Notes under the pieces: generated by a model
What the model saw: only the letters and a program-made list of their open reading frames with translations
Told to the model about the DNA's origin: nothing
Databases searched by the model: none
Origin: Nocardioides pocheonensis
GTDB lineage: Bacteria > Actinomycetota > Actinomycetes > Propionibacteriales > Nocardioidaceae
NCBI RefSeq assembly: GCF_003725535.1
Contig: NZ_RJSF01000005.1
Coordinates: forward strand, 62,001-126,000
Length of the DNA stretch: 64,000 nt
Reading direction: 5' to 3'
Shown: positions 1-64,000 of the stretch, in pieces
Numbering within the stretch: the first letter of the stretch is position 1
How the letters are laid out: the number at the start of each line of letters is the position of its first letter
Made by a program: the position numbers and the translations under genes

Positions 1-487
1 GCTGCGGCAGCCCGAACGGCGGGTTCACGTACAGGGTGAGCAGCGGGATCATCGTCACCTGGATCGGCACGATCTGCATGGCGAAGACGGCCACGAACAG
101 GACGCTGCGACCGGGGAACTTCATCCACGCGAACGCGTACGCCGCCATCGTCGCCAGCGAGATCGGGATGATCACCGAGGGGATCGTGATCGCAATGGAG
201 TTCACGAAGTACGTCGCCAGGTCGGTGTCGCTCCCGTGCAGCACGGCGCGGTAGTTGTCGAGCGTCACGTGCGGGTTGGTGAAGAAGTTCCACCAGCCGT
301 TGCCCTGGACGTCGGCCTGGGGACGGAAGGACGAGATCAGCAGGCCTGCCGTCGGGATCGTCCACAGCACCGCGATCACGACCGCAGCGAACGATGCCCA
401 GCGGTTGGTCAGTGCCGTGTGCGCCTTCGTCCCTGCCGGAACGCGGGCAGCCGGCGGAACCGTCAGCTCGGGCGTGGTGGTCGTCAT
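1..487 (-). CDS. Sugar ABC transporter permease, MalG type (partial, 3' end outside window)
   Basis: The first 162 residues of an inner-membrane permease; the gene runs off the left edge. The N-terminus (MTTTTPELTVPPAARV) is followed by a hydrophobic segment (ASFAAVVIAVLWTIPTAGLL), a periplasmic stretch ending VTLDNYRAVL, and further membrane segments around SIAITIPSVIIPI and VAVFAMQIVPI. NSIAITIPSV and AAYAFAWMKFPG are typical of MalG/AglG-type permeases (binding-protein-dependent transport family 1). The ATG overlaps the stop of the upstream permease gene by 3 bases of an ATGA, so the two are translationally coupled. Together with the binding protein and the divergent ATPase it forms an alpha-glucoside-like importer. 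The EAA loop that contacts the ATPase lies outside the window. Confidence 0.93.
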   Translation of the reverse strand, partial: MTTTTPELTVPPAARVPAGTKAHTALTNRWASFAAVVIAVLWTIPTAGLLISSFRPQADVQGNGWWNFFTNPHVTLDNYRAVLHGSDTDLATYFVNSIAITIPSVIIPISLATMAAYAFAWMKFPGRSVLFVAVFAMQIVPIQVTMIPLLTLYVNPPFGLPQ

Positions 488-1446
488 CGTGCCTCCAGCT
501 TGCGCATCTGACGGATGTTGTAGACCACGATCGGTGTCACCAGCAGGAACAGCAGCACTGCCAGCGCCGCACCGAGCCCCGTGTTGAACGAGCGGAAGCT
601 CTGCACGTAGAACTCGTAGGCCAGCACGCTGGTGCCGAAGTTGCCGCCGGTGGCCGTTCGGACGATGTCGAAGACCTTGAGCGTCGTGATGCTGATGGTG
701 GTGAGGACGACGATCAGCGAGGGTCGGATCATCGGCACCGTGATGAACCGGAACATCCGCATTCCGGAGACGCCGTCGAGCCGGGCGGCCTCGACGATGT
801 CGTCCGGGATCGACTTGATCGACGCGGACAGCACCGTCATCGCGAAGCCGGCCTGCACCCAGATCATGATCACGATCAGGAAGAAGGTGTTCCACGGTTC
901 AGTGAGCAGGAACCGGTAGGTGTCGAAGCCGAGCCACTTCAGGATCTGGTTGGCCAGGCCGATCTGGTCGTTCTCGGTGGCCTTGTAGTCGTAGACGAAC
1001 TTCCAGATCAGCGAGGCGCCCACCAGCGAGAGCGACATCGGCAGGAAGATCAGCGCCTTGGCGAACTTCTCGAACTTCGCGCGGTCGACCAGGACGGCGT
1101 AGACCAGGCCGATGACGGTCGCCGCGATCGGCGTGACGATCACCCAGAAGGCGGTGTTGCGCAGCACGACCAGCTGGTCGTGGTCGGTGAAGATGTGGTG
1201 GTAGTTGTCGGTGCCCACGAAGGCGGTCGACCCAGCGTTCCGGAACGACTCGTAGACCGTGCGCAGCATCGGGTAGAGCAGTCCGAAGCCGATCATCAGC
1301 ACGGCCGGCAGGACGAAGGCAGTCGTCTGCAGCACCTCGCCACGCCGGGATTTCACGCGATCGGCCAGGAACAGCATCAGGCCGACCACCGCGACGAACA
1401 ACGCGACCGCGATGCCCATCTGGACGAGCTTCTCACCTGTCGACAT
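484..1446 (-). CDS. Sugar ABC transporter permease, MalF/AglF type
   Basis: 320-aa membrane protein and first permease of the sugar importer. Hydrophobic segments occur near residues 10-28, 43-62, about 105-125, 140-160, 190-212 and near the C-terminus. The cytoplasmic loop AARLDGVSGMRMFRFITVPMIRPS (broken here only by length; its core is EAARLDGVSGMRMFRFI) is the EAA motif that docks on the ATPase. The start has a strong ribosome-binding site (GAGGAGGG, complement of about 1451-1458). It lies between the binding-protein gene upstream and the MalG-type gene downstream, with an ATGA overlap. The substrate is inferred, probably an alpha-glucoside or a related oligosaccharide. Confidence 0.93.
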   Translation of the reverse strand: MSTGEKLVQMGIAVALFVAVVGLMLFLADRVKSRRGEVLQTTAFVLPAVLMIGFGLLYPMLRTVYESFRNAGSTAFVGTDNYHHIFTDHDQLVVLRNTAFWVIVTPIAATVIGLVYAVLVDRAKFEKFAKALIFLPMSLSLVGASLIWKFVYDYKATENDQIGLANQILKWLGFDTYRFLLTEPWNTFFLIVIMIWVQAGFAMTVLSASIKSIPDDIVEAARLDGVSGMRMFRFITVPMIRPSLIVVLTTISITTLKVFDIVRTATGGNFGTSVLAYEFYVQSFRSFNTGLGAALAVLLFLLVTPIVVYNIRQMRKLEAR

Positions 1447-1521
1447 CCGTCGATCCCTCCTCGAGAGTTCGAGCCGGTCCGCGGGAGTGCTCAGGGCACC
1501 CCCACGAACCGGCTCAGGCCA

Positions 1522-2904
1522 TCAGCTCTTCGGCCAGGATGCCTCGATCTTGTCGAGAGCGTCCTTGGTGCTCTCGCCCGTGGCGATCCAGGCGGTCATC
1601 TCCTTCCAGAAGGAGCCCGACCCGACCTCACCCGGCATCTGGTCCGAACCGTCGAAGCGGAAGACCGCGTTCGGGTCCTGCAGCGTCTCGGCCGACAGCT
1701 TGTCGATCGGGCTGACCAGGTTGTTCGGGTCGAGACCCTTGTTCGCGCTGACCCAGCCGCCGCCCGGCGTGTCCTTGGCCTTCTCGTTGGCCCAGGTGTC
1801 GCTGGAGAGGTAGGTCTGGAACGCCTGGACCTCGGGACGCTTGTTGAACGCCGTCACGAACTCGCCACCACCGAGGACGGGCTTGCCGTTGTCCTGGTTG
1901 GTGACGGGCAGGTAGAAGGCGAACGCGTCACCGTTCTCGGAGACGTCCGTGCCCTTCGGCCAGTTGGCGGCGTAGAAGCTCGCCTGGCGGTGCATCGCGC
2001 ACTGACCCTTGAGGATCGGCAGGCCGCCGTCCTGGAAGGTCGTCGTCGCGATCGACTTCACGTCGCCGTAGCCACCGTTGACGTACTTCGGGTTCTTCAG
2101 GATCGCGCCGTCGCGGTCGAGGGCCTCAGCGACCTTCGGGTCGTTGAACGGCACGTCGTGGGCGACCCACTGGTTGTAGAAGTCCGCGCCGGCGTCGCGC
2201 AGGATCGTGTCCTCGAGCCAGTCGGTCAGCGGCCACCCGGTCGCGTCGCCCGAGCTGATGCCCGCGCACCACGGCTTGATGCCGGTGGCGGCGATCTTGT
2301 CGGTCAGCTGCATCATCTCGTCCCACGTCTGCGGGACCGTCCAGCCGTTCTTCGCGAACATCTTCGGGGAGTACCAGACGAACGACTTCACGTTCGCGCC
2401 CAGCGGAGCGGCGTAGAACTTCCCGTCGACGGTGCCGTAGGCCTTCCAGTCCTTGCCGAACCACTTGTCGACGTTGTCGGAGACGTCCTTGGGAGCCTCG
2501 GCGACCTTGCCGGTCTGCTTGACCAGCGTGGCCAGCAGGCCCGGCTGCGGCACGTAGGCGATGTCAGGCGCGTTGCCGCTCTTGACCCGCACGACCAGCT
2601 GGGCCTCGAACTCCTTGGAGCCTTCGTACTGCACGGTCGCGCCGGTGCAGGTGGTGAAGACCTTGTAGGAGTCCTTCTGCGACTGGTCCTCCGGGGCCAC
2701 GATCGAGGTGTAGACGTGGACCTTCTTGCCGGTGAGGTTGCCGTACTTGGTCAGCTGTGCGCACTCGGGCTTGCCCTCACCGGGAGACTTCCCGCCTGCC
2801 GAGCTGCTGCCGTTTCCTCCCCCGCCACAGGCGGCGAGGACGAAGCCGGCCGTGGCCACGAGGGCCAGCGCGCTCAAGCTTCGCCGGGTGTTGATTCGTC
2901 GCAT
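1522..2904 (-). CDS. Sugar ABC transporter substrate-binding lipoprotein, AglE-like
   Basis: 460-aa extracytoplasmic solute-binding protein. The signal peptide (MRRINTRRSLSALALVATAG) ends in a lipobox, LAAC, with Cys26 as the predicted lipidated residue, followed by a Gly/Ser linker. The mature part has the two-lobe family-1 layout. AYVPQPGLLATLV and AAPLGANVKSFVWYSPKMF recall AglE-type alpha-glucoside binding proteins. The ATG is preceded by GGGAG (complement of 2913-2917). It is the first gene of the minus-strand transporter unit and lies divergent from the ATPase gene. The family assignment is firm; the exact ligand is inferred. Confidence 0.92.
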   Translation of the reverse strand: MRRINTRRSLSALALVATAGFVLAACGGGGNGSSSAGGKSPGEGKPECAQLTKYGNLTGKKVHVYTSIVAPEDQSQKDSYKVFTTCTGATVQYEGSKEFEAQLVVRVKSGNAPDIAYVPQPGLLATLVKQTGKVAEAPKDVSDNVDKWFGKDWKAYGTVDGKFYAAPLGANVKSFVWYSPKMFAKNGWTVPQTWDEMMQLTDKIAATGIKPWCAGISSGDATGWPLTDWLEDTILRDAGADFYNQWVAHDVPFNDPKVAEALDRDGAILKNPKYVNGGYGDVKSIATTTFQDGGLPILKGQCAMHRQASFYAANWPKGTDVSENGDAFAFYLPVTNQDNGKPVLGGGEFVTAFNKRPEVQAFQTYLSSDTWANEKAKDTPGGGWVSANKGLDPNNLVSPIDKLSAETLQDPNAVFRFDGSDQMPGEVGSGSFWKEMTAWIATGESTKDALDKIEASWPKS

Positions 2905-2930
2905 CCGTCTTGCTCCCTTGTTCGTCCTGC

Positions 2931-2960
2931 TTCATTGCTGGAGTCTTCATTGCTGGAGTG
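2931..2960. repeat. Tandem 15-bp direct repeat upstream of the sugar-binding-protein gene
   Basis: TTCATTGCTGGAGT(C/G) occurs twice back to back (2931-2945 and 2946-2960), differing only in the last base. The pair lies 27 bp upstream of the binding-protein start codon inside the divergent control region. It may be a regulator site or a small duplication; function is unknown. Confidence 0.6.
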
Positions 2961-3003
2961 CCGGCTCGACCGCGCACGGGTGCATCGGGTCGCGGATGCC
3001 GAT

Positions 3004-3016
3004 GCTTGATACAAGC
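3004..3016. promoter_or_regulatory. Candidate operator palindrome in the divergent sugar-transporter control region
   Basis: GCTTG-ATA-CAAGC is a perfect 5-bp inverted repeat with a 3-bp centre, midway between the divergent binding-protein and ATPase genes. Its size and position suit a sugar-responsive repressor, but none is encoded next to it and the arms are short. Confidence 0.35.
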
Positions 3017-3191
3017 GCGGCGCGGAGGGAGATGTCCACGAAACAAAGGGGAAACAAGGTCACGAACGGATAACTCTGGGATCTTGGTCACCTTTGTCGT
3101 ACTGTCAGCGCGTCCGGCGTTACCTGCGTCGCGACGTCCATCCCTTTACAACGGATCGTCCGGCACGTTCCTGCCGGTGAAGGAGATCAAC

Positions 3192-4280
3192 ATGACCACG
3201 GTCAAGTTCGACCAGGCCACGCGCCTGTTCCCAGGGTCCGAGCGACCCGCCGTCGACAAGCTGGACCTGGAGATCGCCGACGGCGAGTTCCTCGTCCTGG
3301 TCGGCCCCTCCGGATGCGGCAAGTCCACCTCGTTGCGGATGCTCGCCGGGCTCGAGGACGTCGATGAAGGCTCGATCTTCATCGGCGACCGCAACGTCAC
3401 CGACGTGCCGCCCAAGGACCGCGACGTCGCGATGGTGTTCCAGAACTACGCGCTGTACCCGCACATGTCGGTCGCCGACAACATGGGGTTCGCGCTGAAG
3501 ATCGCCGGAGTGCACAAGGACGAGATCCGCACCCGCGTCCAGGACGCCGCGAAGATCCTCGACCTCGAGGAGTACCTCGACCGCAAGCCCAAGGCGCTCT
3601 CCGGTGGTCAGCGCCAGCGCGTCGCGATGGGTCGCGCGATCGTGCGGTCCCCCCAGGTGTTCCTGATGGACGAGCCGCTGTCGAACCTCGACGCGAAGCT
3701 GCGCGTGCAGACGCGCAGCCAGATCGCGGCGCTGCAACGCCGGCTCGGCGTCACCACCGTGTACGTCACGCACGACCAGGTCGAGGCCATGACGATGGGC
3801 GACCGCGTCGCGGTGCTCAAGGACGGCATCCTGCAGCAGGTCGACACGCCCTCCTACATCTACGACAACCCGGCCAACGTCTTCGTCGCCGGTTTCATCG
3901 GCTCCCCGGCGATGAACCTGCTCGAGGTCGGCGTCCAGGGCGACACCATGGAGTTCGGCAGCGCACACGTCCCGCTGCGGCGCGAGGCCGCCGGCGCGGC
4001 GCACCAGAGCGGAGACGCCGTGACCATCGGGGTCCGGCCCGAGGACATGGAGCTGGTCGGCGACGGCCAGGGGCTGCGCACGGAGATCAACCTCGTCGAG
4101 TCCCTCGGCGCCGACGCCTACATCTACGGCGTGGCGAAGCTCGGCGGCGCCGAGCACCACGTGATCGCGCGCGTCGACGGACGCACGCCGCCGCAGAAGG
4201 GCGACCTCGTCGACTTCGCCCCCAAGCCGCAGCACGTCCACGTGTTCTCGACCGCCACCGGCGAGCGCCTGCCGAGCTGA
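3192..4280 (+). CDS. ugpC: Sugar ABC transporter ATP-binding protein, UgpC/MalK/MsmK type
   Basis: 362-aa ATPase that energises carbohydrate importers. It shows Walker A GPSGCGKST, Q-loop VFQNYALYPHM, signature LSGGQRQRVAMGRAI, Walker B VFLMDEPLSNLD and switch histidine THDQ, followed by the C-terminal TOBE/MalK regulatory domain (VRPEDM region). The start ATG at 3192 is chosen because GGAG precedes it by 7 nt and the protein then begins MTTVKFDQATRLFPG like its family; the frame is open further upstream but unsupported. Genes of this type often serve several sugar importers. It is divergent from the binding protein and permeases and is followed by a strong hairpin. Confidence 0.95.
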   Translation: MTTVKFDQATRLFPGSERPAVDKLDLEIADGEFLVLVGPSGCGKSTSLRMLAGLEDVDEGSIFIGDRNVTDVPPKDRDVAMVFQNYALYPHMSVADNMGFALKIAGVHKDEIRTRVQDAAKILDLEEYLDRKPKALSGGQRQRVAMGRAIVRSPQVFLMDEPLSNLDAKLRVQTRSQIAALQRRLGVTTVYVTHDQVEAMTMGDRVAVLKDGILQQVDTPSYIYDNPANVFVAGFIGSPAMNLLEVGVQGDTMEFGSAHVPLRREAAGAAHQSGDAVTIGVRPEDMELVGDGQGLRTEINLVESLGADAYIYGVAKLGGAEHHVIARVDGRTPPQKGDLVDFAPKPQHVHVFSTATGERLPS

Positions 4281-4304
4281 ACCAGGCGCGTACCTGGCCG
4301 TCAC

Positions 4305-4338
4305 ACCGGCCGGTCGACCAGTCGTTCGACCGGCCGGT
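4305..4338 (+). terminator. Perfect 13-bp hairpin downstream of the sugar ATPase gene
   Basis: ACCGGCCGGTCGA (4305-4317) and TCGACCGGCCGGT (4326-4338) are perfect inverted repeats around an 8-nt loop, 25 bp after the ATPase stop. No T-tract follows, as is common for actinobacterial terminators. The remainder of the 292-bp gap (4339-4572) carries the upstream region of the XRE gene. Confidence 0.7.
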
Positions 4339-4450
4339 CCGACGCACGGGGGCGGCGGGCATCCCCACGAGGGCTGAGCCGCTCGTCCACCGCCACCCGT
4401 GCGACTCACGACGCTCGTGCCCGTGGCACCGGCCCCGGAGGCGACGCCCC

Positions 4451-4531
4451 ACTTGTCCGGTTTGCCTAAGTCAACGATCCGCGGCGAACTTTGTCAAGTG
4501 CGCGGCGCTCTCTGGCAAGTCCGGTGTGCAG
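4451..4531 (+). promoter_or_regulatory. Repeated motif in the XRE regulator upstream region
   Basis: TTGTCCGGTTTGC (about 4453-4465) and AAGTCCGGTGTGC (about 4517-4529) are near-identical direct repeats, 64 bp apart, about 40 and 105 bp upstream of the XRE start. They could be autoregulatory sites. This is a weak call based only on similarity and position. Confidence 0.25.
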
Positions 4532-4572
4532 AAACTGGACAAAAGCGGAGGTTCGTGCGGCAGAATGGCGCG

Positions 4573-5952
4573 ATGGACACCACCCTCGCCGAGCTCAGCA
4601 AGTCCATCGACCCCGCCGTGCTCGGCCGCCGGCTGCGCAACGCGCGCGTCGCGGCGGGTCTCACGCAGACCGAGGCCGCCGGGGGCCACGCCTCGACGGC
4701 GTACATCTCGAGGATCGAGGCTGGTCAGCGCCGGCCGGACCTGAAGCTGCTCGGCCACCTGGCCGAACGGCTCGGCACCACCGTCGAGGAGCTGCTCGTC
4801 GGGATCACGCGCGACCAGCGCGCGGAGCTCCAGCTGGAGCTGGACTACGCGGAGCTGGACCTCGCCGCCGGCAACGCCGCCGAGGCACTCGCCCGTGCTG
4901 AATCGATCCTGGGTCGGCTGCCCGACTCGGGCATCCGCGAGCTCGAGCGGCCCGCTCGCTTCGTGCGAGCGTTCGCCCTCGAGGGCAAGGGCGACCTGGA
5001 CGGCGCGATCATCGCCCTCGAGGAGCTCACCGCGACCGAGCCCTACGACCTCGACTGGATCCGCGGCCTGATCGGGTTGAGCCGCTGCTACCGCGAGGCG
5101 GGCGACCTGAGCATGGCCGTCGACGTCGGCGAGCGCGCCGCGGAGGTCATCGAGCGCCAGGGTCTGTCCAGCCTGAACGAGGCGATGCAGCTCACCCTCA
5201 CGGTCGCGGCGGCGTACTTCGAGCGTGGCGACACCAGCCACGCCGTGCGGCTCTGCAAGCAGACGATCGCTCAGGCCGAGAAGCTCGGCTCGGCGACGGC
5301 TCGCGGTTCGGCGTACTGGAACGCGAGCGTGATGGCCTCACGACAGGGCTCGGTGCACGAGGCGCTCGCGCTGGCGCGCAAGGCGATCGCCCTGTTCGAG
5401 CAGGACAGCGACACCCGCAACCTGGCCCGGCTGCGGACCGAGCTCGGCCACATGCAGATGCGGCTGGACCCGCCGGAGGCGGCCGAGGCCAAGACGATCC
5501 TCGAGCGTGCGGCCCGTGAGCTGGAGTGGTCGAACGCGAGCGCCGTGGACAAGGTCGCGAACCAGCTGGGCCTGGCGCGTGCGCACCTGCTGCTCGGCGA
5601 CGCGGACGCGGCCGCCGAGCAGTCCGCGCAGACCTACGAGCTCGCCCGCGACCAGGCGCCGCTGACCGCTGCGGACGCCCTGGTGCTGCGCGGTCAGATC
5701 GCCGCGGCTCAGGGACGCACCAGCGACGCCGCCGCGTCGTACCACGAGGCGATCCTGCTGCTCAGCGGTGTGGGCGCCGACCGCCGCGCTGCGGAGCTGT
5801 GGTTCGAGCTCGGCGGCCTGCTCCAGGACGTCGGCGAGGCGACCGCCGCCCTCGACGCGTACCGGCGCGCGGCCGCGTCCACGGGCCTCACCTCGCGCCT
5901 GTCGCTGCAGGAGACGTTGGCCAGGGCCGAGCACGGCAGCGAACGCCCGTAG
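4573..5952 (+). CDS. XRE-family helix-turn-helix regulator with TPR repeats
   Basis: 459-aa protein. Residues about 16-72 form an XRE HTH (LGRRLRNARVAAGLTQTEA, then AYISRIEAGQRRPDLKLLGHLAERLG). The rest is helical with TPR-like units (AEALARAESILGRLP, AVDVGERAAEVIERQG, AASYHEAILLLSG). This architecture is common in actinobacterial regulators in which the TPR part senses a ligand or peptide. ATG 4573 begins MDTTLAELSKSIDP; an in-frame upstream extension to 4399 has no ribosome-binding site and unlikely composition. It is not clearly linked to the neighbouring sugar or gluconate genes; the regulon is unknown. Confidence 0.88.
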   Translation: MDTTLAELSKSIDPAVLGRRLRNARVAAGLTQTEAAGGHASTAYISRIEAGQRRPDLKLLGHLAERLGTTVEELLVGITRDQRAELQLELDYAELDLAAGNAAEALARAESILGRLPDSGIRELERPARFVRAFALEGKGDLDGAIIALEELTATEPYDLDWIRGLIGLSRCYREAGDLSMAVDVGERAAEVIERQGLSSLNEAMQLTLTVAAAYFERGDTSHAVRLCKQTIAQAEKLGSATARGSAYWNASVMASRQGSVHEALALARKAIALFEQDSDTRNLARLRTELGHMQMRLDPPEAAEAKTILERAARELEWSNASAVDKVANQLGLARAHLLLGDADAAAEQSAQTYELARDQAPLTAADALVLRGQIAAAQGRTSDAAASYHEAILLLSGVGADRRAAELWFELGGLLQDVGEATAALDAYRRAAASTGLTSRLSLQETLARAEHGSERP

Positions 5953-5964
5953 GCCGATCGCGCG

Positions 5965-7500
5965 TCAGACGATCACGCTCAGCAGCAGGACGCAGAGCAG
6001 CCCCATCACCGAGATCACGGTCTCCATCACCGACCACGACTTCAGGGTCTGACCGACGGTGAGACCGAAGTACTCCTTCACGAGCCAGAAGCCGGCGTCG
6101 TTGACGTGGCTGAAGAACAGCGAGCCCGAGCCGATCGCCAGCACCAGCAACGAGAGGTGGCTCGTGCTGAGGTCGGCGCCGAGGCCGCCGACGATGCCCG
6201 CCGTGGTCACGGTGGCCACCGTCGCCGACCCGGTCGCGAGGCGGACGCCCACGGCCACGAGCCAGCCCAGCAGCAGCGGCGAGAGGCTCGAGTGCTTGGC
6301 CGCGTCGGCGATCACGTTCGCGACTCCGGAGTCCGACAGGACGGTCTTGAACCCGCCGCCCGCCGCGACGATCAGCATGATCGAGGCGACCCCGGGCAGA
6401 CCCGAGCCCAGCGACTCCTGCACCCGCTCCCGGGACATGCCCGAGGTGGCACCGAGCGCGACCATCGCCACGAGCACGCCGATGAGCAGGGCCATCGACG
6501 GGTCACCGATGAAGTCGAGGGTGTCGCGGACCTTGCCGCCCTCGTGGGCCGTGAGGTCGGCGACCGCCTTGAGCAGCATCAGGAAGACGGGCAGCACCAT
6601 CGTGAGCACCGCGGCCGCGAACGGTGGGCGACGGAGCGGCCGCGCGGCCGGCGTACCGGCGGCGCTGCTCTCCTCGGCCGTCTCGCCGACCCCACCACTG
6701 GCGCGTGCCGGGTCACCGACACCGCGCGTGGTCCCGGGCCCGCCGGCACCCGCCGGAGCGGAGCCGACCGAGGCCGGCGACCGGTCCCCGAGGCCGGTGA
6801 GGGCCGCAGCCCGCTCCTCGGTCGCGTAGATGGGTACCAGCTTGTCGAGGAACTGCGCGAGCAGCGGACCCGCGACGATCAGGGTGGGGACGGCGACGAT
6901 CAGCCCGAAGATCAGGGTCCGGCCGAGGTCGGCGTGCAGCAGGTCGATCGCGGTCACCGGCCCGGGGTGAGGCGGCACCAGGCCGTGCAGCACCGACAGT
7001 CCGGCCAGGGCAGGGATGCCGATCCGCATCAACGAGATCCGCGTGCGCAGGCCGACCAGGATGATGATCGGGACCAGGATGACCACGCCGATCTCGAAGA
7101 ACATCGGCAGCCCGATGATCCCCGCGATGAGGGCCATCGCCCAGGGCAGCCGCGTCGGGCCGACCCGTTCGACGATCCGGTCGACGATCTCGTTCGCGCC
7201 CCCGGAGTCGGCGAGCAGCTTGCCGAGCATCGCGCCGAGCGCGATGAGCAGGCCCACGGTGCCGAACGTCGTGCCGAGCCCGTCGACGAACGCGTGCAGC
7301 ACGTCCAGCGGCGCCACGGCGGCCACCGCGCCGAGGACGCCGGTGCCGAGCATCAGGGCGATGAACGGGTGGAACTTCGCCCACACGATGAGGACGACCA
7401 CCGCGGCGATGGCCAGGACTGCGGCCAGGAGGAGCTGGGTGTTGCCGGCGTCGCTGAGCGGCTGGTCGGCCGCGAGCACGGGCAGCGCTGAGTGGGTCAT
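5965..7500 (-). CDS. gntP: Gluconate:H+ symporter, GntP family
   Basis: 511-aa polytopic membrane protein. Family landmarks are AKFHPFIALMLGTGVLGAVAA, GLLIALGAMLGKLLADSGGANEIVDRI, GIIGLPMFFEIGVVILVPII, LVPPHPGPVTAIDLL and, near the end, HVNDAGFWLVKEYFGL. These are characteristic of GntT/GntP transporters that import D-gluconate. A cytoplasmic Ala/Gly/Pro-rich loop (about residues 235-285, including GSAPAGAGGPGTT) is longer than in enteric homologues. It diverges from gntK across a 110-bp control region, so uptake and phosphorylation genes are paired. Confidence 0.94.
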   Translation of the reverse strand: MTHSALPVLAADQPLSDAGNTQLLLAAVLAIAAVVVLIVWAKFHPFIALMLGTGVLGAVAAVAPLDVLHAFVDGLGTTFGTVGLLIALGAMLGKLLADSGGANEIVDRIVERVGPTRLPWAMALIAGIIGLPMFFEIGVVILVPIIILVGLRTRISLMRIGIPALAGLSVLHGLVPPHPGPVTAIDLLHADLGRTLIFGLIVAVPTLIVAGPLLAQFLDKLVPIYATEERAAALTGLGDRSPASVGSAPAGAGGPGTTRGVGDPARASGGVGETAEESSAAGTPAARPLRRPPFAAAVLTMVLPVFLMLLKAVADLTAHEGGKVRDTLDFIGDPSMALLIGVLVAMVALGATSGMSRERVQESLGSGLPGVASIMLIVAAGGGFKTVLSDSGVANVIADAAKHSSLSPLLLGWLVAVGVRLATGSATVATVTTAGIVGGLGADLSTSHLSLLVLAIGSGSLFFSHVNDAGFWLVKEYFGLTVGQTLKSWSVMETVISVMGLLCVLLLSVIV

Positions 7501-7555
7501 GACGCACCTCTCTTCGGAACTCGCCGGTTCAGGTGCCCGCTCGCGCGGGAATCAT

Positions 7556-7567
7556 GTGCTGCAGCAC
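7556..7567. promoter_or_regulatory. Candidate operator palindrome between gntP and gntK
   Basis: GTGCTGCAGCAC is a perfect 12-bp palindrome in the 110-bp divergent gap. A second small inverted repeat, CCCGC-TCGC-GCGGG, lies at about 7536-7549. Either could be the site of a gluconate-responsive repressor; no such regulator gene is adjacent. Confidence 0.35.
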
Positions 7568-7610
7568 GGCGGGTACCGCAGCCGGACGACGAGACCCCGA
7601 GGAGCGGCCG

Positions 7611-8117
7611 ATGGCACACACACCACTCGTGGTGATGGGGGTGTCCGGGTCCGGGAAGTCGACGGTCGGGGCCGCCGTGGCGCAGCGGCTCCGGGTGCCG
7701 TTCGCCGACGCCGACGACTTCCACCCCCCGGCCAACATCGCGAAGATGACGGCCGGGCACGCGCTCGACGACCACGACCGGCATCCGTGGCTGGAGGCGA
7801 TCGGGACGTGGCTCGCCGAGCATCCCGACGGCGGCGTGATGAGCTGCTCGGCACTGAAGCGCAAGTACCGCGACCAGCTGCGTCACCACGCCCACGAGAT
7901 CGCGTTCCTGCTCCTCGACGGCACTCCCGAGGTGATCCGCAAGCGTCAGGCGAGCCGCCCGGGCCACTTCATGCCGGCGTCGCTGCTCGCGTCGCAGTTC
8001 GCGACGCTCGAGCACCTCGCCCCCGACGAGAACGGCGTGACGATCGACGTCGACCAGAGCGTGGACGCGGTGGTCGAGGAGTACCTGCGCTGGGACCGCT
8101 CGGTTCGCGAGAGCTAG
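7611..8117 (+). CDS. gntK: Gluconokinase
   Basis: 168-aa P-loop kinase that phosphorylates D-gluconate to 6-phosphogluconate for the pentose phosphate pathway. Walker A is GVSGSGKST (residues about 9-17). DADDFHPPANIAKM, DRHPWLEAI and SCSALKRKYRDQLR are GntK signatures, and ASRPGHFMPASLLASQFATLE matches the C-terminal part of the family. The ATG at 7611 has GAGGAG about 6 nt upstream; the upstream in-frame codons are not supported. Length is normal for the family. It diverges from gntP. Confidence 0.95.
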   Translation: MAHTPLVVMGVSGSGKSTVGAAVAQRLRVPFADADDFHPPANIAKMTAGHALDDHDRHPWLEAIGTWLAEHPDGGVMSCSALKRKYRDQLRHHAHEIAFLLLDGTPEVIRKRQASRPGHFMPASLLASQFATLEHLAPDENGVTIDVDQSVDAVVEEYLRWDRSVRES

Positions 8118-8154
8118 ACCCAGCCGGTCGGACGGCCGCGCGGGGTCGGTCGGG

Positions 8155-9099
8155 TCAGAGCCGGATCACGGTCTTGCCCCGGGCATGCCCGGCGCGGGCC
8201 CGGGCCACCGCTTCCGGCACCTCGGCCAGCGTCACCGAGCTGTCGACCGTGATCCGCAGCCGGCCCCCTGCGGCGAGGGCGGCGACGGCGCCGAGAGCCT
8301 CGGGGGTCGCGTCGCTGTAGAAGTTGGTGCCGCGCAGCCCGCGGGCCTGGAGGGCCTCGGGGTCGAGGGCGCCGTTGGTGCTCAGCGCGACGCCGCCGGG
8401 CCGGAGCAGCCCGACGATCGGGTCGGCGTCGCCCGGGCCGCTGACCAGGTCGAGCACGGCATCGATGCCGTCGGGGTGGGCGGTGCGCACCTGCTCGGCG
8501 GTGGGGCCGCGGGTGAAGTCGACGACCTCGGCGGCGCCCAGGTCGCGCAGGTGGTCGGCGAGGTCGGAGGGACCGGTCGCGACCACGTGCGCGCCGGCAG
8601 CCGCGGCGAGCTGGACCGCCGACTGGCCGACCCCACCCGAGGCTCCGTTGACGAGGAAGATCGCCCCGGGCTCCAGCGCCGCGGCCTCGACTGCCTGGTA
8701 CGCCGTCACGCTGGCCGTCGGGAGGGCGGCGGCCGTCTCGAAGGACAGGCCCTCCGGCATCGGCGCGAGCTTGCCGTCGGCGGGAGCGAGCACCTGCTCG
8801 GCGTACGAACCGCGGCCGAGGGCGACCTTCATGAACTGGCCGAAGACCCGGTCGCCCACCGAGAAGGCCTCCACGCCGGCGCCGACCGCCTCGACCTCGC
8901 CGGCGCCGTCGGACCCCATCACCACGGGGAAGGGGTGCTCGACCACGCCCTTGAGGGCGCCGTCGATCACCTTCCAGTCGAAGGGGTTCATGCCGGCGGC
9001 GCGCATCCGCACGCGGATCTCCCCGGCGCCCGGCTCGGGGACCGGGAGGTCGGCGAGCTCCGGTTCGACACCGAAGTCGCGGATCACGACCGCGCGCAC
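8155..9099 (-). CDS. NADP-dependent alcohol dehydrogenase/quinone oxidoreductase (MDR superfamily, zinc-free type)
   Basis: 314-aa medium-chain oxidoreductase. The N-terminal GroES-like part (AVVIRDFGVEPELADLPVP, MRAAGMNPFDWKVIDGAL, FPVVMGSDGAGEVEAVG) is followed by a Rossmann domain with NGASGGVGQSAVQLAAAAG. The catalytic-zinc cysteine and histidine of true alcohol dehydrogenases are absent, so this is the quinone-oxidoreductase-like subgroup. The GTG at 9099 is chosen since it starts VRAVVIRDFG and sits 1 bp after the ribA stop; upstream in-frame codons overlap ribA out of frame. It is probably co-transcribed with ribA and may answer to the MarR protein encoded on the other side. Confidence 0.85.
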   Translation of the reverse strand: MRAVVIRDFGVEPELADLPVPEPGAGEIRVRMRAAGMNPFDWKVIDGALKGVVEHPFPVVMGSDGAGEVEAVGAGVEAFSVGDRVFGQFMKVALGRGSYAEQVLAPADGKLAPMPEGLSFETAAALPTASVTAYQAVEAAALEPGAIFLVNGASGGVGQSAVQLAAAAGAHVVATGPSDLADHLRDLGAAEVVDFTRGPTAEQVRTAHPDGIDAVLDLVSGPGDADPIVGLLRPGGVALSTNGALDPEALQARGLRGTNFYSDATPEALGAVAALAAGGRLRITVDSSVTLAEVPEAVARARAGHARGKTVIRL

Positions 9100-9100
9100 G

Positions 9101-9772
9101 TCAGCCCACCAGACCGGCGATGCCGGCCAGGTCGATGTCGTGCTGCGTGTGCTCGACCTTGGCGTGCAGGTAGCGCAGGTTGCTGTCGGTGGCGAAGACC
9201 CCGGTCGGCGTGGTCCGGCGCACCAGCACACCGAGGTCGCGGAGCTGGGCCGCCTTGTCCGGGTTGTTCGTGAGCAGGTCGAGCTCGCCGATCCCCAGCG
9301 CCGAGAGCATCTGCGCCGCGGCGGTGTAGTCACGGGCGTCCTCGGCGAACCCGAGGGCGCGGTTGGCCTGGTAGGTGTCGAGGCCGGTGTCCTGCAGCGC
9401 GTAGGCGTCGAGCTTGTTGTAGAGCCCGATGCCGCGCCCCTCCTGCCGCAGGTAGAGCAGCACGCCGCCGGTGTCCGCGATCCGCTCGACCGCCTCGCGC
9501 AGCTGGGGACCGCAGTCGCACCGGGTGGAGCCGAACACGTCGCCGGTGAGGCACTCCGAGTGCATCCGGACCAGCGGCACCTCCCACGTCGAGGGATCGC
9601 CGAGCACCAGCGCGACGTGCTCCTGGCCGTCGGCGAGGCCGTGGAAGGTGACCGCGTCCACCGTCACGGAGTAGCCGTCCGCGAAGCGGAGCGGGATGCG
9701 CACGCGGGTGCGCAGGGTGGCGCGGGGGGCCAGCGGCGTGACGGCCGCCAGGCCGTGGATCGTGCTGCTCAT
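9101..9772 (-). CDS. ribA: GTP cyclohydrolase II
   Basis: 223-aa enzyme that opens GTP to 2,5-diamino-6-ribosylamino-4(3H)-pyrimidinone 5'-phosphate, the first step of riboflavin synthesis. The zinc-binding segment HSECLTGDVFGSTRCDCG has the three expected cysteines, and RQEGRGIGLYNKL and LLTNNPDK are the GTP-binding and catalytic motifs. It is a stand-alone RibA without the RibB domain found in many bifunctional versions. No other rib gene lies nearby. It is the first gene after the MarR operator on the minus strand, so it may be a regulated second copy of cyclohydrolase II rather than the housekeeping enzyme. Confidence 0.95.
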   Translation of the reverse strand: MSSTIHGLAAVTPLAPRATLRTRVRIPLRFADGYSVTVDAVTFHGLADGQEHVALVLGDPSTWEVPLVRMHSECLTGDVFGSTRCDCGPQLREAVERIADTGGVLLYLRQEGRGIGLYNKLDAYALQDTGLDTYQANRALGFAEDARDYTAAAQMLSALGIGELDLLTNNPDKAAQLRDLGVLVRRTTPTGVFATDSNLRYLHAKVEHTQHDIDLAGIAGLVG

Positions 9773-9797
9773 CGGGTCTCCCGTCGTTCGGGTGGTC

Positions 9798-9847
9798 GTT
9801 CAAATTCGAACTCGAAAGGAACCGTACCGGATCGTTCGAATTTGAAC
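9798..9847. promoter_or_regulatory. Twin MarR-type operator between ribA and marR
   Basis: Two 14-bp near-palindromes, GTTCAAATTCGAAC (9798-9811) and GTTCGAATTTGAAC (9834-9847), are exact reverse complements of each other and lie in the 98-bp divergent gap. AT-rich palindromes of this size are typical MarR-dimer sites. The right-hand copy is 23 bp upstream of the marR start, the left-hand copy 25 bp from the ribA start, suggesting control of both directions. Confidence 0.75.
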
Positions 9848-9870
9848 AAGAGATTTGTTACGCTCACGAC

Positions 9871-10377
9871 ATGACCGGGACGCGGTGGCTCAGCGACGAG
9901 GAGAAGCGTGCCTGGCACGCGTTCGTCGCGGCCAGTGCCCTGGTCGACCGCCGCCTCGACCTCCAGCTCAAGGAGTCGGTCGGCATCTCGCACCAGCAGT
10001 ACGGCATCCTCGTGCAGCTGTCCGGGACGTGCGACCACGAGATGCGGATGACCGAGCTCGCGGAGGCCCTGCTCAACTCCAAGAGTGGCCTGACCTACCA
10101 GATCTCCCAGCTCGAGAAGGCCGGCCTGGTGCGCCGTCGGAGCTGCACCAGCGACGTCCGCGCGGTGTACGCCGTCCTCACCGAGGCCGGGCAGAAGCTG
10201 CTCGAGAAGGCGGCTCCCGGCCACGTCGCCCTCGTCCGCGAGCTGATCATCGACGTGCTCACCGACGACCAGCGCGAGGCGATCGCGGACGGGCTCGGCG
10301 AGGTCACCCGACGCATCCTGGGCGACGCGGCCGAGGCTCCCGGCGCGACGGACTCCCCGCAGGCGGCCGCGGGATGA
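9871..10377 (+). CDS. MarR-family transcriptional regulator
   Basis: 168-aa winged-helix protein. N-terminal dimerisation helices lead into the HTH core (HEMRMTELAEALLNSKSGLT, YQISQLEKAGLVRRRSC) and the wing (TSDVRAVYAVLTEAGQKLLEK). Two cysteines (in SGTCDHEM and RRSCTSD) could allow redox or thiol sensing, which is inference. It starts at ATG 9871, 23 bp after a palindromic site that it probably binds itself. Its stop overlaps the manA start as ATGA. Likely targets are its own operon and the divergent ribA/oxidoreductase pair. Confidence 0.92.
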   Translation: MTGTRWLSDEEKRAWHAFVAASALVDRRLDLQLKESVGISHQQYGILVQLSGTCDHEMRMTELAEALLNSKSGLTYQISQLEKAGLVRRRSCTSDVRAVYAVLTEAGQKLLEKAAPGHVALVRELIIDVLTDDQREAIADGLGEVTRRILGDAAEAPGATDSPQAAAG

Positions 10378-11420
10378 AGCCGCTCCTCCTCGCGCCCAAC
10401 CCGGTGCAGCACTTCTACCGCGGCGGCGCGCGGATCGCCGCGCTGCGCGGCTTCACACCCACCTCCGACCACCAGCCCGAGGAGTGGGTGGCCGCGACGG
10501 TCGCGCGGTTCGGCGAGGAGACCACCGGGCTCGCGGTGACCGAGGACGGACGACTCCTGCGCGACCTCGTCGAGGCCGATCCGGCCGCCTGGCTCGGCGC
10601 CGAGCCGGCCGCGGCGCCCCGACCCGGGCCGGCGGACACCGGCGTGCTCGTCAAGCTGCTCGACGCCGGGCAGCGGCTGCCGGTGCACGCCCACCCGGAC
10701 CGCGCGTTCGCCGCGAGTCACCTGGACTGCCCCTACGGGAAGACCGAGTCGTGGTTCGTGGTCGACGCCGAGCCCGGCGCGGCGGTGCACCTCGGGTGGA
10801 CCGAGGACGTCGATCCGGCCGAGCTCGCCGTACGCCGCGACGAGCAGGATTCGGACTGGATGCTGTCCCGCATGCACCGGGTGCCGGTCGAGCCCGGCGA
10901 CGGGATCCTCGTGCCGGCCGGCCAGGTGCACGCGATCGGCGAGGGCGTGTTCGTGGTCGAGGTGCAGGAACCGACCGACTTCTCGATCCTGCTCGAGTGG
11001 TCGGTGACCACCTCGACCCGCGAGGAGTCGCACCTCGGCCTGGGCTTCGAGCGTGCGATGGCCGCGGTGTCCCACGAGGCCCTGAAGCCGGCCGACCTCG
11101 CCTCGTTGCGCCGGCGGGTCGACCCCGGCCTCACCACCGGCACGCTCACGCCCGCGCTGCCGTCGCTCGGTGACACCTTCTTCCGGCTCGACGTCCTGGC
11201 CCCGGGGGCCGAGCAGAGCGAGCCCGTGCCCGCGGGGTTCGCCGCCGTGGTCGTGCTCGAGGGTGGCGGGGCGCTCGTGTCCGAGGCGGGCGAGGTGCCG
11301 GTGGCCGGGGGCGACCTGGTCGCCGTCCCCGCGGCGTACGGCGCATGGTCGGTCCGCGGGCCCCTCCACGTGCTCGTCGCGCGTCCGGGGATCGGCTGGC
11401 CCGCGGCGCTCAGCCAGTGA
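10374..11420 (+). CDS. manA: Mannose-6-phosphate isomerase, class I
   Basis: 348-aa zinc enzyme interconverting mannose 6-phosphate and fructose 6-phosphate. The first cupin has [16 protein letters not shown] and [11 protein letters not shown], containing the expected metal ligands (His, His, Glu), and the later [19 protein letters not shown] gives the third histidine and the catalytic region. ATG 10374 overlaps the marR stop, so the two are translationally coupled, an unusual pairing for a central-metabolism gene. Its last 11 bases overlap the end of the convergent gene at 11410. Confidence 0.93.
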
Positions 11421-11859
11421 CCAGGCGCATCCCGCTGACGATCTCCGGCGCGATCGCGATCGCGGTGTCCATCGCGGAGTCGACCCAAGGGTGCAGCCGC
11501 TCCGCGATCCGGCGGAGTCGTTCCGGATCGGTGATCACCGTCGCGATCCCGGTGACCACCACGCTCCACCCGGTCCGCTCGACCGGGTCCAGGTGGTCCG
11601 CCTCGTAGGCGACGACGAGGTCAGGCTGGTCGATCGCACCGTCCGCGTGGTCGGCCAGGGCCGTGCTCAGACCGGCGAGGCGACGCGTGCGGATCACGAT
11701 CTCGCCGTCGTCGACGACGTGGTTCACGGGGCGGATCGCCGGCAGCGCCGCCAGGGTGAAGACCACCCGCCCGTAGGTGACCGTCGCGAGCAGGTCGAGC
11801 GCCTCGGCCCGGCCGATCTCCCGCAGCACCCGCTGGTCGGCGAGCGGCTCGGCGGTCAT
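11410..11859 (-). CDS. Pyridoxamine 5'-phosphate oxidase-like flavin/F420-binding protein
   Basis: 149-aa split-barrel protein. The sequence [31 protein letters not shown] is the hallmark start of small FMN- or F420-binding oxidoreductase-like proteins of the PPOX superfamily, here split over residues about 18-48; [13 protein letters not shown] is the matching later strand. Such proteins in actinobacteria often reduce xenobiotics or bind flavin without known substrate. ATG 11859 is used; the frame is open far upstream without support. It overlaps the end of manA convergently by 11 bp. The 133-bp gap to lhgO shows no clear signal. Confidence 0.82.
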
Positions 11860-11992
11860 GGGCGCGCTCCTTCCGAGCATCGGTGGCGCACGGGCGACTC
11901 CCTCCGGACCACAGTCGTAGACGGCCACCCTCCCGGACGGGAGGTGGCCCAGGCAGTGCCGAAGGTCCTGAAAGAGCCGGGACCGAGGGCCC

Positions 11993-13189
11993 TCAGGCCC
12001 AGTCGAGGCGCGCGACGACGTGCTCGGCGATCGCCAGGCTCGACGTGGCCGCCGGGGAGGGCGCGTTCCGGATGCTGGTGACCCCGCCCGCCTCGTGGAT
12101 CCGGAAGTCGTCGACGAGCGTGCCGTCACGGTCGACCGCCTGAGCGCGGATCCCGCACCGCCCGCGCACGACGTCCTCGAGGCCGATCTCCGGCACGTAG
12201 CGGCGGGCGTCGCGGAGATAGGCCTGCAGGGACACCGATCCGCGCACCTCACGGACGCCCGTGCGCCAGTGCGTGGCCGCCATCCGCCAGAAGCCGGGCC
12301 ACGAGGCGAGGTCGCGGACGTCGGCCCAGTCCAGGTCGCGACGGCTGTACCCCTCGCGCGCGAGCGCGAGCACGGCGTTCGGACCGATCTCGAGGTCACC
12401 GGAGACCCGCCGGGTGAAGTGCACGCCGAGGAACGGGTAGCGCGGGTCCGGCACGGGGTAGATCAGGCCCCGGACCAGCCCCCGCTTCTCCGGTACGACG
12501 CTCAGGTACTCGCCGCGGAAGGGCACCGTGCGCGGTCCGTCGACGTCCCCCACCCACCGGGCGACCCGGTCGGACTGGAGGCCGGCGCACACCACCAGCC
12601 GGTCGAAGCGGTGCCGTCCGGACGGGGTCTCCACCTCGAGGAGTGCGCTCGCGCGATGCACACCCAGGGCCGGCGTCGCGAGCAGTACCTCGCCGCCCGA
12701 TCTCCGGATCTCCCCGGCGAGCGCTTCGGCGACCGCGACGAAGTCGGTGATCGCGGTGGCCGGCGAGTGCAGCGCCGCGACTCCCGCGGCGTGCGGCTCG
12801 ATCTCCCTGATCCCCTCCGCGTCGAGGCGGCGGAGGCCGGGCACGCCGTTCTCCCGGGCCGTCCGCTCGAGGGCGTCGAGCCGGCCGAGCTCCGCGGCGT
12901 CCACCGCGACGACGAGCTTGCCGCACTCGGCGTACGGCACGTGGTGCTCGGCGCAGTAGTCGCGCAGGAGCCGCCTCCCCCGTGCGCACAGCTCGGCCTT
13001 GAGGCTCCCGGGCCGGTAGTAGATGCCGGCGTGCACGACGCCGGAGTTGTGTCCGGTCTGGTGCGCGCCGACCCGGTCCTCCTTCTCCAGCACCACGACC
13101 TTCAGCCCCGGGTGCTCCCGCGCGAGCTGCCGCCCGATCGCCAGGCCGACGATCCCGCCCCCGATGATGCCGACCGACTGCACGCCCAC
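11993..13189 (-). CDS. lhgO: L-2-hydroxyglutarate oxidase/dehydrogenase
   Basis: 398-aa FAD enzyme that returns L-2-hydroxyglutarate to 2-oxoglutarate. The dinucleotide-binding motif [18 protein letters not shown] is at the N-terminus. Family-specific blocks are [65 protein letters not shown] and [22 protein letters not shown] 13189 is preferred: GGGAG lies 9 nt upstream and the FAD motif begins shortly after. GTG 13183 and an in-frame codon at 13264 are alternatives. It diverges from the MMPL gene. Confidence 0.92.
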
Positions 13190-13311
13190 GGGGACAGTCT
13201 CCCGCCCCGGAGCAGTGCGGTCGGCGCGACCCCGCGGCCCGGGCGTCCGCCCCGAAACGGACACCCGTTCGGCCCTGCCGCCCGACGGGGCGCCGGAGCA
13301 GGATCGGAGCC

Positions 13312-15570
13312 ATGGGTAGGGAGAAGGTCAACCCGGGCCCCGTCGTGCCCGGACGTCGCAACATCGCCGCGAGCATGGCTCGCTGGAGCGTGCGCCACCG
13401 CATCGTCGCCGTCGTCGGGTGGGTGCTCTTCGTCGCGCTCGCCGTCGCCGTCGGCGCGTCCGCCGGGCAGCAGCAGATGACCGAGGACGAGTACGCGCAG
13501 GGCGACTCGGCGAAGGCGCTGCAGGTCCTGGACCAGGCTGGGCTGGCCTCGAAGGCCAGCGAGATGTTCCTGCTCACCGGTCCCGGCGCGGCCACCGGGC
13601 CGGCGATGCACGCGACCGTGACCGACCTCGTCGGTCGCCTCCAGGCGACGGGGCTGGTCACGGCGGTCACCGAGCCGTACGCGAACGGGCTGGTCTCGGC
13701 CGACGGTCACTCCGTCCTGGTGCAGGTGACGATGAAGGGCGACCCGATGACCGCGGCGGACCGGGTCCAGCCGCTCGAGGACGCGGCGGCAGCGACCGCG
13801 AAGGCGCACCCCGGCGTCCGGCTCGACGAGTTCGGCGACGGCTCGGCCAACCAGTGGTTCAACGACACGATCGGCAAGGACTTCCGGCGCGCGGAGTGGA
13901 CCGCCGTACCGCTGGCCCTCGGGATCCTGCTGATCGCCTTCGGCGCGTTCCTCGCCGCCGTGCTGCCGGTCGGCCTGGCGCTGACCTCGTTCCTGGCGGC
14001 CAACGGGCTGCTGGCCCTGATCAGCCACCGGATGCACGTCGACAGCTCGACCAGCTCGGTGATGCTCCTGGTCGGGCTCGCCGTGGGCGTCGACTACTGC
14101 ATGTTCTACCTGCGCAGGGAACGCGAGGAGCGAGCGCTGGGGCGCACTCCTGAGTCCGCCCTGATGACCGCCGCGGCGACCTCGGGCCGCTCGGTGCTGG
14201 TCTCCGGACTCACCGTGGTCGCGGCGATGGCAGGCATGTACCTCTCCGGCATGACGCTCTTCAACGGCTTCGGCACGGCCGCGATCCTGGTCGTGCTGGT
14301 CGCGATCCTCGGCTCGGTGACCGTGCTGCCGGCGCTGCTGTCCCTGCTCGGTGACCGGGTCGACCTCGGCCGGGTGCCGGGACTGGCCCGGATGCGCCGC
14401 CCGCAGGGTGGCAGCAAGGCCTGGGCCGCGATCCTCGGCCGCGTGCTGAAGCGGCCCGGCGTCTCCACGACCGTGGCGACGCTGTTCCTGCTGGTCCTCG
14501 CCGCCCCCGCGGTCGGCATCCACACCGAGAAGCTCAGCCTCTCCAAGCTCCTCCCGGCGGACGCCAGCATCATGCAGTCCTACCGCCGGATCAACACGGC
14601 GTTCCCGGGCGGCCCGAGCCCGGCGAACGTCGTGGTCGCGTCCCGCGACCTGAGCAGTCCCGCCCTGACCGCCGCGGTCGCGGACTTCCGGGCGAGGGCG
14701 GCCTCCACCGGGGCGGCGCAGGGGCCGATCGTCCCCGACGCACACCCCGACGCCGGCATCCTCGAGCTCTACGTCCCGCTCGCCGGCAGTGGCTCGGACA
14801 AGACCTCGGCGCGTGCGCTCGCCACGCTGCGCGAGGACGTCATCCCGGCGACCCTCGGCGCGGTGCCGGGGACGAAGGTGTACGTCGCCGGCAACCTCGC
14901 GTTCTCCGAGGACTTCAACGCCCACCTGGAGAAGGCGATCGTGCCGGTGGTCGCCTTCGTGCTGGTCCTCGCGTTCGTGCTGATGCTGGTGGCGTTCGAC
15001 TCCGTGACGATCGCCGCGGTGTCGGTGCTGCTGAACGTGCTCTCGATGGCCGCCGCGTTCGGCGTGATGGTCGCGGTCTTCCAGCACGGCTGGGGGGCCG
15101 GCCTGGTCGGCGCCCACGGCGTGGGCGCGATCGAGTCCTGGATCCCGCTGTTCTCGTTCGTGATCCTGTTCGGGCTCTCCATGGACTACCAGGTCTTCGT
15201 GGTCTCGCGGATCCGTGAGGCCCACGACCGCGGACTGCCGACCCGTGACGCCGTGGCCCACGGCATCGAGATCTCCGCCGGTGTCGTGACCAGCGCCGCG
15301 GCGATCATGGTGGGCGTCTTCGCCGTCTTCGGCACGCTGTCGATGACCACCTTCAAGCAGCTCGGCGTGGGGCTCGCCGTCGCGATCCTGCTCGACGCCA
15401 CGGTGGTGCGCGCGGTGCTGCTGCCGTCGCTGCTGGCGGCGCTCGGCGACCGCACCTGGTGGCTGCCGCGGCGCCTGCGCTTCCTCGCGAGGGGTGAGGA
15501 GCACGAGGCGGCCGAGGCGCCGACGGCGCCGGTCGAGGCACCGACCGGGGTGGGCCAGCCGGTGCCGTGA
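13312..15570 (+). CDS. MMPL-family RND transporter
   Basis: 752-aa inner-membrane proton-driven exporter with 12 predicted membrane helices in two halves. Diagnostic helices are GLAVGVDYCMFYLRREREE (about residues 254-272) and LFGLSMDYQVFVVSRIRE (about 619-636), each holding the Asp-Tyr pair used for proton transfer. Extracellular porter domains (about residues 45-200 and 405-540) separate the helices. The C-terminus is an Ala/Pro/Glu tail. Actinobacterial relatives export lipids or drugs; the substrate here is unknown. ATG 13312 starts MGREKVNPG. It stands alone, divergent from lhgO. Confidence 0.92.
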   Translation: MGREKVNPGPVVPGRRNIAASMARWSVRHRIVAVVGWVLFVALAVAVGASAGQQQMTEDEYAQGDSAKALQVLDQAGLASKASEMFLLTGPGAATGPAMHATVTDLVGRLQATGLVTAVTEPYANGLVSADGHSVLVQVTMKGDPMTAADRVQPLEDAAAATAKAHPGVRLDEFGDGSANQWFNDTIGKDFRRAEWTAVPLALGILLIAFGAFLAAVLPVGLALTSFLAANGLLALISHRMHVDSSTSSVMLLVGLAVGVDYCMFYLRREREERALGRTPESALMTAAATSGRSVLVSGLTVVAAMAGMYLSGMTLFNGFGTAAILVVLVAILGSVTVLPALLSLLGDRVDLGRVPGLARMRRPQGGSKAWAAILGRVLKRPGVSTTVATLFLLVLAAPAVGIHTEKLSLSKLLPADASIMQSYRRINTAFPGGPSPANVVVASRDLSSPALTAAVADFRARAASTGAAQGPIVPDAHPDAGILELYVPLAGSGSDKTSARALATLREDVIPATLGAVPGTKVYVAGNLAFSEDFNAHLEKAIVPVVAFVLVLAFVLMLVAFDSVTIAAVSVLLNVLSMAAAFGVMVAVFQHGWGAGLVGAHGVGAIESWIPLFSFVILFGLSMDYQVFVVSRIREAHDRGLPTRDAVAHGIEISAGVVTSAAAIMVGVFAVFGTLSMTTFKQLGVGLAVAILLDATVVRAVLLPSLLAALGDRTWWLPRRLRFLARGEEHEAAEAPTAPVEAPTGVGQPVP

Positions 15571-15605
15571 CCCGTCGTACGCCGGGCAGCGGATGCGATC
15601 CCTTG

Positions 15606-15621
15606 ATACCCCCTCGGGTAT
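15606..15621. promoter_or_regulatory. CsoR-like operator overlapping a -10 element
   Basis: ATACCC-CCTC-GGGTAT is a perfect 6-bp inverted repeat with G/C tracts, closely resembling the sites bound by CsoR-family (copper or persulfide sensing) repressors. The right arm runs into TATGAT (15619-15624), a good -10 hexamer, so repressor binding would block the promoter. It lies 39 bp upstream of a 39-aa cysteine-rich protein gene. Confidence 0.7.
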
Positions 15622-15660
15622 GATGAGAGAGCGAACACCGGACCGCGGAAGGACTCCCCC

Positions 15661-15780
15661 ATGTGCATGCCCGCCACCTGTCGCGCCTGCGGCAAGGCCA
15701 GCTACACCGGCTGCGGTGAGCACGTAGAGTCCGTGCTGGGCAACGTGCCGGTCGACCAGCGCTGCTCGTGCCGCTCGTGA
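15661..15780 (+). CDS. Small cysteine-rich protein (39 aa)
   Basis: A 39-aa protein with six cysteines, at positions 2, 7, 10, 18, 35 and 37. The arrangement is C-x4-C-x2-C-x7-C and a terminal C-x-C (key parts MCMPATCRACGK and QRCSCRS). ATG 15661 has GGAAGG 8 nt upstream. The cysteine pattern suggests a metal site or a thiol/persulfide carrier. I recall similar short proteins as unnamed, conserved in actinobacteria. It is first in a mini-operon with a CsoR-like operator and is followed 24 bp later by a small membrane protein. Its coding status is supported by the start, RBS, cysteine spacing and operator; function is inference. Confidence 0.8.
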   Translation: MCMPATCRACGKASYTGCGEHVESVLGNVPVDQRCSCRS

Positions 15781-15804
15781 GCGCCGGTCGACCGAGGAGG
15801 ACCG

Positions 15805-16197
15805 ATGACCGAGACGCCGCGTGACGTGACGAGCGCTGCCGCGTCATCCGGCCCTGCCGCTCCCCGCCGGGCCAGGCACCTGATGGACCCGAACGCTCCC
15901 CGTCCGGTGCGCAACGTCCGGGCCGAGAAGGAGAGCCTCACCCGCGTGCAGCAGTGGGTGATGTCGACCCTCGCGGTCACCACGGGCCTGCACATGGCCG
16001 CCGGACTGATCCTCGCCGCGATGTTCCTCGACGAGCGCGGCACGGTGTCCCAGGTCGGGCTCAACATGATCGCCGGCATCTTCGGCGTGCTGTCGATCGC
16101 CGCCGCGCTGGCGATCCACAAGCGCGCGTGGCTCAGCCCCTGGCTGACCCTCGGCATGGTCCCCACCATCGTGGGGCTCTGGCTGACCTTCGGCTGA
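15805..16197 (+). CDS. Small membrane protein downstream of the cysteine-rich protein
   Basis: 130-aa protein of unrecognised family. A polar N-terminus of about 45 residues (Ala/Ser/Arg-rich, with RHLMDPNAPRPVRN) is followed by three hydrophobic segments: VMSTLAVTTGLHMAAGLILA, VGLNMIAGIFGVLSIAAALA and WLTLGMVPTIVGLWLTF. A good ribosome-binding site (GAGGAGGA) sits 6 nt before ATG 15805. It is likely co-transcribed with the 39-aa protein under the CsoR-like operator, and a terminator hairpin follows. The shared control points to a role in metal or sulfur-species handling, without direct evidence. Confidence 0.85.
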   Translation: MTETPRDVTSAAASSGPAAPRRARHLMDPNAPRPVRNVRAEKESLTRVQQWVMSTLAVTTGLHMAAGLILAAMFLDERGTVSQVGLNMIAGIFGVLSIAAALAIHKRAWLSPWLTLGMVPTIVGLWLTFG

Positions 16198-16203
16198 CGC
16201 ACG

Positions 16204-16223
16204 CCCCGCGCCGCGGGGTCTTT
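16204..16223 (+). terminator. Hairpin plus short T-tract closing the CsoR-like mini-operon
   Basis: CCCCGCG (16204-16210) and CGCGGGG (16212-16218) form an inverted repeat that folds as a 5-bp stem with a 5-nt loop, followed by TCTTT. It lies 6 bp after the membrane-protein stop. Confidence 0.55.
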
Positions 16224-16264
16224 GGGCCCTGTGCCACGCCCCGAGCCGCGCCGATGCTGGAGCC

Positions 16265-17812
16265 ATGGAGCTGCTCGAGCTGCGCCGGCAGGCGCGCGCC
16301 GTCATCGACGATCCTGCACTCACCTACCGGCAGCGCGTGCACCGGCTGGCTGCGATCGCGGAGAACGCGCTGGAGCCTCCGCCGGTGTCCGCGGAGTGCG
16401 CGGAGGCCCTGGAGAAGCGGGTCGTCTGCGACCTCTACGAGGGCAACGCGCCGTACCGGCCCCGCTACGTGCTGCCCGACTACGCGGTCCTCCTCGAGCG
16501 CGGGTCGTCGTTCCTCGAGCTCGCCCCGGCTCGGGACCTCGACGAGGCCCTGGCCCACCTGCTGATCGCCTACACGCAGGTCCCCTCGATCACCGGCTAC
16601 CCGGTCTGGCTCGGTGACCTCGACGCGTTGCTGGAGCCGTACGCCGCCGACGTCGACGACGCCGAGCTGCAGCGCAGGCTGCGGCTGTTCTGGATCTCGC
16701 TCGACCGGATGCTGCCCGACGCCTTCACGCACGCGAACCTCGGCCCGCGCGACACCCGGGTGGGCCGGACGGCCCTGCGGCTGGAGCGCGAGCTGCTGCA
16801 GGTGGTGCCGAACCTCAGCCTCAAGGTGGACCCGGAGCTGACCCCGGACGACCTGGTCCGGGACGCCGTGGAGACGGTCTTCGCGTGCGGGCAGCCGCAC
16901 TTCGTGAACCACCCGATGATGATCGCGGGGCTCGGGCCGGCGTACGGCGTGGCGTCCTGCTACAACTCGCTGCCCGCCGGTGGTGGCTCGCACACGCTGG
17001 TCCGGCTGAACCTCGCCGAGGTCGCGCTGCGCCACCAGGGATCGCGCGCCACCTTCCTCGACGAGCTGCTCCCGCACTACGTCGAGCTCACCGCGGAGCT
17101 GATGCAGGCGCGGATCCTGCACCTCGTGGAGGAGGCCCGGTTCTTCGAGCACTCCTGGCTGGTCGGCGACGGGCTCCTGAGCCTCGACCGCTACACCGCG
17201 ATGTTCGGTGTCTTCGGTCTCGCCGAGGCCGTGGCCCGGGTGCTCGAGCACGAGGGCACTCCGGGCAGCTACGGCCACGACCCCGCTGCCGACCAGCTTG
17301 CCCACGAGATCCTCGAGCGGGTCGCCGAGCTCGTCGCCACGCGCCCGATGCCCTACTGCGAGGGCAGCGGCGGGCGTGCCCTTCTGCACAGCCAGAGCGG
17401 CATCGACTCCGACCTCGGCGTCACCGCGGGCTGCCGTGTGCCCGTCGGCGACGAGCCCGCCCTGCTCGAGCACCTGCGGACGGTCACGCCGAACCACGCG
17501 CTGTTCCCCGCCGGGATCAGCGACGTCCTGGCCTTCGACGAGACCACGAGACGCAACCCCGAGGCGGTGGTCGACGTGATCCGCGGGGCGTTCCGCACGG
17601 GCATGAGGGACTTCACCTTCAACCTCGACAGCAATGACTTCATCCGGATCACCGGCTACCTCGTGCGCAAGTCCGACCTGGCGAAGATCGAGCGCGGGGC
17701 CCGGCACGACAGCACCTTCCTGGGCGCGGGCTCGGTGGCGCAGTCCCACGTCGACCGACGGGCTCCGAAGAGGGTGGTGGCCGATGAGCTCGACGCCGGT
17801 CCGGCTCGCTGA
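16265..17812 (+). CDS. yjjI: YjjI-family glycyl radical enzyme
   Basis: 515-aa protein matching the poorly understood YjjI glycyl radical family (E. coli homologue about the same length). Near the C-terminus DFIRITGYLVRKSDLAKI carries the R-x-x-G-Y glycyl radical motif with Gly464 as the predicted radical site. VASCYNSLPAGGGSHTL contains Cys232, the best candidate for the catalytic thiyl residue. PYCEGSGGRALLHSQSG is another conserved-looking block. It overlaps the following radical SAM activase gene by 29 bp. Reaction and substrate are unknown; it is not a pyruvate formate-lyase, being much shorter and lacking the adjacent Cys-Cys pair. Glycyl radicals are oxygen-sensitive, unusual beside O2-dependent catabolic genes. 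Confidence 0.9.
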   Translation: MELLELRRQARAVIDDPALTYRQRVHRLAAIAENALEPPPVSAECAEALEKRVVCDLYEGNAPYRPRYVLPDYAVLLERGSSFLELAPARDLDEALAHLLIAYTQVPSITGYPVWLGDLDALLEPYAADVDDAELQRRLRLFWISLDRMLPDAFTHANLGPRDTRVGRTALRLERELLQVVPNLSLKVDPELTPDDLVRDAVETVFACGQPHFVNHPMMIAGLGPAYGVASCYNSLPAGGGSHTLVRLNLAEVALRHQGSRATFLDELLPHYVELTAELMQARILHLVEEARFFEHSWLVGDGLLSLDRYTAMFGVFGLAEAVARVLEHEGTPGSYGHDPAADQLAHEILERVAELVATRPMPYCEGSGGRALLHSQSGIDSDLGVTAGCRVPVGDEPALLEHLRTVTPNHALFPAGISDVLAFDETTRRNPEAVVDVIRGAFRTGMRDFTFNLDSNDFIRITGYLVRKSDLAKIERGARHDSTFLGAGSVAQSHVDRRAPKRVVADELDAGPAR

Positions 17813-18509
17813 CGTCGTCCCGTTCTCGTGGGTGGACGGCCCGGGCAACCGGTTCGTGGTCTTCACCCAGGGGTGCCCGTTCGACTGCCTGGCCTGCCAC
17901 AACCCGGAGACGATCCCGCCGCACCCTCCGGGCACCCGTCACCAGACCGTCGCCGGGCTGCTCACCGAGATCCGCCTCGCAGAGCCGTACCTGCAGGGTG
18001 TGACCGTCTCCGGCGGGGAGGCGACCGCGCAGTGGCGCTTCGTGCGCGACCTCTTCCGCGCGGTGCGGGCCGACCCGCGGCTCCGTCGGCTGACGACGTA
18101 CGTCGACACGAACGGCCACGCGCTGCCCCGGGTCTGGGACGCCCTGCTGCCCGTGACCGACGGCTTCATGGTCGACCTGAAGGCGCTCGACCCCGACGTG
18201 CACCGACGGCTCACCGGGCGCGGCAACGGCCTCGTCCTCGACTCCATCCGGTACCTCCACGACCGGAACCGGCTCGCCGAGGTCCGGCTCCTGCTCGTCC
18301 CCGGCCACAACGACTCCGCGGACCAACTGGAGCGCACCGCCGCCTGGCTCGCGGCGCTCGACCCGGAGGTCCGCGTGGTGGTGATCGGGTTTCGCCGGCA
18401 CGGCGTACGGCTCGAGTTCTCCGGGACGCCCGAGGCCACGCCGGAGCTCCTGGCCCGTGCGCGGGAGGCCCTCGAGGACGCCGGCCTGAGGAACGTCGTC
18501 ACGGTGTGA
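17784..18509 (+). CDS. yjjW: Radical SAM glycyl radical enzyme activase, YjjW family
   Basis: 241-aa radical SAM protein predicted to install the glycyl radical on the upstream YjjI protein. The cluster motif is C31-x3-C35-x2-C38 in QGCPFDCLACHNPET, followed by VTVSGGEATAQ (SAM-binding GGE). TTYVDTNGHALP and FMVDLKALDPDVHRRLTGRG are activase-typical strands. No 8-iron ferredoxin insert is visible between the radical SAM motif and the GGE motif, so this is a short activase. ATG 17784 is inside the end of yjjI; an extended frame upstream is unlikely. The two genes form an operon. Confidence 0.92.
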   Translation: MSSTPVRLADVVPFSWVDGPGNRFVVFTQGCPFDCLACHNPETIPPHPPGTRHQTVAGLLTEIRLAEPYLQGVTVSGGEATAQWRFVRDLFRAVRADPRLRRLTTYVDTNGHALPRVWDALLPVTDGFMVDLKALDPDVHRRLTGRGNGLVLDSIRYLHDRNRLAEVRLLLVPGHNDSADQLERTAAWLAALDPEVRVVVIGFRRHGVRLEFSGTPEATPELLARAREALEDAGLRNVVTV

Positions 18510-18523
18510 CAGGTCCTTGGACC

Positions 18524-18540
18524 CGGAATCGCGGATTCCG
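18524..18540 (+). terminator. Short hairpin after the glycyl radical operon
   Basis: CGGAATC (18524-18530) and GATTCCG (18534-18540) form a perfect 7-bp stem with a 3-nt loop, 14 bp after the activase stop. There is no T-tract, so this is a modest call. Confidence 0.4.
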
Positions 18541-18604
18541 CCGGCACCGTCGCCCGCCCGCAGTTACCTTCGGGTTCCGCGTCGCCGACCACCCAGGATC
18601 CACG

Positions 18605-18856
18605 ATGAGCAGCACCACACCGAACGCCTTCGGCCCGTACTCCACGCCGGCCGAGCTGGCCCGCGGCAAGCGCCGGGCGATCGTCGGCCTCCTGGTCGCC
18701 GTGGGCGCGGTGCTGCTCTCCGTCGTCGCGAGCCGCACCGTCGCGGACGGTCGTCTCGTGGTGGTCTACCTCCTGGCCGGCGCGCTCCACTTCACCTCCG
18801 CGATCAGCGCGTCGGTACGCTGGTCGCGCACGCCGGACTTCGACGCGGTCGGCTGA
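18605..18856 (+). CDS. Small two-helix membrane protein, unknown function
   Basis: 83-aa protein. A short polar start (MSSTTPNAFGPYSTPAELA) is followed by two hydrophobic helices, AIVGLLVAVGAVLLSVVA and LVVVYLLAGALHFTSAISA. The family is not recognised. The frame reads cleanly from ATG 18605 with good GC3 bias. No convincing ribosome-binding site is visible, so the start is less certain than the protein. It lies between the glycyl radical pair and the convergent NAT gene with no obvious partner. Confidence 0.7.
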   Translation: MSSTTPNAFGPYSTPAELARGKRRAIVGLLVAVGAVLLSVVASRTVADGRLVVVYLLAGALHFTSAISASVRWSRTPDFDAVG

Positions 18857-18904
18857 CCCGACGCCGGCGCCAGGCGTCGGGCCCCTGGTCAGGAGCGACC
18901 CTGG

Positions 18905-19747
18905 TCAGGAGCGGAGGGCCGCCACCCTCGCGGCCAGGCGTCGCCGCTCGTCGTCGGTGAGCCGCACTCCCAGGGTCGCCAGCCACTCGTCCAGCTCCCC
19001 GTCACCCAGCTCGCGGTGCTCGGTCGGCTCTCCCGGCCGGCGGATCGTGAGCGCCTCGTGCGTCACCACGACGTGCCGGCCCGGCAGGTGGCGGGCGACC
19101 ATGAGGCCGTTGCGGAAGTGCGAGGTGGGGAACGTGCTGGTGTAGTGGTGGCCCATCACCACGTCGACGGGGAGCACGTCGAGGTCGTCGGTCGTGTGCG
19201 TGACCTCCCAGCCTCTGTCGCTCTCCCGGTCGAGCGCCCAGCCGCCCGGCGTACGACGGACCCGGTAGGACCAGCCGCCGTAGGAGTCCTCCGCCCCGTC
19301 GGCGAGCACGATCGGCCGCAGCCGGCTCATCCCGAAGCCGGGGTCGCACAGCAGCCGCTGCCCGTCGACGGCGACCTCGACGACCATGTGCGTGCGGCCC
19401 TGCTGGGTGCCGGCGTCCGGGTCGCCGACCCGGCCGAGCCGGCGGCGGACGTCGTACCCCAGTCGCTGCAGCGCGGCCGCGAAGAGCGTCGAGTGCTCGA
19501 AGCAGTAGCCGCCCCTCCCCCGGCCGACGAACTTCGCCTGCACCGCCTCCAGGCCGACCCCGGGGTGCTGCTCGAGCAGCACATCGACGTTGTCGAAGGT
19601 GAACGTCCGGACGTGCGCCTCGTGCAGCTCGTCGAGGAGCTCGCGCGTGGGCGCCGACCCGTCGGAGCCCGCCTCAGGCGTGACCTCGAGCCGGGCCAGG
19701 TAGCCGCCGAGGTCGAGCCGCGCCACGTCCCAGGGATCCACGGTCAT
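18905..19747 (-). CDS. nat: Arylamine N-acetyltransferase
   Basis: 280-aa cysteine acetyltransferase that moves acetyl from acetyl-CoA to arylamines, hydrazines or related amines. The catalytic triad is visible: Cys82 in RGRGGYCFEHSTLFA, His120 in GRTHMVVEVAVDG and Asp135 in LLCDPGFGMSRLRP. ATG 19747 begins MTVDPWDVARLDLGGYLARL, the usual N-terminus of this family. Length is standard. It diverges from the LOG-family gene across a 73-bp gap. Confidence 0.94.
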   Translation of the reverse strand: MTVDPWDVARLDLGGYLARLEVTPEAGSDGSAPTRELLDELHEAHVRTFTFDNVDVLLEQHPGVGLEAVQAKFVGRGRGGYCFEHSTLFAAALQRLGYDVRRRLGRVGDPDAGTQQGRTHMVVEVAVDGQRLLCDPGFGMSRLRPIVLADGAEDSYGGWSYRVRRTPGGWALDRESDRGWEVTHTTDDLDVLPVDVVMGHHYTSTFPTSHFRNGLMVARHLPGRHVVVTHEALTIRRPGEPTEHRELGDGELDEWLATLGVRLTDDERRRLAARVAALRS

Positions 19748-19820
19748 GATGATGAAGTCTGCGGGCCGAGGGCGCCGAGGGCCACCTCGATTTCGCGCCG
19801 GCGGCCCTAGGCTCGGCGCC

Positions 19821-20414
19821 ATGCCCGAGCTGCGTCGCGTCGCCGTCTTCTGCGGTTCCGCTCCCGGAACCGACCCGACCCTCCTCGAGGTGGCCCACGA
19901 CGTCGGCCGTGGACTGGCCGAGCGGGGCATCGGCCTGGTCTACGGCGCGGGCGGGAAGGGCCTGATGGGCCGCCTCGCCCAGGGTGCGCTCGACGCCGGA
20001 GGGGAGGTCGTCGGCGTGATCCCGCGCGCCATGGTCGAGCGCGAGTGGGGGCGTGCGGACCTGACCGAGGTGCACGTCGTCGAGAGCATGCACGAGCGCA
20101 AGGCCCTCATGGCCCGGTACGCCGACGCGTTCCTCTGCCTGCCCGGCGGCCTCGGCACGCTCGAGGAGATCTTCGAGGTCTGGAGCTGGCGACAGATCGC
20201 CTTCCTCGACGACCCGGTCGGCTTCCTCAACGTCGCGGGCTTCTGGGACCCGCTGCTGGCCGCGCTCCGCGGACTGGTCGAGGCGGGATTCGTGCACCCG
20301 GACGTGCTCGAGGACCTCGTCGTGGCAGGCACCCTCGACGAGGCCCTGGCCGGGCTGACCGCGCGGCTGGGCACCCGACTGCCCGACAAGCTCCCCGGGC
20401 CGGCTCAGCCGTAG
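19821..20414 (+). CDS. LOG-family protein (TIGR00730), probable nucleoside 5'-monophosphate phosphoribohydrolase
   Basis: 197-aa Rossmann-like protein. VFCGSAPGTDP near the N-terminus, GLVYGAGGKGLMGRLA, and the signature PGGLGTLEEIFEVWSWRQI (active-site PGGxGTxxE with Arg in MHERKALM) identify the family that releases cytokinin-type bases or hydrolyses nucleotides. ATG 19821 is used; MPELRRVAVFCGS is a typical start. Its final 10 bases overlap the stop of the convergent iolG. The cellular substrate is unknown. Confidence 0.9.
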   Translation: MPELRRVAVFCGSAPGTDPTLLEVAHDVGRGLAERGIGLVYGAGGKGLMGRLAQGALDAGGEVVGVIPRAMVEREWGRADLTEVHVVESMHERKALMARYADAFLCLPGGLGTLEEIFEVWSWRQIAFLDDPVGFLNVAGFWDPLLAALRGLVEAGFVHPDVLEDLVVAGTLDEALAGLTARLGTRLPDKLPGPAQP

Positions 20415-21406
20415 AGCGCCGGCACGTCGTACCGGGGCACCTCGACGCGGGCCCGCGTGTGGAGCGACTCGATCGCGGCGAACGCGATCTCGGTCGCGAG
20501 GTAGCCGTCCCATGCGGACGGTGTCGCCGGCGACCCGCTGCGGATCCCGTCGACCCACGCCGCCAACTCGATCCGGTAGGCATCGGCGAAGCGGGCGACG
20601 AAGTCCGCGCCGACCCGGCGGCCGTCGAGGGCGTCCCGCCGAGAGCTCAGGCCGTACGGCGGGCTCAACGAGACCGTCCCCTCGGTGCCCACGACCTCGG
20701 TGTGGATGTCGTAGCCGTAACGCGCGTTGACCGAGACCTCCACCGTGACCACCGACCCGCCGGCCATCTCGAGCACGATCACCTGCACGTCCTGGAGAGC
20801 GTCGCCGTCGACCCTCGGCGCGAACACCGTGACCGCGTCGACGCGGTCGCCGACCAGCCAGGGAACGCAGTCGAACTCGTGGATCGCGGAGTTCACCAGC
20901 ACGCCGTCGGACGTGGCGCTCGGGTGGGCCTGCACGTTGCGGTGCACGCAGTGCACCGCCCGAGGCCGCCCGACCTCGCCGGCGAGCACCGCCGACCGCA
21001 GCGCGACGTACGCCGGGTCGAAGCGCCGCATGAAGCCCAGCTGGAGCAGTCGCCGGCCGACCGCGACCTCGGCGTCGACGACACGGCGCGCGCCCTCGAC
21101 CGACGTCGAGAGCGGTTTCTCGAGCAGCGTCGGCTTGCCGGCGGCGAGACACGCCAGCGCCAGCTCCTCGTGCAGAGGGTCGGGGGCAGCGACCAGCACC
21201 GCCTCGATCGCGTCGTCCTGGATCAGCGACTCGGCCGAGGACGCCGCGAACGCGCCCACCGACCCGGCGACGGCCTCGGCGCGGTCCAGGTCCAGGTCGT
21301 ACACGGCGACCACCTGGGCACCGGGCACCCACCGGTGGAGCGTCTCGACGTGGGCGGCCCCCATCGCGCCGGCTCCGACCACTCCGATCCGCACGTCGGT
21401 GCTCAC
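20405..21406 (-). CDS. iolG: Inositol 2-dehydrogenase-like Gfo/Idh/MocA oxidoreductase
   Basis: 333-aa NAD-dependent enzyme; last gene of the iol operon. The NAD-binding motif is IGVVGAGAMGAAHVETLHRW. The catalytic block LLEKPLSTSVEGA contains the family Lys and FMRRFDPAYVALRS and NSAIHEFDCVPWLVGDRV (His/Asp region) match inositol 2-dehydrogenases that oxidise myo-inositol to scyllo-inosose. GTG 21406 overlaps the upstream stop as GTGA, the pattern seen throughout this operon; ATG 21418 is a possible alternative that would overlap by 16 bp. Its end overlaps the LOG gene by 10 bp. Confidence 0.9.
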   Translation of the reverse strand: MSTDVRIGVVGAGAMGAAHVETLHRWVPGAQVVAVYDLDLDRAEAVAGSVGAFAASSAESLIQDDAIEAVLVAAPDPLHEELALACLAAGKPTLLEKPLSTSVEGARRVVDAEVAVGRRLLQLGFMRRFDPAYVALRSAVLAGEVGRPRAVHCVHRNVQAHPSATSDGVLVNSAIHEFDCVPWLVGDRVDAVTVFAPRVDGDALQDVQVIVLEMAGGSVVTVEVSVNARYGYDIHTEVVGTEGTVSLSPPYGLSSRRDALDGRRVGADFVARFADAYRIELAAWVDGIRSGSPATPSAWDGYLATEIAFAAIESLHTRARVEVPRYDVPALYG

Positions 21407-22566
21407 GGGCTCACCCATCTCTTCTCGTCGACCGACCGCACGACGGCGTCGACCAGCTCCGCGGCCACGACCGCGTCGTCGATGCCGGCGCCGTGCTGGA
21501 CGCCGGTGCTGATGCTCTCGGCGAGCCGACGTGCTTCGACGACCTTGAGGTCGTCGAAGCCCATCGCCATGCCGGAGCCCGGCTGGAAGCGGCCGAGCTC
21601 GCCGTCACGAGGAGCCACCAGCCGGGTCTGCCACGCGGCGTCCTGGTAGTCCTGGTCCAGGCAGGTGCGCAGCTCGCCCATCCGGCGGAAGTCCCACGCC
21701 AGAGCGCCTTCGGTGCCGCGCACCTCGATGCCGTAGCTGCACTGCTCGCCCACGGCCACCCGTGACGCGGTCAGGTATCCGCGGGCGCCCGACTCGAACC
21801 GCAGCAGCGCCGAGGCCTGGTCCTCGTTGCCGACCGCCGCCCTCGGGCCGTCGCCGCCGCGCGCGAAGTGGGAGACCGCGCCGGTGGCGCCGGGTCGCTC
21901 CGTGACGAAGGTCGCCCGGTCAGCGACCAGCTCGGCGACCGCCCCGACGGTGTCCCCGCCGACGTAGCGGGCCAGGTCGAAGCCGTGGCTGGCCAGGTCG
22001 CCGAGCACGCCGGTGCCGGCGTACGTCGGGTCGAAGCGCCACGACAGCGCGCCGTCGGGATGCGCCGAGTAGTCGGCGAGCATGCGGACCTCGACGCTCT
22101 CGATCCGGCCGAGTCGACCCGTCGCGACGAGCTCACGGGCGACCTCGACCGCCGGCGCGTTGCGGTAGTTGAACCCCACCGCGGAACTCACGCCCGCCTT
22201 GCGGACCGCGGCGGCGATCGCCGCCGTGTCCTGCGCGCTGCGGCCCGCCGGCTTCTCGATCCAGAGGTGTCGACCGGACTCCGCCACGGCCGTGCCGATC
22301 TCGCGGTGCACGAAGTTCGGCCCGCACACGCTGACCACGTCCACGTCGTCGCGCTCCAGCAGCTCGCGCCAGTCCGCGTACGCCCCACCGAAGCCGTACG
22401 CCGCCACCGCCTCGTCGCGACGCTCGGGCTCGGGGTCGGCGACCGCCACGAACCGCGGCCGCAGCGGGCTGTCCGGGTAGTGGTGCAGCAAGCGGGCCCA
22501 GGCCCGGGTGTGCACCTGGCCCATCCAGCCGAACCCGATCACCGCGACCCCGACGTCACGCGTCAC
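21403..22566 (-). CDS. Gfo/Idh/MocA-family oxidoreductase, probable inositol-isomer dehydrogenase
   Basis: 387-aa NAD(P)-dependent oxidoreductase. [20 protein letters not shown] is the nucleotide-binding start, [20 protein letters not shown] has the catalytic Lys-Pro, and [17 protein letters not shown] is the substrate-region His. It differs clearly from the iolG next to it: it has a longer N-terminal insert after MGQVHTRAW ([15 protein letters not shown]). A role on another inositol isomer (scyllo- or D-chiro-inositol) or on a keto intermediate is inferred from its place in the operon. The start is GTG 22566, overlapping the stop of the ATPase gene. Confidence 0.88.
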
Positions 22567-23483
22567 GAAACCCCCCGGTCGACCGGGTCGTTCGGGTCAG
22601 CGACGCCCATGGTCTCGGCCACCTCGTCCTCGAGCGCCCGGGCGACCTCCGAGTCCGGAAGCTCCCGGCTGAGCTCGTGGCTGAGCGCCTCCAGCTCGCT
22701 GCCGCCGGCCATCATCTGGACCAGCTCGTCGAGCGCCAGCTCTGCCTTCGGGAAGTTGCCCATGCTCCGGCCGCGTCGCAGCAGCATGAAGCGGTCACCC
22801 ACCGGGTAGGCGTGGTGCGGGTTGTGGGTGATGAAGATGACGCCCAGGCCCCGGTCGCGCGCCGCGGCGACGTACTTGAGCACGACGCCGGACTGGCGCA
22901 CGCCGAGAGCCGCCGTCGGCTCGTCGAGGATCAGCACCCTCGCGCCGAAGTACACGGCGCGCGCGATCGCGACGCACTGGCGCTCACCGCCCGAGAGCGT
23001 GCCGATCGGCTGCTCCACGTCGCGCAGGTCGATGCCCATCGCCGCGAGCTCGGTCTTGGTGATCCGCTTCATCTTCGCGGCGTCCAGCCGGCGGAGCGGG
23101 CCGAACCCCTTGGTCAGCTCGGCCCCGAGGAAGAAGTTCCGCCAGACCGGCATCAGCGGCACGACCGCGAGATCCTGGTAGACGGTGGCGATCCCGAGGG
23201 CCAACGCGTCGCGCGGCGAGGCGAAGTGCCGCTCCTGGCCGTCGACCACGAACCTGCCCTGGCTGTGCGCGTGCGCACCGGCGAGGATCTTGATGAACGT
23301 CGACTTGCCGGCTCCGTTGTCGCCGAGGACGCAGGTGACCTCGCCGGCGTTCACGGTGGTGGTCACGCCCTGCAGGGCCAGGACGGACCCGAAGGTCTTG
23401 CCGATGTCCTCGACCTCGATGATCGAGGAGCCCGGCGACGGCAGGGTCGGTGCACCGGACCGGTTCTCCGTGGTCGTGCTCAT
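22563..23483 (-). CDS. Inositol/sugar ABC transporter ATP-binding protein (single-domain)
   Basis: 306-aa ATPase of the ribose/xylose-type importer. Walker A is [10 protein letters not shown], the Q-loop region [13 protein letters not shown], signature [18 protein letters not shown], Walker [13 protein letters not shown] and switch [12 protein letters not shown]. Only one nucleotide-binding domain is present, unlike the usual double-domain RbsA/IatA, so it must act as a homodimer. A roughly 50-residue acidic tail ([20 protein letters not shown] onward) is extra. ATG 23483 overlaps the permease stop as ATGA. Confidence 0.92.
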
Positions 23484-24592
23484 CTCATCTGCTCCGCTCG
23501 TGTCTTGACCCAGTTGTTGACGAGGACCGCGCCGAGGAGCATCACGCCGAGGAACGCGTAGAGCCAGTCGCTGTCCCATCCCGCGTAGACGATGCCCTGG
23601 CCGACCATCCCGTAGATCAGCGCACCGAAGGCGGCCCCGACCGCCGACCCGTAGCCACCGGTCAGCAGGCACCCGCCGACGACGGCGCAGATGATGTAGA
23701 CGAACTCCTGACCCACACCGGTCGTCGACTGCGCCGTGGTGGTCTTGAAGAGGTTGAGCATGCCGACGATCCAGCCGGCGAACGCGGTCGTCATGAACAG
23801 CCCGACCTTGGTCCGGAAGACCGGGACGCCGACCTGGCGCGCGCTCTGCTGGGCGCCGCCGACGGCGAAGATCCAGTTGCCGGAGTGCGTGCGCTGCAGG
23901 ATCCAGGTCGCCACCAGCACCACGACGATCGCCCAGAACGTCGCGGCGTACAGGGTGAGGAAGCCGGTGCTCGGGACCTTCACCCACGGCAGCCAGCCGA
24001 GGTCGAGCTTGACGTAGGAGCCGAAGACCTTGGCGCCGGCGTCGTAGCCCGGCACGTCCTGGAAGTTCACCACCGAGACCTGGTGGATGATCTGCTTGAC
24101 CACCGCGAGGTCGACTCCGCGGAGCACGAAGAACGTGCCGAGCGTGACGATGAAGCTCGGCAAGCCGGTCTTCATCACGAGCACGCCGTTCAGGAAGCCC
24201 ACCGCCAGAGCCGCGACCAGCGACGCGAAGATCGAGACCCAGACGTTCCAGTGGTAGTGCGTCATCAGGATGCCGGTGATGAGTCCGGTGAAACCGGTCA
24301 TCGCGCCGGCGGAGAGGTCGAACTCACCGCCGATCATCAGGAGCGCGACCGCGACCGCCATGATCGCGAACGACGACGACGTGTAGATCCAGGTGCTCGC
24401 ACCGGAGGGCCTGGCGAACGCCTCGGTCGAGAACGCGAAGTACAGGAAGACGATGAGCGCCGCGACCATGGCGCCCACCTCCGGTCGACGCAGCACCGCG
24501 GCCAACCGGGCGTTCTTCCCCAGCCGCTCGTCCCTGACGTCGTGCGGTTCTTCCGGCTCGGCCACCTGCGGTGGCGCTGCTGTGGTGCTCAT
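23480..24592 (-). CDS. Inositol/sugar ABC transporter permease (RbsC/XylH type)
   Basis: 370-aa membrane protein with about ten hydrophobic helices. Landmarks are [20 protein letters not shown] (the conserved early loop of ribose-type permeases), [20 protein letters not shown] and VIYII-like [20 protein letters not shown]. The start ATG 24592 is followed by a polar 35-residue cytoplasmic leader. It lies between the binding-protein gene, from which a strong hairpin separates it, and the ATPase gene. The substrate is inferred to be myo-inositol from the operon. Confidence 0.93.
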
Positions 24593-24625
24593 CGGTGCCC
24601 TCCTCGGGCTCGTCGTACGGGTGAA

Positions 24626-24659
24626 GGGTGGGGTCCGGAACCAGGACCGGACCCCACCC
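24626..24659 (-). terminator. Intra-operon 13-bp hairpin between binding protein and permease genes
   Basis: GGGTGGGGTCCGG (24626-24638) and CCGGACCCCACCC (24647-24659) are perfect inverted repeats with an 8-nt loop, 6 bp after the binding-protein stop on the minus strand. Without a T-tract it is more likely a partial terminator or 3'-end stabiliser that keeps binding-protein mRNA more abundant than permease mRNA. Confidence 0.7.
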
Positions 24660-24664
24660 TCGGC

Positions 24665-25663
24665 TCAGCGAGTGCCGTTCTGCGCGAACTTCAGCACGTC
24701 GGCCGCGTTGTCCTTGGTGATGATCGCGGGACCTGAGTACACCGGCTGACCGCCACCGATGTCGTTGCCGTTGAGGAGCTTGAGGTAGATCCCCGTGACA
24801 CCGAGGTAGCCCTGGACGTAGGGCTGCTGGTCGATCGCGAAGGCGAGCTTGCCGTCGGAGATGTTCTTCACCACGTCGGCGTTGACGTCGAACGTGGCGA
24901 CCTGGATCTTCGCGCCGGTGGCCGCGACTGCCTTCACTGCCTGACCGGACATGTCGCCGCCCAGGGTCAGGATGCCGTCGATGCTCGAGTCGGACTGGAT
25001 CTTGGACTCGATGGTGGCCTCGGAGCCCGCGAGGTCGGTGTTGTCGACCTGCAGGTTGGTCATCTTGCCCGAGAACTTCGACTTGGCGCCGGCGCAGCGC
25101 TGCTCGAGGGCCACGTTGCCGGCCTCCTGGATCACGCACAGCACGTTCTTGACACCCAGGCTCGAGAGCTTCTCGCCGGCTCCCTCGCCGGCCAGCGTCT
25201 CGCTCTGGCCCACGTGCGTGATCGCGCCGAATTCCTTCCACTTGTCGATGCCGGAGTTGATGGTGATCACCGGGATGCCTGCCGCGACCGCGGCCTTGAT
25301 GCTCTTCTCGAGACCGTCCGGGTTCGCCATCGAGATGACCAGTCCGTCGGTACCTGACGCGACGGCGTTGTCGATCAGCGTCGCCTGCTTACCCACGTCG
25401 CCGTCGCTCTGGTAGTGCAGGTCGACGCCCTCGTCCTTGCCGGCCTGGACCGCCCCGGCCTTGACGACGTCCCAGAACGAGTCACCCGCGTTCGCGTGCG
25501 TGATGACGTCGATCCGGAACTTTCCCTTCGCCGAGCCTGCGCTCGCTGCCTTGGTGTTGGTGTCGGAGCTGGAGCCGCTGCTGTTGCCGCTCCCGGTGCT
25601 GCAGCCCGCGAGCGCGAACGCCAGCGCGACAACTCCGAGGGTCAATCCCCGTCGGACCTTCAT
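24665..25663 (-). CDS. Inositol/sugar ABC transporter substrate-binding lipoprotein
   Basis: 332-aa periplasmic-binding-protein of the ribose-binding (PBP type 1) class. Signal peptide MKVRRGLTLGVVALAFALAG ends at the lipobox with Cys21, then a Ser/Gly/Asn linker. The mature domain shows VITHANAGDSFWDVVKAGAV, YQSDGDVGKQATLIDNAVA, GTDGLVISMANPDGL and ILTLGGDMSGQAVKAVAATG. The ATG is preceded by a strong GGAGG (complement of about 25669-25673). It follows iolA in the same operon, and myo-inositol is the likely ligand. Confidence 0.92.
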   Translation of the reverse strand: MKVRRGLTLGVVALAFALAGCSTGSGNSSGSSSDTNTKAASAGSAKGKFRIDVITHANAGDSFWDVVKAGAVQAGKDEGVDLHYQSDGDVGKQATLIDNAVASGTDGLVISMANPDGLEKSIKAAVAAGIPVITINSGIDKWKEFGAITHVGQSETLAGEGAGEKLSSLGVKNVLCVIQEAGNVALEQRCAGAKSKFSGKMTNLQVDNTDLAGSEATIESKIQSDSSIDGILTLGGDMSGQAVKAVAATGAKIQVATFDVNADVVKNISDGKLAFAIDQQPYVQGYLGVTGIYLKLLNGNDIGGGQPVYSGPAIITKDNAADVLKFAQNGTR

Positions 25664-25703
25664 GTGTTTCCTCCTAGTTCGACCGCGTGTCGCGGACTGT
25701 CCC

Positions 25704-25721
25704 CCGGTGCTCGGGCACCGG
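25704..25721 (-). terminator. Small hairpin between iolA and the binding-protein gene
   Basis: CCGGTGC (25704-25710) and GCACCGG (25715-25721) make a perfect 7-bp stem around a 4-nt loop, within the 69-bp gap between iolA and the binding-protein gene. This is the largest internal gap of the operon, so it may separate two transcription levels. Confidence 0.5.
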
Positions 25722-25732
25722 ACGTCTGTGCC

Positions 25733-27231
<1,499 letters not shown>

Positions 27232-27235
<4 letters not shown>

Positions 27236-29163
27236 CGTCGGTCCTCTTCTCGTTGCTCTTCGCTCGTGTCCGGTGCCGCGTCCGCGGGCCTCAGGTACCC
27301 GCGCTGGTGCGCCTTGCCCTCGTCGTACGTCGCCCGCGCCGTGCGCGTGGTCTCCAGCTCCGAGACCTCCGCCACCGGGACGTCCCACCACGACTCCGAG
27401 GAGGGGACCGGCGCGAGCGGATCGGTCTGGATCTCGACGACCGTGGTGCGCTCGGAGGCGCGGGACTTCGCCAGGGCGGCCCGGAGCTCCTCGATCGTCG
27501 AGGCGCGGATCACGTCCGCGCCGAGGCTCGCGGCGTTCGCCGCCAGGTCGACCGGCACGAACGGGCCGTCCAGGCGGCCGGTCTCCGGGTCGCGCTGCCG
27601 GTAGCTGGTGCCGAACCGCTGCGACCCGACGGAGTCGGACAACGAGCCGATCGACGCGAAGCCGTGGTTCTGCACCAGCACGATGTTGAGCTTCACGCCC
27701 TCGGCGACCGCGGTCGCGAGCTCCTGCGCCATCATGAGGTACGACCCGTCGCCCACCAGCACGAACACCTCGCGACAAGGATCGGCCATCTTCGTGCCGA
27801 GACCACCGGCGATCTCGTAGCCCATGCAGGAGTAGGCGTACTCGACGTTGTAGGCCTTGGGGTCCGCGGCGCGCCAGAGCAGCTGCAGGTCGCCGGGCAG
27901 GCTGCCCGCCGCCTGGACGATCACGTCGCTCGGGTCGAGCACGTCGTGCAGCGCGCCGAGGACCTCGGTCTGCGCGGGAAGCGGTTCGTGGCCCAGGTGG
28001 AACGCCCGGTCGACCTCGGCGTTCCACGCGGCCGTGTGCTCCTGGTACGCCGCGACGTACGGCTGGTCCACCTGCCACCCCGCCAAGGCCTCGGTGAGGG
28101 CCTCGAGACCGGCGCGCGCGTCGGTGACGACGGCGATCGCCGCGTGCTTGGCCGAGTCGAACCCGGTGACGTTGAGGTTCACGAACCGCACGTCCGGGTT
28201 GCCGAACTGCGTCCGCGACGCCGTGGTGAAGTCGCTGTACCGCGTGCCGACCCCGATCACGACGTCGGCGTCGCGGGCCAGCCGGTTGGCCACCGGCGTG
28301 CCGGTCGAGCCGACGCCGCCCACGGCCTGCGGGTGGTCCCACGGGATCGCCCCCTTGCCGGCGTGCGTGTCGGCCACGGGGATGCCGGTCGCCTCGGCGA
28401 ACCGGACGAGCGCGTCCGCGGCGTCGGCGTACACGACGCCGCCGCCGGCGACGACGAGGGGCCGCCGCGCGGTGCGGATCGCCGACACGGCGCGGGCCAG
28501 CGCCGCCGGTTCGGGTACCGGCCGCCGCACGTGCCACACCCGCTTGACGAACAGCTCCTCGGGCCAGTCGAACGCCTCGGCCTGCACGTCCTGAGGCAGG
28601 CACACGGTCACGGCGCCGGTCTCGGCCGGATCGGTGAGCACCCGCATCGCGGCGAGGAGGGCCGACGGCAGCTGCTCGGGACGGTTCACCCGGTCCCAGT
28701 ACCGCGACACGGGCTTCAGGGCGTCGTTGACGGAGACGTCGTGCGAGCGCGGGTCCTCGAGCTCCTGGAGCACCGGGTTCGCGACCCGCGTGGCGAAGAA
28801 GTCGCTGGGCAGCAGCAGGACGGGCAGCCGGTTGGTGGTCGCGAGCGCCGCGCCGGTCACCATGTTCGTCGACCCCGGCCCGATCGAGGCCGTGCAGGCC
28901 AGGGTCTGGAGCCGGTTGCGCGTCTTGGCGAAGGCCGCCGCCGCGTGCACCATCGCCTGCTCGTTGCGCGCGAGGTAGTACGGCAGCTCCGCCGCGCCGT
29001 GCGTCGCGTCCTGCAGCAGCGCCTGTCCGAGACCGGCCACGTTGCCGTGCCCGAAGATGCCGAAGCAGCCGGGCACGAGCCGCTGCTCCGTGCCGTCGCG
29101 CTCGCTCCACTGGTGGGCCAGGAACCGGACCACGGCCTGGCCGACGGTCAGCCGGATCGTCAT
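27232..29163 (-). CDS. iolD: 3D-(3,5/4)-trihydroxycyclohexane-1,2-dione acylhydrolase (decyclising)
   Basis: 643-aa thiamine-diphosphate enzyme that opens the ring of trihydroxycyclohexane dione to 5-deoxyglucuronate. The cofactor-activating Glu sits in YLARNEQAMVHAAAAFAKT, and the ThDP/Mg motif is LVGDGSYLMMAQELATAV ending at VLVQNHGFAS. SYRQRDPETGRLDG is an IolD-specific block. ATG 29163 overlaps the iolB stop by 4 bp. The C-terminal tail is charged (TSEEQREEDRR). It acts after IolE and before IolB in the pathway. Confidence 0.96.
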
Positions 29164-30062
29164 CCCTCCCCCTTCGCGTCGCGCCCGAACGGCAGCCGCG
29201 GGTCGACCCCTTGCGTTGCCCAGGTGTCCCGGACCCAGCCGTGCGCGGGGTCGTCGCAGATCCGCCAGGCGCGCTCGTCGCCGGGACCGGCCATCACGTT
29301 GAGGTAGTAGAGGTCGTACCCGGGAGCCGCCATCGACGGTCCGTGCCAGCCGTGCGGGATCAGCACCGCGTCGCCGGTGCGCACCTCGGCGAGCACGTCG
29401 ATGTCGTTTCCGGGACTTCCGTAGACGCGCTGGTAGGCCATCCCCGGGCCGGCGGGTCCGTCGGCGACCTCGAAGTAGTAGATCTCCTCGAGCTCGCTCT
29501 CGGTCTCCGTGGTCCGGTCGTGCTTGTGCGGCGGGTACGACGACCAGTTGCCGCCCGGCGTGAGGACCTCGCACGCGATCAGCGCGTCGGCCTCGAACGC
29601 CTCCGGCGTGCAGAAGTTGTTCACCTGGCGGCTGGCCTGCCCCGCGCCGCGCAGCTCGACCGGCACCCGGTCGACCGGCTGGTACCGGAAGTCCAGCCGG
29701 CGTTCGCAGCGTGCGGACGGCAGCGCGAACCGGCCACCGGCCTCGCTGGCGATCCGGATCTCCGCGTCGCGCGGGACGTAGCCGAAGTCCGTCGGTCCGG
29801 CGAACACGTCGGGCCGACCGGTCAGCTCGATCGTCTCCCCGTCGCAGGTGACGGTCGCCGAGCCGGACAGCGGGAGCACGAGGGTCTCGGCCGCGCCGGT
29901 CGACCAGGTGCGCTGCTCGCCCGGCGCGAGCGTCAGCACGGCCAGCCCGCCGTGGTCCCATCCTGCGGACTCGGGCGTGATCAGGAGGTCGAGGCCGTAG
30001 GGAGCCTCGCTGTCCGCGGGCACCACGAAGCGGGTCGTCCGCCGCGTCGTCTCGGTCGCCAT
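29160..30062 (-). CDS. iolB: 5-deoxy-glucuronate isomerase
   Basis: 300-aa bicupin enzyme converting 5-deoxyglucuronate to 2-deoxy-5-keto-gluconate. The metal site is visible as NWSSYPPHKHDRTTETESEL and EEIYYFEV (two His, one Glu), with the further His in VLIPHGWHGPSMAAPGYDLY. RQVNNFCTPEAFEADALI is a typical IolB block. ATG 30062 overlaps no neighbour; the upstream gene stop is 1 bp away. Its stop overlaps the iolD start. Confidence 0.95.
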   Translation of the reverse strand: MATETTRRTTRFVVPADSEAPYGLDLLITPESAGWDHGGLAVLTLAPGEQRTWSTGAAETLVLPLSGSATVTCDGETIELTGRPDVFAGPTDFGYVPRDAEIRIASEAGGRFALPSARCERRLDFRYQPVDRVPVELRGAGQASRQVNNFCTPEAFEADALIACEVLTPGGNWSSYPPHKHDRTTETESELEEIYYFEVADGPAGPGMAYQRVYGSPGNDIDVLAEVRTGDAVLIPHGWHGPSMAAPGYDLYYLNVMAGPGDERAWRICDDPAHGWVRDTWATQGVDPRLPFGRDAKGEG

Positions 30063-30063
30063 C

Positions 30064-30936
30064 TCACATCATCCCGACGACGGCGTCGACGGCGGCGGAC
30101 ACGTCCCCGTCAGGTGGATAGAGCATCGACCGGCCCACGACCATGCCGCGGACCTGAGGGTTCGAGAGCACCTTCTGCCACGACGCGAACTGCGTGCTCT
30201 GGTCCTCCGAGACCTCCCCGCCGAGCAGCAGCACCGGCAGCGTCGTGGCGGCGAGGACGGCGTCCATGTCATCGACCACGGGCAGCTTGAGCCACGTGTG
30301 CGCGCTGCTCCAGCCGAGTCCGGCGGCGACCGTCGCCGACCTGATGACGGCGTCGACGGACAGGTCGTTGCGCACGCGGCCGCCGACCTGGTGTGAGATG
30401 AACGGCTCGACCATGGCCATCAGCTGGCGCTCGGCGAGCTCGCCCACGGCCTGTGCGCAGGACTCCAAGGTGCGGGCCGTGGCCGGATCCGCGGGGTCGA
30501 TGCGCAGCAGCATCTTGCCGCCCTGCAACCCCATCCGGCTGATCGCGGCGGCGTCGTACGCGGTGAAGCGGTCGTCGATCTCGAAGGCGGTGCCGGCCAG
30601 GCCGCCGCGGTTCATCGATCCGATCACGACCTTGTCGTCCAGAGCACCCATGAGCAGCAGGTCCTCGATGATGTCGGCAGTGCCGAGCACGCCGTCGACA
30701 CCGGGCCGTGCGAGCGCGGTCGCGAGCCGCTCCAGCAGCTCGCACCTGTCTGCCATCGCGAGGGCGTCGGCGCCCGCGCGAAGCGCGCCGCGGGCCGGGT
30801 GGTCCGCGGCCACGAGCACGAGGCGTCCGGTGCTCCCGACGAGCCCTCCTGGGGCGCGACGCGTAGCGGCGAGAGCGGCGATCCTGCCGGGCTCGCTCGC
30901 CCGTACGCCGGCCAGGTCCCGGATCGGCACGTTCAC
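30064..30936 (-). CDS. Inositol-cluster (beta/alpha)8 aldolase-like protein (Cgl0159 type)
   Basis: 290-aa TIM-barrel protein resembling the aldolase-like product of Corynebacterium inositol clusters. LVLVAADHPARGALRAGADA has the class I aldolase-like start, VVIGSMNRGGLAGTAFEIDDR and GGKMLLRIDPADPATARTL lie mid-barrel, and VRGMVVGRSMLYPPDGD ends the barrel with the phosphate-binding-like GRS. It probably cleaves 2-deoxy-5-keto-6-phosphogluconate to DHAP and malonate semialdehyde, the step done by IolJ elsewhere; no iolJ of the classic type is present. GTG 30936 overlaps the iolC stop. Confidence 0.85.
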   Translation of the reverse strand: MNVPIRDLAGVRASEPGRIAALAATRRAPGGLVGSTGRLVLVAADHPARGALRAGADALAMADRCELLERLATALARPGVDGVLGTADIIEDLLLMGALDDKVVIGSMNRGGLAGTAFEIDDRFTAYDAAAISRMGLQGGKMLLRIDPADPATARTLESCAQAVGELAERQLMAMVEPFISHQVGGRVRNDLSVDAVIRSATVAAGLGWSSAHTWLKLPVVDDMDAVLAATTLPVLLLGGEVSEDQSTQFASWQKVLSNPQVRGMVVGRSMLYPPDGDVSAAVDAVVGMM

Positions 30937-31898
30937 GGCATCTCCCCCAGGAGTTCCTCGAGCTCTTCGCTGCTCGGCATCGCGTCGGAGCAGGCGAGCC
31001 GGCCGGCCACCACCGCCCCGGCTGCGTTCGCGAACCGGAGCACCCGCTCGTCGTCCCAGCCGGCCAGGAGCCCGTGGCACAGCGCGCCGCCGAACGCGTC
31101 GCCCGCGCCCAGCCCGTTCACGACCTCGACCGCCACCGGCGGCACGACCACGGACCCGTCGCGCCGGGCGCCCAGGACACCGGCCGGACCCTGCTTCACC
31201 ACGGCGAGCTCGACACCCGCCTCCAGCAGGGCGGCCGCTGCGCTCTCGGGCTCGCGCTCCCCGATCGCGGTCTCGCACTCGTCGAGGTTGCCGACCGCGA
31301 CGTCGACCAGCTCGACGGCAGCGCGGATGTGCTCGTGCGCCTCGGCCCGCGACGACCAGAACATCGGCCGGTAGTCGAGGTCGAGGATCGTCGTACCGTG
31401 GCCGTCGCGTGCCTTCAGGGCGGCCATGGTCGCCGACCGCGACGGCTCCTCGCACAGGCCCGTGCCGGTGACCCAGAACACGTCGGCGGCCGCGATCGCG
31501 TCGAGGTCGAGCTCGTCGACCTCGATCTGCAGGTCCGGTGCCGTGGGCAACCGGTAGAAGTACAGCGGGAAGTCGTCGGGCGGGAAGATCTCGCAGAACG
31601 TGACCGGCGTGGGGAGGTTCGGCACCTCGGTGACGTAGCGGTCGTCGACGCCGAACCCGCGCAGCGCCTGGTGCACGAACCGGCCGAAGGGGTCGGCGCC
31701 GGTGCGGGTGATCACGGCCGTCCTCCTGCCGTGACGCGCCGCGGCGACGGCGACGTTCGTCGGGCTGCCGCCGAGGAACTTGCGAAACGTGGCGACCTCC
31801 TCGAGAGGCACGCCGATCTGCTCCGGGTAGACGTCGACGCCGACGCGCCCCATGGTCAGCACCTCGAAGCGTGCGGGCTGCTCCGCCGCCACGGTCAT
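30933..31898 (-). CDS. iolC: 5-dehydro-2-deoxygluconokinase
   Basis: 321-aa PfkB-family kinase that phosphorylates 2-deoxy-5-keto-gluconate. The N-terminal signature is LGGSPTNVAVAAARHGRR and the C-terminal catalytic motif VNGLGAGDAFGGALCHGLLA with the base Asp. MGRVGVDVYPEQIGVPLEEV, DFPLYFYRLPTAPDL and TILDLDYRPMFW are IolC-specific. ATG 31898 overlaps the iolE stop by 4 bp. The frame is open further upstream but that region is iolE in another frame. Confidence 0.95.
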   Translation of the reverse strand: MTVAAEQPARFEVLTMGRVGVDVYPEQIGVPLEEVATFRKFLGGSPTNVAVAAARHGRRTAVITRTGADPFGRFVHQALRGFGVDDRYVTEVPNLPTPVTFCEIFPPDDFPLYFYRLPTAPDLQIEVDELDLDAIAAADVFWVTGTGLCEEPSRSATMAALKARDGHGTTILDLDYRPMFWSSRAEAHEHIRAAVELVDVAVGNLDECETAIGEREPESAAAALLEAGVELAVVKQGPAGVLGARRDGSVVVPPVAVEVVNGLGAGDAFGGALCHGLLAGWDDERVLRFANAAGAVVAGRLACSDAMPSSEELEELLGEMP

Positions 31899-32809
31899 GG
31901 AGCGACCTGCACCAGGTAGTCGAGGCTCTTGCGCACGTCGGCGACGGGACCCTCGTCGACCGGTGGGGCGTCGAGCATGACGTCCTGCTCCAGGACGTAC
32001 CAGCCCTGGTAGCCGGCGCCCTCGAGCGTGCGCACCATCGCCGCGATGTCCACGTCGCCGTCGCCGAGCGGCCGGAACATGCCTGCGCGCACGGCCTCGC
32101 CGAAGCTCAGCGAGCCGTCGATCACCTTCGCCGCCAGGCTGCCGTCGACGTCCTTGAGATGGACGTGCACGACGCGGTCGGGGTGACGAGCGGTGAGCGC
32201 GACCGGGTCGGCGCCCCCGACCATGAGGTGGCCGGTGTCGACGCAGAGCCCCACCCGGGATCCGGCGAGCACGCGCTCGGTCTCCTCGCCCGTCTCGACC
32301 ATCGTGCCGACGTGCGGGTGCACGCAGGCGATCACGCCCCGGGCCTCGGCCCGGTCGGTGATCCGGTCCAGGTTGGCCAGCATCGTCGCCCAGCCCTCGT
32401 CGTCGAGCACCGGACGCGCGTCGTAGCCGTCCACGCCGGTGAACGCGGCGAGCACGACGACGCCGGCTCCCGAGGCAAGGCAGCCGTCGATGAAGGCGTC
32501 GACCTCCGGCAGTGGGTCGTGGGCCGCGTCGTGCAGGAGAACCGGCAGGAACCCACCCACGGCCTTCATCCCGTACGACGCCAGCTGCTCGGCCTTGGCG
32601 GCCGGCTCCTCCTCCAGGAAGCCCACGGGGCCGAACTCCGTCGCGGCGAGCCCGAGGGTGCGCATCTCGGCGAGCACGCGATCGGCCTCGAGCTGGTGTC
32701 CCCAGTTCGGCACCTCGCACACGCCCCAGGAGATGGGCGCTCCGGCGACTCGCGATCGAAGGGACTGGTTCTGGTTGCCGGGGGCCTGGGACCCGTGCAC
32801 CTGCGTCAT
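31895..32809 (-). CDS. iolE: Myo-inosose-2 dehydratase
   Basis: 304-aa TIM-barrel, metal-dependent enzyme that dehydrates 2-keto-myo-inositol, first gene of the operon. RVAGAPISWGVCEVPNWG is the family start, with ACVHPHVGTMVETGEETERV, LCVDTGHLMVGGADPV and RVVHVHLKDVDG carrying the metal ligands. ATG 32809 is preferred because a -10 element ends 7 nt upstream, which would give a leaderless mRNA starting at this A. An in-frame GTG at 32827 is the alternative, but it would lie upstream of the predicted transcription start. Confidence 0.92.
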   Translation of the reverse strand: MTQVHGSQAPGNQNQSLRSRVAGAPISWGVCEVPNWGHQLEADRVLAEMRTLGLAATEFGPVGFLEEEPAAKAEQLASYGMKAVGGFLPVLLHDAAHDPLPEVDAFIDGCLASGAGVVVLAAFTGVDGYDARPVLDDEGWATMLANLDRITDRAEARGVIACVHPHVGTMVETGEETERVLAGSRVGLCVDTGHLMVGGADPVALTARHPDRVVHVHLKDVDGSLAAKVIDGSLSFGEAVRAGMFRPLGDGDVDIAAMVRTLEGAGYQGWYVLEQDVMLDAPPVDEGPVADVRKSLDYLVQVAP

Positions 32810-32816
32810 GGGTGAG

Positions 32817-32846
32817 ATTGTCGTCACACTTCCGGACGCAGGTCAA
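32817..32846 (-). promoter_or_regulatory. Promoter of the iol operon, apparently leaderless
   Basis: On the minus strand TTGACC (complement of 32841-32846) and GACAAT (complement of 32817-32822) are -35 and -10 elements with an 18-bp spacer. Seven bases later comes ATG 32809 of iolE, so transcription would start at the A of the start codon. Confidence 0.6.
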
Positions 32847-32851
32847 GAGTT

Positions 32852-32861
32852 TGTTAGGACA
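32852..32861 (-). promoter_or_regulatory. IolR-type operator
   Basis: The minus strand reads TGTCCTAACA, which fits the KGWCHTRACA consensus I recall for Corynebacterium IolR at all ten positions. It lies 5 bp upstream of the iol -35 and directly next to the likely promoter of the divergent GntR gene (TGGACG 32864-32869, TACGAT 32886-32891), where it could control both. The match rests on memory of the consensus. Confidence 0.55.
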
Positions 32862-32935
32862 TATGGACGTTTGCAGGTCCTGCGCTACGATCCGAGCACG
32901 GTGCCACGACCGTCGGCGCGAGAGGGGGCTGGGAG

Positions 32936-33673
32936 ATGCCGCTACCGGACGTCGTCGTGAACCGCTCGAGCCCGGTGCCGCTGTACTTCCAGGTTGCCGA
33001 GCAGCTCGAGCGGGCTATCTTCGAGGGCAAGCTCGCCCCCGGCGACCGGATCGCCAACGAGGTGGCGCTCGCCGGGGATCTCGGGCTCTCCCGCCCCACG
33101 ATGCGCCAGGCGATCCAGCTCCTCGTCGACAAGGGGATGCTGGTCCGCAAGCGGGGGGTGGGCACCCAGGTGGTGCACCCGCCGATCAAGCGAACGGTCG
33201 AGCTGACCAGCCTGTACGACGACCTCAAGCGGGGTGGCCGCCAGGCGGAGACCCAGGTCCTCGACCAGCAGCTCGTCGAGGCCGACGAGGTCGCCGCGTC
33301 TCGGCTCAAGGTCGCCGAGGGCAGCTCGGTGTGGAAGCTCGACCGGCTGCGGACCGTGGACGGCGAGCCGCTTGCCCTGATGCGCAACTTCGTGCCTGCG
33401 GCGATCAGCGACCTCAGCCACGTCGACTTCACGACGACCGGCCTCTACGAGCACTTCCGCGCCGGCGGGATCCACCTGCGCGTGGCGCACCAGACGATCA
33501 GCGCACGACGCGCCGAGACCGCTGAGGCGCGGCTGCTCGGTGGACGCAAGGGCGACCCGGTGCTGACGATGGAGCGCACGTCGTTCGACGACAGCGGTCG
33601 GGCCGTGGAGTACGGCACCCACCTGTACCGCCCGGACCTCTACGCCTACGAGACGACGCTGGTCGACCGGTAA
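32936..33673 (+). CDS. iolR: GntR-family regulator with UTRA ligand domain, IolR-like
   Basis: 245-aa repressor. The N-terminal winged helix is PLYFQVAEQLERAIFEGKLA, then GLSRPTMRQAIQLLVDKGML and VRKRGVGTQVVHP. The C-terminal UTRA domain runs from about residue 95 (SSVWKLDRLRTVDGEPLALM, AETAEARLLGGRKGDPVLTM). UTRA binds small sugars or amino acids. ATG 32936 has a strong ribosome-binding site (GGGAG). It diverges from the iol operon across 126 bp that carry an IolR-type site, so it very likely represses that operon until inositol or a derivative binds. Confidence 0.92.
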   Translation: MPLPDVVVNRSSPVPLYFQVAEQLERAIFEGKLAPGDRIANEVALAGDLGLSRPTMRQAIQLLVDKGMLVRKRGVGTQVVHPPIKRTVELTSLYDDLKRGGRQAETQVLDQQLVEADEVAASRLKVAEGSSVWKLDRLRTVDGEPLALMRNFVPAAISDLSHVDFTTTGLYEHFRAGGIHLRVAHQTISARRAETAEARLLGGRKGDPVLTMERTSFDDSGRAVEYGTHLYRPDLYAYETTLVDR

Positions 33674-33685
33674 CGGGCCGACCGG

Positions 33686-34777
33686 TCAGCTCGCGCCCGG
33701 TGAGTTCCAGGAGCGCTCGGCCCGGAGCAGCCGGCGCGGCGTCCGGGTGCGCTCACGGGTGCGGCGTACGCGCACCTTGCGGGAGCGGCGCGCTGCCGAG
33801 CGCGCCATGTCGGCAGCACCGACGAACCCGGCCTGGGGGCCCAGCTCTGCGGCCGTGATCAGCGGCTCGGCGCGGTGACCGCGGCCGGTGAGCGATCGTG
33901 CGAAGGCCTGCCGGGTCGGGACGACGAGCAGGTCGCCGGCAGCGCTGAGCCCACCACCGATGATGATGCAGTGCGGGTCGAACGCCGCGGTCAGACCGGC
34001 CAGCCCGACGCCGAGCCAGGTGCCGACGTCGCCGATCAGCTCGATCGAGAGTGGGTCGCCCTCACGCGCGGCCTCGGTGATCTGCGGACCCTGCAGGGCG
34101 TCGGCATCGCCGTCGACGAGCGCGCGCAGGTGGTGGGCCATCGGGGAGTTCGCCCGGACCATCTCGCGGGCGTCGCGGACCAGCGCGTTGCCCGAGGCGT
34201 ACTGCTCCCAGCAGCCACGGTTGCCGCACTCGCACCGATGGCCCTGGGGCACCACCTGCATGTGGCCGAACTCCCCCGCCATCCCGTTGGCGCCGCGGTA
34301 CACCCGCTGGTCCAGCACGAGGGCACCCCCGATGCCCGTGCCGAGCGTCACGCAGAGCACGAACCGGTGGCCGCGACCCGCGCCGAAGCGGGACTCGGCG
34401 AGCGCGGCGGCGTTCGCGTCGTTGTCCACCACGACCGGCACGCGCAGCCGGTCGGCCACGCGCGCCCGGAGCGGTTCACGGCGCCACTCGAGGTGCGGCG
34501 AGAACATCACGACGGACCGCGTCGCGTCGACGAAGCCGGCCGCGCCGATGCCGACCGCCGCCACGTCGTACCGGGTCGCGAAGCCGCGCACCACGTCGAC
34601 GATCGTGTCCTCGACCGCCTGCACGTCGTGCCCGAGCGTCGGCCGCTGCTCGACCGCCAGCACGGTGCCCGAGCCGTCGACGACGCCTGCCATCACCTTC
34701 GTGCCGCCGATGTCGATGCCCACCGTGAGCGGCTCCCACCGCGAAGGGCGGACGCGTCGGATCGGGACGTCGGACAT
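33686..34777 (-). CDS. ROK-family sugar kinase (glucokinase-like)
   Basis: 363-aa kinase. ATP motif TVGIDIGGTKVMAGVVDGS, catalytic region VVVDNDANAAALAESRFGAG with the base Asp, LGTGIGGALVLDQ, and the ROK zinc motif GHRCECGNRGCWEQYASG (Cys-x-Cys-x4-Cys plus His). The C-terminus has a basic extension of about 40 residues (RSRKVRVRRTRERTRT) that is not part of the normal fold. There is no DNA-binding N-terminus, so it is a kinase rather than a ROK repressor. It follows the lacI gene by 30 bp and is probably co-transcribed. The phosphorylated sugar is unknown. Confidence 0.9.
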   Translation of the reverse strand: MSDVPIRRVRPSRWEPLTVGIDIGGTKVMAGVVDGSGTVLAVEQRPTLGHDVQAVEDTIVDVVRGFATRYDVAAVGIGAAGFVDATRSVVMFSPHLEWRREPLRARVADRLRVPVVVDNDANAAALAESRFGAGRGHRFVLCVTLGTGIGGALVLDQRVYRGANGMAGEFGHMQVVPQGHRCECGNRGCWEQYASGNALVRDAREMVRANSPMAHHLRALVDGDADALQGPQITEAAREGDPLSIELIGDVGTWLGVGLAGLTAAFDPHCIIIGGGLSAAGDLLVVPTRQAFARSLTGRGHRAEPLITAAELGPQAGFVGAADMARSAARRSRKVRVRRTRERTRTPRRLLRAERSWNSPGAS

Positions 34778-34807
34778 GCGGACAGGCTATCGGGAAGCAG
34801 CCCGGGA

Positions 34808-35827
34808 TCAGCGGCGTCGCTCGGGCGTCGCGCTGGTTCCCCGCACCACCAGGCGCGGCGGCACGACCGTGTCGACCGGAGGTTCGTCCCAGCCGCCGGC
34901 GCGCCGGACCGCCAGGTCGAGCGCAGCACCGGCGAGCCGCCGTGAGTCCTGCGCGATCGTGGTCAGGGAGATGGACGAGAGCCCGGCGATACGGCTGTCG
35001 TCGTACCCGACGAGGGAGAGGGAGCGGGGCACGGCGACACCGTCCTGCCGAGCCGCGGAGAGCAGGCCCGCCGCGCAGTGGTCGTTGAACGCGACCACGC
35101 CGGTCGGCCGCGACCGGCCCGAGAGCACGTCGGCCGCTGCGCGCTCGCCGTCCTCCTCCGTGAGCCCTCCAGGAATCACACGCACCTGGGCGGAGAGGCC
35201 GGCCGACTCCATGGCCTTCCGATAGCCGCGACGGCGCTCTGCGGCGCCCGGAGCGCGCCGACCGTCCACGTGCACGACGGCGCGGTGGCCCAGCCCGACC
35301 AGGTGCTCCACCGCGATCCGGGCACCGTGCTCGTCGTCGGTGCGCACCACATCGCAGGACGGCGCCCGGAGGTCCCGCGCCAGCACGACGACCGGCACCT
35401 GGGACGCGAGTGCGTCGAGGTCCTTGCGCTGCATCGTCGGGCCGACCAGCAGGAGTGCTTCGCACCGGAACTCCAGCAGCGACTGCACCGCGGTCCGCTC
35501 GGTTCGAGTCGGCGCCGTTGCCCCGAGCGCCAGGTCGAACTCGGTGCGCTCCACGCCCTGGTAGAACCGCTCGACGAGCTCGGTGTGGAACTCGTGGTGC
35601 AGCCCGAAGACGACGCCGAGGGTGCGACTCCGACTGCTCCCCAGCAGCCGCGCACGCCGGTCGGGGCTGTAACCGAGCTCGGCGGCGGCCCGCATCACCC
35701 GCTCGCGGTTCTCCGCGCTCGCACCGACCACCCCTCGGAACACGATCGAGACGAGGGCTCGCGAGACGCCGGCGCGCTCGGCGACGTCGGCCATGGTGAC
35801 CGCCGAGCTGCGGCTCTCTCCTGCCAT
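34808..35827 (-). CDS. LacI-family transcriptional repressor
   Basis: 339-aa repressor. The HTH and hinge are VTMADVAERAGVSRALVSIV, then RVMRAAAELGYSPDRRARLL. The periplasmic-binding-like domain follows (LGVVFGLHHEFHTELVERFY, VVAFNDHCAAGLLSAARQDG, SLVGYDDSRIAGLSSISLTT). ATG 35827 is preferred to GTG 35830: AGGAGG lies at 4 nt from the ATG and too close to the GTG. It diverges from iolG2/hyi, and its target operators lie in that gap. Confidence 0.93.
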   Translation of the reverse strand: MAGESRSSAVTMADVAERAGVSRALVSIVFRGVVGASAENRERVMRAAAELGYSPDRRARLLGSSRSRTLGVVFGLHHEFHTELVERFYQGVERTEFDLALGATAPTRTERTAVQSLLEFRCEALLLVGPTMQRKDLDALASQVPVVVLARDLRAPSCDVVRTDDEHGARIAVEHLVGLGHRAVVHVDGRRAPGAAERRRGYRKAMESAGLSAQVRVIPGGLTEEDGERAAADVLSGRSRPTGVVAFNDHCAAGLLSAARQDGVAVPRSLSLVGYDDSRIAGLSSISLTTIAQDSRRLAGAALDLAVRRAGGWDEPPVDTVVPPRLVVRGTSATPERRR

Positions 35828-35861
35828 CACGCCTCCTCGAGACCCGTTCCTGTCGCTGATC

Positions 35862-35925
35862 CTAGATCGCTCTAGCCGAAACCCTTGACCGGCGACGCCG
35901 CGTGATCGAGACTAGAGCGCTCTAG
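35862..35925. promoter_or_regulatory. Twin LacI-type operators, 50 bp apart
   Basis: CTAGATCGCTCTAG (35862-35875) and the perfect palindrome CTAGAGCGCTCTAG (35912-35925) are two copies of one 14-bp site, with start positions exactly 50 bp apart, or nearly five helical turns. They lie in the divergent gap: one next to the lacI start, the other just upstream of the iolG2 ribosome-binding site. This spacing suits looping by a LacI tetramer or cooperative binding. Confidence 0.8.
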
Positions 35926-35945
35926 CCCTTGAAGGAGACCGGCGC

Positions 35946-36983
35946 ATGTCCCACACCCACGCCCCGCGACTCGACCCGGTGCAGATCGGCCTGATCGGTG
36001 CCGGCAGGATCGGCACGTCGCACGCGACCTTGCTCGCGGAGCGAGTGCCGGGCGCCCGGCTGGTGGCCGTCGCAGACCCCCGGCCCGAGGCAGCGGCCGC
36101 ACTCGCCGCGAAGGTCGGCGCGCGTGCTGCGACCGAACCGTCGGAGGTCTTCGGCGACCCCGACATCGAGGCCGTCGTGATCACGGCTTCGTCGGTGGCT
36201 CACGCCGAGCTCGTCACGGCCGCGGCGGCCGCCGGGAAGGCGGTGTTCTGCGAGAAGCCGATGGGCATGACGCTCGAGGAGATCGACCGCGGGGTCGAAG
36301 CAGCATCGAGGGCCGGCGTACCGCTTCAGGTCGGCTTCAACCGGAGGTTCTCCGCGGACTTCGCCGCCGCGCGCCGGCTGATCGACGACGGCGCGATCGG
36401 CACTCCGCACCTGATGCGTTCGGTCACCCGTGACCCGGGGCTCGCCGATCCCGCGGGGGTGCCGCCGTGGACGATCTTCACCCAGACGCTGATCCACGAC
36501 TTCGACACCCTGCTCTGGCTCAACCCGGGCGCGGAGCCGGTCAGCGTCTACGCGACCGCGGACGCCCTGGTGGCGCCCGCCTTCAAGGACGCCGGCCTCC
36601 TCGACACCGCGGTCGTCGTGATCACCTTCGACAACGGCGCACGTGCTGTCGCGGAGGCCAGCTTCTCGGCGACGTACGGGTACGACGTGCGCGGTGAGGT
36701 CTTCGGCTCACGGGGGATGGTCTCGATGGGTGGCGGCCCCCGCTCTGCGCTCGTGCTGTCCACGGCGTCGGGTCGCGCGATCGAGACGGTGCGCGGCGAC
36801 GTCGAGCTGTTCGCCGACGCCTACGCCGCGGAGCTCGCCGAGTTCGCCGAGGCGGTGCGGGCAGGCCGGACGCCCGCAGTGACCGGAGCGGACGCCCGCC
36901 GCGCACTCGCGGTCGCTCTGGCGGCCATCGCGTCGGTCGAGTCCGGCGTGCCCGTCGACGTCGCCACCGGAGCCGTCCGATGA
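35946..36983 (+). CDS. Inositol 2-dehydrogenase-like Gfo/Idh/MocA oxidoreductase (second copy)
   Basis: 345-aa NAD-dependent oxidoreductase. VQIGLIGAGRIGTSHATLLA is the nucleotide motif, CEKPMGMTLEEIDRGVEAAS contains the catalytic Lys, and VGFNRRFSADFAAARRLIDD and TQTLIHDFDTLLWLNPGAEP supply the substrate-site Asp/His region. It resembles IolG proteins of inositol pathways as much as the copy at 20405-21406. It is separate from the main operon, controlled by LacI operators and coupled by ATGA to an isomerase-like gene. It may act on another polyol or isomer. Confidence 0.88.
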   Translation: MSHTHAPRLDPVQIGLIGAGRIGTSHATLLAERVPGARLVAVADPRPEAAAALAAKVGARAATEPSEVFGDPDIEAVVITASSVAHAELVTAAAAAGKAVFCEKPMGMTLEEIDRGVEAASRAGVPLQVGFNRRFSADFAAARRLIDDGAIGTPHLMRSVTRDPGLADPAGVPPWTIFTQTLIHDFDTLLWLNPGAEPVSVYATADALVAPAFKDAGLLDTAVVVITFDNGARAVAEASFSATYGYDVRGEVFGSRGMVSMGGGPRSALVLSTASGRAIETVRGDVELFADAYAAELAEFAEAVRAGRTPAVTGADARRALAVALAAIASVESGVPVDVATGAVR

Positions 36984-37765
36984 GCACCCCGTTCACGCTC
37001 GCGGTCTGCGCCGAGATGGTCTTCCTGGAGAAGCCGGTCGAGGAGCGTGCTCGCCTGATCCATGACCTCGGTTTCGCCGTCGAGATCTGGGACTGGACGC
37101 GCAAGGACCTCGACGCGCTCGCGGCGACCGGAGCAACGTTCACCTCGATGACCGGATACGTCCACGGGAGCCTGGCCGACCCGGACGGAGCCGACGCGCT
37201 CCTGCGCACCGCCGAAGAGTCGGTCGCAGCGGCCGCGAAGCTCGGCCGGCCCAACCTCAACCTGCACGGCACCGGCCTCGACGACCGCGGCCTGCCGGTC
37301 GTGCCGGTCGAGACGGTCACCGGCGCGATGTGGCTCATCGCGGAGAAGACGCTGTCGCGGATCGCCGCGCTCGGCCAGCGCGAAGGCGTGGTGTTCTGCC
37401 TGGAGAACCTGAACACCGCCGTCGACCACCCGGGCACACCGTTCGCCAGGGCCGCCGACACTCGCACCCTGGTCGCCGCCGTCGACAGCCCGCACCTGCG
37501 GATGAACCTCGACCTCTACCACGCCCAGATCGGCGAGGGGAACCTCATCGACCTGGTGCACGAGAGCCTGCCGTGGGTCGGCGAGATCCAGGTGGCCGAC
37601 GTCCCCGGCCGGTGCGAGCCGGGCACCGGCGAGGTCAGCTACCCGGCCGTCGCGCGAGCGCTGGCAGAAGCCGGGTACGACGGTGTCGTCGGCCTCGAGG
37701 CATGGGCCTCGGGCGACGACGAGACCGCGCTCTCGCGGTTCCGCGAGGCGTTCTCGACCACGTAG
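36980..37765 (+). CDS. Hydroxypyruvate-isomerase/IolI-like TIM-barrel protein
   Basis: 261-aa xylose-isomerase-like barrel. FTLAVCAEMVFLEKPVEERA starts the barrel, GVVFCLENLNTAVDHPGTPF and LRMNLDLYHAQIGEGNLID carry metal-ligand Glu and Asp/His, and WVGEIQVADVPGRCEPGTGE and GVVGLEAWASGDDETALSRF end it with the final Glu. This fits hydroxypyruvate isomerases and inosose isomerases. It overlaps the upstream dehydrogenase by ATGA, and the pair is probably the module controlled by LacI. Function in a polyol pathway is inferred. Confidence 0.85.
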   Translation: MSTPFTLAVCAEMVFLEKPVEERARLIHDLGFAVEIWDWTRKDLDALAATGATFTSMTGYVHGSLADPDGADALLRTAEESVAAAAKLGRPNLNLHGTGLDDRGLPVVPVETVTGAMWLIAEKTLSRIAALGQREGVVFCLENLNTAVDHPGTPFARAADTRTLVAAVDSPHLRMNLDLYHAQIGEGNLIDLVHESLPWVGEIQVADVPGRCEPGTGEVSYPAVARALAEAGYDGVVGLEAWASGDDETALSRFREAFSTT

Positions 37766-37833
37766 CGCTGCGGGACGTTCCGCCACCCCGACCCAGCCGC
37801 TCGGGCGACCGACACCACCGGCGGTCCCGGTCG

Positions 37834-40158
37834 TCAGGTGCCGCCGTGGGCGTTGAACCACACCGCGAGCTGGCTGCGGGTGCTGAACCCGGTCTTGGCC
37901 AGCATGTTCTGCACGTGCGTCTCGGCGGTCCGCTGCGAGATCACCAGCCGGGCCGCGATGTCGCGGTTGCTCAGCCCTTCGGCGACGAGTGCGGCGACGT
38001 CGCGCTCCCGTCGGGTGAGGCCGAACTGGTCGCGGGTGGCCGGTGCGGCCGCAGCAGCCGCATCGGGGGGTTCGCCGAGCACCTGTGCCGCAGCCTCCTC
38101 CGGTGGCTGCTCCTGCCCGGCGCGATAGAGCGCCTCGAACTCGGTGTCACCGAGGGTCTGCCTGCACCGGGTCTTCGCGTCCTCGACCAGGTCGACCCAG
38201 ACCGGGGTCTGGAGCATCGACCCGCCGGCGTCGGCCCAGTACTGGTCCGCGGTGCCGAGCAGCCCGGCCGCCTGGCGGTCGTCACGCCCCACCAGCAGCA
38301 GGCCCGCGATGTTCAGTCCCACGGCGCACGCGTGCAGGTCGGGCACGAGCCGGCACACGCGCAGGCCCTCCACGGCGTTCGCAGCGGCACCAGCCGTGTC
38401 GCCGTTCGCCCAGGACACGAGGGCGGCCATGATCCTCACGACGCCCTGCCACCAGTGGTCTCCGGCCGCGCGGCACAGCTCGATCGACTCGGCGAAGAGC
38501 GCGTCCGCGGCCTTCGCGTCGCCGCTCATCCCACGCCCGTAACCCAGCACGTACGTCGCGTACGCGAGCTCCTCGCCGCCCAGTCCGCGCTCGCGACACC
38601 GGGTGACGGCCTCCTCCATGGCCGGCAGGGCCTCCGGGTCGCCGTACGGGAACAGCATCATCCCGACGTTGTCCAACGCGCGGGGAAGCCGTTCGGGGTC
38701 CTCGGAGCGGGTGATCTCGAGCGCCTCGCGGGCGACCTCGTCGCCGCCCGCGGGCGCGCCGATCGTCGCCATCACGATGGCGAGCGCGGACAAGGCCCGC
38801 GCACGCTCACGGGTGGGTTCGCGTCCGACGGCAAGCACGCGCACCAGCCACGAGCGCCCCTCGCGCAGAGCCGCCGTCGTGCCCCAGAACCAGCAGAGTG
38901 CGCCGGCCATGCGCAGGCCGGTCCTGATGTGCTCAGGATGCTCGTGGGCGAACGCGAGCGCAGCCCGGACGTCGGGCAGCTCTGCCTTCATCCGGGTCAG
39001 CCACTCGGCCTGGTGGGGACCGAACCACTCGGTCTCGAACTGGCAGGCCAGGTCGGCGTACCAGGCCAGGTGGCGCGTCCTGAGCTGGTCCTCGTCGGGG
39101 CCGTTGCCCAGGCTGTCGCACTCGCGCAACCGGTCGAGTCCGTAGCCCCGCAGGGTTTCGAGCAGCCGGAATCGCGTGCTCCCGCCCTGCGCCTGCACCG
39201 ACAGGATCGACTTGTCCACGAGACCACGCATCGCCTCGACGACGTCGAGCCGGGTGAACACGTCGTCGGCGCAGACCTCCTCGGCGTCGTTGAGGTCGAA
39301 GTCGCCGGCGAAGACGGAGAGCCGTTGCCACAGCTGGCGCTCGAGCTTGTCGCACAGCTCGTAGCTCCACTCGACCGCCGCGCGCAGGGTGCGGTGACGC
39401 GCGACCGCCGTCCCGCGGCGCGAGGTGAGGATCCGGAACCGGTCGTCGAGACGGGCGGCGAGCTCGGACGGCGACATCACCCGCAGCTGTGCGGCAGCGA
39501 GCTCCAGCGCGAGCGGGATGCCGTCGAGACGACGGCAGATCTCCACCACGGTCGGGAGGTCCGAGGTTCCGACGGCGAACCCCGGAACGGCGGCGGCGGC
39601 GCGCTCGACGAAGAGCGCGATCGCGGGGCTCACCTCGACGGCTCCGGGCGGGTCGTCGTCCGCCGGCAGCGGCAGCGGCTCGACGCGGTACGTGATCTCC
39701 CCGGGTACGCCCAGCACCTCGCGGCTCGTCGCCAGCACGTGCAGTCCGGGTGCTCCGCGCAGGAGGCCTTCCAGCAGGTCGGTGACCGACTCGGCGAGGT
39801 GGCCGCAGTTGTCCACCACCAGGAGCATCTCGCGCCCGGCGACGAAGTCGCGGAGGGCGGCCTCGGCGTCGCGCCCGGCGTGCTCCGGGACGTCCAGGCT
39901 GCCGGCGACGGCCTCGGCCACGTATCCGAGGTCGGCCACCTCGTCGAGGTCGACGAGGGCGACGCCGTCGCGGAACGTGCGGCCGTGCAGCCCGGCCACG
40001 CGGCGGGCCAGCCGGCTCTTGCCGACGCCGGCCGTGCCGGTGAGGGTCACCAGACGCGACTCGGCGACGAGACGGCGCACGTCCGACAGCTCATCTCGCC
40101 TTCCGACAAATGAGCTCAGCTCCGCCGGTATGGATCCCGGGACCCGCCTTCCCGCCAC
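37834..40158 (-). CDS. LuxR-family regulator with N-terminal STAND/AAA ATPase domain
   Basis: 774-aa regulator. Residues about 15-350 form an NTPase: FVGRRDELSDVRRL, Walker A LTGTAGVGKSRLARRVAGLH, Walker B EMLLVVDNCGHL and SREVLGVPGEITYRVEPLPL. A helical middle follows, with an AfsR/TPR-like arrangement (about 360-690). The C-terminal LuxR HTH is at about 708-765: LTRRERDVAALVAEGLSNRD, then IAARLVISQRTAETHVQNML. The start codon is GTG 40158. Such proteins are ligand-gated activators; the regulon is unknown. Between it and the upstream epoxide hydrolase gene lies a hairpin. Confidence 0.92.
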   Translation of the reverse strand: MAGRRVPGSIPAELSSFVGRRDELSDVRRLVAESRLVTLTGTAGVGKSRLARRVAGLHGRTFRDGVALVDLDEVADLGYVAEAVAGSLDVPEHAGRDAEAALRDFVAGREMLLVVDNCGHLAESVTDLLEGLLRGAPGLHVLATSREVLGVPGEITYRVEPLPLPADDDPPGAVEVSPAIALFVERAAAAVPGFAVGTSDLPTVVEICRRLDGIPLALELAAAQLRVMSPSELAARLDDRFRILTSRRGTAVARHRTLRAAVEWSYELCDKLERQLWQRLSVFAGDFDLNDAEEVCADDVFTRLDVVEAMRGLVDKSILSVQAQGGSTRFRLLETLRGYGLDRLRECDSLGNGPDEDQLRTRHLAWYADLACQFETEWFGPHQAEWLTRMKAELPDVRAALAFAHEHPEHIRTGLRMAGALCWFWGTTAALREGRSWLVRVLAVGREPTRERARALSALAIVMATIGAPAGGDEVAREALEITRSEDPERLPRALDNVGMMLFPYGDPEALPAMEEAVTRCRERGLGGEELAYATYVLGYGRGMSGDAKAADALFAESIELCRAAGDHWWQGVVRIMAALVSWANGDTAGAAANAVEGLRVCRLVPDLHACAVGLNIAGLLLVGRDDRQAAGLLGTADQYWADAGGSMLQTPVWVDLVEDAKTRCRQTLGDTEFEALYRAGQEQPPEEAAAQVLGEPPDAAAAAAPATRDQFGLTRRERDVAALVAEGLSNRDIAARLVISQRTAETHVQNMLAKTGFSTRSQLAVWFNAHGGT

Positions 40159-40179
40159 ATCCCGACGCTACTCCCTGAT

Positions 40180-40221
40180 CCGGGTGCCCGACCCGCAAAC
40201 CGCTGCGGCTCGGGCACCCGG
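40180..40221 (-). terminator. 12-bp inverted repeat between epoxide hydrolase and LuxR genes
   Basis: CCGGGTGCCCGA (40180-40191) and TCGGGCACCCGG (40210-40221) form a perfect 12-bp stem with an 18-nt loop, 27 bp after the epoxide hydrolase stop on the minus strand. It is likely a terminator for that gene; alternatively, being 22 bp upstream of the luxR start, it could be a regulator site. Confidence 0.6.
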
Positions 40222-40247
40222 ACGAGACCAGTGCGTGCACAGAGGTG

Positions 40248-41372
40248 TCAGGCGAAGAACACCCGCAGGTCGTCCACGATCGCCTCGGGGTTCTCCAGGG
40301 CGGCGAAGTGCCCACCCCGCTCGTGCTCCGACCAGTGCTGGATGTTCGCGTTGTCGCGCTCGGCCAGCGACCGGATCGTCTGGAAGTCGTCGCGGAACAC
40401 CGCGACCCCGAGGCGCCCCGTGCTCACGACGGGCTCCCGCTGGGCCCGGGCCTCCTCGTAGTGGAACCGGACCGAGCTCGCGGCCGTGTTCGTCAGCCAG
40501 TACAGGGAGACCTGCTCCAGCACCTGCTCGGGCGCCACCAGGGAGGTGCCGTTGCCGAAGCTCTCGAACAGCTCGGAGTAGGCGAGCTGGCCGACCGGGC
40601 TGTCGGAGAGACCGGCCGCGACGGTCTGCGGCCGCGAGCCGTTCATCGCGTTGTAGCCGCCCACCTTCTGGAACCACTGCATGTGCTCCAGCGCGGCGTA
40701 CTCCTTCGGACCGAAGCCCTCGAACTCCGCCGGGTCGCCGGAGGGGAAGGAGAACAGCTGCAGCACGTGCGCGCCCAGGAAGCCCTCCGGGTCGAGGATC
40801 GCCAGCTCGCGGCCGATCATCGCGCCGCCGTCCGAGCCGTGCACGCCGTACGACGCGTAGCCGAGCCGGCGCATCAGGGCGTCGTACGCCCGCGCAACCC
40901 GCTCCATCGTCCAGCCGCCGTCGACCACCGGGGTCGAGAAGCCGAAGCCGGGCATCGAGGGGATCACCACGTGGAAGGCGTCCTCCGCGCGGCCGCCGTG
41001 GGCCACCGGGTCGGTGAGCGGGCCGATCATCGGCAGGAACTCCAGGAACGAGCCCGGGTAGGTGTGGGCGAGCAGGAGTGCCCGCGCCCCCGGCTCGGCC
41101 GACGGCACGTGCACGAAGTGGATCGTCTGGCCGTCGATCTCGGTGAGGTAGTTGGGGTGGGCGTTGATCCGCTCCTCGACGTCGCGCCAGTCGAGGCCCT
41201 TCCAGCGCTCGACCATGTCGCGCAGGTACGCCTCGGGGGTGCCGTAGTCCCAGGAGTCGCCGGGCGCGGCCGGGGCGAAGCGGGTGCGTTCGAGCCGGCT
41301 GCGGAGGTCGTCCAGCTCGGCCTGCGGGACCTCGACGGTGAACGGGCTGATGGTGGCGTCGGTGGTGGTCAT
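40248..41372 (-). CDS. Epoxide hydrolase, N-terminal EHN family
   Basis: 374-aa alpha/beta-hydrolase-fold enzyme with the epoxide hydrolase N-terminal extension (FTVEVPQAELDDLRSRLERT). The oxyanion region is AHTYPGSFLEFLPM, the nucleophile motif SYGVHGSDGGAMIGRELAIL has the Asp, and the C-terminal GGHFAALENPEAIVDDLRVF contains the catalytic His. ATG 41372 has a normal RBS (GAGGAG, about 7 nt upstream). It diverges from the WYL regulator, which probably controls it. Confidence 0.93.
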   Translation of the reverse strand: MTTTDATISPFTVEVPQAELDDLRSRLERTRFAPAAPGDSWDYGTPEAYLRDMVERWKGLDWRDVEERINAHPNYLTEIDGQTIHFVHVPSAEPGARALLLAHTYPGSFLEFLPMIGPLTDPVAHGGRAEDAFHVVIPSMPGFGFSTPVVDGGWTMERVARAYDALMRRLGYASYGVHGSDGGAMIGRELAILDPEGFLGAHVLQLFSFPSGDPAEFEGFGPKEYAALEHMQWFQKVGGYNAMNGSRPQTVAAGLSDSPVGQLAYSELFESFGNGTSLVAPEQVLEQVSLYWLTNTAASSVRFHYEEARAQREPVVSTGRLGVAVFRDDFQTIRSLAERDNANIQHWSEHERGGHFAALENPEAIVDDLRVFFA

Positions 41373-41439
41373 GGGGTTCTCCTCTGTCCTCGGAAGGTGT
41401 CGGCCGGGTTCGACCTCGTGACCACGACGTTAGGTACTA

Positions 41440-41462
41440 TTCCGGAAGAATAAGTTCCGGAT
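41440..41462. promoter_or_regulatory. Direct repeat of TTCCGGA in the epoxide hydrolase/WYL control region
   Basis: TTCCGGAA (41440-41447) and TTCCGGAT (41455-41462) lie 15 bp apart, in the same orientation, in an AT-richer stretch just upstream of the WYL gene's ribosome-binding site. The spacing, about one and a half helical turns, suits a dimeric regulator site. A weak but plausible call. Confidence 0.4.
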
Positions 41463-41484
41463 TTTTCGAGTGAGGAGGACGAGT

Positions 41485-42444
41485 TTGCGCGAGACCTCGG
41501 CCCGCACCCTCTCCCTCCTCTCCCTGCTGCAGACGCGCTCGGACTGGTCCGGCTCCAACCTGGCCGAGCGGCTCGGCGTCTCGGACCGCACCATCCGCAA
41601 CGACATGTCCCGGCTGCGCGAGCTCGGCTACCCCGTCGACGCCGTCCGCGGCCCGGGCGGTCGCTACCGGCTCGGCGTCGGGGCGAAGCTGCCGCCGCTG
41701 CTGCTCGACGACGAGGAGGCGGTCGCGGTGGCGGTCGGCCTGCGCGCGGCGACCGGCATCGCGGGCGTCGAGGAGACCAGTGCCCGGGCGCTGGCCAAGC
41801 TGGAGCAGGTGCTGCCCGACCGGTTGCGCCGCAAGCTGCGTGCCCTCGTGCGGGCGACGACGTCGGGGCCGGTCAACACCGACAGCAACGTCGAGGACCC
41901 TGCGATCGACCCTGGCGTCCTCGAGGCGATCTCCCTGGCGATCCGCGACCACGACGGCCTCCGCTGCGACTACCAGGACGCGCCGCTGGAGATCGAGCCG
42001 TACCACCTGGTCGCGTGGCAGCGCCGCTGGTACCTCGTCGCGCGCGAGCCCCGTGGGGACACGTGGGCGCCGTACCGGGTCGACTGGCTGCGCGTGAAGA
42101 CGCCCGGGGGCCGGCGGTTCACGCCCGTCGACTTCCCGGGCGACCTCACCGAGTTCGTGGTGCGCGAGGTGGCCCGCACCGGCTGGGCGGTGCACGCCCG
42201 CATCCGCGTCGACGCGCCCGCCGGGGAGGTGGTCGACCGGATCAACCCCGCCGTCGGCACCGTCGAGCCGCTCCCTGACGGCGGCAGCGTCCTCGTCACG
42301 GGCGGCGACAGCCTCGAGGTCGTCGCGGTCTGGATCTCCATGCTCGGCCTCCCGTTCCACGTCAGCGAGCCGCCGGAGCTCGTCGAGCACGTCCGCGACC
42401 TGGCGCAGCGGTACGCCGCCGCGCTGCCCGATCCGCTGGCCTAG
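41485..42444 (+). CDS. YafY/WYL-domain transcriptional regulator
   Basis: 319-aa regulator. Residues 1-60 hold a winged helix (LSLLSLLQTRSDWSGSNLAE, RLGVSDRTIRNDMSRLRELG), followed by a short linker and the WYL domain (YHLVAWQRRWYLVAREPRGD, APYRVDWLRV) and a WCX-like C-terminus. A TTG start at 41485 is chosen: AGGAGG lies 6 nt upstream; the in-frame GTG at 41470 would overlap that site. WYL proteins sense ligands through the WYL fold. It diverges from an epoxide hydrolase gene, a common arrangement. Confidence 0.9.
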   Translation: MRETSARTLSLLSLLQTRSDWSGSNLAERLGVSDRTIRNDMSRLRELGYPVDAVRGPGGRYRLGVGAKLPPLLLDDEEAVAVAVGLRAATGIAGVEETSARALAKLEQVLPDRLRRKLRALVRATTSGPVNTDSNVEDPAIDPGVLEAISLAIRDHDGLRCDYQDAPLEIEPYHLVAWQRRWYLVAREPRGDTWAPYRVDWLRVKTPGGRRFTPVDFPGDLTEFVVREVARTGWAVHARIRVDAPAGEVVDRINPAVGTVEPLPDGGSVLVTGGDSLEVVAVWISMLGLPFHVSEPPELVEHVRDLAQRYAAALPDPLA

Positions 42445-42482
42445 CCTCGGGGAGACCGCAGCCCAGCAGAAAGGTCCTCCTC

Positions 42483-42902
42483 ATGGCCGACCCCGCCGAC
42501 AACCCCCGCCAGGTGCTGCAGATGCGGCTGGTCGTCCAGGTCGACGACTACGACGAGGCGCTGCGCTTCTACCGTGACGTGCTCGGCGCGCGCGAGGAGC
42601 TGCAGATCCACGGTGATCAGGGCGAGAAGGTCACGATCCTCGACGTCGGCCGCGCGACCCTGGAGCTGTCGAACCGGGCGCAGGTCGAGATGATCGACCG
42701 GGTCGAGGTGGGACGACCGGTCAGCCCACGACTGCGCGTAGCCTTCGAGGTCGCCGACGCCGCCGCGGCCACCGACCGGCTCGTCGCCGGTGGCGCCGAG
42801 CTCGTCGCTCCGCCGACCGTGACGCCGTGGAACTCCCTGAACGCGCGCCTCGAAGCGCCCGCGGACCTCCAGCTCACACTGTTCGAGGAGCTCGAGTCCT
42901 GA
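42483..42902 (+). CDS. VOC-superfamily (glyoxalase/dioxygenase fold) protein
   Basis: 139-aa single-domain VOC protein. MRLVVQVDDYDEALRFYRDV starts the fold, and VTILDVGRATLELSNRAQVEM and LRVAFEVADAAAATDRLVAG are the paired halves. Function cannot be assigned; relatives range from metal-dependent lyases to resistance proteins. It follows the WYL gene by 38 bp, so the two may be co-transcribed, and ends 9 bp from the convergent pobA. Confidence 0.87.
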   Translation: MADPADNPRQVLQMRLVVQVDDYDEALRFYRDVLGAREELQIHGDQGEKVTILDVGRATLELSNRAQVEMIDRVEVGRPVSPRLRVAFEVADAAAATDRLVAGGAELVAPPTVTPWNSLNARLEAPADLQLTLFEELES

Positions 42903-42911
42903 CGGTGTCGG

Positions 42912-44096
42912 CTACGCCGACGGCCAGCCGCAGTACGCCTCGGCCAGGTACGCCGACCCGGCTCGCGACGTCACCACCGAGTCGAGCTCCCCGATCTGGC
43001 GACGCGCGTCGAAGGCGCTGGCGTCCGGCAGGGAGTGCAGCATCGTGGTCATCCAGTAGGAGAAGTGCTGCGACTTCCAGACCCGCGCCAACGCCCGGTC
43101 GGTGTAGTCGTCGAGCACCGTCGGGTCGTCCTTGCGGATCGCGAGCTCGAGCTGCTCGGCGAGCAGGCGGACGTCGGCGAGGGCGAGGTTGAGCCCCTTC
43201 GCGCCCGTCGGCGGGACCGTGTGCGCGGCGTCCCCGGCCAGGAGCAGGTTGCCGTGCCGCATCGGCTCGCACACGTAGCTGCGGAACGGCAGCACGGTCT
43301 TCGAGGTGATCGGCCCCTCCTGGAGGGTGTAGCCGTTCGCGCCGACCCGCGCCTGGAGCTCCTCCCAGATCCGGTCGTCGGACCAGTCGGCGACGTCCTC
43401 GGTGGGGTCGCACTGGAAGTACATCCGTTGCACGGTGTCGGTGCGCTGGCTGATCAGGGCGAACCCGCGGTCGGAGTGGTTGTAGATCAGCTCCGGAGCG
43501 CTCGGCGGCGCGTCGCACAGGATCCCGAACCAGGCGAACGGGTACTCGCGGAAGTGGTCGCGCCGGTCGGTGATCTGCTGCCGGCAGATGCTGCGCGAGC
43601 CGTCCGCGCCGACGAGGTAGTGGCAGCGCACCTCCTGCGCGACGCCGTCGGCATCGGTGAACAGGATCCCCGGCCGGTCCGACGTGACGTCGACGACCCG
43701 GGTGTCGCTGATCCCGAACCGGACGTCACCGCCGTCGCGCTCCCGCGCCGCGGCGAGGTCGATGAAGACGTCGGTCTGCGGGTAGAGCCAGACCGAGGCT
43801 CCGGCGAGAGAGGGGAAGTCGATGCGGTGACCGCTGCCGCCGAACGCGAGGTCGATGCCGCGGTGCTCGTGCCCCTCCCGCAGCGCTCGGTCGGACACCC
43901 CGCTGTCGACGAGGAGCCGGACGCTGTCGTGCTCCAGGATCCCGGCACGCACGGTCTGCTCGATCTCGTGGCGGGTGCGGTTGTCCACGACGACGGAGTC
44001 GACACCGGCACGGTGCAGGAGGTGGGAGAGCATCAGGCCGGCGGGACCGCCACCGACGATGCCGACGGTGGTCCGGGTCAGAACGGGTTCGGGCAT
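42912..44096 (-). CDS. pobA: 4-hydroxybenzoate 3-monooxygenase
   Basis: 394-aa FAD monooxygenase that converts 4-hydroxybenzoate to protocatechuate. The FAD motif is VGIVGGGPAGLMLSHLLHRA, the second flavin motif HYLVGADGSRSICRQQI, and NLLLAGDAAHTVPPTGAKGL is the third with the GD motif. RTRHEIEQTVRAGILEHDSV and SVWLYPQTDVFIDLAAARER match PobA. ATG 44096 is used. It is last in an apparent pobR-like/pca arrangement, with an IclR-type palindrome 42-60 bp upstream. It supplies the pca genes. Confidence 0.95.
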   Translation of the reverse strand: MPEPVLTRTTVGIVGGGPAGLMLSHLLHRAGVDSVVVDNRTRHEIEQTVRAGILEHDSVRLLVDSGVSDRALREGHEHRGIDLAFGGSGHRIDFPSLAGASVWLYPQTDVFIDLAAARERDGGDVRFGISDTRVVDVTSDRPGILFTDADGVAQEVRCHYLVGADGSRSICRQQITDRRDHFREYPFAWFGILCDAPPSAPELIYNHSDRGFALISQRTDTVQRMYFQCDPTEDVADWSDDRIWEELQARVGANGYTLQEGPITSKTVLPFRSYVCEPMRHGNLLLAGDAAHTVPPTGAKGLNLALADVRLLAEQLELAIRKDDPTVLDDYTDRALARVWKSQHFSYWMTTMLHSLPDASAFDARRQIGELDSVVTSRAGSAYLAEAYCGWPSA

Positions 44097-44137
44097 GGCG
44101 AAAGTGCAGCGGATGACTGCTCGCCGATCGAGCCGGT

Positions 44138-44156
44138 CCTTCCACTGAGTGGAAGG
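44138..44156. promoter_or_regulatory. IclR-type operator upstream of pobA
   Basis: CCTTCCACT-G-AGTGGAAGG is a perfect 9-bp inverted repeat with a single central base. It lies 42 bp upstream of pobA, close to the end of the iclR gene. A matching copy (TTCCGCTGAGTGGAA) lies upstream of pcaH, which suggests both are bound by the same IclR protein. Confidence 0.75.
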
Positions 44157-44160
44157 TCGG

Positions 44161-44922
44161 TCAACGTCTCTCGGCGGAGAGGCTGCGGCCGATGCCCTGG
44201 GCCGCGACCTGCAGGGCAGCGATCAACCGGGGGCGGTCGCGCCTGAGGCTCGCGACCACGATGCCGAGCGCTGCGACGACGCGGCCGTCCGCGGACCTGA
44301 TCGGGACCGCGACCGAGCACGCGCCGAGGCTCATCTCCTCGTGGGTCTGCGCGTAGCCCAGGCGCTGGACCTGGCGCAGCTCGGCGACGAGCCGGCCGGG
44401 CTGGGTGATCGTGTACGACGTGAACCGGGTGAGGTTGCCGAGCACCTGCTCGCGCACGGCGTCCGGCGCGTAGGCCAGCAGCACCTTGCCGACGCCGGTC
44501 GCGTGCAGCGGCAGCCGGGAGCCGATCTGGCTGACGACCGGCACCGAGGCGTGGCCGGAGAGGCGGTCGACGTACAGCACCTCGGCGCCGTCCCTGACCC
44601 CCAGGTGCACCGTGGCCAGGGTGGCCGCGTAGATGTCGTGCAGGAACGGCGAGGCGACCTGACGCAGGTCGGCCTGCACCGGCGCGAGCAACCCGAGGTC
44701 CCACATCCGGCGGCCGACGACGTACTCGCCCGACCCTCGGCGCACCAGGGCGCCCCCGGACACCAGCTCGGCGGCGAGCCGGTGCACGGTCGGCAGCGGG
44801 AGGCCGGAGCGCCGGGCGAGCTCGCTGAGCGTCAGGGAGCGGTGCTCGGCGTCGAAGGAGCCGAGGATCGCGAGCACCCGCGAAGTCACGCTCGCGCCCG
44901 GCGCCGAGGTGTTGCCTGCCAT
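44161..44922 (-). CDS. IclR-family regulator of protocatechuate genes
   Basis: 253-aa regulator. N-terminal winged helix: TSRVLAILGSFDAEHRSLTL, SELARRSGLPLPTVHRLAAE, LVSGGALVRRGSGEYVV. C-terminal effector domain: LATVHLGVRDGAEVLYVDRL, GSRLPLHATGVGKVLLAYAP and CSVAVPIRSADGRVVAALGI, typical of PcaU/PcaR/PobR relatives. ATG 44922 is preceded by GGAGG. It diverges from pcaHG and is read towards pobA. Two palindromes of identical shape flank it, and control of both the pca and pobA genes is likely, with protocatechuate or an intermediate as effector (inference). Confidence 0.92.
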   Translation of the reverse strand: MAGNTSAPGASVTSRVLAILGSFDAEHRSLTLSELARRSGLPLPTVHRLAAELVSGGALVRRGSGEYVVGRRMWDLGLLAPVQADLRQVASPFLHDIYAATLATVHLGVRDGAEVLYVDRLSGHASVPVVSQIGSRLPLHATGVGKVLLAYAPDAVREQVLGNLTRFTSYTITQPGRLVAELRQVQRLGYAQTHEEMSLGACSVAVPIRSADGRVVAALGIVVASLRRDRPRLIAALQVAAQGIGRSLSAERR

Positions 44923-44930
44923 CGCCCTCC

Positions 44931-44945
44931 TTCCGCTGAGTGGAA
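44931..44945. promoter_or_regulatory. IclR-type operator upstream of pcaH
   Basis: TTCCGCTGAGTGGAA shares all but one base of the core of the pobA-side palindrome (TTCC(A/G)CTGAGTGGAA). It lies 9 bp from the iclR start and 45 bp upstream of pcaH, so one site could serve both divergent genes. Confidence 0.72.
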
Positions 44946-44989
44946 GCGTAGCGTCGCTCGTCGACTCTCGTCCCTCTACCGTCCAGCCC

Positions 44990-45802
44990 ATGACCAGCAC
45001 CCTGACCCCGGCGCAGGCGAGTCCGGAGACGAGCTCCGACGCCGCCGCCGCCTCGCAGCAGGAGATCACCGGGGAGATCGACGCGATCTCGGCCGAGTAC
45101 GCCGCCACGGCGACCGTGCCGGAGACGATGCCGCGCCTGGACTACCCCCCTTACCGCAGCAGCATCCTGCGCCACCCCACGAAGGACCCGCACCACGCGG
45201 ACCCCGAGACCGTCGAGCTGTTCGCGCCCGTCTTCGGGCACCAGGACGTGGACGCTCTCGAGGCCGACCTGACCATCGCGCACCGCGGCGAGCCGGTGGG
45301 CGAGCGGATCATCGTCACCGGGCGGGTCCTCGACGGCGACGGCCGGCCGGTGGCGCACCAGCTCGTGGAGATCTGGCAGGCCAACGCGGCGGGGCGCTAC
45401 ATCCACAAGCGCGACCAGCACCCCGCGCCGATCGACCCCAACTTCACGGGCGTCGGCCGCTGCCTCACCGACGCCGACGGCACCTACCGGTTCACCACGA
45501 TCAAGCCCGGCCCCTATCCCTGGCGGAACCACTTCAACGCCTGGCGGCCCGCGCACATCCACTTCTCGCTGTTCGGCACCGACTTCACCCAGCGGATGAT
45601 CACCCAGATGTACTTCCCGGGTGACCCGCTCTTCGCCCTCGACCCGATCTACCAGTCGATCGTCGACCCGCGCGCCCGCGAGCGGCTGGTCGCGGCGTAC
45701 GACCACGACGTCACCGAGCACGAGTGGAGCACCGGCTACCGGTGGGACGTCGTGCTGACCGGCTCGCAACGCACCTGGATGGAACCGGAGACCACGGCAT
45801 GA
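44990..45802 (+). CDS. pcaH: Protocatechuate 3,4-dioxygenase beta subunit
   Basis: 270-aa non-haem Fe(III) dioxygenase subunit that cleaves protocatechuate to beta-carboxy-cis,cis-muconate. The iron site is visible as GTYRFTTIKPGPYPWRNHFN and WRPAHIHFSLFGTDFTQRMI, giving Tyr and the two His ligands. ATG 44990 begins MTSTLTPAQA; the frame extends upstream without support. No ribosome-binding site precedes it, but TACCGT (44977-44982) ends 7 nt upstream, so a leaderless transcript is possible. ATGA overlap couples it to pcaG. Confidence 0.95.
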   Translation: MTSTLTPAQASPETSSDAAAASQQEITGEIDAISAEYAATATVPETMPRLDYPPYRSSILRHPTKDPHHADPETVELFAPVFGHQDVDALEADLTIAHRGEPVGERIIVTGRVLDGDGRPVAHQLVEIWQANAAGRYIHKRDQHPAPIDPNFTGVGRCLTDADGTYRFTTIKPGPYPWRNHFNAWRPAHIHFSLFGTDFTQRMITQMYFPGDPLFALDPIYQSIVDPRARERLVAAYDHDVTEHEWSTGYRWDVVLTGSQRTWMEPETTA

Positions 45803-46365
45803 CCCAGTCCCCCACCCTCCCGCCGACTCCCGGGCAGACCGTCGGGCCGTTCTACGGCTTCGCCCTCCCGTACGCCGGCGGCAACGAGCTGGTCCCGCCG
45901 GGGAGGCCCGACGCGATCCGGCTCCGCGGCACCGTGCGCGACGGCAGGGGCGATCCCGTGCCCGACGCGTTGATCGAGGTCTGGCAGGCCGACGAGCAGG
46001 GGCGGATCTCCCGCGAGCCCGGCTCGCTGCAGCGCGACGGCTTCACCTTCACCGGGTGGGGCCGCACCTCGGTCGACCGGACCGGGGAGTACTCGTTCAC
46101 CACCGTCGTGCCGGGACCGACCGAGGGTGCCGCGCCGTTCTTCGCGATCACCGTCTTCGCGCGGGGCCTGCTGAACCGGCTGTTCACCCGCGCCTACGTC
46201 CCCGACCACCCGCTGCTCGAGAGCGACCGGCTGCTGGCCTCGGTGCCGGCCGACCGGCGGGGGTCCCTGGTCGCACGCCGCGACGCCACCGGGCTGGTGT
46301 TCGACATCCGCCTGCAGGGCGAGGGCGAGACCGTCTTCCTCTCCTATCCGGGGCACGATGGCTGA
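45799..46365 (+). CDS. pcaG: Protocatechuate 3,4-dioxygenase alpha subunit
   Basis: 188-aa partner of PcaH with the same fold but without iron ligands. QTVGPFYGFALPYAGGNELV is the typical start, and LIEVWQADEQGRISREPGSL and GRTSVDRTGEYSFTTVVPGP align with PcaH strands. ATG 45799 overlaps the pcaH stop. Its end overlaps the pcaB start by 8 bp. Confidence 0.95.
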   Translation: MTQSPTLPPTPGQTVGPFYGFALPYAGGNELVPPGRPDAIRLRGTVRDGRGDPVPDALIEVWQADEQGRISREPGSLQRDGFTFTGWGRTSVDRTGEYSFTTVVPGPTEGAAPFFAITVFARGLLNRLFTRAYVPDHPLLESDRLLASVPADRRGSLVARRDATGLVFDIRLQGEGETVFLSYPGHDG

Positions 46366-47584
46366 CCTCTTCTGGCCCGGCGACGAGCGCGCCGGAGAGC
46401 TGTTCGGCCAGGGCGCGTTCCTGGCCGCGATGGTGCGCGTCGAGTCCGCGTGGCTCGGCGCGCTGGTCACGGCCGGCATCGCGCCGACCCGGGCGCGCGC
46501 GGACCTCGACACCGTGGTCGGTCCGGCCGACCTCGCGGGGATCAGCGCGGCCGCGGAGTCCGGTGGCAACCCGGTGATCGCACTCGTCGACCTCCTGCGG
46601 ACACGGGGCGGCGACGCCGAGGCCGCGTCCTGGATCCACCGCGGCCTCACCAGCCAGGACGTGGTCGACACCGCGCTGATGCTCTGTGCGCGCGACGCAG
46701 TGGGCAGCGTGCTCGCCGAGTGCGACCAGCAGGCGGAGCGCCTGGCCCACCTGGCCGACCTGCACCGCGGCACCGTGATGGCCGGCCGCACCCTGACCCA
46801 GCACGCTGTCCCGATCACGTTCGGCCTGAAGGTCGCGCGCTGGCTCGAGGGCCTGCTCGACGCGCGCGAGCAGCTGGCCGGCGTACGGCTTCCGGCGCAG
46901 CTCGGTGGCGCAGTCGGCACCCTCGCGGCAACGGTCGAGCTCGCCCGGCTCGGTGACGTGGCGGAGCCGGCGAAGGCCGCCCGCTCGGTCACGTCCGAGG
47001 CCGCCGCCGCGCTCGGCCTCGACGACGCACTCCCCTGGCACACCAACCGGAGCCCGGTCACCCGGCTGGCCGATGCGCTCGTCGCGACCACCGACGCGTA
47101 CGGCCGGATCGCCAACGACGTGCTGGTCCTCGCCCGGCCGGAGATCGGCGAGGTCGCCGAGGCGGCCGGCCGCGGCGGCTCGTCGACGATGCCGCACAAG
47201 GCCAACCCGATCCTCTCCGTGCTCGTACGCCGGGCCGCACTCGCCGCGCCCGCGCTCGCCGCGCAGCTGCACCTCGCCGCGGCCGAGTCGGTCGACGAGC
47301 GTGCCGACGGCGGGTGGCACGTCGAGTGGTCGGCGCTGTCGACCCTGGCCCGCCGCGCGGTCGTCGCCGCCTCGCAGACCACCGAGCTCCTCGAGGGCCT
47401 GCGCGTCGACCGCGACCGGATGGCTGCGAACGCCCAGGCGGCCGCGAGCAGCCTGCTCGCCGAGCAGGCCTCGATCGCGGCGCAGGCCGCCGACGGACCT
47501 GCCGAGCGACTTGCCGACTACCTCGGCGCGAGCGAGCAGCTCGTCGACGCCGTGCTCGCCCGCTACCACGGAGGAACCCGATGA
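46358..47584 (+). CDS. pcaB: 3-carboxy-cis,cis-muconate cycloisomerase
   Basis: 408-aa member of the fumarase/aspartase superfamily, converting beta-carboxymuconate to gamma-carboxymuconolactone. The superfamily signature is GGSSTMPHKANPILSVLVRR, and IHRGLTSQDVVDTALMLCAR and LAGRTLTQHAVPITFGLKVA (first residues approximate) carry the conserved Ser/His blocks. GGWHVEWSALSTLARRAVV is typical of PcaB. ATG 46358 overlaps pcaG, and the stop overlaps the pcaL start. Confidence 0.95.
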   Translation: MADLFWPGDERAGELFGQGAFLAAMVRVESAWLGALVTAGIAPTRARADLDTVVGPADLAGISAAAESGGNPVIALVDLLRTRGGDAEAASWIHRGLTSQDVVDTALMLCARDAVGSVLAECDQQAERLAHLADLHRGTVMAGRTLTQHAVPITFGLKVARWLEGLLDAREQLAGVRLPAQLGGAVGTLAATVELARLGDVAEPAKAARSVTSEAAAALGLDDALPWHTNRSPVTRLADALVATTDAYGRIANDVLVLARPEIGEVAEAAGRGGSSTMPHKANPILSVLVRRAALAAPALAAQLHLAAAESVDERADGGWHVEWSALSTLARRAVVAASQTTELLEGLRVDRDRMAANAQAAASSLLAEQASIAAQAADGPAERLADYLGASEQLVDAVLARYHGGTR

Positions 47585-48768
47585 CCGTGCCCACCGTCGT
47601 CGGCACCCAGCTCGCGGGTCGCACCGACCTTCCGCTCCTGCTGTGCGGTCCCTCGCTCGGGACCTCCGTCAGCGCGCTCTGGTCGGACGCAGCACAGCTC
47701 CTGGCCGACGACTTCCACGTCGTCGGCTGGGACCTGCCCGGTCACGGGGCCAGCCCGACGACGGACGAGCCGTTCACCATGGCCGAGCTCGCCGCGGCCG
47801 TCCTCGGCCTCGGGGACAAGACCCTGGCCGAGCGGGGCGAGCCCGCAGGCACGTTCGCCTACGCGGGCGACTCCCTCGGTGGTGCCGTCGGCCTCCAGCT
47901 CCTGCTCGACGCGCCGGGCCGGGTCGGCAGCGCGGTGCTGATCTCGACGGGGGCGAAGATCGGAGAGGCCGAGGGGTGGACCGAGCGTGCCGAGCTCGTC
48001 CGCAGCTCCGGCACGCCGGTGATGGTCGCCGGGTCGAGCCAGCGGTGGTTCGCGCCGGGCTTCATCGAGCGGGAGCCGGCGGTGGCAGCACGCCTCCTGC
48101 ACTCGCTCCAGGACGCGGACCGGTTCGGCTACGCGCGGGCCTGCGAGGCGCTCGCCGGCTTCGACGCACGTGCGCGGCTGCACGAGATCACCACGCCGGT
48201 GCTCGCCGTCACGGGCGAGCACGACGGCGTCGCGACCCCCACGATGGCGGGCGCGATCGCGACCGGCGTACAAGCGGGGCGGGCGGTGGTCCTGCCCGAC
48301 GTGGCGCACCTCGCGCCGGCCGAGGCACCGGCCGACGTGGCCGCCCTGGTGCGCGGGCACGCGCGCACCGCCCTCACGCTGCACGACGTGCGCGCCGCGG
48401 GCACGAAGGTGCGCCGCGAGGTGCTCGGCGACGCCCACGTCGACCGGGCGGAAGCCGGCACGAGCGCGTTCACCCGCGACTTCCAGGAGCTGATCACGGA
48501 GTACGCCTGGGGCAGCATCTGGACCCGCCCGGGCCTCGACCGCCGCAGCCGGTCGCTGATCACGCTCACCGCCCTCGTGGCCCGGGGCCACCACGAGGAG
48601 CTCGCCATGCACCTGCGTGCAGCGAAGACCAACGGCCTCACCGACGACGAGATCAAGGAGCTGTTGTTGCAGACCGCCATCTACTGCGGGGTGCCCGACG
48701 CGAACACCGCGTTCCGGATCGCCCAGCAGGTGCTCGACGCCACCCCCACCGAGGAGGACGGCCGGTGA
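47581..48768 (+). CDS. pcaL: Fused 3-oxoadipate enol-lactonase/4-carboxymuconolactone decarboxylase
   Basis: 395-aa two-domain enzyme. Residues about 1-262 are an alpha/beta hydrolase (PcaD) with the nucleophile motif TFAYAGDSLGGAVGLQLLLD and a C-terminal His in LPDVAHLAPAEAPADVAALV. Residues about 270-395 are a PcaC decarboxylase (RRSRSLITLTALVARGHHEE, LAMHLRAAKTNGLTDDEIKE, AIYCGVPDANTAFRIAQQV). It performs two successive steps in one chain, as in several actinobacteria. ATG 47581 overlaps pcaB. Confidence 0.95.
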   Translation: MTVPTVVGTQLAGRTDLPLLLCGPSLGTSVSALWSDAAQLLADDFHVVGWDLPGHGASPTTDEPFTMAELAAAVLGLGDKTLAERGEPAGTFAYAGDSLGGAVGLQLLLDAPGRVGSAVLISTGAKIGEAEGWTERAELVRSSGTPVMVAGSSQRWFAPGFIEREPAVAARLLHSLQDADRFGYARACEALAGFDARARLHEITTPVLAVTGEHDGVATPTMAGAIATGVQAGRAVVLPDVAHLAPAEAPADVAALVRGHARTALTLHDVRAAGTKVRREVLGDAHVDRAEAGTSAFTRDFQELITEYAWGSIWTRPGLDRRSRSLITLTALVARGHHEELAMHLRAAKTNGLTDDEIKELLLQTAIYCGVPDANTAFRIAQQVLDATPTEEDGR

Positions 48769-49937
48769 GCAGCTCCTTCGTGTACGACGCGGTCCGCACG
48801 CCGTTCGGCCGGTTCGGCGGCGGCCTCGCCGACGTGCGTCCGGACGACCTCGCCGCAACCGCGCTGTCGGCGCTGACGACGCGCACGCCCGGACTCGTGC
48901 CGGACGAGATCGTGCTGGGCAACGCCAACGGTGCCGGGGAGGACAACCGCAACGTCGCCCGGATGGCGTTGCTGCTGGCCGGCTACCCGGTCACGGTGCC
49001 GGGCAGCACGGTCAACCGGCTCTGCGGCTCGAGCCTGGACGCCGCGATGGTGGCGTCGCGGGCCATCGAGTGCGGCGACGCCTCGGTGGTCGTGGCCGGT
49101 GGTGTCGAGTCGATGACCCGCGCACCCTGGGTGCTGCCCAAGCCCGACCGTGCCTTCCCGGCACGCGACGTCACCGCCGTCTCCACCACCCTGGGCTGGC
49201 GCCTGGTCAACCCGAGGATGCCGGCGGAGTGGACGGTCTCGCTCGGCGAGGCCAACGAGCAGCTCGCCGGCGAGCTCGACATCCCGCGAGACCGGCAGGA
49301 CGAGTTCGCGGCCCGCTCGCACCAGCGCGCGCACGCCGCCTGGGAGGCGGGGTTCTACGACGACCTGGTGATCCCGGTGCCGGGCACGGACCTGGTCCGC
49401 GACGAGGGCATCCGCGCCGAGTCGACCCCCGCGACGCTGGCCGGTCTTAAACCGTCGTTCCGTCCCGACGGGACGATCACCGCCGGCAACGCCTCCCCGC
49501 TCAACGACGGCGCGTCCGCCGTACTCCTGGGCTCGCCCGAGGCTGTCGACCTGCTCGGCCGCGACCCGGTCGCGCGCATCGCCGGTCGCGGTGCATCGGC
49601 ACTGGAGCCGCAGCGGTTCGGCTACGCCCCGGTCGAGGCGGCCAACCTGGCCCTGAAGCGGGCCGGCATCGGCTGGGCCGACGTCGGCGCGGTCGAGCTC
49701 AACGAGGCGTTCGCGGTGCAGTCGCTGGCCTGCGTCGACGCGTGGGGCATCGACCCGGAGATCGTGAACACCCGCGGCGGTGCGATCGCGATCGGACACC
49801 CCCTGGGCGCGTCGGGAGGCCGCATCCTCGGCACGCTGGCGAAGGTGCTGCGCGAGGACGGGCACCGGTGGGGCGTCGCGGCGATCTGCATCGGGGTCGG
49901 CCAGGGCCTGGCCGTCGTCCTGGAGAACACGGCATGA
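48765..49937 (+). CDS. pcaF: Acetyl-CoA acyltransferase, beta-ketoadipyl-CoA thiolase
   Basis: 390-aa thiolase that splits 3-oxoadipyl-CoA to succinyl-CoA and acetyl-CoA. The nucleophile Cys is in GSTVNRLCGSSLDAAMVASR, and the other catalytic blocks are NEAFAVQSLACVDAWG and GGAIAIGHPLGASGGRILGT (His) and CIGVGQGLAVVLENTA (Cys). GTG 48765 is used: it overlaps the pcaL stop as GTGA and starts VSSSFVYDAVRTPFG. Downstream overlap couples it to pcaI. Confidence 0.95.
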   Translation: MSSSFVYDAVRTPFGRFGGGLADVRPDDLAATALSALTTRTPGLVPDEIVLGNANGAGEDNRNVARMALLLAGYPVTVPGSTVNRLCGSSLDAAMVASRAIECGDASVVVAGGVESMTRAPWVLPKPDRAFPARDVTAVSTTLGWRLVNPRMPAEWTVSLGEANEQLAGELDIPRDRQDEFAARSHQRAHAAWEAGFYDDLVIPVPGTDLVRDEGIRAESTPATLAGLKPSFRPDGTITAGNASPLNDGASAVLLGSPEAVDLLGRDPVARIAGRGASALEPQRFGYAPVEAANLALKRAGIGWADVGAVELNEAFAVQSLACVDAWGIDPEIVNTRGGAIAIGHPLGASGGRILGTLAKVLREDGHRWGVAAICIGVGQGLAVVLENTA

Positions 49938-50629
49938 CCGAGATCGCATCTGACCCGGACGCCGCGCTCAAGGGCGTCGCGGACGGAGCCACGGTCCTCG
50001 TCGGGGGCTTCGGTACGGCGGGCCAGCCGGTGGAGCTGATCGACGCCCTCATCCGCACCGGGGCGCGCGACCTGACCGTGGTGAGCAACAACGCCGGCAA
50101 CGGCGACCACGGGCTCGCCGCCCTCCTCGCCGCCGGGCAGGTGCGCAAGATCGTGTGCTCGTTCCCGCGGCAGAGCGACTCGTGGGTCTTCGACGCGCTC
50201 TACCGCGCCGGCAAGATCGAGCTCGAGGTGGTGCCGCAGGGCAACCTCGCCGAGAGGATCCGCGCCGCCGGAGCCGGCATCGGCGCCTTCTTCTGCCCCA
50301 CCGGCGTCGGCACACCGCTCGCCGAGGGCAAGGAGACCCGGACGATCGACGGGCGCGACTACGTCCTGGAGTACCCGATCCGGGGCGACCTGGCCCTGGT
50401 GAAGGCCCACGTCGCCGACACCCGCGGCAACCTCCTCTACCGCAAGACCGCGCGCAACTTCGGGCCGGTGATGGCCACTGCCGCGACCACGACGGTCGTG
50501 CAGGTCGACCGCCTCGTCGACGCCGGCGCGATCGACCCGGAGGTCGTGGTCACCCCCGGCATCTTCGTCGACCGCGTGGTGGTCTGCCCGGCGTCGACCG
50601 AGCTCGCCGAGGAAGGAGCGGCCGGATGA
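49934..50629 (+). CDS. pcaI: 3-oxoadipate CoA-transferase subunit A
   Basis: 231-aa subunit of the enzyme that moves CoA from succinyl-CoA to 3-oxoadipate. ATVLVGGFGTAGQPVELIDA is the CoA-transferase family start and IGAFFCPTGVGTPLAEGKET and VLEYPIRGDLALVKAHVADT are family blocks. ATG 49934 overlaps the pcaF stop, and its stop overlaps the pcaJ start. Confidence 0.95.
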   Translation: MTEIASDPDAALKGVADGATVLVGGFGTAGQPVELIDALIRTGARDLTVVSNNAGNGDHGLAALLAAGQVRKIVCSFPRQSDSWVFDALYRAGKIELEVVPQGNLAERIRAAGAGIGAFFCPTGVGTPLAEGKETRTIDGRDYVLEYPIRGDLALVKAHVADTRGNLLYRKTARNFGPVMATAATTTVVQVDRLVDAGAIDPEVVVTPGIFVDRVVVCPASTELAEEGAAG

Positions 50630-51291
50630 CGACCGCCACGATCGAGCAGCCCGACCGCGGGCCCCTGACCCGCACCGAGCTGGCTCAGCAGATCGCCGCC
50701 GACATCCCGCCGGGGTCCTACGTGAACCTCGGCATCGGCCAGCCCACCACGGTCGCCGACCACCTCGCGCCGGACAGCGGCGTCGTGCTGCACACCGAGA
50801 ACGGCATGCTCGGCATGGGCCGGGCTGCCCAGGGGGACGAGGTCGACCCCGACCTGGTCAACGCCGGCAAGGTGCCGGTGACCGAGACCCCGGGCGCGGC
50901 GTACTTCCACCACGCCGACTCGTTCGCGATGATGCGCGGCGGCCACCTCGACGTGTGCGTGCTCGGCGCCTTCCAGGTGTCCGGCACCGGCGACCTCGCC
51001 AACTGGCACACCGGCGAGCCGGACGCGATCCCCGCCGTGGGCGGCGCGATGGACCTCGCCATCGGGGCGAAGGACGTGTTCGTGATGATGACGCTCTTCG
51101 ACAAGCAGGGCCGGGCCAAGCTGGTGCCCTCGTGCACCTACCCGCTGACCGGCGTCGGCTGCGTCAGCCGCGTCTACACCGACGTGGCCACCTTCGACCT
51201 CACCCCGGACGGAGTGGTCGTGACCGCCACCTTCGGCACCACCGTCGAGGAGCTCCGGTCACGGCTGGACGTCCCCCTGCTGGCGGGCTGA
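50626..51291 (+). CDS. pcaJ: 3-oxoadipate CoA-transferase subunit B
   Basis: 221-aa partner of PcaI. PGSYVNLGIGQPTTVADHLA and VVLHTENGMLGMGRAAQGDE contain the catalytic Glu in the ENG motif, and GGHLDVCVLGAFQVSGTGDL and GAMDLAIGAKDVFVMMTLFD are conserved. ATG 50626 overlaps pcaI. The stop is 12 bp upstream of the iclR gene that follows. Confidence 0.95.
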   Translation: MTTATIEQPDRGPLTRTELAQQIAADIPPGSYVNLGIGQPTTVADHLAPDSGVVLHTENGMLGMGRAAQGDEVDPDLVNAGKVPVTETPGAAYFHHADSFAMMRGGHLDVCVLGAFQVSGTGDLANWHTGEPDAIPAVGGAMDLAIGAKDVFVMMTLFDKQGRAKLVPSCTYPLTGVGCVSRVYTDVATFDLTPDGVVVTATFGTTVEELRSRLDVPLLAG

Positions 51292-51303
51292 CAGGAGGAC
51301 GGC

Positions 51304-52065
51304 ATGTCGCTGACCGACCGCTCGCTCGACGTGCTGGCGACGTTCACGCCCGACCACCCGACCCGCACGCTGCAGGAGATCAGCCGCGAGAGCGGGCTGC
51401 CGCTGACCACGACGCACCGGATCGTCACCGACCTGGTCGCCTGGGGCGCGCTCGAGCGCACCCGCTCGGGGCGGATCCAGGTCGGCCTGCGGCTGTGGCG
51501 GGTGGCGTCCCTGGCACCGCGCGGTCTCGGGCTGCGCGAGGTCGCGCTGCCGTACATGGAGGACCTGTTCGTCGCCACCGGCGAGAACGTCCAGCTCGCC
51601 GTGCGCGAGCAGTGCGAGGCGGTGTTCGTCGAGCGGCTCACCGGACGCCGCTCGGTCACCGTCCTGACTCGCGTCGGTGACCACTTCGCGCTGCACGCCA
51701 CCGGAGTCGGGCTCGTGCTGCTCGCGCATGCGCCGGACGAGATCCTGCAGGAGGTGCTGTCCCGGCCGCTGCGCACCTGGACCGACCACACGATCAGCGA
51801 CCCGGACCAGCTCCGCGCGGTGCTCGCAGAGGTGCGCCGCACCGGCGTGGCCGTGAGCGACCGGCAGGTCACCGACGACGCGGTGTCGGTCGCGTGCCCG
51901 ATCCGCGACGCCCACGGAGACGTGGTCGCCGCACTCTCCCTCGTCGTCCGGCACGGCTCGGTCTCCCCCGCGTCGCTGATCCCCGCACTGCGCGCGGCCA
52001 GCCGCGGGATCTCGCGGGCGCTCGGCGCGCCGACGCCAGACTTCCGCCAGGCGGAAACGGCGTAG
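51304..52065 (+). CDS. IclR-family regulator, second copy, at the end of the pca operon
   Basis: 253-aa regulator. Winged helix: LDVLATFTPDHPTRTLQEIS, RESGLPLTTTHRIVTDLVAW. Effector domain: RRSVTVLTRVGDHFALHATG, VSVACPIRDAHGDVVAALSL. GGAGG lies about 7 nt before ATG 51304. It is 12 bp after pcaJ and so most likely co-transcribed with the pca genes. A TTCCGCC palindrome lies inside its own 3' end, just upstream of vanA, suggesting that it controls vanAB. Confidence 0.9.
   Translation: MSLTDRSLDVLATFTPDHPTRTLQEISRESGLPLTTTHRIVTDLVAWGALERTRSGRIQVGLRLWRVASLAPRGLGLREVALPYMEDLFVATGENVQLAVREQCEAVFVERLTGRRSVTVLTRVGDHFALHATGVGLVLLAHAPDEILQEVLSRPLRTWTDHTISDPDQLRAVLAEVRRTGVAVSDRQVTDDAVSVACPIRDAHGDVVAALSLVVRHGSVSPASLIPALRAASRGISRALGAPTPDFRQAETA
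52042..52056. promoter_or_regulatory. IclR-type operator upstream of vanA
   Basis: TTCCGCC-A-GGCGGAA is a perfect 7-bp inverted repeat with a 1-bp centre. It overlaps the last codons of the second iclR gene and lies 63 bp upstream of vanA. Its shape (TTCC-x-x-x-GGAA, 15 bp) equals that of the pca/pob sites but the inner bases differ, fitting a different IclR member. Confidence 0.6.
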
Positions 52066-52118
52066 TCGCGGTCACATCGGCGATCGCATGCTGCGGTCAC
52101 CGACGAACGGAGCCCGAC

Positions 52119-53237
52119 ATGACCACGCTGCAGCCGCCACGCCCCGCACCGCCGACCAGTGCCGAGGACCGGGTGCGAGCCAAGATCTTCCCCCACCCGC
52201 TGAACGCCTGGTACGCCGCTGCGTGGGACCACGAGATCACCGCCAAGGGCCTGCTCGCCCGCACCGTGGCCGGCAAGCCGCTCGCGCTCTACCGCACCGC
52301 CGACGGCCGCCCGGTCGCGCTCGCCGATGCGTGTTGGCATCGCCTCGCCCCGCTCTCGATGGGCAAGCTGGTCGGGCGCGACGAGGTCCAGTGCCCCTAC
52401 CACGGGCTGCGGTTCGACTCCGCCGGTCGCTGCACCCAGATGCCGGCCCAGGAGACGGTGAACCCGAGCGCCATGGTGCCGTCGTACCCGACCGTCGAGC
52501 GCTACCGCTACGTCTGGGTCTGGCCCGGCGACCCGACCCTGGCGGACCCGGCGCTCGTTCCCCCGATGACCCAGCTCGACGACCCCGCGTGGGCCGGTGA
52601 CGGGCTGACCATCGAGGCGAAGTGCAACTACCAGCTGGTGCTCGACAACCTGATGGACCTCACCCACGAGGAGTTCGTGCACGGCAACACTCTCGGCCAG
52701 GCCGAGCTCAGCGAGTCGGAGTTCCAGACCCGGCGCGAGGCCGACGGCAGCGTCACCGTCGAGCGCTGGATGCTCGACGTGGAGCCGCCGCCGTTCTGGC
52801 TCAAGAACATGCGCGACAAGTTCCCCGGCTTCAGCGGACGCGTCGACCGGTGGCAGATCATCCACTACTACGCGCCGTCGACGATCTGCATCGACGTCGG
52901 CGTCGCCCGGGCCGGCACCGGCGCCCCGTCCGGCGACCGGTCGGAAGGGGTGAACGGCTACGTGATGAACACGATCACCCCCGAGACGGATCGCACCTGC
53001 CACTACTTCTGGGCGTTCATGCGCAACTACCGGCTCGACAGCCAGCTGATCACCACCCAGCTGCGCCAGGGCGTCCACGGCGTCTTCGGCGAGGACGAGG
53101 CGATGCTCACCGCCCAGCAGGCGGCGATCGACGCGAACCCCGACCACGAGTTCTACAGCCTGAGCATCGACGCCGGCGGCATGTGGGTACGCCGCATCCT
53201 CGACCGGATGCTCGAGGCCGAGGGAGCGCTCACGTGA
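52119..53237 (+). CDS. vanA: Vanillate O-demethylase oxygenase subunit
   Basis: 372-aa Rieske oxygenase that demethylates vanillate to protocatechuate and formaldehyde. The Rieske cluster ligands are Cys72 and His74 in ADACWHRLAPLSMGK and Cys92 and His95 in EVQCPYHGLRFDSAG. The mononuclear iron site is NLMDLTHEEFVHGNTLG with two His and an Asp. NAWYAAAWDHEITAKGLLAR is a typical VanA N-terminus. ATG 52119 is used. The stop overlaps vanB as GTGA. Related demethylases act on other methoxy-aromatics, so vanillate is the best but not proven substrate. Confidence 0.92.
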   Translation: MTTLQPPRPAPPTSAEDRVRAKIFPHPLNAWYAAAWDHEITAKGLLARTVAGKPLALYRTADGRPVALADACWHRLAPLSMGKLVGRDEVQCPYHGLRFDSAGRCTQMPAQETVNPSAMVPSYPTVERYRYVWVWPGDPTLADPALVPPMTQLDDPAWAGDGLTIEAKCNYQLVLDNLMDLTHEEFVHGNTLGQAELSESEFQTRREADGSVTVERWMLDVEPPPFWLKNMRDKFPGFSGRVDRWQIIHYYAPSTICIDVGVARAGTGAPSGDRSEGVNGYVMNTITPETDRTCHYFWAFMRNYRLDSQLITTQLRQGVHGVFGEDEAMLTAQQAAIDANPDHEFYSLSIDAGGMWVRRILDRMLEAEGALT

Positions 53238-54238
53238 GCACCGCCGGACGTCCGACCTGGGCCACCGCGCGCGTCGTCGAGTCGCGACTCGTGGCCGCGC
53301 GCGTCCGCCGGATCACCCTCGAGCGGCCGCCGTCGCGGCGGGCCGCGCCCGGCACGCACCTCGACGTGCGCGTGCCGATCGGCAGCGGCTGGGACACCCG
53401 GTCGTACTCCATCGTCGAGTCCGACGCCGACGGCGGCCGGCTCACGATCAGCGTCCAGCTCGCGGCGGCGTCGCGCGGCGGGTCGGCGTACATGCACACC
53501 CTCGAGGTGGGCGACGAGCTCACGACCACCCAGCCACTGCAGAACTTCCCGTTACGCATCGGCGCACCTCGCTACGTGCTGCTCGCCGGCGGCATCGGGA
53601 TCACCGCGCTCGTCAAGATGGCGCGCGTGCTCGCGTCCGTGGGCGCCGACTACCGCCTGGTGTACGTCGCCCGAACTCGCGACGTGATGGCGTACGCCGA
53701 CGAGCTCGCCGCCGTCCACGGCGACCGGCTGTCGCAGCTCATTGACGACGAGGGCAGCCCGCTCGACGTGGACGCCCTCGTCGCGTCGATCGCCGCCGAC
53801 GACGTCGCCGCGGACACCGAGCTGTACATGTGCGGGCCGATCCGCCTCATGGACGCCGTCCGCCGCGCCTGGCTCGCCGCCGAGCTGCCGCCCACCAACC
53901 TGCGCTACGAGACCTTCGGCAACAGCGGCTGGTTCGACCCCGAGCCCTTTGTCGTGAGGCTCCCCCAGCTCGGCCTCGAGACCACCGTCGGCACCGACAC
54001 GACCATCCTCGACGCGCTGTCCGCTGCCGGCGCCGACCTGATGTACGACTGCCGGAAGGGCGAGTGCGGCCTCTGTCTCGTCGACGTCGCCGCCCTCGAG
54101 GGACGCCTCGACCACCGCGACGTCTTCCTCAGCAGCACGCAGCAGGAGGCGGGCTCACGGATCTGTCTGTGCGTCTCCCGCGTCGCCTCCCGACCCGACG
54201 CCGCCGGGCCCGGCGTACTGGAGCTGTCGCTGCCGTAG
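53234..54238 (+). CDS. vanB: Vanillate O-demethylase reductase subunit
   Basis: 334-aa ferredoxin reductase of the phthalate-dioxygenase type. The flavin site is DTRSYSIVESDADGGRLTIS, the NADH region VLLAGGIGITALVKMARVLA and LYMCGPIRLMDAVRRAWLAA, and the C-terminal plant-type [2Fe-2S] domain has YDCRKGECGLCLVDVAALEG plus a later Cys in SRICLCVS. GTG 53234 overlaps the vanA stop. It passes electrons from NADH to VanA. Confidence 0.94.
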   Translation: MSTAGRPTWATARVVESRLVAARVRRITLERPPSRRAAPGTHLDVRVPIGSGWDTRSYSIVESDADGGRLTISVQLAAASRGGSAYMHTLEVGDELTTTQPLQNFPLRIGAPRYVLLAGGIGITALVKMARVLASVGADYRLVYVARTRDVMAYADELAAVHGDRLSQLIDDEGSPLDVDALVASIAADDVAADTELYMCGPIRLMDAVRRAWLAAELPPTNLRYETFGNSGWFDPEPFVVRLPQLGLETTVGTDTTILDALSAAGADLMYDCRKGECGLCLVDVAALEGRLDHRDVFLSSTQQEAGSRICLCVSRVASRPDAAGPGVLELSLP

Positions 54239-54314
54239 GGGTGGCGAGGGAGGTGCCCCGACTCCGCCGCGATCGCGCGCACGGCACCGGCTTCCGGCGC
54301 GAGAGCGCATGAGG

Positions 54315-55022
54315 TCATGCCGCGTCGGTACCGGCGAGCGCAGCCAGCAGAGCGTGAGAGTCCGCGATCGCGCCGAACACGCCGCCTTGCATCGTGACCA
54401 TCTTCAGCGCAGCCTCGTAGTTGCCGCGGTCGGTGGCACCCGTGCAGTCGGTGAGCAGCAGACACTCGTAGCCGCGGTCGTTGGCGTCGCGCATGGTGGT
54501 GTGCACGCAGACGTCGGTGGTGATGCCCGTGAAGATCAGGTGGGTGATGCCGCGGGTGCGCAGCAACAGGTCGAGGTCGGTGGCGTAGAACGACCCCTTG
54601 CCCGGCTTGTCGATCACCAGCTCGCCTTCGATGGGCGCGACCTCGGGAACGATCTCCCACCCGGGCTCGCCCCGGGTCAGGATGCGGCCGCACGGACCGT
54701 CCGAGCCGATGCCCGCACCGATCTGCTCCGAGCGCCACAGCTTGTTGGGCGGGCAGTCCGACAGGTCTGGGCGGTGGCCTTCGCGGGTGTGGACCACGAA
54801 CATGCCGACCTCGCGGGCGGCGGCGAGCACCCGCTGGGTGGCGGGCAGTCCGGAGCGGGTCAACGACAGGTCGTAGCCCATCTGGTCGACGTACCCGCCG
54901 GGACCGCAGAAGTCGACCTGCCAGTCGATGTTGACCAGCGCGGTGCGGGCGGCGACGAAGGCGCCGTCGTAGGGCCAGGCGTAGGGCTCGGCGTCGATGG
55001 GGCCGAAGGCGGAAGTGGTCAC
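54315..55022 (-). CDS. Biuret hydrolase-like cysteine amidohydrolase (isochorismatase superfamily)
   Basis: 235-aa enzyme strongly resembling rhizobial biuret hydrolases. The whole triad is present: Asp33 in [20 protein letters not shown], Lys142 in [16 protein letters not shown], and Cys172 in [38 protein letters not shown] and [20 protein letters not shown] are blocks shared with biuret hydrolase, which removes ammonia from biuret to give allophanate. ATG 55022 is used. Last gene of the GntR-led transporter operon. No allophanate hydrolase gene lies in the window, so the downstream step is unlocated. Another ureido substrate cannot be excluded. Confidence 0.85.
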
Positions 55023-55058
55023 GCGGGTGTCCTTTCGGGGAGGTTCTGGTCTGGGGGC

Positions 55059-55646
55059 TCAGGGCACGAGCGCCGCGAGAACCGCGGCGGTGTCGCCGAC
55101 GGCGCCGAAGATGCCGCCGGACATCTCGATCTGGGACCGGGCGGCCGGTGCCAGGTCCGGGTCGTAGGGGATGCACGCGTCCAGGGCGAGCAGGCACTCG
55201 TACCCGCGGTCGTTCGCCGACCGCATCGTCGAGTGCACCCCGGTCTCGAGCCATTGCCCGCAGAGCACCAGCTGGTCGCGACCGAGTGCCCGCAGGGTGG
55301 CGTCGAGAGGGCTGGAGAAGAAGCCGTCGACGCCCCCAGAGGTGATCCGGTGCGCGGGGCCGCGCAGACCGAGGTTCGCGGCCCGCCGGGGCGCCGGGAC
55401 GCGCTCGGGCCGCCGGCCGGGCGGGGGTGTGGTCGTCACCTCGACGACCACACCCCCGACGTCGAACATCGCTCCGGCGAGCACCCCGACCCGGCCAAGG
55501 ACCGAGTCGGGGGCTCCGGCTCCGTCGGCTACCGACTCCGCGTCTTCGGGTCCGGGCAGGACCACGAGCAGCGCGAGGCGTCTCGGGTCGAGCCGGCCGT
55601 CGTACGGCCAGGAGTACGGCGTGGTGCTCGCGACGGTTCCGCTCAT
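55059..55646 (-). CDS. Degenerate isochorismatase-family paralogue, probable pseudoenzyme
   Basis: 195-aa protein related to the adjacent biuret hydrolase: both contain YxWPYDG near the start, [16 protein letters not shown] and GGxFGAxxDxxAxLAAL near the end. The catalytic residues are lost: the Asp33 position reads Leu, in LALLVVLPGPED; the Lys142 position reads Asp, in GVDGFFSSPLD; and the Cys172 position reads Gly136 in LETGVHSTMR. It is 40 residues shorter. The frame is intact with no internal stop, so it looks retained rather than decaying, perhaps as a structural or regulatory partner. ATG 55646. Confidence 0.85.
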   Translation of the reverse strand: MSGTVASTTPYSWPYDGRLDPRRLALLVVLPGPEDAESVADGAGAPDSVLGRVGVLAGAMFDVGGVVVEVTTTPPPGRRPERVPAPRRAANLGLRGPAHRITSGGVDGFFSSPLDATLRALGRDQLVLCGQWLETGVHSTMRSANDRGYECLLALDACIPYDPDLAPAARSQIEMSGGIFGAVGDTAAVLAALVP

Positions 55647-55666
55647 CTCTGTTCCTGGGCCCGGGT

Positions 55667-56821
55667 CTACTTGGCGAGCTTCCCGACGACACCCTTGACG
55701 AAGAAGCTCAGGGCGTCGTTCTGCGCGTACGTCGGCACCGTGCCGGCCTTGATCACGACCTTGCCGGACTGGTCCTCGACCGGGCCGACGAACGGTGAGC
55801 CGGCATCGGTGCCGAGCCACTTCTGGGCCGCGTCGATCTTCGCCTTCGCGTCCGCCGAGACGTCGGGGCCGAACCCTGCGAGCACGAACGGGTTGGTGCC
55901 GGTCTTGTAGCCGACCCGGTAGTTCGCATTGAACTTGCTGCCGACGAAGTCACCGGCCAGCACCGTCTTGACGATGTCGGTGTACAGCGGACCCCAGTTC
56001 CACACCGCCCCGGTGAGCCAGCCCTTCGGCGCCAGCGACGACGCGTCCGCGTGGTACCCGACGGTCATCGCGCCGGCCTTCTCGGCTGCCTGGATGACCG
56101 TGGCGGTGCAGTCCTGGTGCTGGGTGAGCACGTCGACGTGCTGGGAGAGGAGGCTGGCTGCGGCGGCCTGCTGCTTGCCGGGGTCGCACCACGACGAGGT
56201 GCTCACCGTGATCGTCTCGGCCTTCGGGTTGACCGACTGCGCACCGCGCTCGAACGCGTCGATGTTCGCGATCGTCTGCGGGATCGGGAACGCGTACACG
56301 TAGCCGAGCTTGTTCGTCTTCGTCGAGGCCCCGGCGGCGATGCCGGCGAGGTACATCGGCTCGTAGACCGTGCCGAAGTAGGTGCCGGCGTTCTTCGGGA
56401 CGGCCCCGGAGATCGTGTTGCCCTGCTGGACGACGACGACGTCCGGGTGCGCGGCGGCGACCTTCATCGCGGCGTCCAGGTGACCGTAGCTGGTCGCGAA
56501 GATCAGCTTCGCGCCCTTGTCGATCATCTGCTCCATCGTGGTCGCCGCAGTGTCGTCCTCGGGGACGTTCTCGGCGGTCAGCACGTCGAGGTCGGGGAAC
56601 TCCTTCTTGATCACCTGGCTGCCTTCGTACACGGCCTGGTTGTAGCCGAAGTCGTCCTTCGGGCCGACCATGATGAAGCCGACGGCCTTGGTGCCCTTGC
56701 CGGGGGCGGCGCTGTCGCCGGTGCTGCCGACGGACTCCGTCGCCGAGGCGCAGCCCGCGAGGGCGAGCGCCGCGGCCGAGGCCACGGCGGCCAGCCGGAG
56801 GGTAGATTTGCTGACGGACAT
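55667..56821 (-). CDS. BMP-family ABC transporter substrate-binding lipoprotein
   Basis: 384-aa binding protein of the basic membrane protein (PnrA) class. Signal peptide MSVSKSTLRLAAVASAAALA ends at a lipobox (LAGC, Cys24). KAVGFIMVGPKDDFGYNQAV, ATSYGHLDAAMKVAAAHPDV and AGIAAGASTKTNKLGYVYAF are family blocks. ATG 56821 follows AAAGGAA at about 8 nt. Most characterised relatives bind nucleosides; the link to a biuret-hydrolase homologue suggests a ureido compound or nucleobase derivative here. Confidence 0.92.
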   Translation of the reverse strand: MSVSKSTLRLAAVASAAALALAGCASATESVGSTGDSAAPGKGTKAVGFIMVGPKDDFGYNQAVYEGSQVIKKEFPDLDVLTAENVPEDDTAATTMEQMIDKGAKLIFATSYGHLDAAMKVAAAHPDVVVVQQGNTISGAVPKNAGTYFGTVYEPMYLAGIAAGASTKTNKLGYVYAFPIPQTIANIDAFERGAQSVNPKAETITVSTSSWCDPGKQQAAAASLLSQHVDVLTQHQDCTATVIQAAEKAGAMTVGYHADASSLAPKGWLTGAVWNWGPLYTDIVKTVLAGDFVGSKFNANYRVGYKTGTNPFVLAGFGPDVSADAKAKIDAAQKWLGTDAGSPFVGPVEDQSGKVVIKAGTVPTYAQNDALSFFVKGVVGKLAK

Positions 56822-56921
56822 GAAGGTTCCTTTCGTGTTCACCGCCGCGCCCTTGGCTTCCAGGTCCAACTGATTCCGGGGGCGCGGTGGCTTGTCTTCG
56901 GGGTGCTGCTCGGGTCGATCG

Positions 56922-56935
56922 GGGGCGGCTGCCCC
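56922..56935 (-). terminator. Weak intra-operon hairpin before the BMP lipoprotein gene
   Basis: GGGGC (56922-56926) and GCCCC (56931-56935) form a 5-bp stem with a 4-nt loop, 13 bp after the upstream permease stop. An imperfect longer repeat (CACCGCCGCG and GCGCGGTGG region) lies in the same 127-bp gap. It may act as an attenuator or RNA-processing site; low certainty. Confidence 0.3.
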
Positions 56936-56948
56936 TTCGAGTAGGCCG

Positions 56949-57863
56949 CTACGTCGGGGCGTTCTCGAAGACTCGTTTCAGTTCCGCCGGTGAGCTCGAC
57001 AGCGTCCGGCGCCCGAGAACGGCCAGGACGGCGAGAGTCATCACGAACGGGATGGCGTCCAGGGCGAACTGGTTCCATTCGTAGCCACGGGCCTGCAGGG
57101 CGGGCCCGAGCGCGATCGCCATCCCGAACAGGTAGGCGCCGCCCATCACCCGCCACGGGCTCCACACCGCGAAGATCACCAGGGCCACCGCGATGAAGCC
57201 GCGGCCGGAGACCATGTTCTCGAACCACGCATTCGCGTAGGCGATCGAGAGGTGCGCGCCGCCGAGGCCGGCGAGCATGCCGCCGAAGGTCACGGCACCG
57301 AACCGGGTCCAGCTCACGCTGTACCCATGCACGGTCAGCGAGTCGGCCCGCTCGCCCGCCGTACGCACCAGCAGTCCCAGCCGGGTGCGGAACAGCGCGA
57401 ACCACACCGCCGGCACGAGAAGGTAGCTGAGGTAGAGAAGCGGGTCGTGCTGGAAGAAGATCGGCCCGAGTGCCGGGACGTCGCTGAGCAGCGGGACGTG
57501 CCAGTCGCTGAACCCGACCACGGGTCGGCCGACGTAGGCGGCGCCGAACAGCGAGGTCAGTCCGAGCGCCAGGAAGAGCAGGCTCAGACCGACGGCGAAC
57601 TGGCTGGCGCCGCGGAACACCACCAGGTACGCGTGCAACGCTGCGAGCGTGCCGCCCGCGACCGCGCCCGCCAGGGCGCCCATCCAGGGGTTGCCGCTGT
57701 CCGTGGCGACCGCGTACGCCGTCAGCGCACCGACGAGCATCGAGCCCTCGGTGCCCAGGTTGATCACGCCGCTGCGCTCGCCGACGGTCTCGCCGAGCGC
57801 GGCGAACATGATCGACGTCCCGCCGGCCACGCCGCCGCCCATCACATCCACGACCAGGCTCAT
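56949..57863 (-). CDS. BMP-type ABC transporter permease 2
   Basis: 304-aa membrane protein with about eight hydrophobic helices. GTSIMFAALGETVGERSGVI, NLGTEGSMLVGALTAYAVAT and GRGFIAVALVIFAVWSPWRV are landmarks of the second permease of nucleoside-type importers. ATG 57863 overlaps the stop of permease 1 by 4 bp. The gene runs towards the BMP lipoprotein gene. Confidence 0.93.
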   Translation of the reverse strand: MSLVVDVMGGGVAGGTSIMFAALGETVGERSGVINLGTEGSMLVGALTAYAVATDSGNPWMGALAGAVAGGTLAALHAYLVVFRGASQFAVGLSLLFLALGLTSLFGAAYVGRPVVGFSDWHVPLLSDVPALGPIFFQHDPLLYLSYLLVPAVWFALFRTRLGLLVRTAGERADSLTVHGYSVSWTRFGAVTFGGMLAGLGGAHLSIAYANAWFENMVSGRGFIAVALVIFAVWSPWRVMGGAYLFGMAIALGPALQARGYEWNQFALDAIPFVMTLAVLAVLGRRTLSSSPAELKRVFENAPT

Positions 57864-58942
57864 GACCGCGACACCTTCCGCTTGGTGGTGAAGCCGAGGA
57901 CAGCGAGGAGGATCAGGGCAGTCAGCACGTTCACCGAGGAGCCGGGCAAGCCGGAGTCCAGCTGGAGGCTGTCGCCCGCGACCGAGAGGGTGGCGAAGAC
58001 GAGCGCGGCGACCACGATCGGGAACGGCTGGTGCCTGGCCAGCCAGCACGCCAGGAACGACGTGTAGCCGAGCTGGTTGCCGAACCCGGGTCGCAGCTTG
58101 TACTCGACGCCGGCGAAGTGGATCATCCCGGCCAGTCCGGCCAGGGCGCCGCCGATCATGAGGGCCGAGATCACCAGCACGCCGACGTTCAGGCCGGCGC
58201 GGCGAGCGGCCTCGGCGTTGCCGCCCGCCACCGAGATCCGGAAGCCCCACCGGGTCCGGTTGAGCAACAGGTGGACGGCGACCACCAGCCCCAGCGCGAT
58301 GAACAACCCGATGTGCACCTTGTTGCCGGCGGCCACCACCGGCAGCTTGGCGGTGTCCACCAGCTCCTTGGTCGTCGGCTGTCCGACCGGGTTGTCCCGC
58401 CACGGCTGGTAGATCAGGTACAGCAGCACGTCGAGCGCGATGAAGTTGAGCAGCAGCGTGCTGATCGCCTCGTTGACACCGGCGACGAGTCTCAGGGCGG
58501 CCGCCAGGCCGGCCCACAGTGCCCCTGCGACCATGCTGGCGACCAGCATCGCCGCGATGATCAGGCCGCCGGGGGCGCTGTCCCCGAGCATCAGGGACGT
58601 GCCGCAGGCGGCGACGGCACCGATGATGATCTGACCTTCTCCGCCGACATTGGTCAGCCCGGCTCGGGCCGGGACCGCGACCGCGAGCGCCCCGAGGACG
58701 AGCGGCGTCATCTGGACGAAGATCTCCTGCACCGACCGTGGCCGGTTGAACGTCGAGTCGATCATCTTGCTGTAGGCGTCGACCGGGTTCACGTTCTTGA
58801 CCGCCAGCAGGACGCTGAAGATTGCCAGCGCCGCGGCGATCGCGAGGACCCAGCGTCCCAGCCCGGGGAGGAGCTTGAGCAGCCGGACGGCGACCGGGGC
58901 CGGGTTGCTGCCGGTCAGGTCGGCCGAGGTGATCGCGGTCAT
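57860..58942 (-). CDS. BMP-type ABC transporter permease 1
   Basis: 360-aa membrane protein. [60 protein letters not shown] and [20 protein letters not shown] are family landmarks. ATG 58942 overlaps the ATPase stop by 4 bp, and the open frame further upstream lies within the ATPase gene. About nine hydrophobic helices are present. Confidence 0.93.
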
Positions 58943-60474
58943 GCCGCCCCTCCGATCATCAGGCGACCGATGTGCTGGCGGTCGAAGTCGGCGACGCTGA
59001 TCTCCCCGGAGATCCGGCCCTGGTGCATCACCAGGATGCGGTCGCACATGCTCATGAGCTCGTCCAGGTCCTCGGACACCATCAGCACTCCGGCGCCGGC
59101 GTCGCGGCGCTCCAGGAGCAGCTCCTGGGTACGGCGCACGTTGGCGATGTCGAGGCCGCGGCTGGGGTACGCCGCGACCAGGAGCTTGGCGTCCAGAGCG
59201 AGCTCCCGGGTCAGCACGACCCGCTGGATGTTGCCGCCTGACAGCTCACTGACCTTGCGGTGCGACGGCGCGATCCGCAGGCCCAGGCGCTCGTTGTCGG
59301 CGACGGTCCGGCGGTGCACCCAGCGCCAGTCGATGCCCAGACGCCTGGACGGCAACGGCCGGCCGTTGAGGACCATGTGCTCGACGACGTTGAGCCTGCC
59401 GACGACGGAGTCGGCCACCGGATCCTCGGGCACGCTCGCGGATCCGGCGGCGATCGCATCGCTCGGTGAGCGCACCTCGGTGCCGTCGACCCGGACCCTC
59501 CCCCTCGAGGGTCGGCGCAGCCCGAGTGCGACCTCGCAGAGCTCGCGCTGGCCACTGCCGGCGACGCCGGCGATACCGACGAGCTCGCCGGTCGCGACGA
59601 CCAGGTCGATGCCTGCCAACGCCAGGTTGCCCTTGTCGCCGATGCAGTCCACGCCGGAGAGGACGAGCGCCGGCGCGGTTGCCCCTGCGCGTCCGGCTGG
59701 TCCACGACCGTCGCCCCAGGACCGTCGTTCGAGGTCCGCCACGCTGCGCCCGACCATCGCCTCGATCAGCTCGGCGTCGGTGTAGTCGCCGGGCCGGACG
59801 TTCTCGAGGATGGTCCTTCCGCCGCGCAGGACCGTCGCACGATCCGCGATCGCGCGGACCTCGTCGAGCTTGTGGGTCACGATCACGATGCCGAAGCCCT
59901 GGGCACGCAGGTGATCCACGACCCCGAACAGGGCCTCCACCTCTTGCGGTGCCAGCACGCTCGTCGGCTCGTCGAGGATGACCAGCTTCGCGCCGGTCAT
60001 CAGCACCTTCAGGATCTCCACGCGCTGTCGCTCACCGATGGAGAGCTGTCCGACCCTGGCCCACGGATTGACCTCGAGGCCGAACCGTTCGCTGGCCTCG
60101 GCGATCCGGTCGGCGAGCTGGGCGGTCCGGAGCACGAAGCCCTCGGGGACAGCCAGGGCGACGTTCTCCACCACGGTGAGGGCCGGGACGAGACGCAGGT
60201 CCTGGAAGACCATCCCGATGCCCAGCTTGCGGGCATCCGCCGGGCTGTTGATCACGGCCTCCTTGCCGCTGAAGATCAGGTTCCCGGCGTCCGGGTGGTA
60301 GACGCCGTAGATCATCTTCAGCAGCGTGCTCTTGCCGGCGCCGTTCTCGCCGACGAGGGCGTGCACCTCTCCGGGCCGTACCTCGAGGCTGACCTCGCTG
60401 TTGGCCGTGACCTCACCGAAGTGCTTGGTCAGGCCGAGCACCTCGAGCAGCGGTTGCGGGTCTCTCATGGACAT
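58939..60474 (-). CDS. BMP-type ABC transporter ATP-binding protein (double domain)
   Basis: 511-aa ATPase with two nucleotide-binding domains. First domain: Walker [12 protein letters not shown], signature [11 protein letters not shown], Walker [14 protein letters not shown], switch VTHK. Second domain: Gly-rich [20 protein letters not shown] replaces a canonical Walker A, signature [15 protein letters not shown]. Walker B is altered to [12 protein letters not shown], which is normal for this nucleoside-type family. ATG 60474 is chosen: GGGAGG lies 8 nt upstream inside the gntR end. Three bases separate it from gntR. Confidence 0.94.
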
Positions 60475-60477
60475 GGG

Positions 60478-61191
60478 TCAGACCTCCCGGGTGATGCGGC
60501 TGCGCAGGGCTCGCCGCCGCATGGCTTCGGCGGCGCGTTCTTCGACGACCTCGAGCGACGCGCCGATGTGCTCGCGCAGCCGGTCGGCGGCGAGCGGGAT
60601 CTGGTGGTCGAGGAGCGCCTCGACGATCCCGAGGTGCTCGGCGGTGCTGGTCACGATCCGGTCCTCGCTGAGGAAGTCGTAGGTGCGCACCGGCCGGATC
60701 CGGACGTTCACCGACTCGAGCACCTCGACCAGCGCGAGGTTGCCCGACGCGCGCAGCAGGGCCACGTGGAACGACTCGTCCAGCTCGATGAAGGAGCCGT
60801 CCGGCTCCGGCGGCGACTTCTGGACCGCCTGCCACTCCTTCCGGAGCGCGAGCAGCGCGGCGCGGTCGTGGTCGATGCCGAACTCCCGGGCCCGATTGAT
60901 TCCCTGCAGCTCGAGCGCGAGGCGCAATTCGTACAGGTCGCGGAGATCGATCAGGTCGATCTCGGCGACGAAGTAGCCGCCGTCGGAGAATCGGCTCAGC
61001 AGCCGATCGGCATGCAGCCGCACGAACGCCTCGCGCACCGGCGTCCGCGAGACCTCCAGCTGCTCAGCGATCTGCTCCTCGGCGAGACGTTGCCCGGTCT
61101 GGAACTCGCCGAGCATGACCATCTTGCGGATCTGGGTGTAGGCGCGTTCGCGGAGGCTCTCGGCTGCCCCGGCCCGGCTCCTGGTGCGCAC
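60478..61191 (-). CDS. GntR-family regulator, FadR/FCD type, of the BMP transporter/biuret operon
   Basis: 237-aa regulator. N-terminal HTH: YTQIRKMVMLGEFQTGQRLA, EEQIAEQLEVSRTPVREAFV, RLHADRLLSRFSDGGYFVAE. The C-terminal FCD domain (about residues 90-225) has LYELRLALELQGINRAREFG, ELDESFHVALLRASGNLALV and SEDRIVTSTAEHLGIVEALL, with the metal-binding Asp/His residues. It is the first gene of the operon and is 3 bp upstream of the ATPase gene. A GTATAC-type operator lies 54 bp upstream of its start. Confidence 0.92.
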   Translation of the reverse strand: MRTRSRAGAAESLRERAYTQIRKMVMLGEFQTGQRLAEEQIAEQLEVSRTPVREAFVRLHADRLLSRFSDGGYFVAEIDLIDLRDLYELRLALELQGINRAREFGIDHDRAALLALRKEWQAVQKSPPEPDGSFIELDESFHVALLRASGNLALVEVLESVNVRIRPVRTYDFLSEDRIVTSTAEHLGIVEALLDHQIPLAADRLREHIGASLEVVEERAAEAMRRRALRSRITREV

Positions 61192-61244
61192 CCGTCACCC
61201 TTCTCTGTCGTCGAGTCCCGAGAGCCGCACCGCATGGACCCGGC

Positions 61245-61268
61245 GCTGTATACGACGGTGTATGCAGC
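61245..61268. promoter_or_regulatory. GntR/FCD-type operator upstream of the BMP operon
   Basis: GCTGTATACGAC (61245-61256) and GGTGTATGCAGC (61257-61268) are imperfect inverted repeats over 24 bp with GTATAC/GTATGC half-sites. FCD-subclass GntR proteins commonly bind such GTATAC-cored palindromes. It lies between the divergent gntR and alpha/beta hydrolase genes and might act on both. Confidence 0.5.
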
Positions 61269-61361
61269 ATGTTTCGAGGACTCACCGGACGCGGTTACGA
61301 ACTGTTTAAAGAGATCGCACAGCCGCTTGCGCCGAGCGGACGGACGTCTAGGGTTCCGCCC

Positions 61362-61997
61362 ATGGTTCGCGTCGTCCTGGTGCACGGAGCGGCGACCAGC
61401 GCCCGCGTGTGGGATCGGCTGGCTCCACTGTTGCCGGACCACGACGTCGTCGCGGTGACGCGACCGCGCACGGGCGACCTCGCCCGCGAGCTCGCTTGGC
61501 TCGCACCCCAGGTGGAGGGCGCCTGGGTCGTCGGCATGAGCGGCGGCGCGACCATCGGGCTGGCGCTGGCCTCCGGGCCGGTGCCGCTGGCCGGCGCGAT
61601 CCTGCACGAGCCGGCGGTCGGCAGACTCGCCCCGAGCCTGCTCGGCCCGATGGTGAGGGCGTTCGAGGAGGGCGGAACCACGGCATTCGCGCGGACGCTC
61701 TACGGCGACGCGTGGACCCCAGAGCTCTTCGGAGAGCCCGTCGACGATGCCGTCACCGCGAGGGAGCTCGCGATGTTCCGGCACTTCGAGCCAGAACCAC
61801 TCTCCGCGACCCCGGGCCGCGTCGTGGTGACCGTGGGTGAACGTTCCCCGGCGATCCGGCACGCGTCGGTCGAAGCCCTGCGGTCGGCGTACGGCCACGA
61901 GGTCCTCGTCGTCCCACGTGCGTCCCATTTCGCGGCGTACGAATCGCCACACGAGTTCGCGTCGACAGTCCTCGCGGTCATCGCGCCCACCCACTAG
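61362..61997 (+). CDS. Small alpha/beta hydrolase, unknown substrate
   Basis: 211-aa alpha/beta-fold protein. HGAATSARVWDRLAPLLPDH is the oxyanion-loop start, the nucleophile elbow WVVGMSGGATIGLALASGPV has Ser in GMSGG, and the C-terminal ASHFAAYESPHEFASTV has the His. ATG 61362 starts MVRVVLVHGA; a 31-residue upstream extension is unlikely. It is divergent from the GntR gene and shares its control region, so an accessory role with the transporter operon is possible but unproven. No terminator is evident; the following 173 bp (61998-62170) contain nothing recognisable. Confidence 0.78.
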   Translation: MVRVVLVHGAATSARVWDRLAPLLPDHDVVAVTRPRTGDLARELAWLAPQVEGAWVVGMSGGATIGLALASGPVPLAGAILHEPAVGRLAPSLLGPMVRAFEEGGTTAFARTLYGDAWTPELFGEPVDDAVTARELAMFRHFEPEPLSATPGRVVVTVGERSPAIRHASVEALRSAYGHEVLVVPRASHFAAYESPHEFASTVLAVIAPTH

Positions 61998-62170
61998 CAA
62001 GCGCGTCGGTTGCTGTCCGTGGAAGGCGCTCAACACTGCGGAGTCCTGGACGTGGCGTCATGCACGCCCGTTGGCCGTTCCCCGCCAATCCCATGCCCGC
62101 ATCACCTGCGTCACTCCGCCGCCAGAGCCCTTCTGGCCGGCCCGGCGCGCCGGAGCTCGCGAGGTCCGAA

Positions 62171-62839
62171 TCATTCGGAGCCGACGGAGTCAGACACCTC
62201 GATCTGCGGTGCGTGTCGCACCCGGACCGATCCGGCATACCCATCAACGAAGCCGACGACGACCACGTACTGGTCGATTGCGGTGGCGCGCAGTCCGACG
62301 GTCCAGGAGTTCTCCGCCGGACGGTGCTCCTCGACGTTGACCGACAGCGCCTCCAGGTCCATGGCATAGGCCATGGCGGCTGCGCGTCGTGCCTGCAGGA
62401 TCGCGGCATCGCGCGTGGTCGGCGTTGGCTGCGGTCGACCAGCCACCTCCATCAGGTCACGGAACGCGCGGGTCACGCTGTCGTGCGATGCTTCCGAGAT
62501 GGTCGCCGTCGTCCTGGCGCCGGTGGTCACGAAGAGTCCGATGCCCAGGACACCAGGACTCGCGCCCCAGCTGGTGTGCCAACGGTGTTGGTGCAACGAG
62601 TAGTGCTTCGGCGCCTCGGCGCCGGCATAGAGGACCGGCTCCAGTGCCGCGAGGACCCGCTGCTCGTCGATTGCACCACCCCCGCGGGCGCTGTCCGCCT
62701 CCGAGGTCGGCAGGTCGAGCAGGAACTGCTGGTACGGCCGGTCGTCGGGCCTGGCACGGAAGCCAACCTGCACCTGAACCCGGTCCACCCGGCCGAACGT
62801 GAGCAGCCGGCGGGGGGAATCGACCGAATGACTGGTCAT
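62171..62839 (-). CDS. Hypothetical protein, family not recognised
   Basis: 222-aa soluble-looking protein with no family I recognise. It has no signal peptide or membrane segment. Notable stretches are VQVQVGFRARPDDRPYQQFL, GILG-like GVLGIGLFVTTGARTTATIS and EALSVNVEEHRPAENSWTVG. It is acidic and Ala-rich in places. ATG 62839 is chosen: TGAGGAC lies directly upstream; a further in-frame extension to 62917 exists. Local base composition looks somewhat less extreme in GC than in neighbours. It has no co-directional neighbour within about 215 bp. Confidence 0.6.
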   Translation of the reverse strand: MTSHSVDSPRRLLTFGRVDRVQVQVGFRARPDDRPYQQFLLDLPTSEADSARGGGAIDEQRVLAALEPVLYAGAEAPKHYSLHQHRWHTSWGASPGVLGIGLFVTTGARTTATISEASHDSVTRAFRDLMEVAGRPQPTPTTRDAAILQARRAAAMAYAMDLEALSVNVEEHRPAENSWTVGLRATAIDQYVVVVGFVDGYAGSVRVRHAPQIEVSDSVGSE

Positions 62840-63054
62840 GTCCTCAGACTTGGTGCTGCGAAGACCCAGGTCAAGCACGTCGACCGGGGCAGGCGTCGCG
62901 TGCGATCCAGATGCCACCCAGCTGCGTCACTCCGCCGCGATCAGGGACGCTGCATGTGCGCGAAGTTCGGAAATCCGCGGGTCGCACCCTGGTGCTCGGA
63001 TGATCCTGGGAGTGGGCCGTACCGCGAAACACTGGCTCACGGCGATCTCCAGCG

Positions 63055-63879
63055 TCAGGCGTGTGAGGTGGGTTCCCGGGCCAGGAAACGGCTGACCAGC
63101 GGCGCCGAGATCTCGGGGCTGTCGAAGAGCATCATGTGGCCGGCACCCTCGAGAATGTGCAGCTCGGATCGGCGAATGAGGCGCGCCATGACCTTCGCGT
63201 TCACGGATGGGGCGATCGGGTCGTCGTTGCCCGCGATGATCAGCGTGGGCGCGCAGATCAAAGGCAGTCCGGGGAGCGTGGAGTAGCCCGTGACGGCCGC
63301 CAGTTGGGTCATGTAGCCGTACAGGCTGGGGGGCCGTCCGACCCGGCGCCGTGCGTCCTCGTTGGCGAGGACCGGGTCGACGCGATACCGCCCCCCGTAG
63401 ATGTGCGGGGCGATCTTCTTGAAGTACGGGCGGGAGTAGTAGCGCCGAGGCGTGAGCATCCGGGACGCCACGACCGGACCCGGCGGTCGGGCCCCCAGTC
63501 CATACGTCGTTGCCGCGAGGACGAGGCGGTCGACGCTGCCGCGGTGCTGGATGGCCAGGTGCTGCGCAAGCAGGCCGCCCCAGGAGTAGCCGAGGACGTC
63601 GAGCCGCGCGTGGCCCAGCACGCGGATCAGCTTCTTCACGAACCAGGCGTTGCCGGCCATCGTCGGGGGCAGCCACGAGATGCCGGAGTTGCCGGTTCCG
63701 GGGAAGTCGAACATCAGGAGCTCGCGCCCGGGGAGGTGGGGGACGAGCGGGTCCCACATGTCCAGGTTGCCGCCGATACCCATGATCATCAGCAGCGGCG
63801 GGCCGCTCCCATGCGTGCGGACCCTCACCCGGGTCGGGCCGACCCGCACGAACGAGGTGACGTCGTCCGACCGGCTCAT
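63055..63879 (-). CDS. Poly(3-hydroxyalkanoate) depolymerase-like alpha/beta hydrolase (PhaZ type)
   Basis: 274-aa alpha/beta hydrolase. [20 protein letters not shown] recalls the NGIGANLE loop of intracellular PhaZ, the nucleophile elbow [20 protein letters not shown] has Ser in GYSWGG, and [20 protein letters not shown] and [20 protein letters not shown] match the lid and Asp region; [15 protein letters not shown] holds the His. It probably depolymerises medium-chain PHA or a similar ester. ATG 63879 overlaps the stop of the upstream acyl-CoA synthetase, giving a coupled pair. About 215 bp (62840-63054) separate it from the next gene without visible features. Confidence 0.82.
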
Positions 63880-64000
63880 GCGGAGAACCGCGACCGAAGC
63901 ACCTTCTTGTCGAACTTGCCGACCGAGGTCTTGGGGATCTCGGTGATCAGCTCGACGCGGTCAGGCAGCTGCCAGCGCGCGAATCCATGGGCCTCGAGGT
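63876..64000 (-). CDS. AMP-forming acyl-CoA synthetase, C-terminal end (partial)
   Basis: The last 40 residues of a minus-strand gene that enters from the right edge. The sequence ends [18 protein letters not shown] and RSRFSA, matching the C-terminal AMP-binding domain of fatty-acid or aromatic acyl-CoA ligases, with the catalytic Lys in SVGKFDKK. Its stop overlaps the start of the PhaZ-like gene. Together they may activate the acids released by the depolymerase. The specificity cannot be judged from the fragment. Confidence 0.85.

Follow-up and report, generated by a model that had tools for sequence, protein, structure and literature searches.

A YjjI-family glycyl radical enzyme and its stripped activase in an aerobic actinomycete, most likely induced by hypoxia

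Our analysis of a 64,000-nucleotide stretch of Nocardioides pocheonensis DNA (the window) points to a functional glycyl radical module of two genes, probably switched on as oxygen falls. YjjI and its stripped activase would most likely carry out a radical reaction that this aerobe induces under hypoxia. Glycyl radical enzymes (GREs) are textbook anaerobe chemistry, and the first-pass annotation had asked when an O2-sensitive radical would be used in this host, or whether the protein tolerates air. A DevR/OsdR-type box upstream of the pair, together with DevR and DevS genes in the genome, suggests a likely answer to the first question, and air tolerance is not needed.

Table 1. Features of the yjjI locus, in window coordinates.
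Feature	Position	Strand	Basis or remark
Candidate DevR/DosR/OsdR-type box, GGGTCTTTGGGCCC	16216..16229	+	Centre at -42.5 relative to the YjjI start codon
Weak -10-like hexamer, GATGCT	16253..16258	+	Would give a leaderless mRNA from the ATG
YjjI-family glycyl radical enzyme, 515 aa	16265..17812	+	TIGR04040 and PF11230 profile matches
Cys232 codon, presumed thiyl residue, context S-C-Y-N	16958..16960	+	Conservation; weak alignment to GRE cysteines
Gly464 codon, presumed radical glycine, R-I-T-G-Y (R461)	17654..17656	+	Conservation
Short YjjW-lineage radical SAM activase, 241 aa	17784..18509	+	Start overlaps YjjI by 29 bp
C31-x3-C35-x2-C38, SAM [4Fe-4S] cluster motif	17874..17897	+	Sequence
Junction at the site of the ~44-residue, 8-Cys ferredoxin insert of long YjjW	17919..17924	+	Alignment

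The YjjI protein and its place among glycyl radical enzymes

The identity of the first gene as YjjI is near certain. Its product scores 717.3 bits against TIGR04040, with a curated cut-off of 498.3 and residues 9-502 of 515 covered, and 673 bits against PF11230 (cut-off 23), which bears out the full-length YjjI of the first-pass annotation. The radical motif R-x-x-G-Y with Gly464 and the candidate Cys232 are also exactly as described there. When 90 homologues were aligned, Gly464 was present in all 90, and Cys232 and N234 were each kept in 89. The one homologue that departs at Cys232, L010, has alanine by column counts and a short activase alongside, and may be a real variant or a bin error. 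In hhalign comparisons with single templates, Cys232 lines up weakly with the motif cysteines of E. coli NrdD, PflB and YbiW (probabilities 22, 1 and 24%, respectively).

YjjI does not carry the signatures of the better-known classes. The adjacent Cys-Cys pair of pyruvate formate-lyase (PFL) is missing, its place being taken by S231-C232, and PF02901 gives 15.3 bits against a cut-off of 24.3. The Cys-x-Glu signature of CxE dehydratases and decarboxylases is absent as well, the sequence here being C232-Y-N. Arg247, 15 residues past Cys232, is invariant and matches Arg435 of PflB in hhalign (probability 1.3%). We take Arg435 to have a role in pyruvate binding, and the match weakly suggests that the substrate may be a carboxylate.

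An AlphaFold 2 model of YjjI has class III ribonucleotide reductase (RNR) as its closest fold. The model aligns with GRE structures over residues ~18-503; residues 456-515 have pLDDT below 50, so the glycyl domain is of low confidence. The finger-loop cysteine is also aligned, weakly. That YjjI is a trimmed class III RNR producing deoxynucleotides in anoxia is an idea we regard as barely plausible. YjjI has 515 residues, whereas E. coli NrdD has 712, and it lacks the C-terminal zinc-binding CxxC pairs of class III RNRs, none of its six cysteines falling in a CxxC. The best NrdD equivalog model gives 13 bits against a threshold of 545, a class II NrdJ passes its cut-off in 33 of the 42 YjjI genomes searched, this one among them, and E. 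coli has both NrdD and YjjI. A scan for viral NrdD yielded 21 loci.

The first-pass annotation held that YjjI has no established reaction, and we agree: none is given in the open-access literature that we found, although a function may be published elsewhere. The E. coli pair YjjI/YjjW (b4380/b4379) belongs to the same family, with 47% YjjI identity, the same overlapping gene order and both R-x-T-G-Y and S-C-Y-N. The E. coli genes differ in their neighbours, deoCABD, and in their listed control, which is FNR; the available part of PMC2634741 marks both yjjI and yjjW as FNR-activated. In the portions available to us, other sources place the two genes in an anaerobic transcriptome table (PMC3792023), report them lower after vanillin treatment (PMC6561319), and predict an NrdD-like domain while proposing, on the grounds of clustering with narG, that nitrogen metabolism is involved (PMC3228777). 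Because E. coli K-12 has the long version of the system, the YjjI reaction should be approachable in this laboratory strain.

A short activase and the ferredoxin insert of its relatives

The activase contains only three cysteines, Cys31, Cys35 and Cys38. It is a clear radical SAM protein (PF04055, 75.3 bits, cut-off 29.5), and its best NCBIfam model is TIGR04041 (YjjW) at 215 bits, under the cut-off of 250.2. In an alignment with long YjjW proteins, the columns of the 8-Cys ferredoxin insert are empty in the window activase. On account of the score below cut-off and the missing insert, we call it a short YjjW-lineage activase and not a member of TIGR04041. The YjjI/YjjW pair proposed in the first-pass annotation thus stands in so far as a genuine YjjI is coupled to an activase with C31-x3-C35-x2-C38, but that activase is a short form rather than a standard YjjW. 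At ~245 residues and with a single CX3CX2C cluster, the PFL activase (PFL-AE) is similar, and E. coli PFL-AE (3c8f, E 2.9e-29) is the best PDB match. Unlike PFL-AE, however, the window activase fits the YjjW model better (134.5 bits against the PFL-AE model TIGR02493), adjoins YjjI, and has short YjjW proteins as its nearest kin in YjjW trees.

Long YjjW proteins, that of E. coli included, have ~44 extra residues with eight cysteines between CX3CX2C and the remainder; E. coli YjjW, in contrast to the window activase, has 287 residues and 16 cysteines. We labelled 88 YjjW rows, some of them copies, as 49 short and 39 long. In a careful tree of 50 chosen YjjI and YjjW rows, with the insert columns removed, the insert trait changes four times, and well-supported branches force all four. 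None of 200 bootstrap trees had one single change, and a topology uniting the short forms in one group was rejected (AU p 4.6e-5, or 1.0e-5 without L006, L007 and L085). In larger trees built by a quicker route, the trait changed 5 and 7 times, with at least 3 and at least 2 of these changes, respectively, forced. The trees alone cannot separate loss from gain; the insert breakpoints vary, and L085 retains a C-P-x-D piece resembling the last ferredoxin motif, which together favour loss of the insert.

In another enzyme, the ferredoxin domain is reportedly required for a lasting radical, to judge from the title of one study. The available part of PMC10239695 describes the role of the insert as still largely unknown and reports activation without rebuilding of the auxiliary clusters, and PMC11528403, in the text at hand, likewise describes these clusters as of unknown function. 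We put forward tentatively, at somewhat under even likelihood, a broader reading: that YjjI is a hypoxia-survival GRE of aerobes, that its S-C-Y-N and Arg247 set it outside the PFL, CxE and RNR classes, and that in these bacteria its activase has repeatedly shed a two-cluster ferredoxin domain, which would then be dispensable for activating one enzyme family. Natural long and short activases serving one enzyme family make the role of the auxiliary clusters testable by comparison.

An upstream box and a candidate hypoxia regulon

The 67-bp gap from the preceding gene to the YjjI ATG contains GGGTCTTTGGGCCC, which fits 10 of the 10 fixed positions of the core pattern GGGNCNTTNGNCCC. This pattern was chosen after yjjI upstream regions had been compared and is therefore post hoc. 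Of 81 loci, 18 have a box matching at least 9/10 positions in the 150 bp before yjjI, whereas the Markov control averaged 1.4 and the random-window control 1.0, with a maximum of 3 in 30 repeats. Nine loci were left out of this count, L007 and L010 among them for no sound reason, plus L086, whose upstream region is short. With L007 and L010 restored, such boxes are found in 20 of 83 loci, 17 of the 20 in the same orientation and three in the opposite one. Sites matching at least 8/10 peak at -60 to -41, where 25 locus-offset events fall; each remaining 20-bp bin has 0-6. The position peak, the published-site matrix and the pairing counts all used the same reduced locus set (without L007 and L010).

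Since the core motif was post hoc, we added an independent test with a matrix built solely from the 24 OsdR sites printed in the available part of PMC5069765. At a threshold of at least 6 bits, the matrix detected sites ahead of yjjI in 19 of 81 cases and ahead of other genes from those loci in 41 of 793 (Fisher 3e-7; the loci are not mutually independent), and yjjI was top of its own locus in 19 of 72 cases against 7.5 expected. The window site scores only 7.85 bits, and 62 of the 81 loci fall below 6 bits. A 20-mer DosR scan was weakly positive (mean 11.66 vs 11.45, sd 0.10). Across 86 yjjI upstream regions, an FNR scan came out slightly above shuffles (6.40 vs 6.14, sd 0.07), the best FNR site in the window matching 6/10, and scans for CRP, Rex, NarL and PerR gave means near those of shuffles.

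It could be objected that the pair is real but under some other control, and that what looks like a box is either a GC-rich palindrome arising by chance or the upstream gene's terminator. The boxes are indeed GC-rich and partly palindromic in a GC-rich region, the motif is post hoc, the L019 site makes all five pairs followed by six T and could be a terminator, and the nar operon of this genome lacks a strong box (8/10 only). Several results argue against this reading, which we consider unlikely: the positional peak, the shared orientation, the enrichment obtained with the published-site matrix, and the DevR/DevS-like genes described below. In addition, among the 20 sites at -65 to -39, 7 pair at positions 4/11, all five pairs form in only two (the window site, with a G-T pair, and L019), and a T-run follows only the L019 site; no terminator was called in window positions 16150-16300. 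A second DevR-like palindrome, AGGTCCTTGGACCC, matching 9/10, lies at 18511-18524, right after the activase stop, with a small ORF ~80-95 bp further along at 18605; the palindrome may be a box or a terminator.

DevR sites often lie near -42.5 from the transcript start, and leaderless mRNA is common in this bacterial group. No sigma-70-type promoter pair was called near the box. Several relatives have TAnnnT-like hexamers at a similar short distance from the ATG, in keeping with a leaderless transcript, a reading that the window's own GATGCT fits only weakly.

The genome also encodes the corresponding regulators. A DevR-like response regulator has DEVR as its best PDB match (3c3w, 1.2e-44, for a 145-residue piece ending at the locus edge), and adjoins a DevS-like kinase on contig 43, with one exact box ~4 kb away in the same 10 kb. 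This GAF-HisKA_3 kinase has GAF domains as its best PDB matches (2vzw, 1.8e-49; DEVS 2y8h, 1.2e-43). At the sequence level, an upstream box and DevR/DevS-like genes of a DevR/DosR/OsdR regulon are thus both present, and hypoxic control of yjjI appears likely.

The exact box pattern occurs 32 times genome-wide, compared with 11 times for the reversed pattern. Of 30 exact boxes examined, 26 were intergenic according to a gene caller, against an intergenic share of 8.6% in the window. Boxes lie no more than 300 bp from genes for a nitroreductase of the Acg family (Rv3131-type) and for a WS/DGAT, each scoring above its NCBIfam cut-off, and from genes for a hemerythrin, a DUF1918 protein, a phosphoribosyltransferase-domain protein and a P450, among others. 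WS/DGAT is a DosR target. An exact box also lies ~60 bp upstream of a four-gene 2-oxoacid:ferredoxin oxidoreductase operon (L185:3860-8349) in this oxidase-bearing actinomycete. The operon encodes PorC (TIGR02175, above cut-off), an NAD(P)-binding Fe-S flavoprotein, and PorA- and PorB-like proteins, which are named by best match and score under the equivalog cut-offs. Some boxed genes do not resemble those of dormancy, such as flagellar genes and those for a Bmp-type binding protein and VIT1. The genome has narG, but the best box of its nar operon, at 8/10, does not support co-regulation of NarG.

The candidate regulon resembles the DevR/DosR and OsdR regulons in its box sequence, in its DevR/DevS-like genes, and in having nitroreductase and hemerythrin genes behind boxes, both of which are among the predicted OsdR targets in the available part of PMC5069765. 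We found no report joining the DosR regulon with a glycyl radical in the open full-text literature.

Two regions stand out for their boxes. Five exact boxes fall within ~14.4 kb of contig 49 (L156, 123000-142000), a candidate dormancy island in which the box neighbours are DUF1918, phosphoribosyltransferase-domain, NAD_binding_4 reductase-like and DUF4118-like genes. Contig 42 (L157, 218000-232000) has two exact boxes among genes that look flagellar by their protein starts, reflecting either hypoxic control of motility or chance.

From sequence and statistics, we propose that a GAF-domain kinase of the DevS/DosT type would sense low O2 and phosphorylate DevR, which would bind the candidate box, adjacent to where a leaderless promoter would have its -35 region, and thereby turn on yjjI and the activase gene. 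Co-occurring boxes suggest that the 2-oxoacid (probably pyruvate):ferredoxin oxidoreductase belongs to the same regulon and could supply low-potential electrons to the activase. As in the wider family, the activase would use its single SAM [4Fe-4S] cluster to form a 5'-deoxyadenosyl radical that removes a hydrogen from Gly464, and Gly464 would hand the radical to Cys232, which would take a hydrogen from a small core-metabolism substrate.

Neighbours, distribution and oxygen

Gene calls around 81 loci identify YjjW as the gene directly after YjjI in 75, and as its sole widely recurring neighbour. The count leaves out L003, L004 and L005 (identical copies), L076 and L082 (fragments), L008 and L009 (near copies), L010, for which there was no sound reason, and L061, which the gene caller missed. 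Other shared neighbours are confined to groups of apparently close relatives among the loci. Of the E. coli yjjI neighbours (deo and further genes) that we looked for at the other loci, only YjjW is among the matches listed. We rejected an assignment of the substrate from neighbours, as only YjjW recurs widely. That no pathway gene travels with the pair suggests a self-contained module, with a substrate and product probably in core metabolism. The first-pass annotation was right that no conserved metabolic neighbour hints at the substrate, but it did not mention a nearby myo-inositol catabolism cluster downstream, at 20405-37765. In this cluster, IolD, IolB, IolC and methylmalonate-semialdehyde dehydrogenase are above cut-off, IolE- and IolG-like proteins are assigned by best match, and an ABC transporter and regulators were read from sequence starts. 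Gene calls at the other loci show no recurrence of myo-inositol genes near YjjI.

The O2-using context noted earlier also holds, in that the host bears an oxidase and encodes both protocatechuate dioxygenase subunits (44990-46365) and a Rieske/VanA-type oxygenase (52173-53237), though these lie ~26 kb and ~34 kb away. Whole-genome searches covered the genomes of 41 of the best 80 loci plus this one, 42 in total; since a large share of them are incomplete bins, absences call for caution. A haem-copper oxidase (COX1) is encoded in 41 of the 42, and NarG at E of at most 1e-100 in 19. PFL-type Gly_radical was found in 7 and a strong NrdD in 2, and neither was detected in 34. Thirteen further genomes gave partial NrdD matches of 20-40 bits, which we judged to be YjjI itself, as confirmed by position for this genome.

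These distributions bear on whether YjjI is instead used in air, with its radical protected or the protein O2-tolerant. The near-universal oxidase, this genome included, the lack of another detected GRE in most YjjI genomes, and an activase without two probable auxiliary clusters would all fit such a use. We nonetheless find it quite improbable and favour use in hypoxia, given the hypoxia box and DevR/DevS-like genes, the FNR control listed for E. coli, the nitrate reductase in 19 of the 42 genomes, and a radical motif that is the ordinary RxxGY. YjjI is often the sole GRE detected in oxidase-bearing bacteria; together with its apparent switch for oxygen depletion, this suggests that Actinobacteria survive hypoxia with the help of a radical step that has been overlooked.

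YjjI is sparsely distributed, scoring above cut-off in 9 of 396 genomes of the phylum. Among 58 genomes from relatives, a real match was found only in this genome and in one genus mate (G417), the third match reaching 20 bits. Metagenome bins of Actinobacteria make up most of the best 80 of 116 relatives, which include Nocardioides, Planomonospora, Dactylosporangium, Trueperaceae and SAR324. This patchiness, and 79% identity to a Planomonospora homologue, suggest transfer between orders. The patchy spread and the split YjjI of draft genome G417 might also be taken to mean that the pair is a horizontally acquired, decaying relic without function, but we consider this very improbable: both ORFs are intact, the radical residues are conserved, and dN/dS values of 0.24-0.35 for YjjI and 0.24-0.44 for the activase (four relatives) indicate purifying selection. 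In G417 (contig 36, L167), YjjI is divided into two ORFs near residue 167 and is accompanied by a long, ferredoxin-bearing YjjW, reflecting a separate acquisition or a draft error.

Nitrate reductase is present in all four YjjI-bearing Nocardioides-type genomes (this one, G417 and two others assigned to the group by title alone) compared with 6 of 22 genus genomes without YjjI (Fisher ~0.014, post hoc, in draft genomes), which we take only as a hint of a link between nitrate reductase and YjjI.
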